Source: Diphasiastrum complanatum (lineage: Eukaryota; Streptophyta; Lycopodiopsida; Lycopodiales; Lycopodiaceae). From it: 64,000 nt of DNA. Both the position numbers and the translations under genes were made by a program. Location: contig CM055108.1 in NCBI GenBank assembly GCA_029204225.1, positions 18,013,779-18,077,778 of the forward strand, in the 5' to 3' direction. The notes beneath the pieces were generated by a model. The model saw nothing but the letters and a program-made list of their open reading frames with translations. It ran no database searches and was not told where the DNA came from. Shown piece after piece: positions 1 to 64,000 of this stretch. Within the stretch, counting starts at the first letter, position 1; the number at the start of each line of letters is the position of its first letter.

Positions 1-159
1 CACAACTTAGGGACCCTGTCAGCAGGATAGGGCCCCCAGTTGGGTCCCGACGTGCAGTCGGCCACGTCAGTGCCACGTGACCGACACATGGCAGTATGCG
101 TGCTACCAGTCCTCACACTGGGCTAGGAGGGGCTTACTCTATATCAGGGAGTAGGCAAG

Positions 160-1790
160 GTTGGGTGGATCAGTTAGTGTTTGCCCTACTATGGTGTTAG
201 GATCTATTACAATAGTGTTGTTGATTATTTCATGGGATCACTGTCTCTCCTTCCCTCCATTTCATCCTTCTTTGTCCATTGCACCACCCTGTCTGATCAC
301 TCATACCCTTCGCTCTCTTTCGGTCATCTTCGCACCACACACAATCGCCCATTAACCCCCATCGCGCAGCCTGTATACTGTTATACCTCCCACAACACCT
401 CTCTATACCGAGAAGCCCTATTTGAACTCCTAACTCGCTTCTCGTACGAGCATACCTTAAAAGCCTCTTTTTCTTGTCCAGACCATCCATACCGCAACAT
501 CCCTTGCTTTTCCATCCTCACGCCCCAAGCATCATCGACACCATCGACCACATAACCCATGGTATGACCAAGAATGCAATCACCTCCTTCAGAATTTTGG
601 TTATGCATGCTACCACCTTCCCCATTTGGTAAAGGATTTGTCTGGGATGTACGGGATGTACATTGGGTGACCTCATTATTGTTATCTTGTTATATGCAGA
701 TGATGTGGTTTTACTTTCCAGGACGAGAGAGGGCCTGCAGCAGCATGATGTGCTTCATTCTTGTGTACATAGTAGGGTTTGTGACTGAATGTGGCCAAGA
801 CCAAGGCCATAGTGTTCAACACTTCCAGATCCTTCATGATACGGCAGAAGCTTATATGGGATGGGCACCCACTTGAGGTAGTTGACTCCTACACATATCT
901 GGGTGTTGTATTCTCTGGTCCCACTTTCAGTATGAGACAGGCAATGGGCATCTATCTCCCTCCTACAGAAGGGCTATTCCTCATTGGTAGGTCTGGAGAG
1001 ACTGTGTCTAAGCTCACATATCAAGGATGTGACTAGTAAGTGCCAACTCTTTGACACTATGGTCGTCCCCTCAGCCTTGTACGCAGCAAAGGCATGGAGT
1101 ACTGGTTTGACATCCACTGAGTGGGCATGCATCTCACGACTCCAGATTCATATGCTATCTTGGATGATACGGGCTAAGCCATCTGTACCACATCAAATTA
1201 TTTTGGCAGAGTTTGTTGTCCCCCCCATTCAGATTGAGGCCTTGTTCCACATTGTCACTTTCATACAGAGATTGGAGGATCTCCAGGCTGGAGACACACT
1301 CTATGCTGCAGCAGCTTTGTCATCATCCCGACACTTACATTCAGAGGGACACACCTTCTCATGGTATTCCCAGGCCTGTCGTCTTCTTTCCACATTGGGT
1401 ATTCAGATCACCGACCTACCTGCTGCCACTCATCAGCATATTCCGGGCCACCCGTACAAGGCATATCTTTAGAGTACTTTGCAGGGTCTACTGGGGACCA
1501 AGAGCGAGTTCTATCGCACACATTTTCTATCTCTAGATCCAACTGGATGCCCTATAGTACCTGGATACCTGTTGGAGAGTATCTCACACAAACTACGGAT
1601 AGTGATGGGTCACATTAGCTAGCCATTTAGACCGGCAGATATAGTGATGGGTCACATTAGCTAGCCATTGAGATCGGTAGTGGCACCTGCGAGAGGCCCG
1701 TTTCTGTAGTATGTGTGACACACATGAGGTAGAGGATGAGTCCCATTTTCTCTTCAAATGCCCAGCTTTGATTTCCTCTCACTATGCCTC
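160..1790 (+). pseudogene. LINE fragment A: endonuclease end, RT palm and zinc knuckle, internally deleted
   Basis: This is a decayed copy of the non-LTR retrotransposon family that recurs through the window. Positions 180-440 match the C-terminal endonuclease segment seen in the intact copy at 48486-49517 (NSVVDYF, then LSDHSYPSLS). The reading then jumps to a reverse-transcriptase palm with YADD at 693-704. Positions 790-1470 encode the downstream thumb/connection region (SYTYLGVVFSGP, PSVPHQIILAEFVVPP), which is closely similar to 27502-28020. A Cys-His knuckle typical of the LINE ORF2 end (CDTHEVEDESHFLFKCP) lies at 1711-1761. Several frame changes are present, and the core RT between about 560 and 690 is missing. 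No function is expected. Homology is clear from the other copies here; the exact ends are not. Confidence 0.82.
1599..1672. repeat. Short tandem duplication, 42-bp period
   Basis: The words atagtgatgggtcacatt and tagctagccatt occur twice, starting at 1599 and 1641. The duplication lies between the RT and zinc-knuckle parts of LINE fragment A and breaks its reading frame. Confidence 0.85.
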
Positions 1791-1799
1791 CGAACTTCA

Positions 1800-3330
1800 T
1801 GAAATGACTTTGACTTGTCATTGGTTAGATATGGTTAAGTTGATTCACTTTACAATGGGATGGTTGGCTTGGTTAGCTTTTCTTAAGTTAATTTCCCTGT
1901 ATTGTGATGCATCTTGGTTTTCAAGAGGGGCTTCAACTTGGGACCAAAGAAACTTTGGATTCCAAGCTAACCAACTGAGCCAACCCTCATTGGATTCTCT
2001 AATGCAATGGAAGGTTAGGCTGCTTAATCTTTCTAAATTGGTATTTAAACAAATATGTGCTGAATGGAATGGGCAAGCTAAGTGCTAATATCGAAAATTC
2101 ACTCAAGATTGGCTCCAATGAGGGATTGGTGCAACATGCGGTATGAAAGCCAACTAGTCTATCATTGAGCAAGCTCAATTGCTAAGTTTGGGAATTCCAC
2201 TTATGTGCCAGGGCCATATGTGGTACAAAAGTCAACTAGTTTGTTGATGAGGCAAATCTTTCATTGAGATCTTGAATAGGAGATTTTGACACAAAAAGTT
2301 GTTGCACATTGTGCTACTAAGAAAGAGTAACCATGGGTAGACACAATACCAAGTTTTTCAATGTGCGGAGGCAAAGAGAGAGTGTTGCCCAAAAGGAGTG
2401 TAAGCACAATTCAACTTCAATGGTGAAGCCTCCAATCCATCTACATGGAGGCCAGAGTAGTAATGTGCTACCCAAAAGGGTGTACCCACAAATGACAGTC
2501 ATTCAGATGTGCAGTTGTACAATCGTTTGTACATAGGCTAATGAGGTAGCTTGTGACCTACTCACACTACAAGCAAGAATGTGTGCACAAGTAGTATGGC
2601 CAACCAGGGCCATCAGCGGATTCAATGCGAGACTCCCACAGACAAGGACAAGAATTTACAAAAGGAGATACAAGTGGCTTCATCACCCACAGGGGAATCG
2701 GATGGCCCCTCAAAACTAGCTCCATGAGCCCATCTATACTAGATGCTCAACAAGAAGTCTTTGCTACAAAAATAGGATATTACTTAGCGAGTGCCATGTC
2801 AACTGTTCTAGCCCAAGTTCAAATGAGAAGAACAAGAGAAGTAAAGTAAAAGACTCTTTGCAATCATTAAGTGACAATCATTTGGACTTGGTAAGGGAGG
2901 TTCAAGATGGGATGGCACATCTCAAGACCACGTTTGCTTGCTTGGAGGCAAATAGAGGAAATGAAGTTGGGTCTTGTCAAAAAACACTTGAGTCACAATC
3001 TAAAATTAGAGAAAGAGCACATAGAGCCAAGATCCGTCGTTCCAAAACCTTTGGAGAATGTGATATGTGCAGGTTTGAGATTGTGTCTTTCAAATGGACT
3101 ACTACCAACTCTTGCAGACTACGGAAGAAAAAAAGGTGGGATGTGACTCTTGCATACTATAAGACACTCTAAGTATTGGCATTGAGTGGCTTTTGTAATC
3201 CCTTGCAATTCAAGAATGAGATTGAGATCGCAGCTATGGAGGCACTTGACATGTCACACAACAAAATGAAATGCTTCTTGTCAAATAACAGAGTACTATG
3301 AAGATGATCAAGATGATTATCAACACTACT
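1800..3330. other. Unassigned AT-rich stretch
   Basis: I see no gene here that I can support. Short open frames at 1711-2088, 2333-2536 and 2625-3172 (plus strand) have no recognisable domain. The 2600-3170 part looks like broken coding sequence, with Lys/Gln-rich, coiled-coil-like frames interrupted by stops. It may be a dead retroelement gag region, but that is only an impression. Confidence 0.35.
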
Positions 3331-4290
3331 CATTCCCCCTTGTGTCGTGATTTATTAAATACAACAGTAGTATCCACTTGTAAAGTGTGATCCCTTTCAA
3401 ACACAATAGATCTTGGTATTCCATGACCTTTGAATACATCTTGAATAAACAGGTTAGCTACAACAACTGTGCTCATCTTCATATATGTTGGGAGGATAAG
3501 AGCCATTTGTGAGTCTCTCAAGAGATAGCATTGGGTTGTTGTGTACGTGGCAAGCATATAATAGAGTCCATAGAAATACTTTCCCATCTACCCTCCATAA
3601 CAAGTAGCAAGTGTACAGAATGAGAGAGTTTTATAATTGTTGCTTGATTCAGCTGAAAAGTGTCATATAAAGGTAGACAACTTTCTTAAGCTTAAGCCAC
3701 CAAAAGTTATGTAGGATCAACTACGAGACAATGCATCCGGAACCAAATTTTTCTTCCCTTTGTGATACAGAATCTCCAAATAAAATTTCTGCATCAACTC
3801 GGCCCAACGTGGCTAGCGACCCTTTAACTCTAGCTGATTGCAAAAGCGCTAAAGAGTATGATGGTCGGCATAAACATTAAATTCGGCACCATACAAATAG
3901 TGTCGCCACACCTTGAGTGAACGTATAATTGCATACAATTCCTTCTCGTGTGTTGGGTACCTCTGCTAAGCAGGGTTTAGCTTTTTACTCTCAAAAGCTA
4001 CTAGCCTCCCCTCCTATTGCAATTGTCCCTATTGCGATGTCACTTGCATCAGTCTCTAAACAAAATGGCTTTTGGAGATCGACAATCTTAACCACGGGTG
4101 CAGTGGCCACTGCCTCCTTCAATGCTTGAAAACTGTCCTCAGTCTCCTTAACCCAATAACCAAAATGTTCTCCCAATGATGCAAGGTAATCATCTGCAAG
4201 AACGATATCATGTCTTCCTGGAGGTATCGTACAGAGATCAACATCCATCACGAACTCTCCAATGTCATATTGTATTCCTTTGAGCATCTG
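3330..4290 (-). pseudogene. Ty3/Gypsy pol remnant (RNase H and integrase pieces)
   Basis: Read on the minus strand, 4180-3990 encodes the start of a Gypsy RNase H domain (EDSFQALKEAV, then PFCLETDASDIAIG with the expected first catalytic Asp). The continuation near 3960-3720 reads RYPTHEKELYAII, VWRHYLYGAEF and YADHHTL, ending in a VPDALSRS-like motif. These are standard Gypsy RNase H landmarks. A short integrase piece (LFIQDVFKGHGIPRSIVFERD) follows at about 3480-3400. Several in-frame stops and deletions show the copy is dead. No LTRs were identified. The class is secure; the boundaries are approximate. Confidence 0.82.
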
Positions 4291-5800
4291 AGTGCTTTAG
4301 AAAGAATTGGCAATCAAGAATAGCTCTTATGCGAGAAACAACATGGTTGCTAATAAAACAATGGTTGCCTATATTAAAAAGTGCTATGAAATCTTTATCA
4401 TTGATATATAACCATACTCCGATATGACGAGGTCCTTCTTTGCATGCCCATAAGGCATATAAGTAAGATAATTATTGAGCTCTACTAACTTAGTAAGTAA
4501 TATCCTTATCACAATATCCTCCTCTAAATGTGAACACATAGGCCCAAACCATGAATGAAAACCATCCCCATATAGGTGGATGACAGTAGTGGCATTTGAC
4601 CATTGCTTGCAATACATAGCATGATGGTCTTGGCTTTTACATTAAAACATTAGTTCTTTTTGCATATCTCAGATATCTCCTTAAGACTATATCAACGAAA
4701 AAATATAGGATGCCAAGCCAGCATCTCTCTAATAGAAGAAACAATTTATTTGTGGTAGAAACAGGAAAGATAGGTAGAAGGCCATGAAGGTGGCCTAGTT
4801 TAGGAGGACGTCTACCAGCCTAGAACTATATGTTGTAAAGTGGTCACTGGTATCGGACATCATACTTGGATAGCTCTAGTAGCCCAACAGATTATCCACT
4901 AATAACCTCAAATTTAGCTAAATCTCTAGACAAATATGATAGCCATGATAACCTATTGGAATAGATTGTAAGATTGCCTACTTCCTGCCAATTGCATAAG
5001 TACTTGTCCATTATCTACACCACAAGAATCAATCATAGCAGTCCTGAGAACCTGCTAAAAACCCTACAAATCGCAAGTACCCGCCTTCTTAAATGCCCAC
5101 CATCAAGTAGAGGCTCTACCAACTAACTAGAGCTGCTAATTTCAATTATGTGCATCACTCTTTGGGGCGATGTTTCCTCAAATCACAATTCATTGATGAA
5201 AGAATCATGATTCCAATTCAAACCACTTTAAAGATGAGATTCCATTTCAAAGTTTAACACAATTTTTATGAGCAGGTTACAAGAGCATGAATACTAGTAG
5301 ACCGAGATATGTTTTGAGCAACCAAATGGCCAAAAGGGAACAATAGGCTATGGATGGCTGGCACTGAAAGCCAATGAATCCCACATCACCAAAAACATTT
5401 GCATGTGCCATGAATAAAAAAGCCCTCAAACAAAACAACCAACACTCAAAGACAGTTGAATCCACCTAATATATTGAATAATGAAAAAGCATGCAAGAGT
5501 ACTGTTTTACATGTTTAAAGACCATTTCAAAACTGGCACAATCAGAGAAAAGCAATAATCGACCTATCATGCTATACTTGGACACTATAAACCATATGAC
5601 ATAAGCTTGTGTTTGTAAAGAAATATCAAAGCTATACAAAATTTCCATCATTCGTCATGACAATTTGTGAAAGGTACCCATAACTCCATAGCACACTTCA
5701 ATGTGATTTAACAATACTCAGGTCTAAGCTGAATTTTATTTAAGTTCAAATCAAAAGACAATCATGACATATTCTGCAGGTGCAAAAGTTTTGAACTTCA
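4290..5800. other. Stretch without recognisable gene
   Basis: The sequence is AT-rich with many short frames (for example minus 4384-4617 and 5277-5651). None has a domain, splice pattern or repeat that I can defend. Confidence 0.4.
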
Positions 5801-5801
5801 C

Positions 5802-5988
5802 CTTTTCTAGCTAGAACCATCATGGTTGAGGTAGAGACATGACGCAATGTAGCAACATTGCTACCCACAGCACAATGTGCAGGAGCAATGTCAATTGCAC
5901 ATATATCCTGCATGGCTGGTTTTGATCGACTAGCTGCCAAAATTGCCGAAAGCGGTTGCTGAGGGAGAGAGAACACATGTGCTCCACC
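5802..5988 (-). CDS. Candidate host-gene exon, function unknown
   Basis: On the minus strand this stretch is bounded by a good acceptor (gttgttatag, then GGTGGAGC) and a donor (AAAAG followed by GTGAAG). It is open for 62 codons plus one base. The peptide starts GGAHVFSLPQQPLSAIL and contains the words KPAMQDICAIDIAP and NVATLRHVSTSTMM. It has balanced composition and no transposon similarity. Its start phase (0) fits the exon at 6558-6662. I do not recognise the protein. Because strand and phase are compatible, it could be the far C-terminus of the RTEL1 gene to its right, or belong to a different minus-strand gene. Confidence 0.5.
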
Positions 5989-6016
5989 CTATAACAACAC
6001 ATACCTAATCATTTGA

Positions 6017-6130
6017 GCTATTTCCATTTTATAGAGTGCATTGTTCATACAAGACTATTACTCGGAGTACATTTTCGTCTTGAAGTGAATGGCTCATAAC
6101 AATAATGTAAAATTTTAGAATCGTAGAGTA
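6017..6130. repeat. Direct repeat, left copy (partner at 10857-10975)
   Basis: About 115 bases starting gagctat and containing tatagagtgcattgttcat recur in the same orientation at 10857-10975 at roughly 80% identity by eye. The two copies bracket the hAT element. They are too far from its ends to be its target duplication, so they represent an older repeat or segmental duplication into which it inserted. Confidence 0.75.
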
Positions 6131-6557
6131 GTTTGCATGCCCATTCTTGTCATAGATTTTCTGTTTACATGATACTTCTTGCTCCACTCTTACGATAGGG
6201 ATATCAAATTTACTCAAAAGTTATAATCAAAGCTTATGCATATACTAGATATTCAAGTACTGGTAGGCAAAAAACATAATTCAGTGATAGACGGTCAGCC
6301 AATAGTCCTTAACCACATTTTGGAGATCTGGTTTTGTGATTTTATCACACCTTAGCAATAGCACACAATTTCTCCATTTCTACTAGCTTAAAGCTGTTCT
6401 CCAATATTACTAGCATTCCAATCCCACCAAACATTATACCCATCACCATACTTGCTTCTTTTATATTAGATGCTAGAGAGACCATAACACAAGCACAAAG
6501 CAACTTACAAAGGATACAACAATTGTACAAGACTATTGTGAACAGATATAACCATAC

Positions 6558-6662
6558 GTTGAGGAGGAAAGTGTCATTTATGGCTTCTCTTTGCAAGACA
6601 CGTATCCTCACAAGGTCAATCTCAAATAGAGAAGCTGGCTCTTGAGTATTTTGGTCCAATTT
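6558..6662 (-). CDS. Candidate host-gene exon, function unknown
   Basis: This is a 35-codon open exon on the minus strand. Its acceptor is gatgatatag before AAATTGG and its donor is CTCAAC before GTATGG. The peptide contains EPASLFEIDLVRIRVLQ. It starts and ends in phase 0, which is compatible with the RTEL1 exon at 19136-19209 upstream and with 5802-5988 downstream. A further plausible exon at 6351-6472 has splice signals but the wrong phase for this chain. The product is not recognised. Confidence 0.45.
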
Positions 6663-7177
6663 CTATATCATCTTAGCATTACATAAATAAGATTTGATAG
6701 TACCTACACCCTGCCGAATATGCATCCATGTACATCATAGATACCCATTCCGAAACATTTGGTTCAAAACGTTCTGTCGTCCACGTTCGGACGCGGACGC
6801 GCCAGGGGTGCGTCCGCGTCCGATTTTTTGCAAAAAAAAAAAATTCAAAAAAAATTAAAAAAATACAGGCACCTGCCTACACTGTCCCCCATCCCAAAAG
6901 CAAAATAAAAGCAATTTATGGCCCCTGTTTTTCCCCCGGAATTAATTATCAGAGGGTGTCTAGCACCCACCTGCCCCCTCCCGTTAAAAAATAGGAAACC
7001 GGTACCAAAAAAATTTGCAACAAATCTAACCACCGGGCCATGCCTCTCATAACTGAGATATTACTAAACAACCATGGCTAATGAGCAGTTCATAAATTAT
7101 TACGAACCTTCATTGGGAACTAGGCTCCAAAAAAGCGGCAAAGAAAGATCTGAGAGTGGTTTCAAGTGAAGATGATG

Positions 7178-7215
7178 GTTTAGGGTTTAGGTATTAATGG
7201 TTTAGGGTTTAGGGT
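7178..7215 (+). repeat. Telomere-like TTTAGGG repeats
   Basis: Two clusters of plant-type telomere units (TTTAGGG followed by TTTAGG, then TTTAGGG twice) lie about 200 bases downstream of the hAT transposase stop, inside the element. A short repeated word (ctcaccagaagagtgacaagct and variants) follows at 7246-7353. Confidence 0.8.
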
Positions 7216-7388
7216 GCATCAGTGACTGTCTCAAAGAAGTGAATGCTCACCAGAGGATTGGGGAGAGGTGAACGCTCACCAGAAGAGTGACAAGCTCTCA
7301 GGAGCAAAAGTCTCTGGGGGAAATTAGGGCTCACCAGAAGAGTGACAAGCTATACACTATTGTGACTCCGTTGATGATATCGGTTTCT

Positions 7389-10300
7389 TCAGCGAGAGAT
7401 AATGGGGCGACTACCGGAGCTGCAGCTACGTGCCCTCACGGTCCTCGGACCTACTCCCCCTTGCCCGAGCTGGTGAGGGCAAGGAAACGAGCCATCATCT
7501 GAAAAGGGGCGTGAAGTGGGAGTACTGGGTGGGGCACGTGGACCATCCCCTGCTAGGTCGACCGTCTCGCCTGAATCATATGTGGGCTCATCATCAGAGG
7601 AGGGCAATGGAACGTCAGCAGGGAGGGTGGTGGTCTCATCGGCATCGGCATCATCCTCGGGATCACCCCGCAGAGCACGCCGAGCGGCATCGTCTGGATC
7701 AACCTCTGGCTCTGGCTCTGGCTCTGGGTCACGATCTGCCGCTGCAACCAGGCACTCATTGGGATTGACCTGCACAAGCCAGTCATTCGTGAGAATAGCC
7801 GAAGCAACTGTGAGGGCATTAAACTGAATGTCTTAAACCAATACGAAAGCAAAACAACAGAGCAACGAAATATACCTACAGCAGTAGGGCGTGTGCGCCT
7901 CCTGCCCTCATGCTCTGTGTGATGCGTCGAACCACGGTGTTGCAATACACCAGGTCATTGCATCGCTCCGTCGTCAGACGGTTCCGCCTGTTCGTGTGAA
8001 CAAGGCTGAATGCTGACCAGTTCCGCTCGCACACGCAAGCAGAACAGTCCTGCATTAATTGGCAACAACTCGAGTGAGTACCGACCTTGTAGAGAAAATG
8101 CGCAAACTGGTTGGATGAATGAGATCAGACAACATACCTGTGAAAGGACTCAGAGCGCGAGCGTCCTCAGGTCTGGCTGCCCGGCACCGTAGCTCTCCCA
8201 CCATGATACAGGCAAGAGCCTGTTCTCTCGAACACGTGCAAGGTCCTCGCCGAACAACCCCAGAGAGTGCCTGCAGTTGAGCAACGATATGCTTGAGTAC
8301 ACTTGAGCCACCGCAGGGAAATTGAACGAACGACACGGTACGATAGATCAAGAGTTTACCTGTAACGGAGCCTCTGCACCTCGAGCCTGCTGCGGAACCC
8401 AGTGTCGCTGCTGAGGAGGCGGATGTATGCGAACCAATCCGCACGTAGCTCTGCATCGTCGTACTGCCTCTCGCTCTGAAACAGCGGATGCAGTATGTGG
8501 GCCACACTATGAATGGGCCGGTGAAACTTATCCCATTGCCGCTGCCACAAGCGCCTGATAGGCTCCAACCTGTGGACCACGTGGAGGCAACAGTTACATA
8601 CCATCGTGTTGCGACAGCAAGATGAAACAGAGTGCGAAATGGAAATAAGGATGGTGAGACGGAAAAAGGTTATACCTGGCAGGGTCCAGCTCAAAACGCT
8701 GGAGAGACTCGCCTATGCGGTCCATGAACTCGTAAATGAGGCCCATCGTGCACCCCTCGTGATCAACGAGCCTCAGAACAGAGTAGATGGGGCGCATGAC
8801 GTCCATGAGCTGCTGCATATCCACCCAGAAAGGCTCCATGAATAAGATGTCGTGGAAGGCCAAGCCCTCTGGGGTCGTGGACAGGTCCATGGCAGTGAAC
8901 TCTGCCGAAGTGGCCATGTGCCGCAATTCACCCTTGAGCTTGTGTAGTCGCTCAAGCATGATGAATTGGTAGGCGAAGCGGGTGCGAGCGGGGGGCTTCA
9001 AGTCGAGCCTGCATTGACAAACGGAATGAGATGCACACATGAAACGAGCAAAAAATAAGGAAGCATCTTGAACGAGCCAAAAAATAAGTAGGAGCTTACC
9101 TGCTGAATGTGCGGAAAAGGGCCACCATGCGGCGCTTGCGTGTGACGAAGTCCACAACCGCAAGTGCCCTCGTGAGAATGTCACTGACCCAAGGCAGGCG
9201 CCCGATAGAATGCAGGAGGAGGTCCAGTGAGTGTGAGGCGAATGGAGTCCAGACAATGGAGGGGTAGTCTGCCATAAGAAGCCCCCCCATACCGCAGCAG
9301 TTGGACGCATTGTCCGTCACAACCTTTCGCGATACGTTCACACGATCAGTCCACAGCTCGGAAACACATTGCAATCAATCGAAAACTACGCAAAACTATT
9401 GTATCAACATCAAGCAACAAATGACCAAGCAACTAATGAAGGAAGATTATACTTGGACAATGCGTTGTGGTCCGACCTCCTCTATCGCTGCGTGAACGAT
9501 GCCGTAAATGTACTCGGCCGAATGCACTCTCCCTGCCTCGGAGGCGTCGATGTTGCGCAAGAACATGGAACCGTAACAACTGGAAACAATCACGTTGATG
9601 AGTGAACGTCTCCGACGATCAGTCCACCCATCAGCCATGATGGAACAGCCGTATCTATCCCAAGCCTCATGCAGTGCGGCCAGTCTCTCTCTGACTGATG
9701 CAACCCGGTCCTGGAGCAAAGGGCCTCGTAGTGCGTCAGCTGTGGGTGGTGTGTAGCCGGGCCCGCAGACTGCAACTTTTGAGATAGCCTCTCGAAAGAT
9801 GCGGGATGATGCCATGATAAAGGGGAGGTTCAGGTCATAGAACATCTGTGCTATGGTCCTGGTGGCCTCTCTGTGCTGCCTCTCTGAAAGATCCCGGCAT
9901 GAACATCTGTCTGGTGCCTCAGGATGTGGATAGCTGGGAGGATGCGGATGGACAATGCGGATCTGGAGGTGGTGGCATAGGTGCAGGTGCGAAAGCGGAG
10001 GATGTGGACGGGCCGTGCAAATCTGACGGTGATTGCAGAGGCATAGGTGCAGCAGTGGAGGCTGTGGATCCATGGGGAGTACTGGCGGAGGCAGAGGCGG
10101 AGGCGGTGGCGGGGGCGGGTGCGGATGCAGCGGCGGTGGCAGGTGCAGATGCGACGGTGGGGGCGATGGGTGTACCAGTGGTAGGGGCGGTGGCAGTGGG
10201 TGCATCTGTAGAAATAGAGTCCGCGGCATTTGTGGACGGCTCGCCGGGCTCAGCAGCTGACTCAGAATATGTCTCGATAATGCGAGCCCTCTCCGCAGCG

Positions 10301-10449
10301 GAGATGACCATACAAATGCCAATCCCGTAGCGTCCCCTCATGGGTCGGACTCGCAACCCCCCCAGATGTGCTCGAACCCGAGAGGCGTTCCCTGTGAACT
10401 GCCGTCGACAAAAAGGGCAACGCCACTTTTTGTCGGGCATCACCTCCAC
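7389..10449 (-). pseudogene. hAT transposase (BED finger, DUF659-type core, dimerisation domain), inactivated
   Basis: The exons read right to left. Exon 1 (10449 to about 9450) starts MEVMPDKKW and carries a BED-type zinc finger (WRCPFCRRQFTGNASRVRAHL). A long Pro/Ala/Ser linker follows, then the hAT core start (FREAISKVAVCGPGYTPP, SIMADGWTD); there is a frame change in the linker. Exon 9100 to about 9355 carries VVTDNASNCCGMG. Exons 8676-9008 and 8360-8569 cover the middle. Exon 8138-8270 carries PVSWWESYG. The exon starting at 8049 carries the dimerisation motif CERNWSAF. An acidic tail ends at 7389. At 8150-8152 a TGA stop sits where Arg would be expected before VLSQ. The copy is therefore dead as read. 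The role would be cut-and-paste transposition of this family in the nucleus. Confidence 0.88.
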
Positions 10450-10454
10450 CTCAT

Positions 10455-10458
<4 letters not shown>

Positions 10459-10521
<63 letters not shown>
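10459..10521 (+). repeat. (CT)n microsatellite
   Basis: About 30 CT dinucleotides without interruption, just upstream of the hAT transposase start and inside the element. Confidence 0.97.
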
Positions 10522-10523
<2 letters not shown>

Positions 10524-10856
10524 GCCCTCTTTCTGCTCTCGAGTTCTGCGACTGTCCGCAGGGCCCCCTTCTTTTGTTTTTTTTTTTTTTTCAAAAAGCG
10601 TCTGGGGCCCGGACGACTCCGCGTCCGGACGCTGGACGAGTCCAGCCCAAAAAAAAAAAAAATTTAAAAAAAGGACGCGTCCGACCCCGCATTCGGACGC
10701 GTCCGGGTCCGGGCGTCGGACGCGGGCACTTCGGCCTGGACCCTCATGTCTGATACAAACATCAAGAAAAATTAAATTCTTTTCTCCTTTGAGAAAATCT
10801 CATCCCAAAAGAAAAAATCTGAAATCATACTTCAAAAAAACAACTTTTGGGGTATT

Positions 10857-10975
10857 GAGCTATCTACATTTATAGAGTGCATTGTTCATGCGAGATTATT
10901 ACTCGAAATACGTTTTTATCTTGAAGTAAATCATAATGGCTCGTAAAAATCATGTAAAATCTTAGAATCGATCTA
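10857..10975. repeat. Direct repeat, right copy (partner at 6017-6130)
   Basis: Same orientation and similar length as 6017-6130. It begins about 100 bases beyond the right end of the hAT element. Confidence 0.75.
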
Positions 10976-11122
10976 CATCATGCATATCCAAGTTACATGT
11001 TGTCATTTCCTTCTTGTTATGAACAAATCCTTATCTAAAAGGACCCACAAGTTACTAGAAGGTCTTGAAAAACATAGAAATAGAGCTATTAAAATGATTG
11101 ATGACCAACAACATAATCATAT

Positions 11123-11734
11123 CAATGTTGCAGCAGATCGCAATCCGCTGCAAAATCATTGCAGAACGTGCACTCTGGAATGCCAGCGATCCGCAACCCG
11201 GATCGCAATGTTTTTGTGGAGAAAAGACTAATGGCCAGTTTTTTTTTTAAGTATTATAGAAGAACAATGTATTGATAGAGGCAAAAATAACATTGCATAG
11301 AGGCTAGAGCCATATTGATCCACTTAATTATAGATAGAGACATTGTTGGCACTGTATAATGTACTCGCATTTTGTTGAGCACGTTAAGTTGACTCATGTT
11401 TTTGTCACAAGCTCTATCTAAGATGGGTGATTATGCTTCATAATTGTTGTCGATTGGCTATCGTTCAATATGGATCCATGTGATTTCATTTCACATAATA
11501 AAGAAATGGAGATGTTCGATAAAGAATCACTTAATGGCACAAAATTGGACCGCACTCCTCTTGGAACTCCGAGCAAACTAGGTAAGTGAATTGCTCTTGA
11601 AAACACCTTTAATCTGATACCAATATTGGCACCCCAAAAAAGAATTGCATTTCCGGAAACCCTAATTATCGCGTTTCGGATCACATTCCGAAACGCATTC
11701 CAGATTGCGTTCTCAAACGGAACATGCAACATTG
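11123..11734. mobile_element. 612-bp nonautonomous hAT-type MITE with perfect 8-bp target duplication
   Basis: The terminal inverted repeat CAATGTTGCA starts at 11123, and its complement ends at 11734. The octamer aatcatat is duplicated exactly at 11115-11122 and 11735-11742. Subterminal palindrome-like words lie inside both ends: GATCGCAA/GATCCG at the left, and ATTCCGAAACGC/GCGTTTCGGAT at the right. No transposase is encoded. An open minus-strand frame at 11418-11864 overlaps the right part but looks fortuitous. An 8-bp duplication and a CA...TTGCA end fit the hAT superfamily. Confidence 0.9.
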
Positions 11735-12319
11735 AATCATATCTTAGCGTCCAACATAGGGCCCAATTGAGTTTATTGTAATTATGTCCAAACACATATT
11801 CAAAATTTGCACCATTCATGAACATTGAATCTATATTTGCTACAACATATTTATTCCAACACATTGAATATCTAATTATAGAAAATAAAAAGCGTGCATA
11901 TTATGGAATAAAAGCTATTGAATGTAATCAAAAGTAGCACATGTATGAATCATATAAGTATTTTTTATGTATACATGGACTTTTTGTCTAAATAATCTAT
12001 TTAAGGAAGCCCAATTTCATCCTAAACTTTTACTAATTGAAAAAAAAGATTTTTAAAAAAAGGAAAGGAAATGCATTTCAAATAAACAAGTTTGGTCACA
12101 ATCCGAAAGAACGTCCTCAAATCCACCCACCACCAAAGGGAGGCCAAGAAAGTGGTGATTTGGTAACTACATGGGCCATAGAGGAGAAACAAATTTCGCA
12201 TTGCATGTAGGAGGTTCTTTTATGCTAAAGAAATTCTTTTCAATTTAGTTCGAACTTGATATTTTCAACATATGTTGAGAACTACATCAGAGATGTTGTT
12301 GGACCCAAGGGGCTTGGGA

Positions 12320-13846
12320 TATACTGAAGACCTTGTATGAGACCCTACATCAGTCACGAATCTTGTTCTTGACTAATAAGCTACACACTGAAGATGGGTA
12401 CGGGTGAATCAGTAACGGACTACTTTACTCGAGTGAAAGATTTGAAAGGACAACTTATTGCAATTGGAGAAAGCGTTCCAGATTCAGTCTTAGTATCCAT
12501 TGTACTTAATAGTCTACCTTTGGCTTATCAAAACTTCGTAATGATGCTATCGTTACGAGAGACAAGGCCTTCTTTTGATGAGCTGAATGCCATATTACTA
12601 CAAGAAGAAATGAGACGACAAAATATTGTCCACATGCACGATTTCAAGGAACGGGCATTCCTAGCAAAGCAACAAGAGCGAAGTTCCACGAAGGGTGGCA
12701 AAGAGAAGAAGAAGAAGAAGAAGAAGAAGCAGCATGATACGAAGGAGAATCAATCAAATGTAAAGGAGCACGTGCTGGCACAACAAGTTCAAGAAAAAGC
12801 AAGATGGGAATTTTGTTGAAGAAGAAGAAGCATCAAATGCAAAATTGAGTGCTTTGGATCTTGAAGACTACGAGTTGTTTTCGGCATCAACATCTTCTAG
12901 TGGTGGCTTCTCGAAGGAGGAAGACTATTGGTTTATTAATTCAGGAGCTTCGAAGCATATGACACCTAGACGGGACTGGCTATCTAATTTTCAAAAATTA
13001 GATGATGGGTCAAATGTGAAGTTGGGAATAACTACACATATTATATGAAAGGAGTTGGAAAAGTACAGGTTCAACTACCTTCAAGGAAGATTGAAGACAT
13101 AAAGGACGTGCTTTAAGGAATCAAGAAAAACTTACTCTCAGTATCAGCTATTGCGAAGCAACTCATGGTGGTGTAGTTTTATGAACAGCGGTGACTCATC
13201 GAGAGAAAGGATAATGAAGTAGTAGCTGAGGGCATACTTGTAGGACTGTTGTACAAACTTCAGGCTCATGTGGTGGATCATCATGCAAGTGTTGCGGATA
13301 TTGGATCAGTGAGTAAGTTATGGCACGAAAGGTTCGGACATCTGAATTACAAAAGTCTACAAGTCTTGAGGAAATACAACATGGTTATAGGTTTGTTGTG
13401 TCTTAGGCAACCATCATATGAAGAAATTTTCGCCTAGTACATTTAGGGCGAGAAATGTTCTAGAACTTGCTCGTACAGATTTGTGTGGTCCTATAAGGAC
13501 TCGGTCTTATGGGGGAGCTAGTTACTTCATGGTGTTTGTGGATGACTATTCTAGGAAGACATGGCTACTCAAGAATAAGGGTGAAGCGTTCAAGTATTTC
13601 ACATGGTTTAAGACACAGGTGGAGAAAAAAACAGATACACAAATAAAGATACTCCGCTCGGACAAAGGGGGAGAGTATATTTCTATGGAATTTCAGGTGT
13701 TTTGCAAGGATCATGGTATAAAGAGACAATTTGAAAACACAGACACGAATCAACAAAGTGGAGTTGCAGAAAGAAAGAACCGGTCTATAGTGGAAACTGC
13801 GAGGAGTATGCTCAAGAGTAAGAATCTTCCAAATATGTTTTGACTA
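12320..13846 (+). pseudogene. Ty1/Copia gag-protease-integrase remnant, cut by LINE D
   Basis: Positions 12394-12819 encode a Copia Gag (GESVTDYFTRVKDLKGQL) ending in a lysine-rich stretch. The protease follows at 12910-13050, where the usual DSGAS catalytic motif reads NSGAS. A pre-integrase piece (KLWHERFGHLNYKSL) lies at 13310. Integrase core runs 13440-13843 with TDLCGP, MVFVDDYSRKTW, SDKGGEY and GVAERKNRS. The reading frame is broken near 12818, 13050 and 13440. It stops at 13846 where the LINE sequence begins, so the RT/RNase H half is absent. No LTR was identified to the left. Confidence 0.88.
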
Positions 13847-15270
13847 CCAATGGTTACAGCGTAAAACTATTATTCAGGAGGTAAGGACAAAACAACAGCG
13901 GGAGCATCCCGATAGCCCCGGCTAGTGTCACATTCGGTTTTTGGAACTGCGGCGTCCTCTCCACCTCTTCTACGACGGCTGATCTTGACACCTATCTATG
14001 TTCAGCTGATTTTCTACTTTTTGCAGAAACACATGAGTCTTCCACACGCCCACTTTCACACATTTCTGGTTTTCAATGGATTTCTGCTCCACAACCTATG
14101 CTACAAGGCAGGATACTTCAGGCCTCTGGTGGAGTTGCATGTTTGTACAGGTTGGTGTATACTCCTTCTATTCAGTGGTGTCTCAAGATACTTATGGCCG
14201 TTACTTGTGGCTTCAGATTACTGCATCCTTCTTGGGGCTGGACCAGGACTTGTGTTTGTTGCAGTGTGCTAGTTTTCTCCCCACACTTCAGTGTTTACGG
14301 ATTTGGGAGGTGATCCTTTTCAGGCCCTCTCTGACGGCGTTGCTAGACTCTCTCTACAAGTGTCAAGGTTACACATTGCTTGCAGGGGACTTTAACACAC
14401 ACACAGTTGCTCGCCAGATTAAGTTCTATGCTGGCACACTCTCTCTTCATCCGTTGGATACCTCTTATGCCTGTTATTCTCAGGACTCATCATCGACGGT
14501 TACGCTTTTTGAAGAACGGCTTCTGAGGTTGGCTCAAGCACACGGTCTCATTATCCTTAACGGTCTTCTTCAGTGGCCATCCTTCTCTGCATATAAATGT
14601 GCCACCCATTTGGTGGCGGTCACAACGTAGTGGACTATTTCATTGCATCTCCTGCTTTATTGCCCGCCTGGCATCCTTCACCATCTCTATCCCGGTGCTC
14701 ATTGATCACTCTTTGCTCTACCTCTCCTTCTCCCCAGCGCCAAGTCCGCCTTCTCCTCCACCTTCCCTCTTTGTTCGCCCCATCTGCTATCGTATACCTC
14801 CCCATCAATCCCAGGCCTATGTTGCCCACGTCTCTCATCTTCTGGACCACTTTCCTTCCTTGTGTCACCGCGGAAAAAGCCCAGATGTAGTCGCCACTTG
14901 CCTCCATCAGGGCCCACTGTACACTCCACTCAACGGACACTTCACACTTAATTTCGCTGATATGTACAGATTCTCCACCTGGCCCGGGCTGTGGGCACTG
15001 GTACTTTTCTGTAGTTCTTTTATTCGTAGGTAGTTTATAGCATTTTACGGCCACGTCCTCCTATGGATGATGCTCCCACTATTGCTTGTACATATTTTCT
15101 TTTTGGTCTTATGCACCCACGGGAGCCCAAAAGACGCTAATAAAGCTTTCTTTCTTTCTTCCTTCTCTGATGTCACTACCCAAGCCTCTCTTGACACACA
15201 CCCTGACTACCGCCGCTCATGCCATTGCACCCCCTCGTCGCTTCTCTTCTCATCGTCGTACCCGTAATAA
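13847..15270 (+). pseudogene. LINE fragment D (ORF1 end and endonuclease)
   Basis: The junction with Copia integrase is abrupt. From 13847 the sequence matches the ORF1 end of LINE B (tggttacagcgtaaaactat) and then the inter-ORF motif agccccggctag. The endonuclease follows across several frames: GDFNTHTV near 14390, QWPSFSAYKC and VVDYF near 14640, SFSPAPSP near 14740, then [21 protein letters not shown] at 15200-15260. It ends at about 15270 with no RT. An extra 300-base insert splits it at 14862-15165. Multiple frameshifts show it is inactive. Confidence 0.85.
14862..15165 (+). mobile_element. Short retroposon or 5'-truncated LINE end inserted in LINE D
   Basis: Comparison with LINE B shows about 300 extra bases between ctcatcttctggaccac and atgtcactacccaagcc. 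The insert ends gctaataaagctttctttctttc, matching the 3' terminus shared by the other LINE copies. Both junctions carry ttccttc-like sequence, consistent with a target duplication. No clear A or B box was seen, so a truncated LINE 3' end is favoured over a SINE. Confidence 0.65.
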
Positions 15271-16380
15271 TATAGGCTTGCTGCAGTTGATGCCGATGGT
15301 ATACCACTTTGGGCCTTATATGCACTAGAGGCTTTTCATGCTATTGATTCATTTTTACCTCTTGATATTTGGCATTCTTGGTTATTATGTATAGCTTGGA
15401 TTTCATTCGGACCTGTTGATTGGTGTTGGTTTTTCCATATTACTAATCATCCGCATCTCCTAATAGCTTGGGTTATTGCCTCCGTCCCAGCTACTATTTG
15501 TCAAGATGATCTTCAGGTTCCCTGGCATTTCTGGTTGCTCCATATCACTTGGTCTCCGATGCTATTATTGAGTTGCCACTTTTTTCTGGTGTTCCTAGAC
15601 CATCAAAGTACCTTGAGAGAGGTTCTTCTGCTTTCTTGGTTATTTTTTGGGGATGTTGCCGCCATGTACTTCAATGCTACTCACATATGCTTTGATACTC
15701 ATTACCAGCTACAGGCGGATATTGCTCCGACACTTGCTACTGATGATACGGATCCTATTCCTTGTTCTACTTTTCGTATATTAGTTGAGCTCGCTATTCC
15801 TCGTTCCAGTGCATTTCTTCTTTCAGTTATTTCAGTGGCTTCAGTTGCTACTTTTCCTTATGCTAGTTCCATGGTTGCGGTCTCGTTGCCCTTGGTATGT
15901 GGTTGCAGTTTTCATGTTCTTCTATTCCTCACTTGTGTGCCTAGTGTGTACTTTGGGATTGCACTTGTGGCTAGTTCCGATGGGTCATCTGATTCTCGAT
16001 CCGTTTTTGCTGCATCCTATGATGACTTGGTATGTCCATATGAGGTCCTTCTAGATGAGTATTTCAACTACAGTTTCTCCGTTGGGGCCTCTACTAATTC
16101 TAGATTTGTTGCCACTGCTTACAAGCATCATGTCTTTTTAGATGATGCGTTGCTTTCCTGGACCTTATGGATCTCTTGGCATGATGATCTTCTCACAATA
16201 CGTCCATTCTAGCTATCCTTTGTCAAGACGATGTCTTTATGCTTGATGTTTCCTGGCATATCACTTGGTCTTCCATGATATTGCAGCGTGACTCTTGTTC
16301 TGCCTATGTTCCTACTCCTTGGTGCTGGTCTATTGATGCTACTATCCTTTCTTGGGGCACCTATATCGTTGAGTTTGCAC
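15270..16380 (+). other. T-rich unassigned segment between LINE D and Gypsy integrase
   Basis: A 226-codon frame at 15535-16212 is very rich in Leu, Phe, Val, Cys and His. It has no domain that I know. The word cacttggtct is repeated at 15549 and 16263 with similar context. It probably belongs to the adjacent decayed Gypsy element, but I cannot name it. Confidence 0.35.
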
Positions 16381-17345
16381 TTATGGTTGACGGTTCCGTT
16401 TGCGATTGGAATCAACATATGTGTTTTGCAGATTACAGTTATAACAATTTGGCCAGTACCAGCACAGGTGTGTCTCCATTTTTGCTGGCTAATGGATATT
16501 CTTTGCTGCTACCAGGTATTCCACAACCTCCTAATGATGCTCATGTTACTTTATCTTCTTTTCTTACTAACTCTCGTGATTCTATTGTGCAGGCACAACA
16601 ACGTTTGGCAATAGCTCAACATCGTTATAAGTCCTTGACTGATTGTCATAGGTCCTTTTTAGAGTTTGTTGAGGGCCAGTCTGTTTATGTTCGTTTATCT
16701 TTTGCACGTCATAAGTTTGTACAGGGTCGTTCTCTTATTGACAACTTATCTGCACATTACTATGGTCCCTTTCAGATTGTGGACAAACTAAGGCCTGTTA
16801 CCATTTACAATTACCTACTACTACTCGTGCTTGTGACATTTTTCATGTTAGTCTTTTTGTTTGTCTCTTTTTCCTGGTGAACCTTGTGATACTTTCTTTC
16901 CTACTCTTCAACTTCTTCCATTTTTACCCACTGCTATTTTATAGGTTCGGGACAATTTACGTTGTTATCGTCATCTTGTCCAGTTTTTGGTCCAATGGGA
17001 CGGTAGTCCAATTGATGAAGTTACATGGGAGTCTTTCGATGTTTTTGCCCACTCACCTTTATTGCAGGAACAGGCTCGCTCTCTTCATGCCTTATTACAT
17101 GACACTATGGCTTCTGCACCTGATGATGCACCACTTTATGCGCTGTTGTTGCAGTTGCTAATCCACATCTTGCTGATGTTCCTGACGCTATTGATGCAGT
17201 TCCTAATTCACATGTTGTTGTACCACCTACTGATTTGCCTAATATTGATGGCTCCGATGCTTTGCTGCTCCAGCTATTGATTCTCCATCATTTGTTGATG
17301 ATGATACCTCAGTTGCCCGACGACCGCCGTTGCTTACATATTGAT
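16380..17345 (+). pseudogene. Ty3/Gypsy integrase C-terminus with chromodomain-like tail
   Basis: Positions 16400-16800 read as the end of Gypsy integrase: NNLASTSTGVSPFLLANGY, then SIVQAQQRLAIAQHRYKSL, then SVYVRLSFARHKF and LSAHYYGPFQIVDKL. After a frameshift near 16800, IFHVSLF and a chromodomain-like segment (QFLVQWDGSPIDEVTWESF, 16975-17040) follow. The frame decays after 17150. The order and spacing are those of a plant Gypsy pol 3' end. The 3' LTR starts about 200 bases downstream. Confidence 0.85.
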
Positions 17346-17557
17346 CTAGCCTTAGCAACTACCGTTGAGATAAAAATCTCTTAGCTTCATTGTACTATAA
17401 GCGTTTTCCGCGGCTGTAGGGGATTCGGCTATTGGACTGACACCACTAGCACGAAATGTATAACCCAGGAAAGAAAACGGCAATACAACGGTACTAAAGT
17501 AGCTCTAGTAGTTAAGATATTTTTTAGCCCACATTGAGGGCAATGTTTTAGATGGAG

Positions 17558-17900
17558 TGTTATGGACATACATTATAGTCCATCCTCCTCTATTTTTGAC
17601 AATATTTTTGGACACGCAGTTATATTACATGTGACAGGCCTAGAAACACCATTTACATGGTTTTCTAATTTTGGCCCTAATTTTTTAATTTCACCTTCCC
17701 TCCATTTCTATATGAAGGGAGGTAGGTTTTGTCCACTATAAATAGCCACTAAGGCTGGTCATTTAGTAGCTTTGATCATTTTGAGTCTTGGGCTTCTTGT
17801 AGGGGAATTGTATTATTTTGGAGATCTTAGTTGGAGATCTGCCTGAGCTATCGACAACCATTGATATTCATATAGTTTCTTAGTTGGAGAATGCTTTTTG
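17558..17900 (+). repeat. Probable Gypsy 3' LTR
   Basis: A TGTTATGGAC start at 17558 follows a typical plant Gypsy pre-LTR phrase (cccacattgagggcaatg). A TATAAATA box lies at 17737-17744 in a promoter-like context. The 3' boundary is uncertain, and no matching 5' LTR is in the window. Confidence 0.6.
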
Positions 17901-18258
17901 TTGTCTTTTATGCATCATTTATATCAAAATCTATGACTTTGTTCATAGCACTAAGTTGAATGTAAGTCTCAACATGCCAAATATGAGCTATGTTTATCTG
18001 AACTAGTATAAAAATCAATTCACCAAGAAGAATGAGGCTCACATGCCTATTTATAATCACTATGGTTCTCACCTTGATCTACTCAGGATTTCAAGTCTAT
18101 GTCCTAATTTGGGGGCCTAATAAAAGCTCTTTAATTTATAAATGTCTTGAGAAATGTAAATAATGATTGATGGGTCCAAAAATTTCAACTTAGTGAAATA
18201 AATGCTAGGCCCATGATTCAAAAATATTTTTAACATCTATATTTTTTTTAACTCATAC

Positions 18259-18815
18259 CATAGTTGCACTGTGTTTCTAGAAACGCGTTCAGAAACGCGT
18301 TTCTGGATTTTGGTAGCGTTTCTCAAAAATGTGTTTTTTTTTTTTAATTCTTTTGTGAACAATATGGGTATCAGATGAAAGCTCTAATTAAGGGCATTAC
18401 ATCTGTATAGGTTGCCGAATGTTTCGGGTACAGGATGGTCCAGTTCAGGTGCATTAACTCCTAGATTTACGTTTTAGCTCCTTCAATATAAAAAATTATA
18501 AAAAAAATTAGAATGTCCCACTACCTACCCTTCATGATCCCTCTTGCCCAGTCCTAATTTGTTCCCATTGCTAAAAGGCCAATTATTTGCCCTCTAGAAG
18601 CTTTATTGAGGATCGTTCACAATACGACTTTTTTTTTGCGTTCTCCCTATTTTATTTCATTGCCTTGAAGGCTTGAACTTAGCAAACATGGCCCCCCATT
18701 GTAATTATGTTTCTTTTTAAACACGTTTCTATACCAGAAACGCATAGAAACGAGTTTCTGAGAAACGCGGTTTCAGAAACAAGTTTGCCCAGAAACGCGA
18801 CTCTGTGCAACTATG
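18259..18815. mobile_element. 557-bp hAT-type MITE with AGAAACGCGTTTCT subterminal palindromes
   Basis: The terminal inverted repeat CATAGTTGCAC starts at 18259 and its complement ends at 18815. The heptamer ctcatac is duplicated exactly at 18252-18258 and 18816-18822. Both ends carry repeated GAAACGCG/CGCGTTTC words (18278-18325 and 18720-18800), with a poly-T run next to the left cluster. No coding sequence was seen inside. Confidence 0.9.
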
Positions 18816-19135
18816 CTCATACATCTACAAAGTTATTCATTTTCATTGCCCTTTAATCACAATTTCACACATACAAACAAAGTGTACATTTTCATTGCCC
18901 TTTATTCATTTATAAATTGATTCATGATAGACTTTGAAAATCTGCTTATTCTCTAAGAGAACTAGTCCATGCTTGAATTTTCATATAACCAACCAATTTG
19001 TAGGAATGTTAAAAGCATTACGCGAAGGTAACCAAACAGCTTGCTTCGAAAATTAGTTTTTTCTCTACCCGATCCAAATGCCAAGCTAAAAGTAAAGATA
19101 AAACTGTCGTAAAGATGTGGTGTGTGTATCCTTAC

Positions 19136-19209
19136 CAGAGGCGATGTTGTTTTACGCCTCAAAATGTCAGTTTCACAATCACCTCCAAGTGTTCCGATGG
19201 CATCTTGTG
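19136..19209 (-). CDS. RTEL1: RTEL1 C-terminal tail exon
   Basis: Acceptor tgtttgcag precedes CACAAG, and donor CCTCTG precedes GTAAGG. It is 74 bases, two completing a codon plus 24 codons ([16 protein letters not shown]). It fits the one-base overhang of exon 21736-21863. The sequence is in the poorly conserved tail, so assignment rests on strand, splice sites and phase. Confidence 0.7.
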
Positions 19210-22200
19210 CTGCAAACAATGTATTTAAGGGCATTCAACTATCATCTATTGAATGAATCCTCGACCAAAGATGATAAGGGTTTGAATACATGTGAAGTAT
19301 ATAAATATAAATTTTAGTCTGGATTTCATCACTATGTACACAAAACAAAAGAAAAATTTAAACAAACCATGCATTGGTTATGCAAGGTTGTTCAAGAGTA
19401 CAAAACTGAGGTGCAATTATCATTTTAATATCACAGTTCTGATTTTAATGACTTTGCTACAAATAAATTCCAAATCAGTGAAGTAATACATTGCTTATGT
19501 GGCCAACAAATCAGAAATTTCTTCCACTTCAAAGACAAGTTATTGTGTTAGTTAAAAGCCAAAATTATCATTATCACTCACCTTGATTAAATTTTTTGAT
19601 CTTGATCTACTTGGCTTCAAGGGTGATCATGACACCAAGACTTGACGGACACGTCTTGAAGCCAAACTTCTTGTTGATCAAACTTTCATTGAAACTTAGA
19701 AGCCCATTCCAACCATTTTGGGTCGGAATGTTCCGTTCCGAACGTTCCTGGAGTTCCGGAGCGTTCCTGGTCGGAACGATTTTTTTTTTAATAAAAAAAA
19801 AGGGTAAAAACCCTGCTGGCCCCCGCATTAGCCATTTCAGAAGTTCGCGAGCAGGGAAAGTGTGCCTACAGTCATTTTCGGGATGAGCTGAGTGGTGGAT
19901 GTTCTGTGTTTTTTTTTTTTTCATCATTGTTTGGGTATGTCAGTGTGATCAGCTGCAGGATTGTGTGGTGATATTAGTTTTGTTTTTTAGATCCCATTTC
20001 GTAACTTTTTTCAACATCTTTTTTTCTTAAGTTTTCTAATTTGATGGGCATAGAATGGGCTGTATGCATCAGATTAGGATACTTGTTTGTGCGTTTAGTT
20101 TCTTTTAATATGTATACAAGTGTCTGAACCCGTTCGTTGTTTCTTTTCTCAAGTTCTTGTAGTTTTTTGGGAATCCCACTACGTAGGCTACAGTTAGGGT
20201 TAATTTTGTGTATTTTTTTAGGATTTCGGAAAATCTGCAGGGTTCAGTGTTTGTTGTTTGGTGTTTGGTGTTTGTTGTTTTGTGGTTTGTTTTTCGAGTT
20301 TAGTGGTCAAGTTGCTTGTGGTCGTCTAGATTTAGAGTTTGCGGTTTTCTTTTTGGGATTTTTTTAGTTTCTGGTTTAGGGTTCATCATGCATAGGCCGT
20401 CATATTGGGATGAGGTGCAGCTTTTACAGGATGACGATGGTAGGTATGGGGGGACTGGTGCTAAGCGCTGGAAATGTCCGTTCTGCCAGTCTGATTACTC
20501 CAGCACACTCACCAGAGCCAGGGGTACTGGCAGATCTAGCAGTAGGCCCAACCTAGCCAATCTGTATGTGCGGTTTGATCAGGAGCCAGGAGCATGTGCC
20601 CCCAGTACCGCCCCACCAATACCTAGGGGTAGGGGTAGGGGCAGACCTCGAGGGTCAGGCGTTGGATCTAGCCAGGGCATGAGCCAGTCTGCTAGAGCTA
20701 GAGGCAGAGGCAGAGGCAGATCTGGGCGGCTCATGGCCCCCTCACCAGACATTATAGAGAGTCCCATCTTAGCCTCAGATGACGTCTCACCATAGGATTT
20801 ATTTTCATAGTACTATGTTATCAGACATGACGTGTTTCTTTTTGTATCGGATGTACGGCGAACGCATAACTATTTTATGGATGTTTTTTGCTTACATTTA
20901 TGGCTCTTCCCTAAACCCTGCTCGAATTATATGATGGTTATTCTCCTGCAGTTCCGTTACGTTTCATCAAGAATGTTTCTTGGTTTCAAAATAATTTCAT
21001 GGTTTTGTTGATGAATGTATGGTAGCAGGTCAGATCGTATTCTAAATGCAAAATTTAGCCGAGCACCGTAGGTTGTTTATATTGACATGAATTCTCAGGT
21101 TATTTTTACTCCATTCAACACTCCTAGTTAATAGTCTGATTATTGTAATTAATTGTCTGTTCATTAGTAAATCTGTTTAATGTAGTTAATTTTCTGTTTC
21201 TAAGTTAATTAGCTGAATTTTTATATAAATTAATTCCTTTGTAAAAAAACGTATTTTCTTTTTCTGGGGCATCGTTCCAGAACGTTCCAGAACGGGCAAC
21301 TAAGCATCGAATAAAAACTATGGCCGGGATAATATACGGATAGACAAGAGTGTACGCAATTGCAAATGCTCAAAATGAGGACTCGACTCCGTATTAATGG
21401 GACCAACTTCTCCCAAACTACAAAATTGTAAAATTTCACCACATCAAACACTCAAAAGGTTCACGTACCAAACACTAAACACATGACTTTTCAAAAAGAT
21501 GAAAAAGGTTGTAGATCACTTTTTGAAGGCTTGAGCAAATTCAGGATATAGCATCACTATAATAAAAAGCTAGAGCATATTAAAGCAAAGAGCAATGATA
21601 ATCGAGAAAACCAGTATACCAAATATAATATCAAAACAATGTTAATAAAAATTGCATCCTTATCACAACATATTTCTTTCAATATATTGTCTAAGATCTA
21701 GGTTGATAAGTGGCAAATGTTAAAAACAGACTTACAAGCAATGGACTTTAAAGAATTGGACTTGCCAGGTGAAATGTCATATGAAAATAATGCTGCTTTC
21801 GTGTCTGAAAGTTGGATATTTGACACCTTTACAGCCTCTGCAATGAGCTTCAAGTTAATATTCCTATGATAAGCATACACTAACATGAAAATTTAGCATT
21901 CATTTGAGTATGGCCAATCAGAATCAAAGTTGAAAACTTAGCTTTTCTTACATTTACGAAAACATTTAGCAACAATTTGCACATGTTCAAGGACCAATAT
22001 TTAAAATGGTAAAAAGCTTCTAGTATAAAGATAAAAACCATAAAGTGCCCTTATAGACCTTGGTATTCTTCTTCCAAGCAATGTGTTTAAAACAACCACT
22101 ACAAAACTTAAAAACTCCAAAAATAGGCTCTTTGAAAACTCAAAATGATTTCAAGAAATCACCTTTCTAAGTTAAATGATTTTTTTCCAAACACACTTAA

Positions 22201-25200
22201 TATAAAACTTTATTTAATCACATTATTATGGAAAGTTACAGTGAAAGGAAGTGAGAATGACGAAATCACAACGTGATTGAAGAAAGCCACTATCCCCCAT
22301 ACAACATGAGCATGCAGCATCTAGCTTTCTAAGATGATTGAGTCCCTACAAACCTGACACAAACGCATGATATTGTGGTTTAGAATTGAGTGTTCTATCA
22401 AACCAAATCACTACTTTGATGTTATTTGCCCATTTTCATCAATCTAACATACAACATCTGAATTGTTCTCCACTTGCTTATATGTGTTCCAAGCACTTTG
22501 GAAATGGTACGTTACATTGCATACCAGTTATAGCTCATGTTGTTGCCAATGACACTTTTATATTCTTGAGCATAAGCGAAGTATTGTTGTCAATGATATA
22601 TGACACTTAGTTAAGGATTAAACAACAATATCCAATGCTTATTTGAATTGACTGCTAGAACTAAATAGTTTCTAGCCCATCAAACATACATCTCAAGCTC
22701 ATCACAACCTACTTCATGCGACATCTAGAAAAGCCAATAGGCCAACAGATGTTATTGCCTCATGAATGGGTCAAAAATATACATTATCATTATCTTTGAT
22801 TTTGATACAAACAATAGAATGGGAATGAGACTCATTATAACGGGCTATCAACATAATAATAGAAAATAGATCCCATGCTATATTCAATTTATTTTTTGAG
22901 AATGAAAATTAGGTTTCAGGCATTTGGCCTCGCATTCAGACATTCGTGCTCGGTCATAGTAGGTTTTGGTAGTTGGTTGTTTACATTGCTCCACATAGGG
23001 ATCCACTCGCTAATGATTTGGAGCCTACCTTCTTATTTCTCATAGTAGTTCAGGATTAATTCTTCTTAGCTTTACCATCCATTTAGCTTAATGTACCCCA
23101 AAATCATCTATCTGTCTTCATCTTACGTTATTGTGTTCTCGTAACTTGATATCAAAGCATCATTCATACTTTCACAAGCAAGGAGATATTTCTCCTAGAT
23201 TCATTCATGGTTCACATTGTCCTCTTCCTTCTTTACTTGAAAATCAGTGATATAGCATAGTTCTTAAGCATTGCCAAAGCTCCAACTTCTTTTGGGTAAG
23301 TTCTTCCATCCTAAGACGTTGTTGTGCTTCAAGCCTACTAGGGAGCAAGGCTCTTATGATGTACTCAAATAGAAATGAACTATGTCAAGGACAAATAGAG
23401 GTCCTAACAAATGTAATTTATGTGTTTCCTATGGTACACTCCTACTTCAAAAACATTGCCCTTAATGTGGACAACAAAATAAAATGTACTGAGAAAAGAA
23501 AAAATAGTTAATGTGATTGACGCAAAGTATAACCACAATTGCATAGGTTGAAGAGGTGGTCGTGTGTAGCCAATCACAAAATAGATATGTCGAAGTAGTA
23601 GCCAAAGATATAGACGCCAAGTAGAAAGTTGCATCATATGTCAATATAGAATCTACCAAGAAGGATGATGTAGTCATCCCCATGCATGTTGAGCGTGTGA
23701 CAAGGGGAAAGACACTTTAGCTCATCAACAAAGGTAGTGACCTCAAGAGACTGTATAACTCATCTCTATTTGGCTACACCATATGAGAAGCAACATTAGC
23801 AAGCCAAGTACAAATACTTAGCCCAATAATCTGCACACTTGCATTTGAAACATAGCTTTTTTCCACAATTGACTCGGCTTTGCAATTTCATTCTGTCTAT
23901 TGAATGTTGGTGGAGAGGAGCTACCTAATCAAATTGTGTTAGTGTGCTTGATGGTGTGTACTTGGTAGCCTATATGGGGCAATAAGTCTGCACCACCACC
24001 TATTAGCAAAGTCGGTAAAATGATAAGCAACTTTGCGGACTCGCCAACTTTCATCAATTAGGGCCCGCCTCAAATCAAAGTATTCTTCCAATTCGTGCAC
24101 CTACAAATCTACACTATCAGTTGTTCTTTTGGGAGGGTTAATGGGTACGCTTCCTGTCTTCAAGGTAGGGCAGAGGATACTGAGAAGGATAACTCCCACC
24201 CATAGTCTAAGGCGTTGCTTGCAAAAGAACGAGCCGAAAAAGGATAGGGATGTGATGGCCGATACTGAGAAGCATAACTCCTAGCCATAGTCCAAGGCAT
24301 TGCTCGCATCTCTGCCATGGTCCTCTCTATATTGTCCATGCAAGCTTGCACACATAGAGCAACACTCAAAAGCGAACTCACAGTCACTGTATTTGGATTA
24401 TGATCAGGACTAGGGATAGGGCTACCAGGTAGTGATTGGAGGGCATCTGGAGGGCTAAGAGGAATATCAACACGATCGTCTGCCATAATGGGTCTACTGT
24501 AGGAAACAACACAAAAAAAACTCTCAATTTTTTGTTCTCTCAAAGTAAAAAAAACAGCATAGGACAACTTTCTCATAAAGAGAGAAAAACAGAAAAAAAC
24601 AAAATTCACAAAAGGTAGATCACTCCCTGGTTCCAGAATCTGCTGCAGTGTTGATATTGCTAGAATAGATACACAAGTTGTCGGGAAATCTGGATTTTTC
24701 AGTTCTTCCAAAAAACAACACGTCAAAAAACAGCCTGAAATCAGCAATGATTCGCTTGAACCCAGGTCTGCAAAAGAGTTAAAGATACAATTGCAAAAGG
24801 GTGCCCTCCTCTAAGGATGCTTCATGTAAAATCTTAGGCAAAATGGACGAAAATCAAAAAAGCTATGAAGCTGCAACTCCAATATCCTGAAAATTGGTCA
24901 AAGATCCAATTGTTGGGCAAAATCAAAAAAACTTGATAAATTTTTCTGAATTGATCCTTCCCTAGCATCGATCTAGTACCCAAAAGGGCTTTGCCAAATT
25001 CTGACTGCAATCCACCAAGCATAGGAGTCAAGGCAGATTTTCTCAATACCTTTGCAAAGAGAATCTTCTCTCATATTTGCAATGGACCTCCTACCATGCA
25101 CTGGCTACAAACAGAGCTAGGACTGTAGCAATAGAGTTTGGGAAACAGCTATCTAGGCTGATTTTTTCTTCATCTCCCCCAAATCCCTCAAGAAGTTGAG

Positions 25201-28200
25201 CACAATTGGTGTTTTCCACACTTTCTCTCTCTAGAACAGGGAACTCTCTCTCTAGAACGAGGCTCTGATCACAACTATCACAAACCTGCATCTCCAAGCT
25301 CCTAAAACCAAAAGGCTAATGTGTAGATTAAACCTCCCAACCATAGGCACCCCCTCTATGAGTCCTACTTGGTATTCCTGTCACTTGGCAGATGGCATCC
25401 AACTATGGGTCAATCCACCTAGCATGCATGTCATTTGTGACCTATGAATACTAAGTGACTCATTGGTACCACCCCCATGCCCCGCCATGGACTTGTGACC
25501 CAATTGGTCACCCCGATTGCTCGAAGGCTAGCATCTCATCATTGATGGCTAGGAAATCACCGCTTCTTTGACAGCTTGTCAGGCGGTCACACAGGGTCAC
25601 TACTTATCATCCACCTGTCCCAGCTTGGGCCAGATGTCCACTTTCAATTACCAATTTTCACCAATACTTGGTCTCAAGCCCTCTAGTAACCGGCCTTGCC
25701 AAGGTCATCTTAGAGCCAAGATTGGGCCCACTCTAACAAAACTCCTAACAAATGTACTACATCATGTCTTTCTTCATAACAATCGCCCATCGTAGGTTCC
25801 AACATTTTAAACATACCAATACAATCAAAGAAGGCTCGAAGAAGTTTTGGAGTTTCTCAAATATCTTTGGTGATCTATCTATACAAGAAATTTAAAAATT
25901 GCACTTTATTGATGGCTTGCAAGAACCCTTTCAAGAGAGAATAATAAGTTTCAAGCCACAGAGTCTATGCAGCAATTTTGCCAACGCTTAAGAATTGACA
26001 CAAATGATTTAACATCTCATGCTTCTAGTGTCCCTTATATAGCCACAACCCAAGGCCACATGTTGCATGTACGTATAGTGTAGTACTCCCACATTTTCAG
26101 TCCAATGTCCTCTAACTCACCCTAAAGTTATCTCTCCAATGGAACATATGATTGACACGAAGTGTGAAGTAGAACCTAATCTCACCTAGCTTCTCTTGAC
26201 TCGAAGCTCAAGACTGGCTGATTGTAGTTAATCAAGGACTTACACAAACTATGCTCAATCTACTTGTCGATGCCTTTTACAAAGTAATCTTGCACCATTT
26301 TGTATTAAATTTTCTGAAATATTAAGCATTTTCTTAACATTCAATAGCATGCATTGAACTAGCCATTTTTTTCAAATCTGGTTTAGGATTTCTATAATTT
26401 AGAAGTCATGAACCTAAATAGGCAAGTGTAATAATTATGAGATTTGGTAAAATGTGTCTATGTAATTAAACAAACTATTTCGTAGCTTTTTCTCTTATGC
26501 TTTGTGAGTTTGATAGTCAGAAAACTCGGCACACATAAAGGTTGTTCAATAAAGGGCTTTGAAAGTGAAGTGTAGCTTGTCCCTACTTGTTAGAGAATCA
26601 TCATGTTTGATGGTTTCATACTTTTGATCTTGTGAATTTCTCTATAGCATCTAGTCCTTGAGCATGCAACTTTTTTGAAGCATGATTGTAGCCTTAATCT
26701 AGTAGCATATCAAGTTCACAAACCTTAAAAAAGAAGCTCTTTTCGAAACTTGCAAAACACTTGAGCATTCCTTCCCTAGTGTGCTTCTTTCTAACCACAA
26801 TTTGACTAGAAAAGAACAAGTAGATGTACCATCTCCAAGTTTTTTTATTGAATAGGACTTTTGAGGCACTCTCATTGGTTCCTTTTCTCGAAAAAACCGT
26901 GTCAATGTGAATGTTGCATCCCCAAACTTTGAGTAGCACTGCATGTCATAGATAAGGATATGATGACTTCACCTAAGAGAAGCAAAATCCCTCTATTTAC
27001 ACAAAGAAAAGTGCTATTGTTTCAAGGAGGCCCAATAAAGTTCTAGAAGAGACATTGCAAAATGTAACATATACTGAGAAGTAAGTTGCAACATAGCGTA
27101 CATTTAAGCTAAACTCTTGAATGGAAAACAAACCAGAAGTTGAATGGAAAACATAAGCACTTGGGAAGTCACAAGATGCTATTCTTTTAGCATTCTCCAT
27201 AATGTATATTGAACATACACGAATGCTCCTTCAAAGTGAACTATGTTCAATTTAACACACACAAATCACTTCACATGCATGCATAATCTAATATTATGTA
27301 TTTAGTATAACAACCTGAATTTTAATAGGCCAAAATGCCATGGGTGTTTTAATCAACGGAATGATCACTCTGAGTCAACAAAAGACTGTTTAATCCATGG
27401 AGGCTTTGAGTGGTCCAAACATTTAACCCCCCTTTGAGTGGTCAAAAGACTAACTACTCCTTGTAACCAAGAAATCATCTTCTCTCACCGCACCATTCCA
27501 AATGGTCGAACAACTGACTACTTCTAGTAATCAATGGCCTTTCGAGATTGTTTCATCCTATACTTACCTGGGTGTTCTATTCAATGGTCCTATTTTCAAT
27601 ATGCGGCAAGCAGCCTCGGATCGGATTGGGAAGGGTCACACCTCCCTTGTCCAGCTTCAGAGATTTTGTTTCCGGAGTTATATTCATGATGCTCTCAGTA
27701 AGTGTCGTCTCTTCAACACCATGGTCACTCGTACAACATTGTATGTGGCAGAGGCTTGGTGTACAGGTATTACCTCCTCGGATTGGTCTCGTATATCTCG
27801 GATGCAAACCACCATGCCATCTCGGATGACTAGGGCTAAGCCCTCAATCCCACACCAGATTATCACTGCTGAGTTTGTTGTACCTCCCATTTTAGTGGAT
27901 GCCCTTTTTAGGCTCATTATATATATCCAGAGAGTATTGACTCTCCCTTCTGACAGATATTCCTACCTTGTAGTCATGACCTCGAGATTACTATATGATC
28001 GTGGAGTTCATTTCTCATGATATTCTCAGGCTGCACGCCTCTTGAGCACATTTGGTATTTCAATTTTTGATCTCCCAGCAGGAACTCATGAGTACATTAG
28101 ACGGTTTATTTATCGGGCCTATATTCAGCATACTTGGCAGGGACAGTTGAGCGTTAAGCCAGACTTTTATTGGACACATTTTTTGGAGTTTGATGGAGCA

Positions 28201-31200
28201 AGTTTTCCTATACATGCACACTACCTTGACTATGGACTCTCCCACTGTTTACAGTTTACTCTTGGACAGTTCCGGGTTTCTTCTCACCAGCTTTCTATTG
28301 AGACTGTCGTTATCAGAGTACCCCACGTGAGAATAGACTATGTCATATGTGTTCCTTGGGAGAGGTTGAGTCGGAGGAGCATTTCCTTTTCAGATGTTCG
28401 GCCTATTACGAGATCTGGGGGCGTTATCATTGCCTCTTTAGAGATGCACCCACTATATGTTCTCTCATCACTTATGTGGATCCTAGATGTGTTGCCCTTA
28501 TGATATATGAAATATCTTTGCTGCGGAGAGCACAGGCTCCAGTGGATAGTGATACACAGCCTTAGATTATCGTGATCAGAGACAGTGCCTGATCTCCGTT
28601 ATTGCCATAGCCCGGGCACCTACGGTTACCAGGAGAGTTTGCCTTCAGAGGTCTCATACTAGTCAGAGTCAGCGTCCACAGAGACGACATCAACGTCCAC
28701 CTTTGACATATTTTTCGTTTGTTGTAGTTTCTTTAGTGATAGACATTATGTATTTTAGATTATGTTTCTTTAGTTGTTTTGCGGAGTTACTATGCTCCCT
28801 GATTACTACACACTTGAGATGTAATACTCTGTCTTATATGCTTGTTGGCATCAGAAGACATTAATACAGCGCTCTCTCTCTCTCTCTCTCCACCTCCACA
28901 CTTCCATCTCCATCTCCACGCAGCCATCATCTCCTCACTGCTTCCATCTCCATGCAACTCACTTCTTTCTAGCTTTCTATGTGGCTAGATTTACCTTTTA
29001 TGTGCATGACACTTTCTACTCTCAGCTTGTTTCTCAAGATTTCATTGCTGCTATCCTTTTGCAATAGATCCTCAACAGTTTGAGTTTTGAAATTTTGATT
29101 TTCTTGATCTCAAAATTTTCGCAGTCTATAAAATCCGTACCGTACGTACAGATTCGTACCGTACTGCAAGTACAGGCTGACGACTGCGTAGTGCTCTGTC
29201 TTACCTTCGATCTGAATCAAGTTTCGGGTCAATCGGACTTCGTATGAAAAAGTTATACTCATTTCCGTAAAACTGCTTGATTACGGTTTTGCTGCCTCTC
29301 TAATCTCTCTCCTGCAAATCATCCTACGGCTTCGTTTCGCCTGCCTCCAGGCTTTGTCTTGCGCACAAAGCGTGCTAAGAAGTTTATGTCTACAGGCTCT
29401 TGCAAACGTCTTCATACTTTGGAAATTGCATTCACCATGCCTACCGATTCAGTCGCTGCTTCGTCCTCAGCTGCTATGGGAGACACATGCCACAACTACA
29501 CGCAACAAAACACTCTTGAGAACATCTCCTCACTGAATGAGTACATTTCTAAGCAATTTGCCGCTTTTCTTTCACAACTCAATGAACTCCGTGCGGATTT
29601 GCTTACTAAGACTGCCACGATTGATGCTCAACAGACAGAAATTGCTTCTCTTCGTGCTGCGCTTAGTGCTTTGCAGAGGGACATCATCCCTAATATCTCC
29701 CGTGCTGTTGAGGATACTAAGGCATCCATGAGTAAGCTTCCCCTACTCGCCAAATACATGACACTGTTGAGTGCACTGCCAGATTCATGTTCTTGAACAG
29801 CGGCTTCATGAGACGGTGGAATATGTACAGAAGGTACCTACTCTCGAGCAAGAAGTACGTGAGACCAAATCATGGGCTTCTATCCTGAAATCATCTACCA
29901 CCTCTTCGTCTTCTATACCACCCTCTTTAGACACCACGGTACAAGGAGTCTTGGCAGAACAACAACGCCGGGATGACAACAAGCTCAACTTAAGATTCCG
30001 AGGTCTTCCTACTGAGGGCACAGCATTGGACCAAGTTACCTCTTTGTTTACTTCACGTATGGGGCTATCAGTTCTAGGTATCCAGTATGCTTGGCGCCTC
30101 CAGCATGATCCAAAGGTATTATTTGTCAAATTCAAAACTATGGACGATCGGCAGACAGTTCTTCATGCGCGTCGTACTCTCCGAGGCTCTCAGATTTACA
30201 TAGATGATGACCTTACTCACTGCCAATGGTTACAGCGTAAAACTATTGTTCAGGAGGCAAGGACAAAACAACAGCGGGTGGTATTTACAAATGGCAACCC
30301 TCGCTTTTTCTCCAAGCGTCAATAGGAAGTTGGGGTACTCGGGCATGGGAGCAGCCCGATAGCCCCGGCTAGAGTCACATTCGCCTCTCCACCTCTTCTA
30401 CGACGGCTGATCTTGACACCTATCTGTGTTGGGCTGATTTTTTACTTTTTGCAGAGACATATGAGTCTTCCACACACCCACTTCCTACAGGGCAGGATAC
30501 TTCGGGCCTCTAGTGGAATTGCATGTTTGTACAGGTCAATGTATACTCCTTCTATTAGGTTGGTATCTCAGGATACTTATGGCCGTTACTTGTGGCTTCA
30601 GATTACTACATCCATCTTGGGGCTGGACCAGGACTTGTTTGTTGCAGTGTGCTACTTTTTCAGTGTTTATGAATTTGGGAGGTGATCCTTTTCAGGCCTT
30701 TCTGATGGTGTTGCTAGACTCTCTCTACAAGGTTACATATTGCTTACAGGGGACTTTAAACACACGCACAGCCGCTCGCCAGACTGAGTTCTATGCTGAC
30801 ACACTCTCTCTTCATCCGTCGGATACCTCTTATGCCCGTTATTCTCAGGACTCAACAGCCACGGTTACGCTTTTTGGGGAACAACTTCTGAGGTTGGCTC
30901 AAGCACACAGTCTCATTATCCTTAACGGTCTTCTTCAGTGGCCATCCTCCTCGGCATATACTTGCCACCCATTTGGTGGCGGTCACAACGTAGTGGACTA
31001 TTTCATTGCATCTCCTGCTTTATTGCCCCACCTGGCATCCTTCACCATCTCTACTCCGGTGCTCGCTGACACTCTCTGCTCTACCTCTCCTTCTCCCCAG
31101 CGCCAAGTCCACCTTCTCCTCCACCTTCCCTCTTTGTTCGACCCACCCGCTATCGTATACCTCCTCATCAATCCCAAGCCTATGTTGCCCACGTCTCTCA

Positions 31201-34200
31201 TCTTCTGGACCACTTTCCTTCCTCCTCTAATGTCACTACCCAAGCCTCCTTTTTGACACACACCCTGACTACCACCGCTCATGCCATTGCGCCCCCTCGC
31301 CACTTCTCTTCTCATCGTCGTACCCATAATAAATGGTATGACAACGACTGTTCTTTCTTCCAGAAATATGTTGAGTTCCTTAAATTCTCCAATTCTACAC
31401 TTTCTTCTTCCGCGGAAAAGCAGCTTCGTTCCCTTCTCCGCAAAAAGAAAGTGGCCTACTTTTCTTCCCGTTCCTCCTACCTCCTTCGCTCCCTCCACTC
31501 TGCTTCCTCGGCTACTTTTTGGAAGATCTTTCTTCATAAGCCCCTATCCATTGCACCCATCCCTCTTCAATCCTGGGTCGACTATGCAACCAACCTATAT
31601 ACAATTGCTCACCCTTCCATCTCTCTTTCTTCTCATCCTACCCATTGTGACCTCTTTGCTCCTGACATGGTTGAAGCCACCATCTGCAAACTCAAAAACA
31701 ATCGTACGTCTCACATTGACCTCCTTTCAGCCGAGCTCCTCAAACCAGTTGCAAAACTCGCCTCCCCTTTCCTGGCCCGTTGTTTCAACCGCTCTGTCAT
31801 TGATAGTTTCCCTATACCTTGGGCCACCAATCTCCTTCACCCCATTCTTAAAGCAGGTGACAACCTAGGGACAGGTCAAGCCTACTTGAAGGTAGGTGGC
31901 ATGAACTGTATCACGGGAGAGGTTGTACAGATCTTGTGGACATGGAGTGCATTACAGGATGATGTGGATCTAGCATGCCTATGGTTGTGAGCCAGCAGGG
32001 ATGGAGATGGTTACTCAGGGAGTGACAACTGATACTTTGGTGAGTACTCAGGTGAGCTGCATGGTCATATGCACAGCGGTCTCCAAGTTGGCATCACATG
32101 TTATTGTTCAATGTTTATCCATCATTCTTTGGTAAGCATGGGAGATACTATTGTTTGTTCGATATGCGGAAAGGAAGAGCAAAAAAAAGTGAAAAAAATT
32201 GCCTCAGGGGCGACGTCCTTTTATCCCGCGGCACTTGTTACCTATGAGGATCCACAATGTGTTGCACTTATGATACAAGAGATAGACAACGATGACCCAG
32301 ATTCAAAGGATGATGGGATGATGATGGCACGACTTCCCACAAACCCTAGAGACAGTGCACCTCCCAACGTTACACCACAGCCAAACCTATTCGTCCCACC
32401 ATGCGGAGAGGTTCCTCTCACATTTGACATCGGAAGCATAGACCATCTTTACCTCCTACTGCACCTCGTATTAAATTCTTCTTCAGTAGCACCACCACCA
32501 CCTCCAAGACATGATCTAAGACTTTTTACCATCATACATAGCTATTCCATAGTTATTTTATGATTCATACCTATGTTCTCTCTTTATCATTGGTATCTAC
32601 ACTTAGAATTAAAATATATGCATTTTTCTTTTATAGATTTGGAGGCAATTTCATATCCTCCCACTTGCTCCACACACTTGATATGTACCTATTTGTCTTA
32701 AATGCCTTTTGGCATAGAAAAAACATTAATAAAACTTTCTTTCTCTCCCTCTCTAGAGTACAGCGGATACCAAAATTACCTCATGTTGCGGCTCGCATCA
32801 CATTCTCGTTCAGCAACAGGACAGGATGGTAGTGCTATACCTCACTTTGTACATCTAGCAGCGTTTATACTCCTACATATCTCACTCATTCAGTTCATAT
32901 TATTTAGCTATGTTGTTTTCTTTCGCTACTGTTTAGGAGACGTTTTCATACACTTCCACTGGTACCACATACTTGACATGTATATTTACTAGTCTTAAAT
33001 GCCTTTTGCATGGAAAAGACATTAATAAACCTTTCTTTCTTTCTCCCTCCCTCTCCGTCGCTCTCTCTCCATGCCAACGCCAAGGACGCCAAAGAGTACC
33101 ACTCTCCCAGATCCCCATTTCGCCAAGCTGCCACACAAGCATCATTGCCTACCACATGGCAGGCATCATTGTCTGCCACATGGCAGGCAACACTGCTTGG
33201 TTTGCTGCTTGAAGTGGCAGCAGTCCTGCCACAATGACAAGGAAAATGATCCAACTCCAACCGACAATCCAATATGTCAAAAGAACGGGATAACATGCGG
33301 ACCAGGATTAGTACACTAGAGGAAGAAGTGGGCAAGCAAGGAGAACCATCGCTTATCCCTACCACCAGGATCCAAGAGAGAGAGCAAAATTGAGCAACAC
33401 AAGGAAGAAGCTCTATCATAGGTAGAAATTCTTAAAAAATATTCTAGTAAGCGATCCACTTGTACCGCTGCTAGACCCACAGTCAAGATAACTAATCTGT
33501 CCATCCCTATGAACTACATATTTGCCTGTAGCCTCAGCCTCCTGGATGGCTTTGTGATTTTCTCATACTTGAACATAAGTCAGATCTTCGTCCACGAAAG
33601 TTTTTTGCCCTCATAGTTTAGCTCTTTGACATAATACCATTTTCCCATCCTGCAATGACATGAATTGGATAACGTCCTCCATGGCGCTTCTAGGCCTCTA
33701 CTATGGTGACTAAAGCTGTTTCTAAGATCTGCTTGGCTTCATTTTCAACATTCTGTGTATCTGGGCACGAACTCGAATATCATGTGTTTTCTACTCACAG
33801 AGTCTTTCTTTCAATAAGATGGCTGAGTTCTAGGAGTTAGGAACATGGGGTCCCCTGGTACCAGAGCAGCCCTATCCACATCACCTTCATATCAGTTTGT
33901 GTGTCTGTAATGGTATCCATTCAACAACAGCTGCAAGAGATTTGGTATATGTCATATCACACGGAGATATCATGTTTTTCACAGATACGCATGAGAGTTA
34001 ATATAGAAGATTACCACATTCTCAGAGATTTATATGGGACTCAGTTTTTCGACTAGAAACCAGATCTATCGGTGGTAGAGGATCAGAAGGTAATGCATGT
34101 CCATATAGACATTCACTACATTCTATCCTAGAGGTGATCCGACACAATGATGAGGCACATTATCTTTGAATACAGTTATTGGGTCGGCATATTGGATTGG

Positions 34201-37200
34201 ATAGAGATGTCTATATCGCAGCTTGTTATTTCCCTCATGAGACTTCAATCTTCTATTGATTTATCTTCAAATCTTCTCTTACTTTCTGAGCATGGTCATG
34301 TTGTTTTAACTGGTGATTTTAATGCCAGAATGCCCTCCAAACAGGTTGAGTTTCATGATGTTTACAGATCCTTTATGGACACCTATATTGGATAGTGACG
34401 ATATTGGTATTACTAGGATATCTGTTGATGTTGGTGGCCCGACCACTTTATACGGTGAATATTTTTTCAATTGGGAGAGGCGCATGCGTTAGCCATCTGT
34501 AGTGGCTTCATGAGACGGCAGCAATCTGGTGATTTTACTGGCCACCCTCATAGTGGTGGTCACATTGCTGTGGATTACTTTAGGGAGTCACCATCTCTTA
34601 TAACACTCATGTGGAAGCTTATAGTTTCCCCTACTGCCTTGTCAGATCACTCCTTTCTCACATTGTCCCTTGGTACCATGTCTTGTCACTCACCATGTCT
34701 TGTCAGATCACTCCTTTCTCACATTGTCCCTTGGTACCATGTCTTGTCCTCCCACTATGCCAAGAGTACATCCATTGTACCAGGATTCACTCGCATCTCT
34801 AATCTATGATAGTCCACATCAGACCCAAGCCACTTTTCTTACAACTGCGCTCCATACATCCACATCTATAGCTTTTAATCCAAGCAACGTAAACCTTTCT
34901 CTCACTCCCACACTCGTTTTCATCATCCACATAAACCTCAGTATGATGCGATATGTAACATCTCCGTAGCCAAGTCAAACATGCCCAAATGCTTACATAC
35001 CGGACCCTACATCTCCTACATAACCTCAGACATCTATATAATCATACTTCATTTATCCGGTATAATGGACATTCACTATTAGTATAGAGCTTGGCTTTCA
35101 AAGACTAAATTTCAAATATCTAAGGTAAGACATTATTCAAACCTAATTTTCTCCCAGGAGCTTCAAAAGTAGCTCAATTTGAATCTTTCAAAAAAAAATT
35201 GAATTGACTATGCTTGAGTCACAATTTGAATCTTCTCAATGTAAACCATCTAGAGACTATGATCTGAAGTTACTACTTAGGGCAATAATAATTAAATTGG
35301 ACTTCTAAAACAATGCTGCTTATCATTGGGCCCCATTTGGTGATTTGGACCTGCGTCAAGGAACCATCTATATATCCAAGGTGGAGACCAAAAAATAAGG
35401 CTCACAATGCTAACAAAGAACCATAATTAAAAACCATATTACAATTGAATCTGTCCTCATTTGGTAGGTATACATGATAGAGATTGTGTGAAGAGGTAAC
35501 ATTCCTTTGCAGAAGGGCTTGCAAGGCAGCCTATTGTCATTTATTCTTGATATCTTTGCATGACAATTATTATCATTTGACGTCATCTTGTCAAAGTCAT
35601 GTAACTGTTCACGATATCTTGTGCATGTGTTCGAGCAACCTTATTAGTAGCTGATCTTGTAGTAATCAATCTTACCCAATGAAAACCTTAAAAATAGAAC
35701 GGACTTATGCTAATTCACATTTATTAGTGATAAGGCATATTAATATTGAAGCTTATGCGATATTCTGTATTTGAGCCCCAAAATGAAAGTGCCTTATTTC
35801 CCTTGCCATCAATGGAACAAATGATTATGAAAAACACCACAAGGAAAGACAAAGAATCAAACCTTGATATGGGGTCTAAGCCAAAGTGACATTTGACTTT
35901 GGGCACTTGATTGTGCATATCTGTTCCAAAAATTAATGATTGCAGAGATTAAAGCCAAAAACAAGAATCCAAGAATTATCAAAATCATATTAATCTTCTA
36001 TGTTGTGCTTCCTTATTGGCCTCATCCTTAAGCATGTCTACTTTTACAAAATAACATGAAATGCAGCTTGAGACATCATTAAAGCTTAATAAACTTGCAC
36101 TCAATAAACATAGTGCACATTTTATTTCTTTGACAGCAATTTGCGGGTTACAGCTTGACAAGAAAGATAAACAATACAGCATCAATGACTCAGAACTATG
36201 ACACAACAGTTGTAGCATAGCTAGTACCCAGAACCACAGCCCTGTCTGCAGAGTTTGATATACAGATCTAATACCAGGTGCGTACGCAGACACACAGGAC
36301 AGCCTTAAGAAGATGTACCTTTCATCGCACAATATTATTGCACCATAGTCAGCCTTGTGGCGGATAATTCGTCCAACTGCCTGATTGACAGCTCTTGCAG
36401 CCTGTTGAACATACCATTCTTCCCCAGTCAAAATCTGCAAAAAAAAAATCTCAAGCTCAAACAAGGTAATATGACAAAGGGAGTCTCTTCAGCTTTCAAA
36501 GAATGCCTTCAGTACAATGCTTATCTGATTTGGTTGACAAATGTGATGTCTGTGAAAAAGCTATAATCAAAAGTATGTAGGACAGACAACAAGATAGACC
36601 GATAGATAGTAAAATATGTCTTATATATCTAGATTCTATCTAAACCCAATCTTATATATTTTCAATAATTTTATTCTCATTTTGCAGCAATTAACGTTAC
36701 TAGCTTTTATAATGGTTATTTGTGCACATGTGATAGCATCTCAGTCGCATGCATGATGTATTTTGAGATAATCTAAGTTAAAATATAAAGACATTGCATC
36801 TCACCAGCTGTACTGTGCTAGGGTGTACGCTGTATGTAGTAAACAACAGATTGTCTTCTCCATGGCTTGTTATAGAGTGAACAAAGGATAGCTTGCTCAC
36901 TGGCTTAACATAGGGTAAATGAAGGACTGATTGATCAAAGTACACAAAGGACTGTCTGCTTGGTGCCATTGATAAGCAGTGGCCTGTACCTCTAGAGTGT
37001 ATAGCAATAACTGACATTGATCAGTACTTGGTCAATTATGAAGTTCGAGGTGCTATAGTAAATTGACCAACTTTGAAGTGCTAGATAAGGTGCTAGCTCA
37101 AAGGACAAAATTAAAACTACAAATCATTAACTACACTTAGCACATATGTCTTATTTGTCCCATAAGGAATTGTTGGAGGTCGTCTGGAATCCCAAACAAC

Positions 37201-40200
37201 AACACAAACATCTTGAGGTCAAAGGTTGGAGCACTTATGTCTTGGTGTCTTTATGCCCCCCTCCCAACCCTATCTTCCCTTTAAGAATGTGATGTCCTTT
37301 TGTTACCCCATGATATGTAACTCACATTACACTTACACTAAAGAGAAAATTTACTAGACTTTGCTCAAAATCAACGTACATTGAGGTATGACCTACCAAA
37401 ACTATATCTGCACCCATTTATTATTGAGTCAGATTGTCAAGTGTTGTATGTTTAACAACATCAATCGCCAAAATAAGCCAAGGAGCTTATCAAGTGTTGT
37501 ACCCTTATATCATGATGTTCAAATTTGTTTCTTCTATTATACGAGAAGCATTAAAAAACTTCGAAGCAAAATAGCAATAGGAATCTTGAACATGTACTTA
37601 GAGTGGCTATGTATCATTTGTTTTCGACTTTAGATGTCCGTCAATATAATACTGACAAAATCATTCAAAATCCAACTGCAATTTATAGGAAATCTACATC
37701 CTTAAGTTTAATTTCAAAAAGCAGCCTAGAAGAGATTGATAACAATGAGAACTCAATAAGCCAAGATTTTGAAAAGACAAGATCTCTAAGCATTACGAAT
37801 GTATGGTGCAAGGTCTTTAGATTTAGGATGGGTTCTCCATAGCATGGACATCTTTTTGGGAATGCTTCTACTCTTCTCTCTAGGAAAAAAGGACTGAAAT
37901 GTTCATCCAAAAAAGTCAATGGGCCACATCACCTTCAAAAACTCTTTAATATCAAAAAAGCTTTAATGGGAAAGAACCTAAATGACTCAAATCCACATGT
38001 AGCTATAACATTAGACAAAGGTTTTAACTTCTCTTTAAGAAACTTAAAGCTCTAGCTTATGAAATATGTTCTTGAAAACATACAAAAGCACAACAATGAG
38101 CTTGGCCAATATACACCATACTACAACTTCGTATCTAGTGAAATCGATTACTTGGGTGCTACAGATTGGGAACGTTTTTCTCTAAGAAGTCTAAGGTGAT
38201 TCAGAATTCTCATATGGTTATTTGCCTGATAGGAACTAACAAGCAAAGACTTGAAAATAGACCATTGAATAGGGCCTTCTCCAAAATTATGAAGTTTATC
38301 CAAATTACCTCTAGCCAAAAATTTATACCTTTCTCTATGATCTATATACCATTTCTTCTACCAAAACAAAAGGGTAAAGGGATGGAAGAGCACACCTTTT
38401 AAGTGTTGATAGAAGAAGAGCCAATGATTAACAAACTAATTTAAATTGCTCAAGAAAAGTTGGATGTAATTTTCACATTTGGTCCCAAAATTAAACAGGC
38501 ACATTCTCTAAAATAATTCCAACCAATAGTTGATTTACAAAGCCAAAATTGGAAGTGATACAACATTTTTGTCAAAAGCTAACCAAAACATTTAAAGGAT
38601 TTTCATTGGGTATTTTCAACCAGCCCCAAAGTGAGAAAATTTGACTTGTATGATTGATATAAACATAGAACTAGGTTAGCACCCAACATAACAAAGGAGA
38701 CCCTTACGGAGTCCACCCACAAACTCCTAGGCCATCAACTCCTCCATACATAACCAGGACCAAATGAATGATTTATCCCTAGCAAAAAGAGGATAAGGAC
38801 AACAGTAAACTATCTCAAAGCAAAATTGAACGTATAATTATACATCTACAATCAGTATATAATACCTTTCTTTGTCCTCTTTGAGATCGCGCCTGGTCGT
38901 CCAGATATTGGCGTTTTAATCGCACCTAATTTGCATGCATATCCATCTGAATTAGAAGTGTATATTTCAAGAGTTGGGAATGCTAATATTTTTTTATGAG
39001 ACCCATTTGGGATTAATAGAGTCTATTATAAGATCCCGCATGCCAATGTTTGATACCACATACAAACCTTCGGATCTGTTTTCATGGCAAATGGCATTCC
39101 AGTTATCACTACAGCCCTTCCAGCACGATCAGAGAAATCCAACCCCTCGCTCACCTGTCATGTTGAAAAATACTTCAACTTTAACAGGTAACACTCAACA
39201 TACGAGCAGCACAATAACTCTGACTAAACAATAAAAGAGCATATCATTAACGATTCTGATAGCCATGCTAGATCCGACACACGCACTAGGTTACTCACAT
39301 TTCAATTAATGCTCAATTCAAACACAATGTAAAATTTGAACATAATGTTGAAATAAATGATCAATAATTACAAAATGCTTTAAACTTGCTAACCTTGCCA
39401 CGACATACTGCAAAAAATACTGCCCCAGAAGATGTAGAGTCGTTCAGCTTGGACAAGAAATCCTGGAAAGATAATCATTCATCATGTAAAATTGCTCTTT
39501 GACAGGCAAAAACTTGAAACTGTAACGACTCTTCTAACACATACCTGACCATAGAATCTTAGACCTAGTTTGAAATGCAATCTACCAATATTCTATACAC
39601 ACCATTTAAGATTGATTGCCAGAAAGGAGAATTACAGTCCTCCCTCGCTAACGAGAATTGGAATTGGCATGCAACTTGCAAGATAGAAAATTTAGGCCTA
39701 TAATTAGTACTGTTATTTATCTCTTGGAAACTGGCAGGGTCCAAGACTTCACTTTCTCATTTGTCTGGATAATCATGGCCTGTGGACCATCCTGCAAATT
39801 GAGAAACTAGTGATAAAATATATCACGCAAAGTCGAACACAGCTGCTATACACATAGCTTGCATCCTAGAATGCCACTTGATGTGAATCTTTTATGCTAC
39901 ATTTCTGGGTTTGTGATTCTGAGCTCACTGCTAGGTGATATTCAGCTGACTGATTCAATCTCACACTTCCTAATGAGGACTCAATGACCAATAAGAAGGT
40001 AATGGACAGGGTCTCTCCGGTAGTTTTTGCTTGTGGTGATAATTGTCTTCTAATGACAATGCTACGAAGTGTTTCTCCAAGTTGCTGATAAAAATACCAA
40101 AAGAATAATGTGTTTCTCTGAAAAGTTAACAGTGTATCCCTCGAATCTCATGAGAAAAGATGCTGAAAAGTGATGAAAAGCCTGCTTATGAGAGAGGTAA

Positions 40201-43200
40201 GCATTCTCATTAGAGAGATCACCTGAACTCTTGCTCAAACGAAAGAGTGGAGTTTGTTTCACAGCAAAGCTGGAAGATACTCAGAATAGCTTATCAAACG
40301 CACAAGGGATTCAGGAAAGAAAATACTTGAAGAAGTCTTTAAGAAGATAATGAGTAAGGTCTATCTTTAAGAGCCTCTCAGCATTGTCATAAGACTTTGG
40401 TGAGAATTAATTGCTTAAAGTGTTCTAATGTTGGACATATAAGACTAGATATAGACAGTTGTGCAAACTTACGAATGCTCTTTGATATGACGAGTGGAAA
40501 GGGAGTAATTGGTATTGTAGGAGCATAATGATGATTTAATATTTTGTCAAATTTTAGCATTGAATAGGTTCCTTCGTGAACATTACCTCATTAATCTGGT
40601 TGAAAAGAGCAGATTCCTTAGGCTCCACAACTGGTTGCTTGTGCTTGCATATTCTCTCCCAGACGCTGGTAGTATTTGCTTGAACCTAGTAGAATTACAC
40701 AAAATTTGGAAACACAAAAAAAAATGAGATATTAATCTGAAGTTTGAATGCCACTTGTGCAATGAAAGTAACTGAGGACATTGAGCAGTTGGTGCTTAGT
40801 TAGCCCATTGCAGATTCATGATAGCAAAATAAAAATTTCGACCATTTGGATGCTTTTGGAGAGGAGTATACTAACAGAAGTTTGCCAAGTATCAATGCAT
40901 GAATTGAGAAGGTAGTATGATGGGAAGAACACGAGTAGCCCATCAGGAACGATGCGAGCGAAATTGACTGGAAGCAATACATCAGTAGTTTGTGAGTTTC
41001 AACATATCATAATCCAAACAGCTGTCTATACATGCCTTGCCTGCTCTTCAAATTGAGAAAGAGCAGCAAGTTCCATATGGCAAGACCAGGGAGATTAACA
41101 AATCAAGTGCAATTTATTTAAGGCAGTAATGTATGATTCTCTGATCTATATATGCCTAACCTAATCCTAATAATCTTAATATGGAGGGTAGCACAGTGCC
41201 TACAGTGTGAAGAACCTTATACTATGAGAAAGAAAAAAGTCAATACAGATAATCACTGTAGCAACTTAATATAGGACTTAACCAATTGCGTTGCCAAGCT
41301 CAAGCTTGTAGTCTACTGAGTCACGCATTCGATACGATGAATTCAACGGCTTCCCTGAAGGACCTGATGGGACAACTCCAACCCATAACTGATTTGTCCC
41401 TATGACATGAGGATTCTCTAACTGCACCTCAAATGGTCTGTTGCAAACAATAGACATTTTCCAACAAAATGAATACACATCATCCCAGTGCCTGAATAAG
41501 ACTTTCTGCATGGATAACGTAAAATTGTTTCAGCAAGCCATGTAACTTTTATGTCATTGTTACAATGGATCAATTGTGCTAGAAGACCACAGTTTTACTT
41601 TCACAAATCAGAATAGACTAAACAACTCCCTTACGGTTTTTTCTTTTCCATGTACAAGAAACATAAACCCAATTTCTTCCTTTTACATGTGAACACAAGA
41701 ATGGATCTTATCATGAAGTGCAACTCCATAACCATCAGGGAATCTTTGAAAAGCAATCAAACGGTAAATAGCAATCTATTACACTACAGCATGCTTTCTG
41801 CAAGGTGTACGTACAGATTCAACTCAAGGGCAAAGGAATCAAGTGGAGACAAGGTTCCTGATGTCAAAATTATAGAGCGAACCCCCATCTTTGCAAATTC
41901 TTGCATCGCAAGTCCGGGATTAAAGCACCACCAGCTAAGCGTCCGAGTGGTTTTTTCAGCTGCAAATACCAAACAAAAGTCAAGGCAGCGAACTTCAGGC
42001 TCACCTAAATGGCAAGAAAGCATGATTCAACAAACTTTTTCTGTTATCATCTCCAGTTGGAAGAGAATTCTTTTGATTTAGGAAAGATGTTTGGACAAGG
42101 TAAGGAATCACTAAGGATAATCATCGGGGAAGCTATGCTAGATTGTATCCCAACCTAAAACGTTTCATCTTAACACTGAATTTTAGTGGTAAAGTACTTG
42201 ACATTATAAATTTGTGACTCCTTTTACAAAAACCTACTGCAAACTCCCAAGAAACTATGGCTCTAGTTCCCAACTCTTCTTCTTTCTCAACATCATAGGA
42301 GATATAGAGAAACAAATTCTCCATCTTATCCAACAGCTAGTGGAGCTTGCATTTGCCAGAATCTTGTTTGGTGTATTCCTGAGGCAATGCTGTACCTCGT
42401 CCTTGGGCTTTTTCATTGCTCCTGCTATATGATTCATGGATGTGCACCTACATAGCAAAGCAAAAAGCTTCACATAAGAAAAGAAGGAAACCATATGTAA
42501 AATGCAAATACTGCCCCTACAAATAAGAGCTTATCTCAAAGAATGCCATACGCCGCCACCGTAACTTCTTAAGGACAAAAGCAAATAAACATCTTTGCAA
42601 ACTGTAAACTTGTTGAGAAGGTATTATGACTCATGGCTTTGTGAGAAAATTGAACACAGAGTGAGGCACCATGTACCAACAATGTTTGTTTGCCTCGAAA
42701 TGCTAGGAACAGTGTGAAAGGAGTTCAGATGAGAACAAAGGTGTTATAGAACCAGTTAACTTCCAAAAGATCCATAAAATTTTGTAAACTGTCAATGGCA
42801 GGTGTTTGCTCAAGTTCTTGAATATGAATGCTGCTTGTAGCAAGGACCAAAAAACTTTGCTCCTATGTCTATCAAAGTAAAATAAGTCGAAGTGGCAATA
42901 TCAAAGATTATCTTAATTGCAGACCTTGTCAAAGACATTATATGCCAATCGACGGTTACTTCAACTTCCTGTAGTAGAAAAATTAGCACATAATTAATGG
43001 ATTCTAGCATGTTAGTTGAAACATACTACTCCTGTAGTTGATACTTTTTGCAGCTCTTTTACGAAGCCAACCTTGTTATATATAGACAAAGGATTCTTCA
43101 AATAAGAGTAAAATCAACAAAGTAAAAGAGGATTCCTACTCTGTAAAAAGCTGCATGAGATGGATCATTGCCCCTGAAAACAAGTTGCAACGCATCTCGT

Positions 43201-46200
43201 AAAGCCTGAAGTCTGTAAGTGTTAGTTTTGGGTCTTGCCTCCAGCACTGATGAATGTACACTTGATTCTGCAAATTAGAAAGACTGTGCCATCAATCATC
43301 CTCCTATCAACTTGGCAACACATTATGCAGATTATTTGATAATATCGGTGAATCAATCACAAAGAAGCATCTTTGAAAATTGCCAAAAATAGCAAAGTGA
43401 CAGCTTTTGAGTTATGCACATTTAGTTAGAAAATTGATTCATATTACTCAAATCTCCGTAATTTCATCCATTGTTGGTATCTAATAAAGCCTTGAAAGAA
43501 CCAGACTATGCCAAGTCAGACACAAATAAGCACTTTAACCCATTCACCATATCTTTGCAACAGATTTTGCAGTGCTAAAAATTAAAGTGGCAAATGCTGC
43601 AGCCCTGAAGGGTTGTGTCGTGGAAAACACAGCACTAAAGATTGAAAATCGGAGTATATAAGCAGACAACACCTTGGATGAAGATCCAATCCAGCCTCTA
43701 TTGTATACAAAATGTAGGTGTGACCATTGTGTCATCCTATGGCACTTACGCCTTGCATCGTGTATATGCCATCTGAAGCAAAAAAAAAAATTATGTTGAC
43801 TAAAAAACATTGGCCCTTCGCTAGAAAATTGGCACCTTCCTACTTCATACCAAAGATTGGTCCACTTAAAACCATCTCCAAGTATGTCCATGAAGAGACC
43901 ACCTCTAATGATTGGCCTGCCAATGTAAAAGTCTGTCCTCTCACAAAAGATCATGATATATTGAAGACCAAACCACCACTATGACAAATGACTGCCTCCA
44001 TCTGGTCAATATGTCATCCAAAGAGCATAGAAGAAAGTGTACATCATTGTTTGAGCCCAATGGTGCTGAGGATCATCTATAAGGTACCCTCATGTGTCTT
44101 GGAATATCTCAGTGCGCTCTCATCTAGAGCCATAACTGCAAGTATGTAGCCTAATAGAAGTCTAAGATCTCAAGCTCTGGATAAGCACATCCTCTCATAG
44201 AAAATCAAAAGCTTGGCAAAAAGTCTACAAAGCAACAATAGACCTTCTCTCATTTGTACCTCTCCTCTTCTATGACTGCCCTTTGTGTGAAGATATGATG
44301 CATGGTAGAATAGGCTGCTTGAGAAACAGCCTGACCTCTAGCATGCAATTGTCAACTTCCTTGGTCAATGTTGACTCGAGGATATTCACATGCACCTTGG
44401 CGATAAGATGGCCAAAAATGATGATGCAGTAGTTTTCTGAATACATTCACATAAGCAACTTGTTTAGACAATTATGTATAGCCAACCCATTGTCACTATC
44501 CAATGTGACCTTCTGTATACTTTATTCCACACTGTCCAAGGCACAGGGGTGTAGAGTTATGGACTCATAGTGCATTTAGGGTTTATTTGACACTAGGAGT
44601 TGAGGAGCCAATAATTTGATTCACAAGATGCACACATTCTTATTCACAAGCTATTTGGGGCCATCTGGAGGGACACACTATTTTCGAGGGAATTGTTTGA
44701 GACATATCTCATTACTCAAACCAATCCAATCATATAAGCTTCTTTGAATAAAGAAGACACAATTTTTGCTCTCTTTTTTTTTTTCTTCATCATTCTTTAT
44801 TTCCTTTTTGTTCTTTCCTTCATAGTTCTTTTTGTTTACCTTGTCTCTTTATATTTCTTGATTTTCTTCCTTTCTTGTTTTCTTCTAAAAGAAAGCTCTT
44901 GTCCTGGATTACCATTAGGAAGGAGAAGTCCTCCTTTGAAAGATAGAGGGGGCGGCCCTACCTCACCTTAAGGGCATGTCTTGCCCTTAAGGGGGCAACT
45001 TGCCCCACACCAACCTGCGTAGAAGTTGCCTATGCAGGTGAGCCTACATAGGCAACAAGGCAACTGGTGACCCACATCATAGGCAACCTTGTTGCCTACA
45101 CAGTAGGCAAGCAGTTTTGCTACCTATAGAACGCCTAGCCTGCACACGCATATCCTATGGACTGCCCTGCAGCCTGTGGGCTGCCAAGTGGTCCTTACTA
45201 CTGCAAGGAAGTACACAAGGACCCTCCCTTTTGGCACATTCAAGAACTAGGGCCCTCCCTTGAGAAGGATGAAGGGGCCAAGGTCCTCCTTGGTTCACAT
45301 GGAAGGCCCATGGCCCTACGTGACTCAAGCAAAGGGTCTAGGGCGGCACCACAACCATTAGTTAGGAACAACTGCTACCTTTTCTTAAACTGAATTGCAA
45401 GTTTCATTTTGGCTACCATCAAATCCATATCAACCAAGAGATGAGCATCAAATCGCTTTATGCACTTCTTTTCGACTCTGAAAGCCAAATGTAATATCCT
45501 GTGCAAGGATGTGCGTCCAGGCCGGACGCGGGCAATCCACGTCCACGTCCGACCCCCGGACGCGTCCTCGGGCGCGTCCATTTTTTTTTTTTTTAATTTT
45601 TAACTCTAAAAAAATCAAAAAGAATTTTAAAGAAAAAAAAGCGGACGCGTCCGGGGACCCGGACGCAACCCTGGTGCGTCCGTGTCCGCGTCCGGGGTCC
45701 GCCACATTAGATCCTGTGTTACCAATGGCCCTCCCACTTTCCAGAATGCCATGAGCAATATTCTGAAACCTCTCATTGGCATTTGTGTTCTGATCCATTT
45801 TGATGCTATACTTGTGTTCAATACTTGTCAAACCAAAATAGTGGATATTCGAAGATCCTTAAGTAGCCCCCTTTTAGGATGGCCCAAAATGCAAGCAAAA
45901 ACTCTAAATTGCACCTATTCTTGCTCTTTCAACCAAAGCAAAGGCTTAAAACTAGAGTTTCAATATCTAAACTTACAAATATTCAATCAAAAAGCCACAA
46001 AAGGATTTCTCAACACTATTGTAAGAAAATCAGAACAAAATTTGTTATTGTTACATTTAACTAGTAAAGAGTGCCCGTCGATGACGGGCAATGGCGGCCG
46101 ATCTAGGTGACGGCCGATGATCTAGTGTGTGACATTAGGCTGATGATCTAGTGTGTGACATTAGTGTGTGACATTAGAGAGAGAGAGAGACCATGCGGTT

Positions 46201-46258
46201 TGCGGTTAACCCAGAGCATTTAGGCCGCATAGGGACCGTGAGACAGAGCAAGCATCCA

Positions 46259-46296
<38 letters not shown>

Positions 46297-46466
46297 CTTC
46301 ATTCAGACCGCATTTCAACTAAACTGCAACCGCACCGCAAAGGGCCAGCATGCGGTTCATAACGATTCCAAGTCTCAAAGGAAGGAAATTGCAACTTTCC
46401 AAATCGTAGAGTCAAAGTTGTGACGACCAACGGTAACACCGAAACCTACAAAACCGCTTGGGGACC

Positions 46467-46502
<36 letters not shown>

Positions 46503-47084
46503 ATGCGGTTTGCGGTTAACCCAGAGCATTTAGGCCGCATGGTATTGCAAAATTCGTTTTGCAATCTTCCAATGAGTTGATCCTGGATTTGTACAGAATT
46601 GGCTCATCCTGAACACGGCATAAGCGATGTCAGGACGTGTATTATCTACAAGGTACATTAGCGATCCGATCAGCTTCTTGTATGGTGTAAGCTGCATCAA
46701 CTCTCTTTCTTCTTCAGTCTTCGAACAGTCTTCATTCATCAGGACTGTTCCTATAAGCATTGGAGTATTTGCTCCTTTGCAACTCAGCATCCCGAAATCT
46801 TCTAGCATTATCTGGACTGGTGAAGGTACAACTTACCTCCCTTATAGTCCCTGTCGGACTGTGAGACAGAGCGAGCATCCAAGTGAGAGAGAGAGAGAGA
46901 GTTTCCTTCATTCAGACCACATTTCAACTAAACCGCAACCGCACCGCAAAGGGCTAGCATGCGGTTCATAACGATTCCAAGTCTCAAAGGAAGGAAATTG
47001 CAACCTTGCAAATCGTAGAGTCAAACTTGTGACGACCAACGATAAGGCCGAAACCTACAAAACCGCACAGGGACCGTGAGAGAG

Positions 47085-47115
<31 letters not shown>

Positions 47116-47184
47116 CCACGCGGTTTGCAATTAACCCAGAGCATTTAGGCCGCATAGGGACCGTGAGACAGAGCGAGCATCCAA

Positions 47185-47219
<35 letters not shown>

Positions 47220-47482
47220 CTTCATTCAGACCGCATTTCAACTAAACCGCAACCGCACCGCAAAGGGCCAGCATGCGGTTCATAACGATTCCAAGTCTCA
47301 AAGGAAGGAAATTGCAACCTTCCAAATCGTAGAGTCAAACTTGTGACGACCAACGGTAAGGCCGAAACTTACAAAACCGCATAGGGACCGTGAGAGAGAG
47401 AGAGAGAGAGACCATGCGGTTTGCGGTTAACCCGGAGCATTTAGGCCGCATAGGGACCGTGATACAGAGCGAGCATCCAAGT

Positions 47483-47513
<31 letters not shown>

Positions 47514-47683
47514 CTTCATTCAGACCGCATTTCAGCTAAACCGCAACCGCACCGCAAAGGGCTAGCATGCGGTTCAGAACGATTCCAAGTCTGAAAGGAA
47601 GGAAATTGCAACCTTCCAAATCGTAGAGTCAAAGTTGTGACGACCAACGGTAAGGCCGAAACTTACAAAACCGCATAGGGACC

Positions 47684-47723
<40 letters not shown>

Positions 47724-47792
47724 ATGCAGTTTGCGGTTAACCCAGAGCATTTAGGCCGCATAGGGACCGTGAGACAGAGCGAGCATCCAAGT

Positions 47793-47823
<31 letters not shown>

Positions 47824-48085
47824 CTTCATTCAGACCGCATTTCAACTAAACTGCAACCGCACCGCAAAGGGCCAGCATGCGGTTCATAACGATTCCAAGT
47901 CTCAAAGGAAGGAAATTGCAACCTTCCAAATCGTAGAGTCAAACTTGTGACGACCAACGGTAAGGCCGAAACTTACAAAACCGCATAGGGACCGTGAGAG
48001 AGAGAGAGAGAGAGAGACCATGCGGTTTGCGGTTAACCCGGAGCATTTAGGCCGCATAGGGACCGTGAGACAGAGCGAGCATCCA

Positions 48086-48133
<48 letters not shown>

Positions 48134-48388
48134 CTTCATTCAGACCACATTTCAGCTAAACCGCAACCGCACCGCAAAGGGCTAGCATGCGGTTCAGAAC
48201 GATTCCAAGTCTGAAAGGAAGGAAATTGCAACCTTCCAAATCGTAGAGTCAAAGTTGTGACGACCAACGGTAAGGCCGAAACCTAACAAAACCGCATAGG
48301 GACCGTGAGAGAGAGAGAGAGAGAGAGAGAGACCATGCGGTTTGCGGTTAACCCAGAGCATTTAGGCCGCATAGGGACCGTGAGAACC

Positions 48389-48436
<48 letters not shown>

Positions 48437-49793
48437 ATCCGAGCAAGACCGTGAGAATCGTGAGTGAGAGAGAGAAAGAGGGACTTCAAAATCCAAAACG
48501 GGGCACTGCAGATAAGAGGGATTTAGAGAGAAAATTGGCTTGTTGCTCAACTGATGCCGTGAAAGGGAAGTGAGTAAGTAGTTGGGACAGGGTTGTGGTG
48601 TAGTTGGCGAGTCCAAAGTGAGTAAAAGGAACACGTTTGTTAGTAGAAGAGGAGCGTGGAACTTTAGAAGACGGGGTTATGTGACCCAGTGAGAGGCGTA
48701 GGAGTGAGTGATCAGAAATGGTAGGAGGTGTAATGGAGAAATCAGAGATGTGAGGGATCAAAGCAGGTGATCCAATAAAGTAGTCAACTACACTATGCCC
48801 TCCACCATGAGGATAACATGTAAACGCTGATGAGGAAGGCCACTGTGTGAGGCCATTCAAGATAGCCAGAGAATGTGTCTCCGCAAGAGTTATCAACTGC
48901 TCTCCAAAAGATGTAACTGAAGTGTGTGCATCCTGTGATACTCGATCAAATCCCATATCCAGAGGATGAAGCCGAAGAACGTCAGTATCTGCATGAAATT
49001 CTGTCTGTCTGGAGCTAGTACGGGCGTTGAAATCTCCTGCTAACAAAATGTAACCCTGCTGAGAAAAAACAGCAATATCATCAGAGAGTGCCTGAAATGG
49101 GTCCCCACCAAATTCAGCAAACACCGAAGTCTGTGGAGCAAAGTAACATACAGCCATATAAATGTCCTGCAATAATCCCAATAATGAACCAATAGTATGT
49201 AGCCATATATATCGAGCATACGGATCTTGCTTAACCATCTTAACTTCCGTGACTCTGTATAAACAAGCTACTCCGCCAGATCCACGACAGGTTTTTCCCC
49301 TCACAAATGGGCGAAAAACAGAATGCCAAGAGTAATCCTGTATATGTGGAAGAGGATGATATAAGGACTCATGGGGTTCAGCCAACAACAAAATGTCACA
49401 TTTGCTTATAAAATCAGCAAAATCTCCTGCCGATGATGATGATAAAAAATCATTGCAATTCCAGAAGCCAACTCCTAAACCCGGGAGCCCCAAGTTCCTA
49501 GTGTGAGAGGAGGTCAAAATATCTTGGTTTGCCGTCGATAAAAACGACTCTTTGCCCTTTTAAAGTGGTAGAGGGTGCGGCACCCGGACTTCCCAGGAGG
49601 TCACCCATCCCAGTACTATTCAGGCCCAAGCACGCTTAACTTCGGAGTTCTGATGGGATCCGATGTAGTAGTGCTGGTATGACCGCACCACAAATGTTGA
49701 TATTGAAATAGGCGCGGACGGCAGGATTCGAACCTGCGCGGGCAAAGCCCATTTGATTTCGAGTCAAACCCGTCAACCACTCCGGCACGTCCG

Positions 49794-49846
<53 letters not shown>

Positions 49847-49897
49847 ATGCGGTTCGAGGTTAACCCAGAGCATTTAGGCCGCATAGGGACCGTGAGA

Positions 49898-49953
<56 letters not shown>

Positions 49954-52118
49954 GGAGGGAGGGAGGGAGAGCATCGTTTCCACCGTATTTAGCCGTAGGC
50001 AAGACCGTGAGAGAGAGAGAGAAATAAAGAAAGAAGAAAGTTTTATTAATGTCTTTTCCATGCCAAAAGGCATATAAGACCAAAAGGAGTACATGTCAAG
50101 TATGTGAGAACCATGGGAGCGTATATAAACGTCTCCAAGAAAAATGAGTAATATAACTGTAAACTACAAACTGCCAATTGTCCATAAGTGGGAGCAAGAA
50201 TAGCTGCCATGAGTAGAGTAGAGTAGAGTAGAGTAGTATCAGATAGTGTCAGATATTGCTGCTGCTGAAAAAAGATGTAATACGAGCTGTATCAGGAGGT
50301 ATGGACCGTCGCTGACGTCGTCTAGGAGGGTAAAAACTGTGTACTCTCGTAACAAGGAGAGAAGTGTGAACTGCTGCATGACTATGAGTGATACATTGTC
50401 TCTGACATCGGTGAGGTGGTATGTTGTCGTCATCGTCGTCGGGCCGTGTCCGTCTCCTGGTGAAGAAAGACGTAATCTGAGCCTGAGAGCTAGGATGTGG
50501 CTGGTGAGCTGTCTGGTACATATCCTGGCGCAGCAAGACCATCTCTCGTAGCATGAGTGCAACACAGCGAGGGTCCTCATATCCCATCAGTGCTCTGAGT
50601 GTCGTAGGCATGTCACGGAATAAACAATGATATCTCCCTCTAATCTCATAATATATGGGGCATCTGAAGATGAAATGCTCCTCAGACTCTATCTCATGTA
50701 GGGGACACAACAGGCATAATCTCTCCTCTCATGGTGTACCCTGGAATCTGCCTGTCTCAACAAATATGGCAGTGCCACGTAATTGGGCTCTACAACGTAA
50801 GGCCTCTCTGCGGTTGTCTAGGGATGTGAAGCGGATGATCAGTGTAGCTACATCCCTGGTGGTCCTCCAAGCTATATCTAGTCCATCTGTCACATGTCCT
50901 AGAGTGGTCTCGAGAAATCTCGTAGCTTCGGCCATGGCATACTGTGTGTCCGGTATCCCACGAACCCTGATGTTATGAGCTTTTTGCTCCCTTGACCGCT
51001 CTTCCAAAATGGTGGCTGGGATAACTGAGGAAATGGGGGCGCTAGGTTTGGTGCCTTTCTTCAAGACTGCTGCCCATGAATCTTTATGTTGTTCAATTTT
51101 GTGCTCGAGCTCCCATATCATGGTGGTGTGCGTTTCCAAGGCTGCAACTTGCCTAGTGTTGATCACGTGCTCCAATGAGGCGACTTTAGACTACAACAGG
51201 TTCTTTTCCTTTACTCAGGAGACCACTACTTCTTTCAACCATGGAAGTTCTTGCTTCAAGAGCTGGAAATCTGCTCTCATTTGGTCAGCTTCCCAAGAGG
51301 AAAAGAGTTCAACTGATTTGGAGGGAGTGTAGGGAATGGGTGTGGTGGCAGGAGCTGTGGATTGGTGTGAGGACGGTGCGGAACAGGAGGATGAAAGAGA
51401 GAGGGGAGCAATAGTGAGAGAAGGAGTGAAAGAAGAAGAAGAAGAAGAGAAGAGGGACGAGGTGGAGGGGGGTGCCATGTAAGCCGCAACAGCAGGCATC
51501 TCATCAGCGAGGGTGCCATTTTTGGCAGAAGCACCGTTCTTGGCAGCCGCAGCAAGGAGTACTGTTGAGGTGGCAACAACGGCATGGAGGGAGATGGGTG
51601 AGGTAGCGAGGGGGGGGTAGGTGAGGTAGCGAGGGGGGGGGGGGGAGTGAGGTAGAAGCGAGGGAGGGGGGGGTGAGGTAGCGAGGGGGATGGGTGATGT
51701 AGCAACGAGGGGGATGGGGGGTGTAACGAGGGGGGTGGGTGAGGGGATGGGTGAGGTAGCGAGGGGGATGGGTGATGTAGTGGGTGGTGTAGCAGCGAGG
51801 GAGGTGGTGGGTGAGGTAGCGACGGGGGTGAGTGAGGTAGTGAGGGGAGGGGGTGAGGTAGAAGGGCGAGGGGGTAGGACTGTCCTACGGGCAGCACGAG
51901 GAGGGGCCATCGTTTGCGGTTTGCAGTTAACCCAGAGCATTTTGCTCATAGGGACCGTGGGAATCGTGAGCGAGAGAGAGAGAGAGAGAGAGACCATGCG
52001 ATCAAAATGGGACCATTTAGGTCGCATAGGGACCATGAGAGAGAGAGAGTGTGTGAGAGACCATGCGGTTTGCGGTTACCCCAGACCATTTTGGCTGCAC
52101 AGGGACCATGAGAACCGT

Positions 52119-52206
<88 letters not shown>

Positions 52207-52208
52207 CA

Positions 52209-52253
<45 letters not shown>

Positions 52254-52604
52254 ATCCAAGTGAGAGAGAGAGAGACCATCGGAGTGAGAGAGAGAGACAG
52301 AGAGAGCATCTGAGTCAGAGAGGACTGGATTTTTTTGTGGAACTGCAGACTTGGAATAGACGTTGATTTAAATAGAACCTGGCTTGAAGAATTTAGAGTG
52401 GTGCATAAATTATTTTGTGGATGATATACAGAGAGACGTTATGTAGAGCATCTAGAATGATATCTTTCTAAATGCCAGGGAACTATGATCTTGTATGTTT
52501 ATAGCATTTGTTCCAAAAGTCTAAAGGCGGGGTGGCAATGAGTTCTGTGCAATACTGGAGTGGTGTTGTTTGGGACACAAACCAAATATTGTATATGGTC
52601 TCCT

Positions 52605-52640
<36 letters not shown>

Positions 52641-55600
52641 ACTTTTATTTAGCGATGTGTGTGCATGTATGTTTGTGTGTGAATTCAATGTGTGGGTTTC
52701 AAAAACGTTCATCACAAAAACCCAAACTGTTATAAAAATTCAAGCGGCAACAATTTCATATTCCAATTTTTTTAGGAAATAGACATCATGTCATCTGATA
52801 TTTCATTAACCAATACCTGGGCATACACCAGGTTTTCTAACATTGGCTCAAAGTCACTAAGTCTAACAATACTAACATGTCTCCAAACATATGCCACATT
52901 CCTAAGTAACATATCTACATCTAATAGGAATCGATATTCTCTAGGAAGAAAGCATCTTCTCCTTTGTTGCTGGAATATGAACTCCTCATGAGCTTCTATC
53001 AACCACAAAATGGAGCAACGAGACACCTCATCACCGAAACAGAATAACTCTGTCAGGTCTCGCACAAAAGTCATGTGATTTATGTAGATCTTCGACATCT
53101 GCAACACCAAGAATGTCATAAAAAAAATGTACATACAACAACACATAATCTTAAAAACATATGAAAACTCTACATTTGAAAATTGCAAACTATCTAAACT
53201 ACATCTACTCACCAAGCAGGTCACCACATCTACTGAAGCACCTCCTTGTATACGACATTTTCAGTGTATGAGCAAATGTCGTCCTCGCTGCACAAACGAC
53301 CACGGTTATCCTTTATGAGCACTTTCACGCAGGACGCACTACGCACCCTTGACAACGCCACATACAATTGTCCATGACTAAAAACTGGACGTGGCAAATA
53401 TAATCCCATTGCATCCATTGTCTGCCCTTGTGATTTATTTATGGACATTGCGAACGCGGGTTTCACAAGAAACTGTAGTCTCCTAAACTCAAATGGTAGG
53501 TCTGAGTTGGTTGCTACCAACAGAATGCGCGAAATCATCACTCTCGTACCAACATTTTTCCACGTCACTATCTCTGCCTCAATGATCGTTCTCCCCAACT
53601 TCCGCACGATCAATCTGGTACCATTGCATAGGCCACTCTCATACGATAGCGTACGCAAGAGAATCACTATCATCCCTTCTTTTAACACCAACTTGTGAGG
53701 TGGACACCCACTCGGCTGCAAGGTGTTTAAAAACTCCACAGGATAGACGTTATTACTGTCGCTATCGACCACACTATCAGCACTATAGAATGTGCACGCA
53801 TCACCTGGAAACAACTCCGTCACTTTTGCATTTATGAAATCCACATCATCATTCAATGGCGTAAAAATCGATCGACCCCTCCAAAAATCAGCACTCCTAT
53901 AGTTTTCCATGATGTTTGGAAACGCAAATGCAATCAAGTCGTCCACCTTCTCACTCTCAAGGCACATAATGCGTGGTAGAGAGATTTTCGCCACACCATC
54001 ATGTATAAAGGAATGCTCTCTCCCGTCACCAACTTGGAGCAAATACTCGGCAAACTCCCTTTGGTTCAACACATCAACCCCCTCGAAACCCAAGACCCTC
54101 ATGTTTATTTTCAAACGATGGACCTCGAGAGAACTCCAAATGGGAGAGTACTTAAACGATGCACCTACAACTTGAGCACGGTCTCCCCGTCTAACTACAG
54201 GTAATATTTGTCTAAAGCTGCCTCCTAAAACACCGAACGTAAAATCGCTCGACCTAACGTCACGTAAGGACTTTTCCGCACACTCCAATGCATTCATGTG
54301 AATCATCGGAGCTTCATCCCACATAATAAGGCAACATGACATCAACAATTTTAAACCTTGAATGAGCGGTCCTACCGCCTTTTATCAACAATGCTGCAAT
54401 ACCAAAAGATGCCACAGCCAATGCAATCAAACCCTTTGCACGAAGATATGCCAACATGACATTGTACAAAAATGTCTTTTCCATGCCCCCTGGACCGTCC
54501 ACAAAAAACACACCACCACGTCCCTAAAGTACGTGACCATTAACAACACGATCAAAATAGCTCTCTGGTCAACGTTCAGCCGCTCTATATCAGCCTCCAC
54601 ACACTCCAAAATCTCATCCAGGAACATTTCTTCGCAGAAAATCCGAGATACGACAACCGTCCTCTGCGGCACAATGAATCCAAAGTTTGATAAAGATTTT
54701 CCTGCAGCTTGCATTATGCCCTCCACGTCACATAGAGCTTTATCTATGACAGCTTGACTAATGTTTTCACCGCTTCCAGTACACCCCAAAACCTCAAATT
54801 GGTGAACGTAATCCTCAACCAAGTGACGCTCAACGGCCTTCCATAACTATACGGGATCAGAGGGGGCACATGTCAACAACAAAGTTACAAACATCAATCT
54901 CAACTGCCATGGGGTACCCCACACAATAGCCTCCTCAAGACAATCAAGCCACTCACCGCTGTCGTCGATAAGCAACCTCCTTCTACAGGCCTCTCTAAAA
55001 GACGGCATAACCTCTCCATCCACACTGCGCAGATCTTCGAAGCTTCTCGCACGGCAAACATTCGATAAAAGCACCCGTAAATAGAAACGCTCCCCTTCAG
55101 AAGGATGGACAAAGTACATACGACCAATCGTTGGGATTCTTTGGTCGTAAGTGCGACGAATCCACCTACGCAAACCTTTGCTATATACAAATCTCCTAGG
55201 CAAGTCTTAATATAGACAACTCAACGCCTCGAGGTCTTCACTCGCATTTAACTCGAAATACTTAGTTAACGTCGTCTGGGCGTTTCTCTCTACTACATCT
55301 TGCAAATCGTCTTCATCATTAAAGTACATTACGTTCTGTCCCGGAAGATGTACTGCCGAACGCACAACTACGGGTTTATGTGCACCCATGGAATATCCGA
55401 ATAGTCTCCATCCTGCTTCGCTTGCAGAAAAGTACCTTGCGTTCAAGTAGTTTTCTATCTCATTCACGCCAGAAGGTGCTTCGCCATTCCCCTCTACAAC
55501 CCTCGCCGTTATCATGTCCGGCCCTTTGTACACATACTTGTACAGATATTTCACGCTGCGTACATGCACACACACCTCTACATTGATGTGGCACTGCAAG

Positions 55601-58300
55601 TAAAGGCTCAACCATCTATTATACGGCACCACCCATCGGTTGTCCAAATCTTCACCCTTGCTTCTAACGACAACGCCATTGTTTCTTCTTCTATACAAAG
55701 CATAACCATTGACAATGGCAGTCTCCTGAACAAACTGTCTAGGATAGATTTTGGAGCAACGCCCATCCTTCATACACGGGGCATTTGGATAACGTGATCC
55801 ACATGGTCCATGCATCATGCAAGTTTTCACTGTCTCGTACAATTGAGGATCAGTTTCCCTATCGGGAATTTCAGCGCAAACGATATTGTCAAAATCTCTC
55901 CTAGTTATGGGTTTGCTAGCATGTTCGAGTATTATCAAAATATGTGCATGTGGCAGTCCCCTCTTTTGGAACTCCACAACATGCAATCTTCCTACTATGG
56001 CTCCAAATATTCCATCATCTTTCAAAAGATTGATCATACGTTGCAACTTCATATGAAACACTCGGGAAACTAAGTCGGGCCAATCAGCGGGTGTTTGCTG
56101 AAACTTCAACTCCCTTTTCACTTCTTGCCAATTTGGATTGGCAGTCATTGTGATGAACAGATCAGGACTACCCATCACTCTCACAACAGCCATCGCATCT
56201 TGGTATAGTTGGTTCATGTGGCGTGGAGATCCAATATAAGAAGAAGGCAACACCACACGTTGACCCACCTCATTTGCAACACGGTCACCAACAGCGTCAA
56301 CCAACCCGCTACGAATCTCCCTACGAAATTTTTGCTGATTCGTGGAAATGTAAACCAAACGGTTTTGCACCAATTTTGCAAGTTCATCGCACATATAATC
56401 TTGCAATAACCTTCCGCCCAAATGTATGGGCGACATATGTCCATCTCTAACCTGTAAGTGATAGCTATAGAATTCGCGAATCGTGACTGTTTTATGCCTC
56501 CCCTCACGTTCCTCATCCAAACCGTCCACACCTTCATCCTCTACGTCCATCCCCACATCCCGAGTTGCACTACACCCACTACCTACGTGGGGTATTCCAA
56601 GATTCCAACCATCAGTCCCGTAAGGAAACATGAGCACGAAATGTAACGGGTCATATGAGGAATGGAGCTGACTGATTCATTGCAAGCCACCATGCAAAGA
56701 ATGAACGACAATGTCGCGTAATCTATCTGTAGGGTTGCCATCCAACGGCAGCAAAACTGCTATCTCGTTTGTTGTTGGGGCACTGAACTAACTTTCCCTT
56801 TCATGCAACAGAAAGAGCTATTTGTCTCCGCTTTCCATCACAGAGCCAAACAACGGGCACATGCAAACTCCATCGATCCTACCTCATGGCATGTAGGCGT
56901 ACGATCAGACGATGCAACTCGATATAACTTCGACCTTTTGTCTCTTAAAGAAGCACTGACAACTCTAGGCTCAACAACCTCAGCTGTAAATTGCAAAGCC
57001 CTAGCTTTTCGCTTTGTTGTCGACCTACGAATCATCCTCCTTCTCCTTTCAGTTCGAGATTGCACTTCTAGAAATTGATATGAAGGATTAGTACGGACAT
57101 GTTTCGGGGTGACTAATTGTACGACGTCGTCTCGAAATATAGTAGACCGAGAAAGACTCCCACTCGTCCATTGTTTATTACGTGCCATTCTGCTATTTCT
57201 CTCCTCTTCTATCTCTACCCCAGGCGACCTATAAGATGGGTGACTCCGCACATCATCAATAACTGTAAACTCCATTGATGGACTCCTACACTCTGATGGC
57301 AATTCACTACTTCCTAAACGGTTGACGGCGAGAAGATGAGGCAATCGCACAATGACATCTAATGCCAATGGATCTTCACTATGCAGAGTCACACATGTTT
57401 CGCTACTCCTGATATGCTCTATTGCACCACTTCTTAGTGGTCCTACATTGATGTCTGAACTTAATACAGCATCTCCGTGCAAGGATCGGGACACATATGC
57501 ACTTTGTACACTACATACTGACAAAGCCCTAGCCTTGGCTTGTCTCCTACGGGCCAATCTCTTCTTCCTAGCAAATCTACTTTCATTTTCCGGAGTTTTG
57601 TATGAAACGTTGTTTCGCACACACTCCGGGGTTCTTGCCTGTTGGTCAGACTTTCCAGACATGTTGATCAGACTGTCTTGTTGTTTGAATAATTTTTTTA
57701 CAGCTGTGAAAACAATGTAACATCAATTGGAGATGGAGGGCTTCATTATCCAACAACATTCATAAATCATGCTCTTCTCATTGAGAAATGCAAAGAAAAG
57801 AAATATTTGTCCCTGCGGTCTGGACTCTCTGTCTTTGAGCCTTTCAAGCCATCACCACAATGGAGAGAGAGATCCTACTCAGGATAATATGCAGAAGTAC
57901 AAAGCCTGCAACATCAATTGCAAATTGAAGGCTTCACTATCCAACAACATTCATCAATCATGGTGTTCTCATTGAGCAATGGCAAAAAAAGAAAATACTT
58001 ACAGCTGTGGTCTCCACTCCCCGTGTTTGAGCTTTCAAATAATCAGCACAATGGAGAGAGAGATCCAATCTGTCAGACAAATATCCAAAACCTGCTCAGC
58101 GCGAGCAGAGAGAGCGAGCAAAGAGCGTTGGAGAGCAGAGAGCAAGAGAGCAAGGTAAATCAGAGCGAACAGAGAGCGAGAGAGCCGCAAATCAGCGCAA
58201 GCAAAGAGCGTTGGATAGACGGAGGGAGCGCGGGAGGGGCAGCTGGAAAATATTAGGAAGGGAGAGCGCGGGCAGGGGGTGGCCAGGCTGGCTAGCCAGC

Positions 58301-58397
<97 letters not shown>

Positions 58398-59459
58398 CCT
58401 GCGTGGAGGGACGCGACTGGCCACCGTGAGAGTGATAAAGAGCTTGGCCAACGTGGATGTACCGAAGTTTTAATCCAAGATCAATCTAATCATGGGCATG
58501 ATAATATTCACCTCCACCACAGCCTTGAACAAATTTGGTATCGAGCAAGTTATTTTTGACAAAGGGCCTTTGGCACAAAACTTTCGAAGCACCCAAGACC
58601 TTGTAAACCTGTTTCAAAGATTTGATGTTTAAAGCTTTTGATCCATCCAAGCCATAACCTTCAAGCAAGTGAATTTAGGTCCGTATCAGTGCTTCAACTA
58701 TGTTTCAACAATGGATGCTATAACATCTGTATCAGTGCTTCAACGATGCTTCAACGATGGATGGTTCAGAGATTTGATTTGGTGTTATAACGATGGTTCA
58801 ACGATTTGGTGTTATAACGATGGTTCAACGATGCTATAACGATGGTTCAACGATGGATGTTCAACGATTTGGTGATTTGATTTGGTGCTATAACGATGGT
58901 TCAACGATGGATGCTATAACATAATAACATTATTATTATAACGATGGTTCCAACGATGGATGCTATAACATCCGTATCAGTGCTTCAATGATGTTTCAAC
59001 GATGGTTCAACGATGGATGCTATAACATCTGTATCAGTGCTTCAACGATGTTTCAACGATGGTTCAACGATGGATGGTTCAAAGACTTGCCTGTAGAAAT
59101 ACAAAGGAATCTGCCAAAGGCAGAAACCGCATTTCAACTAAACCGCACCCGCACCGCAAAGGGCCAGCATGCGGTTCATAACGATTCCAAGTCTCAAAGG
59201 AAGGAAATCGCAACCTTCCAAACCGTAGAGTCAAAGTTGTGACGACCAACGGTAAGGCCGAAATCTTTGATCCATTCTTTTACTTGGCAATCTGGAAATC
59301 GTAGCATAGCATCCAACGCGACTCAGACTAAAGACTCCATAAAATGACTGAATGAAAACAAAATGCACAATTCGGACACTGATTGAGACAATCCAGCCAC
59401 TGTTACAACAACTTCAGTTCATGAACAATGAGGGCAGTTGAGCTGACCTTGATCATTTC

Positions 59460-59540
<81 letters not shown>

Positions 59541-62340
59541 CACCATTCTATCTAAGATCATATGGTATGGAATCGGTATATATTGAACATCAAAACAGCT
59601 CTCCATGCTTAGCTGCATTGACCACACATCGATCAAAGTTAAGCTGCATCACACAAAGAAAGGTAAACAACGACTTAAGGATCCAAGCCCAGCCTCGCTG
59701 TATCGATATACATTTATACATATGATGAAAGGAATCTAGCACTCCATATTGTTCTTAGAGTGAAAGTAATAATGCAAGACAGAAATTACAGAAGTAGATA
59801 AGATTGCTTCATCGCATCACACAACTGAGCCGAGATAACTAACCGAGGAAGAGGGCTGTTCAGACCATTTACAGACGTAGTGATTTGAAACATCGCACAA
59901 AGGAAAAGAGGTCGTGATTCTTCCTTAAGGCAGCTACAGTAATCAGCTTAAGCTAATCCTTAACATGGTTAAGGTTTGGATTATCTTCTAAAAGGCCTCG
60001 AGAGGTGAAAATTCAGATGTGGCCCATTTCTCAACAGATGTATTTAAAGGAACATGTAAAGCAAGTCGATTATGTCAACAAAAGTCTGATAGTGTGAAAG
60101 ATGTGAAAAGAAGCCTGACACAGAAGCAGGCTATTTTTTTAAAGAAAAGCGACATCAAACTTTTTGTATATTCAGTTCCAAACATGAGTCGTTGTTCCGA
60201 GATATAATGCCATTTGAGCTGACAGTTCACTGCAACTGTCTCATGCTGCCGCAGATCAACATGCAGGGCTTCAACTGAGCTACATCCACATGAACGAACT
60301 TAAACTCCAAGAAAACATCCTCAGCCTGGCAAAGTGAAAGAAGCGCTAGTTATTCTTATAACATATCCAATTTTTAGATTGATCATTTATTGATGCCTAT
60401 TGGTGTTACTAACAACACAACAGGCCAGGTGGACCTGATCAACGTGCTTGAGAAGGCTGGCAAGTTCAATACTCTTGTGAGGTAACCGTGAACAAAAGGA
60501 TTCAAGCTTCTTAAGTTACAAACCTTACCTTGTAACATGGATATGCTATGGATATTGCAGTTGGCGGATGCAATCAGAAAGAAGAGAGCAAGAAGACGAT
60601 GGAGAGAGGGGCCCGCATCTGCTCAAGCCTTACCTTGTAGCATGGATATGCTATGGATATTGCAGTTGGCGGATGCAATCAGAAAGAAGAGAGCAAGAAG
60701 ACGATGGAGAGAGAGGCCTGCATCCCGCCTGCTCGCCATTGAGAGAAAGCGAGAGAGAACCGATCAAGAGAAAGACAGAGCGCGCGCGCTTTTGGGGGGG
60801 GGGGGGGATTTTGAAATCGTGCCTGCGTGCGCCCAAAAAAAAAAAATTGCTTCTACGTGTTATTTTTCCCACGCATAGAACCTTCCAGTCGCTTTTTAGC
60901 TTTTCGCATTGTAAAACGCGTGACATTTTGTTGCGGGCAGAGCGTGACATTTTTGGCGGGCATGGCGACATTTTCTCTCTAAAATAGTTTTAATATATAT
61001 GATTAAGGCTCTCTTTGCTATTTATTGATTTACAGAAACATTTACATTTGATTTAAGAGTAATTACTAAGGGAAGAAGCTAAGAAAGTACTTTGGCAACA
61101 AGAGATTCCCAAAAAATGAAAAGAATATTCATCAAAACAAGTAAAGGTTTGAATGCAAAAGCATTCTAGATTTAGAAAGAGCACAACTTTCTTGAATTTT
61201 TACTTGAGGCAAGTGATGGGATATACCAAGGACATCTTAAACATACTTCCTCAATTTGACTTTTAGAATGTAAAAGAAGTTGCAACTACAAAAATAGAGG
61301 GAGCCACAAGCATTCCGGTCCCCATAAACAAAACAAAACCAAAAAAGGAAAAAAAAATTAGCAGCGTTCCGATCCAGAACGCTGCTGAATTCCGGAACCA
61401 GCGTTCCGGAACGCAGCGTTTCGGAACGGCACGCATTTACGTGTGCATGTGACAATGGATGGCATGCATGTGCCCAAGAACTGTGTGCATGTGTCTACGG
61501 ATGGGTGGGCATCACATCCTTTCTTTTTGTTTGGCCAAAATAATGTGCATTTTGTGGCTAACTTATGTTCTACATTGTTACGACATGGACCTCAACTTGA
61601 CTTAGTAAAGATTAGCTCCCTATTTTAGAGACGTGATGCAATTTACTTAATAAATGAACCCATAAATCTCAATAATGAATTATGGGTTTAAAATTTCAAA
61701 CTTAGCACCGTAAGTTCCAAGTGCCAATAACGTGTGGAGACAATAGTTATTCGTAACATCAAAATGACCAAGTTGGAGACCCACAAGTCCAAATACTCTA
61801 TTGATAGTTGATGGCCGAAGCACTTAAATAATTGTCTATGACTCTACTAACTTGCCATTACTCAAGACTTGCATGTTGAGCTTTTGTCAATATTAGACTT
61901 GTACGTCAAGCTGAATTTTAGTTTCTTTAACATGATAACAAAAGAGCCTTATTCAATGTAGTAATCCATGCTTGTTATCTTTTTTCAGGTCAATGCAGAA
62001 AATTACACAATGCCACCCACTTATTACGAATTAGTAGAAATCCCAATTTAGAAATATACACTCTTTGATTGAAAATCGAAGTCTAGAAAATAAAATCAAC
62101 TGCAACAAGCAAGATTGAAAATGAGGACACACAATTTCATGGTCATCAATTTCAAACTCTTACCATCCTCTAGGAGATCTGTGGCATAATCCACTGTGTC
62201 AATAAGCATCATCACTGTCTCATATGTAATATTCATAGAGGAAAGAAATTCGTAGATGTAAGGCCCAGGCTTTGTGAAACCCAATTCCTTTGACTCCAAT
62301 GGGACTTCATTTATGTTTTTTTCCAACTCAAATAACAAGG
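19136..62340 (-). CDS. RTEL1: RTEL1-type DNA helicase, 14 exons, 5' part beyond the window
   Basis: RTEL1 is an XPD-family iron-sulfur DNA helicase that unwinds D-loops, T-loops and G-quadruplexes and protects telomeres. The joined exons, listed separately, give about 552 residues in one frame. Landmarks in order are [13 protein letters not shown] (ARCH region), [62 protein letters not shown] (motif IV), [22 protein letters not shown] (motif V), [17 protein letters not shown] (motif VI), [22 protein letters not shown] and [17 protein letters not shown]. All introns are GT-AG with matching phases and no stops, so the gene looks intact. Walker A, the FeS cysteines and DEAH are not in the window. 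Intron lengths run from 142 bases to 18.9 kb. RTEL1 is distinguished from FANCJ and XPD by the WVGVVP and RFFR-region words. Confidence 0.94.
19695..21304 (+). mobile_element. hAT derivative keeping only a BED-finger gene, GGAACGTTCC palindromes
   Basis: The ends are imperfect inverted repeats (CTTAGAAGCCCATTC at the left, CTTAGTTGCCCGTTC read inward from the right; 12 of 15 match). The flanking octamers cattgaaa and catcgaat match at 6 of 8, as in an aged hAT duplication. GGAACGTTCC-type palindromes cluster at 19725-19775 and 21270-21295, the left one next to poly-T/poly-A. The only gene inside is the BED-like frame at 20388-20795. It sits within an RTEL1 intron. Confidence 0.75.
20388..20795 (+). 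CDS. BED-type zinc finger protein fragment of a hAT transposase
   Basis: The 135-residue frame starts [14 protein letters not shown] and has a CxxC finger start ([14 protein letters not shown]) laid out like the BED finger of the 4-kb hAT element. The expected downstream histidines are not evident, so the finger may be incomplete. The rest is Arg/Gly-rich and low complexity ([10 protein letters not shown]). There is no transposase core, RNase H fold or dimerisation domain. A GGTTTAGGG word lies just upstream of the start. It could bind DNA as a truncated competitor of full transposase, or be meaningless. It stops before the element's right end. Confidence 0.6.
   Translation: MHRPSYWDEVQLLQDDDGRYGGTGAKRWKCPFCQSDYSSTLTRARGTGRSSSRPNLANLYVRFDQEPGACAPSTAPPIPRGRGRGRPRGSGVGSSQGMSQSARARGRGRGRSGRLMAPSPDIIESPILASDDVSP
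21736..21863 (-). CDS. RTEL1: RTEL1 C-terminal tail exon
   Basis: Acceptor gcttatcatag precedes GAATATT, and donor ATTGCTT precedes GTAAGT. It is 128 bases: one completing base, 42 codons, one overhanging base. It reads [20 protein letters not shown]. The phase fits both the exon at 26724-26938 and that at 19136-19209. Confidence 0.72.
21864..23400. other. RTEL1 intron part with no recognised element
   Basis: AT-rich sequence. Short frames at 22386-22610 and elsewhere have no domain or splice support. Confidence 0.45.
23400..25804 (-). mobile_element. Decayed LTR retrotransposon (LTR and gag), minus strand
   Basis: A typical LTR start (TGTTGGAACC) lies at 25804 on the minus strand. The gag frame begins near 24487 ([20 protein letters not shown]). 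After a broken stretch, 24090-24000 reads [20 protein letters not shown] and then [13 protein letters not shown], the pattern of a plant Gypsy Gag capsid. A 96-base partial duplication (actgagaag, ataactcc, ttgct words) lies at 24175-24310 within gag. No protease or polymerase was recognised. The end of the 5' LTR and the primer site could not be fixed. It lies inside an RTEL1 intron on the same strand as the gene. Confidence 0.6.
25805..26723. other. RTEL1 intron part with no recognised element
   Basis: AT-rich, no domain-bearing frame seen, directly 3' (in gene sense) of the RTEL1 exon at 26724-26938. Confidence 0.45.
26724..26938 (-). CDS. RTEL1: RTEL1 exon: end of helicase region and start of tail
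   Basis: Acceptor gacatgcag precedes TGCTAC, and donor TTTTTAAG precedes GTTTGT. It is 215 bases, starting in phase 0. It opens with [18 protein letters not shown], the conserved RTEL1 segment just after the helicase core, and continues into a Ser/Lys-rich tail ending KRASFLR. Confidence 0.9.
26939..27500. other. RTEL1 intron part with no recognised element
   Basis: AT-rich; the minus frame at 26997-27200 has no domain. A GTCAA-rich lead-in to LINE C begins near 27360. Confidence 0.4.
27502..28890 (+). pseudogene. LINE fragment C: ORF2 C-terminal third and 3' UTR
   Basis: The copy is 5'-truncated. Positions 27540-28020 carry [29 protein letters not shown] and [16 protein letters not shown]; the frame resumes at 28042-28320. 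The Cys-His knuckle ([17 protein letters not shown]) and its continuation [17 protein letters not shown] lie at 28347-28440. ORF2 ends at 28565. The 3' UTR ends gacattaatac followed by (CT)n at about 28860-28890. Two or three frame breaks make it inactive. Confidence 0.9.
28900..29340 (+). other. Lead-in to LINE B, with a GTACCGTAC palindrome cluster
   Basis: Words GTACCGTACGTAC and CGTACCGTACTGCAAGTAC lie at 29137-29175. They resemble the subterminal palindromes of the hAT-type elements, but no inverted partner was found. The rest looks like 5' UTR or another retroelement. Confidence 0.35.
29340..32760 (+). pseudogene. LINE B: ORF1, endonuclease, partial RT and 3' end
   Basis: ORF1 runs 29359-30325 with one frame change near 29790. 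It has a coiled-coil-like N-terminal part ([20 protein letters not shown]) and an RRM-like domain ([42 protein letters not shown]), as in L1-type ORF1 nucleic-acid chaperones. ORF2 starts near 30345 and has a frameshifted endonuclease to 31300. The RT lead-in is open at 31320-31855 ([36 protein letters not shown]). The RT palm is lost at about 31860. The knuckle remnant and ORF2 tail ([14 protein letters not shown]) resume near 32240. The 3' end at 32720-32760 is acattaataaaactttctttc. This is the most complete LINE in the window, but it is inactive. Confidence 0.88.
32880..33075 (+). repeat. Second LINE 3' terminus
   Basis: The segment repeats the LINE 3' UTR (tacttgacatgtat, then cttaaatgccttttgcatgg) and ends gacattaataaacctttctttctttc with CT-rich sequence. 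It lies directly after the LINE B tail, so a separate 5'-truncated insertion or a tandem 3' end is likely. Confidence 0.75.
33076..34980 (+). pseudogene. LINE fragment E (ORF1 remnant and endonuclease)
   Basis: An ORF1 remnant spans about 33070-33840 and is heavily broken. The inter-ORF motif agagcagccctat at about 33865 corresponds to that of LINE B. The endonuclease follows: [21 protein letters not shown] at 34300-34360, then GGHIAVDYF and [13 protein letters not shown] at 34550-34670. A roughly 60-base duplication (catgtcttgtc to ggtaccatg) follows at 34675-34745. It ends before any RT. Frameshifts are frequent. Confidence 0.8.
34980..35862. other. RTEL1 intron part with no recognised element
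   Basis: AT-rich, with short frames only. Confidence 0.45.
35863..35920 (-). CDS. RTEL1: RTEL1 exon
   Basis: Acceptor tttggaacag precedes ATATGC, and donor ATCAAG precedes GTTTGA. It is 58 bases: one completing base plus 19 codons, including [13 protein letters not shown], the conserved post-motif-VI segment. The exon is too short to show as a long open frame. Confidence 0.92.
36319..36434 (-). CDS. RTEL1: RTEL1 exon with helicase motif VI
   Basis: Acceptor ttttttgcag precedes ATTTTGACTGG, and donor GATGAAAG precedes GTACAT. It is 38 codons plus two bases and encodes [20 protein letters not shown] then [26 protein letters not shown] is motif VI (arginine finger region). Confidence 0.96.
36435..38865 (-). 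other. RTEL1 intron, 2.4 kb, nothing recognised
   Basis: AT-rich with scattered short frames (minus 36778-37017, plus 38166-38402, minus 37683-37919). None has a domain that I recognise. Confidence 0.5.
38866..38925 (-). CDS. RTEL1: RTEL1 exon
   Basis: Acceptor ctaattag hugs GTGCGATT; donor CAAAGAAAG precedes GTATTA. It is 20 codons ([20 protein letters not shown]) between motif V and motif VI. Confidence 0.93.
39068..39154 (-). CDS. RTEL1: RTEL1 exon with helicase motif V
   Basis: Acceptor catgacag precedes GTGAGCG, and donor CCGAAG precedes GTTTGT. It is 29 codons beginning [20 protein letters not shown] and ending KTDPK, the motif V region of the second helicase lobe. Confidence 0.96.
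39394..39462 (-). CDS. RTEL1: RTEL1 exon
   Basis: Acceptor tctttccag precedes GATTTC, and donor GGCAAG precedes GTTAGC. It is 23 codons: [12 protein letters not shown], then [11 protein letters not shown]. Confidence 0.95.
40587..40685 (-). CDS. RTEL1: RTEL1 exon
   Basis: Acceptor ttctactag precedes GTTCAAGC, and donor AATGAG precedes GTAATG. It is 33 codons including [19 protein letters not shown]. Confidence 0.94.
40876..40967 (-). CDS. RTEL1: RTEL1 exon with helicase motif IV
   Basis: Acceptor gcttccag precedes TCAATTTC, and donor ACTTCT precedes GTTAGT. It encodes [20 protein letters not shown], the motif IV strand. Confidence 0.95.
41283..41437 (-). CDS. RTEL1: RTEL1 exon
   Basis: Acceptor ttgcaacag precedes ACCATTTG, and donor GCAATTG precedes GTTAAG. 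It encodes [13 protein letters not shown], then [18 protein letters not shown] and ELGNAIG, words diagnostic of RTEL1 within the XPD family. Confidence 0.96.
41815..41959 (-). CDS. RTEL1: RTEL1 exon
   Basis: Acceptor tatttgcag precedes CTGAAAAAAC, and donor TTGAATCT precedes GTACGT. It encodes [14 protein letters not shown], then [19 protein letters not shown], the start of the second helicase lobe with the SGTLSP motif. Confidence 0.96.
42396..42447 (-). CDS. RTEL1: RTEL1 short exon
   Basis: Acceptor gctatgtag precedes GTGCACATCC, and donor GGACGAG precedes GTACAG. It is 17 codons plus one base ([17 protein letters not shown]). The downstream frame hits a stop, so the donor choice is forced; the phase then fits 41959. 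Confidence 0.9.
43140..43267 (-). CDS. RTEL1: RTEL1 exon, upstream of which lies the 18.9-kb intron
   Basis: Acceptor taatttgcag precedes AATCAAG, and donor TTTACAGA precedes GTAGGA. Two completing bases plus 42 codons encode [19 protein letters not shown] and AAFYR, matching the RTEL1 segment before the second lobe. Confidence 0.92.
43268..44930. other. RTEL1 intron part without recognised element
   Basis: A minus frame at 43544-43954 continues upstream in broken form to about 44150 and has retroelement-like texture ([26 protein letters not shown]). I cannot assign it to a family. T-rich sequence covers 44745-44890. Confidence 0.4.
44930..45140. repeat. Cluster of GTTGCCTA/TAGGCAAC inverted words
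   Basis: The words GTTGCCTA, TAGGCAAC and GTAGGCAA occur many times in both orientations between about 45030 and 45115. A palindromic block (cccttaagggcatgtc, then ttgcccttaaggg) precedes them at 44965-44995. The layout resembles the subterminal regions of the hAT-type elements, but no duplication or partner end was found. Confidence 0.55.
45504..45710. mobile_element. 207-bp hAT MITE, mirror-image miniature of the 6771-10752 element
   Basis: The octamer atcctgtg is duplicated exactly at 45496-45503 and 45711-45718. The left end (caaggatgtgcgtccaggcc) matches the right end of the 4-kb hAT read inward. The right end matches its left end (cggacgcgg and gcaccagggt-like words read inward). GGACGCG/CGCGTCC palindromes flank a central poly-T/poly-A core. 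It is an internal-deletion derivative in opposite orientation, movable only by the transposase in trans. Confidence 0.92.
46180..48470. repeat. Satellite array, about 300-bp unit punctuated by (GA)n
   Basis: Units begin with ccatgcggtttgcggttaac at 46191, 46501, 47117 (variant), 47412, 47722, 48018 and 48332. Spacing is 295-314 bases, with one interval lengthened by an insertion. Each unit holds two (GA)n tracts of variable length, a gcatttaggccgcatagggaccgtg block and an AACCGC-rich block (gcatttcaactaaaccgcaa). Length differences track the GA tracts. Isolated fragments recur at 49844-49900, 51905-52110 and 59125-59265. Confidence 0.95.
46541..46857 (-). pseudogene. Copia RT/RNase H fragment inserted in the satellite
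   Basis: The satellite unit starting 46501 is cut after ggccgcat at 46540 and resumes with gtgagacagagcgagc at 46861. The insert reads on the minus strand as the Copia segment [17 protein letters not shown], then [21 protein letters not shown] and [11 protein letters not shown]. It has no LTR and no stop within the frame. It looks like filler DNA rather than a transposition product. Confidence 0.85.
48486..49565 (-). CDS. LINE endonuclease domain, intact 343-residue frame, 5' joined to 5S rRNA
   Basis: This is an AP-type endonuclease of the window's LINE family, open over 1,032 bases (49517-48486). Landmarks are the catalytic Glu region [39 protein letters not shown] (GDFN metal site), [20 protein letters not shown] and [13 protein letters not shown]. 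Upstream, 49565-49510 encodes the last residues of ORF1 ([15 protein letters not shown], then stop), so the copy begins inside ORF1. Directly before that comes the 5S rRNA. The frame ends at 48486 in GA-rich sequence without RT. The enzyme nicks the target for reverse transcription; alone this fragment cannot transpose. Confidence 0.88.
49573..49690 (-). rRNA. 5S rRNA (full-length copy)
   Basis: Read on the minus strand it starts TGGTGCGGTCATACCAGCAC and ends GGGTGCCGCACCC, with complementary ends forming helix I. The internal promoter words are present: AAGTTAAGCGTGCTTGGGC (box A region) and GGGATGGGTGACCTCCTGGG (box C). Length about 118 is normal. It lies in the same orientation as the LINE just downstream and the tRNA just upstream. 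No T-run terminator follows at once, so activity as a gene is uncertain. Confidence 0.95.
49713..49794 (-). tRNA. tRNA-Ser (anticodon CGA)
   Basis: The 82-base cloverleaf on the minus strand starts GCGGACGTGCCGGAGTGG and ends CCTGCCGTCCGC plus a G discriminator. The seven-base acceptor stem pairs fully. The anticodon stem TTTGA/TCAAA encloses loop CTCGAAA with anticodon CGA. A long variable arm (GGGCTTTGCCC) and T-arm GGTTCGAATCC follow, as in class II tRNA-Ser. A and B boxes are intact. The 3' end lies 22 bases before the 5S rRNA. Confidence 0.96.
49796..50035. repeat. (GA)n tracts and a satellite fragment
   Basis: Long GA tracts lie at 49797-49843 and 49902-49970, flanking a piece of the satellite unit (ccatgcggttcgaggttaac, then gggaccgtgag). 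A further GA-rich tract follows at 50008-50022. Confidence 0.93.
50036..51912 (-). pseudogene. LINE F: ORF1 fused to ORF2 tail by internal deletion, with 3' end
   Basis: ORF1 starts MAPPRAARR at 51912. Its N-terminal half is Pro/Ser/Thr-rich, encoded by a G-rich minisatellite. Two in-frame stops follow near 51200. Then come a coiled-coil-like segment and the RRM-like domain ([41 protein letters not shown]). At about 50735 it jumps straight to the end of ORF2, the Cys-His knuckle [21 protein letters not shown], and on to 50249. Endonuclease and RT are gone. The 3' UTR ends gacattaataaaactttc at 50054-50037, followed by TTTC/TC repeats. The RNA could only have been copied in trans. Confidence 0.88.
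51590..51885 (+). repeat. G-rich minisatellite (gaggtagcgaggggg units)
   Basis: Irregular repeats of gaggtagcgaggggg and ggatgggtgatgtag, with runs of up to about ten G. On the minus strand they encode the Pro-rich SPIPLATSP repeats of LINE F ORF1. The G-runs could form quadruplexes on the plus strand. Confidence 0.85.
51905..52320. repeat. Satellite fragments and long (GA)n
   Basis: Partial satellite units lie at 51913-51970, 52015-52045 and 52061-52120. They are followed by a GA tract of about 80 bases (52125-52203) and shorter ones to 52305, separated by accatccgag-like words. Confidence 0.93.
52607..52638 (+). repeat. (GT)n microsatellite
   Basis: About 15 GT units in an otherwise unassigned 400-base stretch between the satellite fragments and the Helitron. 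Confidence 0.95.
52772..53098 (-). CDS. Unknown 108-residue ORF downstream of the Helitron helicase
   Basis: The frame starts [15 protein letters not shown] at 53098, right after a good acceptor (ggtgttgcag), and is open to 52772. It has balanced composition, with charged stretches ([33 protein letters not shown]) suggesting helices. It is on the same strand as the Rep-helicase, 130 bases after its stop. It could be a last exon of the Helitron protein, an accessory gene or a captured host fragment. I do not recognise the family. Confidence 0.5.
   Translation of the reverse strand: MSKIYINHMTFVRDLTELFCFGDEVSRCSILWLIEAHEEFIFQQQRRRCFLPREYRFLLDVDMLLRNVAYVWRHVSIVRLSDFEPMLENLVYAQVLVNEISDDMMSIS
53230..57662 (-). 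pseudogene. Helitron Rep-helicase, broken
   Basis: Helitrons move by rolling-circle replication using an HUH nuclease fused to a PIF1-type helicase. From right to left: an Arg/Lys-rich N-terminus (57662-56838, [18 protein letters not shown]) ends at a CARC finger. An N-terminal domain ([31 protein letters not shown]) follows, with TGA inside Q-stop-IS near 56678. The Rep core at 56637-55207 has [15 protein letters not shown], the HUH site [10 protein letters not shown] and the tyrosine motif [12 protein letters not shown] conserved block ([18 protein letters not shown]) lies at 55203-54847. The helicase at 54822-53230 has GPGGMEKT instead of [17 protein letters not shown], and [10 protein letters not shown] with YVALSRV. 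Frameshifts occur near 56830, 54840, 54520 and 54345. Terminal TC/CTRR ends were not fixed. Confidence 0.92.
57720..58075. repeat. Imperfect tandem duplication, about 185-bp period
   Basis: The phrase aggcttcactatccaacaac with its neighbours (ttctcattgag, aatggagagagagatcc) occurs at about 57738-57875 and again at 57925-58065. It lies between the Helitron N-terminus and the GA tract, perhaps at the Helitron's 5' end. Confidence 0.75.
58296..58394 (+). repeat. (GA)n microsatellite
   Basis: About 45 GA units with one A insertion, between GC-rich flanks (ggtggccaggctggctagcc and cttgcctgcgtgg). Confidence 0.95.
58690..59085 (+). repeat. Minisatellite of ttcaacgatgg/gctataac words
   Basis: The words ttcaacgatgg, ggatgctataacat and gtatcagtgcttcaa recur in shuffled order more than ten times. 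Higher-order repeats of about 60 bases are visible at 58700-58770 and 58970-59080. Confidence 0.9.
59125..59265 (+). repeat. Isolated satellite half-unit
   Basis: The AACCGC-rich half of the 300-bp satellite (gcatttcaactaaaccgcac to gaccaacggtaaggccgaaa), 11 kb from the main array and without the GA tracts. Confidence 0.93.
59463..59538 (+). repeat. (TG)n(AG)n compound microsatellite
   Basis: About 19 TG units followed directly by about 19 AG units. Confidence 0.97.
59540..60520. other. RTEL1 intron part without recognised element
   Basis: AT-rich; no domain-bearing frame seen. Confidence 0.45.
60523..60720 (+). repeat. Tandem duplication, 105-bp unit
   Basis: The segment ccttaccttgta through gaagacgatggagagag occurs at 60523 and again at 60628 with very few differences, so the duplication is recent. 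The frame stays open through both copies, but no domain is seen. Confidence 0.93.
61325..61436. repeat. GGAACGCTG/CAGCGTTCC palindrome cluster
   Basis: The words CAGCGTTCCG, GAACGCTGCTG, TTCCGGAACC, CGTTCCGGAACG and TTTCGGAACGG lie next to a poly-A run (61345-61360). The motif is close to the GGAACGTTCC set of the element at 19695-21304. No partner end was found. Confidence 0.7.
62164..62340 (-). CDS. RTEL1: RTEL1 exon (ARCH-like region)
   Basis: Acceptor ttttggcag precedes CCTTGTTATT, and donor GAGGATG precedes GTAAGA. It encodes [20 protein letters not shown], then [13 protein letters not shown] and DYATDLLED. The one-base overhang joins in phase with the exon at 43140-43267. Confidence 0.94.
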
Positions 62341-62449
62341 CTGCCAAAATAAAAGGGGAACTTTTAGCATAGATTAGCAAGCAAAAGATAGTATACTAAG
62401 TTGTTTGTTTCAAAATGCAAGACAATGGTAGAGACTGCATTACACTAAC

Positions 62450-62472
62450 CTGAAAGCATCTTCATATAAATA
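62450..62472 (-). CDS. RTEL1: Possible end of the next upstream RTEL1 exon
   Basis: ATGAAGATGCTTTCAG precedes a GTTAGT donor, and the phase joins 62340 to give MKMLS followed by ALLFELE, which fits the RTEL1 pattern KLKALLLKLE. The acceptor side is weak, and a TAA lies just upstream in frame. Confidence 0.4.
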
Positions 62473-62899
62473 GCTTATTTTGACTTAATCTACAATACAT
62501 GCCCAAAGCTGAAGATCATCCTATATCATTCAAATTTCAGGAATTGAAATATATGTAAACCAAGGATGTAAAATTCATGGATATTATCGAGTTACCCTTG
62601 ATTGTTTGTAAGAATTCATCTTGCAATAATCTTCAAATTTGAGAAGGCAAAGACATGTACTTAAGAAAAATGCCATTTGTTATGGAGCAATGTTTGAAAG
62701 AGCCAAATTGACTTGAAATGAGTTTATTATTGTGTTATCCAAGTACCAAATGTTTACTGCTTCTAACTTGAATGATTTCTTTGGAAAGAGGTTTAGGAAA
62801 CGAAGGTGGCAATCAAACAATTGAAACATTTAAGTTTCAAACTCATTTCAACAAGTATTTGAAATGCGACCTGATTATTTGGGCTGTTTTGATTTTTTA

Positions 62900-63400
62900 C
62901 CTATAGACATGTTATTTCAAACGATAAGGGGTGGAAAAAGAAACAGGAAGATAAAGATACTCTGTTCAGATAAAGGGGGAAAGTTTCTTTCTACAAAATT
63001 TCTTTTGTTTTGCAAAGGACAATGGTATAAAGAGACAATTTGCAAGTACGGAAATGCCTCACCAAAATGGAGTTGCAGAAAGAAAGAACTGTTCTATTGT
63101 GTAAACTGCTAGGAGCATGCTTAAGAGCAAGAATCTTCCAAATTCTTTTTGGGATGAAGCAGCATAAACAACAATTATCTTTTGAGTAGGAGTCCTACTA
63201 AAGCAGTAGAGAATCAAACTCCGGAGGATGAAGATGTGCAATTTGCATGTATGGCTATAGTTTTGGAACAAAGGATCAACCTACTTTTAGGGAAGCTGAC
63301 AAAGAGATATGTGGAGGAAAGCTATGGATGAAGAACAATACTTGGAGGCTTGTTCAATTACCTATAGGTTAGAGGGCAACTAGAAGTTTGGGATGTTAGA
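62900..63400 (+). pseudogene. Copia integrase and RT-start remnant
   Basis: Reads KIKILCSDKGGKFLSTKF, then broken GVAERKN-like and ARSMLKSKNLPN-like words, then AMDE/NNTWRLVQLPIG near 63330-63370 (start of Copia RT). Most of pol is deleted, and an LTR-like sequence follows. Confidence 0.75.
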
Positions 63401-63560
63401 ATGCAGACCTAAATCAAGTCTATATAAGGAGGACTGGCATCCAACCTCCCTCATTCCATTGTAGCCAGCTTCAGACTTATGATTAATCTGAGATGATCTC
63501 CTTTGCTCGATCATCTTGTTGTTGTGTGTGAGTACTAATAAGATTAGTCTTCTAATAAGA
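63397..63560 (+). repeat. Probable Copia LTR (partial)
   Basis: It starts TGTTAGAATG at 63397, has TATATAAGG at about 63422, and ends in a repeated ctaataaga motif near 63550. Confidence 0.5.
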
Positions 63561-63950
63561 TTGCCTCTTTATACTATTGTCCTTTGCAAAACAAAAGAAA
63601 TTTTGTAGAAAGATACTTTCCCCCTTTATCTGAACAGAGTATGTTTCTTTTTCCACCTGTGCCTGAAACCAAGTAAAGCATTTAAATGCCTCACATATCT
63701 TAAGAAGATATATCCATATCTTCCTAGAATCATCATCCACAAACACCATAAAATAACTTGCTCCACGATGAGATTGTGTTTTCATAGGACCACACAAATC
63801 TATATGAATAAGTTCTAAAATATTTCTTGCTCTAGTTGTACTAGAAAAGAATTTGTCTATGATGTTTTCCAAAGACAGAACCCTCACAAAACTTGTGATG
63901 TAAAATAACCTGAGGTAGTCCTGTAACCATATTAAATTTCCTCTAAACAA
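63560..63950 (-). pseudogene. Copia integrase remnant, inverted relative to 62900-63400
   Basis: On the minus strand it reads ELIHIDLCGPMKTQS, ASYFMVFVDDDSRKIWIYLL and CEAFKCFTWFQAQVEKE. Positions 63566-63650 are a near-exact inverted copy of 62955-63045. Confidence 0.82.
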
Positions 63951-64000
63951 GTAGACTATAAGAATTTAAATGTCCACACCTCTCATCCCATAACTTACTT

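What the first reader, a model, noticed from the sequence alone, without database searches (positions are those of the whole stretch)
6771..21304. hAT-type family with shared termini but a private palindrome code in each element
Four elements in the left third, plus the miniature at 45504-45710, have hAT-like ends (CATAGTTGCAC, CAATGTTGCA, CTTAGTTGCCC, CAAGGATGTGC, CAGACATGAGG). Three show exact 7-8 bp target duplications. Each carries a different repeated subterminal palindrome next to an A/T tract: GGACGCGTCC, GAAACGCGTTTC, GGAACGTTCC, ATTCCGAAACGC. The encoded proteins have a BED finger. Inference: the palindromes are transposase binding sites that change quickly with the BED finger, so each lineage has its own recognition code.
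Basis: partly seen in the sequence, partly recalled or inferred. Interest (0 to 1): 0.8.

Follow-up and report, generated by a model that had tools for sequence, protein, structure and literature searches.

The report
hAT transposons with lineage-specific end codes
These are cut-and-paste transposons of the known hAT group whose ends carry repeated short DNA words; different transposase lineages in this genome sit beside different words, which gives a natural test set for how their DNA-binding finger reads DNA.

Summary
The five elements are real. Three have exact target duplications (E2 8 bp, E3 7 bp, E5 8 bp); E1 and E4 match at 6 of 8. The code is not private to each element: E1 and E5 are one family with one word (GGACG), and E2's code is weak. 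Searching the window's own 1.74-Gb genome gave seven transposase lineages with BED-like fingers and six words in their 5' ends: GGACG, GGAACG, GAACCG, GTACCG, CAAACG (two close lineages), CGAACC. By k-mer profile, 28 of 28 chosen ends are nearest to an end of their own lineage. E4 looks like a deletion derivative of the GGAACG lineage. Genome-wide, two GGACGCGTCC words 2-32 bp apart occur 574 times (control 1); GGACGCGTCC near GGAACGTTCC occurs 0 times (the pure GGAACGTTCC count was not obtained). Word distance follows finger distance (Mantel r 0.58-0.60, p about 0.01), but so does the rest of the finger, and the helix result loses significance when lineage E or F is dropped; covariation is not separated from descent. 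Best reading: lineage-specific transposase binding sites. The principle is in print for other hATs (PMC8097297). Binding was not tested.

The parts
6766..10752 (-). E1: DUF659-type hAT element, lineage A; left end uncertain (6765-6771), right end CAGACATGAGGGTCC at 10752
   Evidence: DUF659 and sub-threshold Dimer_Tnp_hAT matches; same right end in 10 of 12 genomic relatives in which a finger was recognised
6778..6821 (.). E1 left array, 5 GGACG half-sites, then an A tract
10611..10722 (.). E1 right array, 9 GGACG half-sites (two GGACGCGTCC) with an A tract inside
10300..10590 (-). E1 reading frame with the BED-like finger WRCPFCRRQFTGNASRVRAH
   Evidence: zf-BED 15.3-18.8 bits, cut-off 20.6
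9450..9848 (-). E1 DUF659 exon, first part
   Evidence: PF04937 E 3.5e-26
9099..9374 (-). E1 DUF659, second part (VTDNASN by eye)
   Evidence: PF04937 E 1.6e-13
7879..8124 (-). E1 C-terminal hAT-like stretch (CERNWSAF by eye)
   Evidence: PF05699 E 0.0061, 16.8 bits, below cut-off 21.4
11123..11734 (.). E2: non-coding miniature; inverted pairs GCGATCCG/CGGATCGC (left) and GCGTTTCGGA/TCCGAAACGC (right), by eye
   Evidence: exact AATCATAT duplication; weak end-to-end similarity
18259..18815 (.). E3: miniature with GAAACG arrays at both ends
   Evidence: exact 7-bp CTCATAC; arrays; genomic copies with 8-bp duplications
19695..21304 (+). E4: apparent deletion derivative of lineage B with a finger remnant (20304-20792)
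   Evidence: same left TIR and array 5' of DUF659 genes in L073, L082, L089
19726..19778 (.). E4 left array, 4 GGAACG half-sites, then a T/A tract
21273..21294 (.). E4 right array, 2 GGAACG half-sites
45504..45710 (.). E5: miniature of the E1 lineage, 12 GGACG half-sites around an A/T core
   Evidence: exact ATCCTGTG; 1240 first-look candidates in the genome
61361..61436 (.). E7: further array, 4 GGAACG and 1 GAAACG, next to an A tract; element ends not found

Best explanation
The elements are hAT transposons of the DUF659 type with their deletion derivatives and miniatures. Behind a short terminal repeat each end holds an array of short inverted half-sites and, in most ends seen, an A/T tract. 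The half-sites are most likely the landing sites of the transposase's N-terminal BED-like finger: several fingers of a multimer sit on paired half-sites and so find the right ends. The word belongs to the transposase lineage, not to the single element. The words share an ACG, ACCG or CGAACC core holding a CpG and differ in outer bases and spacing. Shown: anatomy, target duplications, one dominant word per sampled lineage beside that lineage's finger, constancy of the word in the copies sampled, no A/B mixture genome-wide. Inferred: that the finger binds the word, that the A/T tract helps as in Hermes, and that variable helix residues read the outer bases.
For: Words against shuffles, same word at both ends of E1, E3, E4, E5. 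DUF659 and BED-like matches. Blind scan without TIRs found the lineage word as top cluster upstream of 14 of 22 fingers among 26 DUF659 loci. 28 of 28 nearest-neighbour assignments. Nearly diagonal word table. 30 of 30 E5-type copies with 4-15 GGACG and none of two other words. In E3 copies the arrays change in length while the word stays. 574 pure GGACGCGTCC pairs against control 1, and 0 A/B mixtures. Hermes BED domains bind a quasi-palindrome and need an adjacent AT-rich stretch (PMC10368747, passages); Ac transposase binds subterminal AAACGG (PMC3260210, passages); four hAT proteins have their measured motif in their own subterminal regions (PMC8097297, passages).
Against: No binding data. 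8 of 22 fingers had no clear word cluster in 2.9 kb. Half-site positions in 21 E5 relatives are not significantly better kept than other end positions (0.867 against 0.827, p 0.16). The helix does not beat the rest of the finger as a predictor. E2 has no clear shared word. In Hermes one end binds no BED domain (PMC10368747), so arrays need not all be occupied. The pure B count is missing.
Confidence: 0.75

Rival explanations
1. Descent only: each family inherited and amplified its own end repeats by slippage and gene conversion; finger and word differ together because both follow the family tree, and the words have no role in specificity.
For: Rest-of-finger distance predicts the word as well as the helix (r 0.52-0.58); the helix test is not significant without E or F. 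Half-sites in E5 relatives are not significantly better kept.
Against: The same word is kept at both ends and in miniatures that share little else; arrays in E3 turn over while the word stays. Ac repeats are needed for transposition (PMC3260210, passages).
Confidence: 0.15
2. The arrays are sites for host factors or DNA methylation (CpG-rich palindromes) and not for the transposase.
For: Each word holds a CpG; CpG transitions exceed CpG transversions in E3 (20 against 3), D (9 against 0.75) and E5 (31 against 16.75) copies.
Against: A host factor would not explain a different word beside each finger lineage. No such excess in A, C or G.
Confidence: 0.07
3. The inverted repeats act as hairpins or foldback structure and not as words.
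For: Arrays are rich in inverted repeats, for example arms 45561-45599 and 45623-45661.
Against: Half-sites also stand alone or in direct order at varying spacing, so the constant is the word and not a fold; hAT elements move as duplex DNA (recalled).
Confidence: 0.03

Closest known systems
CGGBP-type hAT proteins (Yellan et al. 2021, PMC8097297; passages)
   Same: hAT BED fingers with diverse words, usually holding CGG or CGC; four hAT proteins have their motif in their own subterminal region.
   Different: Measured binding of mainly animal and fungal proteins; here the pairs are inferred from sequence, in DUF659-type elements of one genome.
Hermes (PMC10368747; passages)
   Same: BED domain on paired AAGT/AAGC half-sites with an AT-rich neighbour; the paper notes a perfect palindrome behind the TIR of Tol2.
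   Different: Hermes word has no CpG and only two palindromic pairs; here arrays of CpG words; no complex was tested.
Ac/Ds of maize (PMC3260210; passages)
   Same: Several subterminal AAACGG repeats bound cooperatively by the transposase; 8-bp duplications; deleted and miniature partners.
   Different: In the passages seen the repeats are not described as palindromic arrays; here the transposase has DUF659 and several words coexist.

Membership tests
hAT superfamily | 8-bp target site duplications | tested here: met
   E2 and E5 exact 8 bp; E3 7 bp, but 6 of 13 delimited E3 copies have exact 8 bp and 5 one mismatch. E1 and E4 6 of 8. Only 4 of 22 delimited E5-type copies have 8 bp with at most one mismatch.
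hAT superfamily | Short terminal inverted repeats | tested here: met
   E2 10 of 11, E3 11 of 11; E5 and E1 terminal repeats are poor.
hAT superfamily | Transposase with hAT dimerisation region and catalytic residues | tested here: inconclusive
   E1: PF05699 E 0.0061, below cut-off; DUF659 well above cut-off; catalytic-like motifs by eye only.
BED zinc finger | Pfam zf-BED above the curated cut-off | tested here: inconclusive
   Of 6 lineage peptides scanned, only G passes (28.9 bits, cut-off 20.6); A 18.8, C 14.1, D 14.6 below; E and F no zf-BED match. W, V, C, C, H, L, C invariant in 9 aligned fingers.
Subterminal transposase sites as in Ac and Hermes | Clustered words inside both ends of one element | tested here: met
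   E1, E3, E4, E5; E2 not. 3' ends of autonomous relatives were not fetched.
Subterminal transposase sites as in Ac and Hermes | Binding by the transposase finger | not testable with these tools
   No binding data; structure prediction switched off.
Finger-to-word recognition code | Contact helix predicts the word better than the rest of the finger | tested here: inconclusive
   Helix r 0.58-0.60 (p 0.008-0.012), rest r 0.52-0.58 (p 0.006-0.016), seven lineages.

The most novel reading that the evidence does not exclude
One genome holds at least seven hAT lineages with finger and end word matched, and the words diverge because a new word frees an autonomous element from its own swarm of miniatures: each split is an escape from parasitism, after which new miniatures take up the new word. 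The CpG in each word adds a common methylation lock on binding. Lineages C and D (GGAACCGTGG against GGTACCGCGG, helices VSTLTRLKGH against AASLTRLKGH) would be a switch caught with the copies of the word changed together.
Probability: 0.22. Interest if true: 0.8.

Novelty: new member of a known kind. Interest (0 to 1): 0.55.

Why it matters
To my knowledge (recalled) BED fingers have no worked-out recognition rule. Here one genome supplies matched pairs of finger and word, each word repeated several times per end and in many copies. That makes the rule testable with a handful of constructs and would let miniatures be assigned, from their end word alone, to the transposase that moves them.

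Tried and rejected
Rejected: codes private to each element. E2 as a clean code. 63017-63582 as a hAT: its flanks and ends form one inverted repeat of copia-like sequence (by eye). Conservation of half-site positions in E5 relatives: not significant. PDB profile search with the finger alignment: mostly C2H2 fingers among the 60 of 123 matches shown, no BED domain named. Relatives of the E1 DUF659 second exon in viral and prokaryote collections: none confirmed. Ends for E7: no convincing pair.

Not reached because the server stayed busy: genome counts for pure GGAACGTTCC, pure AAACGCGTTT and GGACGCGTCC next to AAACGCGTTT; the E4 DNA search; PF05699. The 0 for A next to B therefore has no pure B count beside it. 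Autonomous partners of E2 and E3 were not found. 3' ends of autonomous relatives were not obtained. In one search two lineage C ends (L072, L083) were wrongly placed; one search replaces it.

Rows dropped. Lineage A: 7 ends used of 30 fetched loci; a finger was recognised in 12 of 30 and the known end in 10 of these; L053, L054 and L061 were left out as near-copies of L052; L048 and L049 had no end in reach. C: L086, L087, L091 without cluster. E: L090. F: L066; L069 has the F word but no finger. G: L001, L004, L005 not used; L004 has a GAAACG cluster upstream. L076, L080, L084 unassigned. L089 was put in B by TIR and word with no finger seen, so 27 of 28 ends have a finger in view; the L073 finger is decayed, and the lineage B helix used is a composite found in no single copy. 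The ends were located with lineage-specific TIR patterns chosen after seeing them, which is circular in part. One search counts near-duplicate loci, most loci were fetched because of these families, and its scan looks only at 6-mers holding CG.

Full report
What was checked. I read the sequence, scanned the window for pairs of terminal repeat and target duplication, printed the ends and tested end words against shuffles. The five elements of the finding are there. Exact duplications flank E2 (AATCATAT), E3 (CTCATAC, 7 bp) and E5 (ATCCTGTG); E4 and E1 match at 6 of 8. GGACG (E1, E5), GAAACG (E3) and GGAACG (E4) are reached in at most 1 of 1000 shuffles of the same end, and in these four elements both ends carry the same word. 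E2 is weak: 2 GAAACG at the right end, none at the left, and its right end is nearer to E3 than to its own left end.

Family, not element. E1 and E5 share the word (cosine 0.67-0.77 at k=5, 0.55-0.68 at k=6), and the E1 left end is nearest to the E5 right end and the reverse. Among 30 loci from the E5 search (one is E5 itself, some are near-duplicates), 22 could be delimited; L017, L019, L031 and L035 pair the E1 right end CAGACATGAGGGTCC with an E5-type end CTAASGTGGCGGACC. So E5 is a miniature of the E1 lineage. A sixth array at 61361-61436 has the E4 word.

Coding content. E1 has on the minus strand a BED-like finger, DUF659 over two exons and a sub-threshold hAT dimerisation match. E4 keeps a reading frame with a finger remnant in which Thr stands at the position of the zinc His (aligned by eye). 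Its left TIR and array recur 5' of DUF659 matches in L073, L082 and L089, so E4 looks like a deletion derivative of that lineage.

Genome. The window lies in a 1.74-Gb assembly of 5176 contigs. I infer a plant from TTTAGGG-like runs and repeat content; no tool named it. First-look candidates were 1240 for E5, 3346 for E3, 9290 for the E1 DUF659 exon and 10621 for Pfam DUF659. These are loose counts; 40 or 150 were scored per search.

Finger and word. I took 2.9-kb stretches 5' of 26 of the 150 listed DUF659 places, two short stretches for lineage D and had the 5 loci of the zf-BED search and 30 of the E1 search. A scan for inverted repeated 6-mers, without TIRs, had the lineage word as top cluster in 14 of the 22 loci of the 26 in which I saw a finger (the 8 others: L066, L068, L076, L081, L086, L087, L090, L091). 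Seven lineages result, named by the ten residues ending in the zinc His: A TGNASRVRAH with GGACG; B SSTLTRVRAH (composite) with GGAACG; C VSTLTRLKGH with GAACCG(TGG); D AASLTRLKGH with GTACCG(CGG); E QGGPQRIVSH and F QGGLQRVVSH, both with CAAACG; G TSGPTKMKAH with CGAACC. Of 28 chosen ends (A7, B3, C5, D3, E6, F2, G2), 28 are nearest to an end of the same lineage; within-lineage median cosine 0.84 (n 54, minimum 0.43), between 0.08 (n 324). The largest between value, 0.74, is E with F; without that pair it is 0.44, C with G. The word table is nearly diagonal; overlaps are GAACCG (2.5 per end) and GGACG (1.0) in G.

Does the helix predict the word? Helix distance against word distance gives Mantel r 0.58-0.60 (p 0.008-0.012); the rest of the finger gives 0.52-0.58 (p 0.006-0.016). 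Without F the helix p is 0.14-0.17, without E 0.08-0.15. With seven lineages this cannot be told from descent. Hermes contacts bases with Q64, S66, N67, R70 and main-chain atoms of R63 and T65, just before H71 (PMC10368747, passages). Counted back from the His by hand, these fall on the stretch that varies here. Arg four before the His is the majority residue in six of seven lineages (Lys in G); some copies depart (L052, L070). No structure could be predicted.

Constancy. The 30 E5-type loci carry 4-15 GGACG and no GGAACG or GAAACG, but they were picked by similarity to E5. Of 14 E3 copies fetched (of 40 scored), 13 had both ends found: 6 exact 8-bp duplications, 5 with one mismatch, 2 without; L096/L101 and L103/L104 look like duplicates. 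Their arrays vary, and L103 and L104 keep only one GAAACG. Other words are rare in the ends: GGACG 0, GGAACG 2, CAAACG 3; AACCG 6, inside GAAACCG-like variants. Conservation along E3 is 0.68-0.82 at positions 476-550 against 0.88-0.98 at 101-425, so sites turn over while the word stays. Against this, half-site positions in 21 E5 relatives are not significantly better kept than other end positions (0.867 against 0.827, p 0.16).

Exclusion. In 363,652 held bases a scan for CG-holding inverted 6-mers found 101 clusters, 0 in one Markov resample. 98 have a known word and 93 of these are at least 80% pure; of the five mixed, four mix CAAACG with GAAACG and one (L080) GAACCG with GGACG. Genome-wide, two GGACGCGTCC 2-32 bp apart occur 574 times (control 1); GGACGCGTCC with GGAACGTTCC 0 times on either strand, control 0. 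The pure GGAACGTTCC count could not be obtained, so the zero is suggestive only.

CpG. The words found each hold a CpG. CpG transitions against transversions: E3 20 and 3, D 9 and 0.75, E5 31 and 16.75, E 3 and 0.5, B 1 and 0.25, but A 1.5 and 3, C 1.5 and 2.75, G 0 and 0.5. This fits methylation of some copies and leaves room for a methylation switch, which was not tested.

What it works like and what it is. By duplications, ends and transposase these are hAT elements. They work like Ac and Hermes in having words behind the TIR; binding here is inference. That hAT BED fingers have diverse words, and that four match their own subterminal regions, is in print (PMC8097297, passages). I saw no paper on end words of DUF659-type hATs in the listings (open-access library only; most listed papers not opened). 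The elements are new families of a known kind; the side-by-side set of finger and word pairs in one genome is the useful part.

Noticed in passing
window 53233-56676: Helitron-like genes on the minus strand: Helitron_like_N (E 2.8e-54) and PIF1 helicase (E 1.3e-23).
   Followed up: no
window 48489-49559: Minus-strand frame with an endonuclease of the kind found in LINE retrotransposons (Exo_endo_phos E 7.7e-11).
   Followed up: no
window 63017-63582: Inverted pair of copia-like fragments that mimics a TIR with a TTTGCAAA duplication (by eye similar to 13707-13790).
   Followed up: partly
window 7188-7212: Short run of GGTTTAGGGTTTAGGG, telomere-like, inside E1 (by eye).
   Followed up: no
L045, L059, L060, L062, L077, L106, L107: Lineage A and D ends start directly after (AT)n runs, as if they insert into AT microsatellites.
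   Followed up: no
L001 and L005 upstream of the BED exon; L004: Dense direct repeats of TTAGAA/AGTTAG, not palindromic and without CpG.
   Followed up: no
L021 230-570: Three tandem clusters with another word, CCGAAC/ATCCGA.
   Followed up: no
L072-L088 (C) and L077, L106, L107 (D): C and D ends start alike (CATAGAACCCACGG and CATAGGTCCCGCGG) and their half-sites differ in the same two bases across copies.
   Followed up: partly
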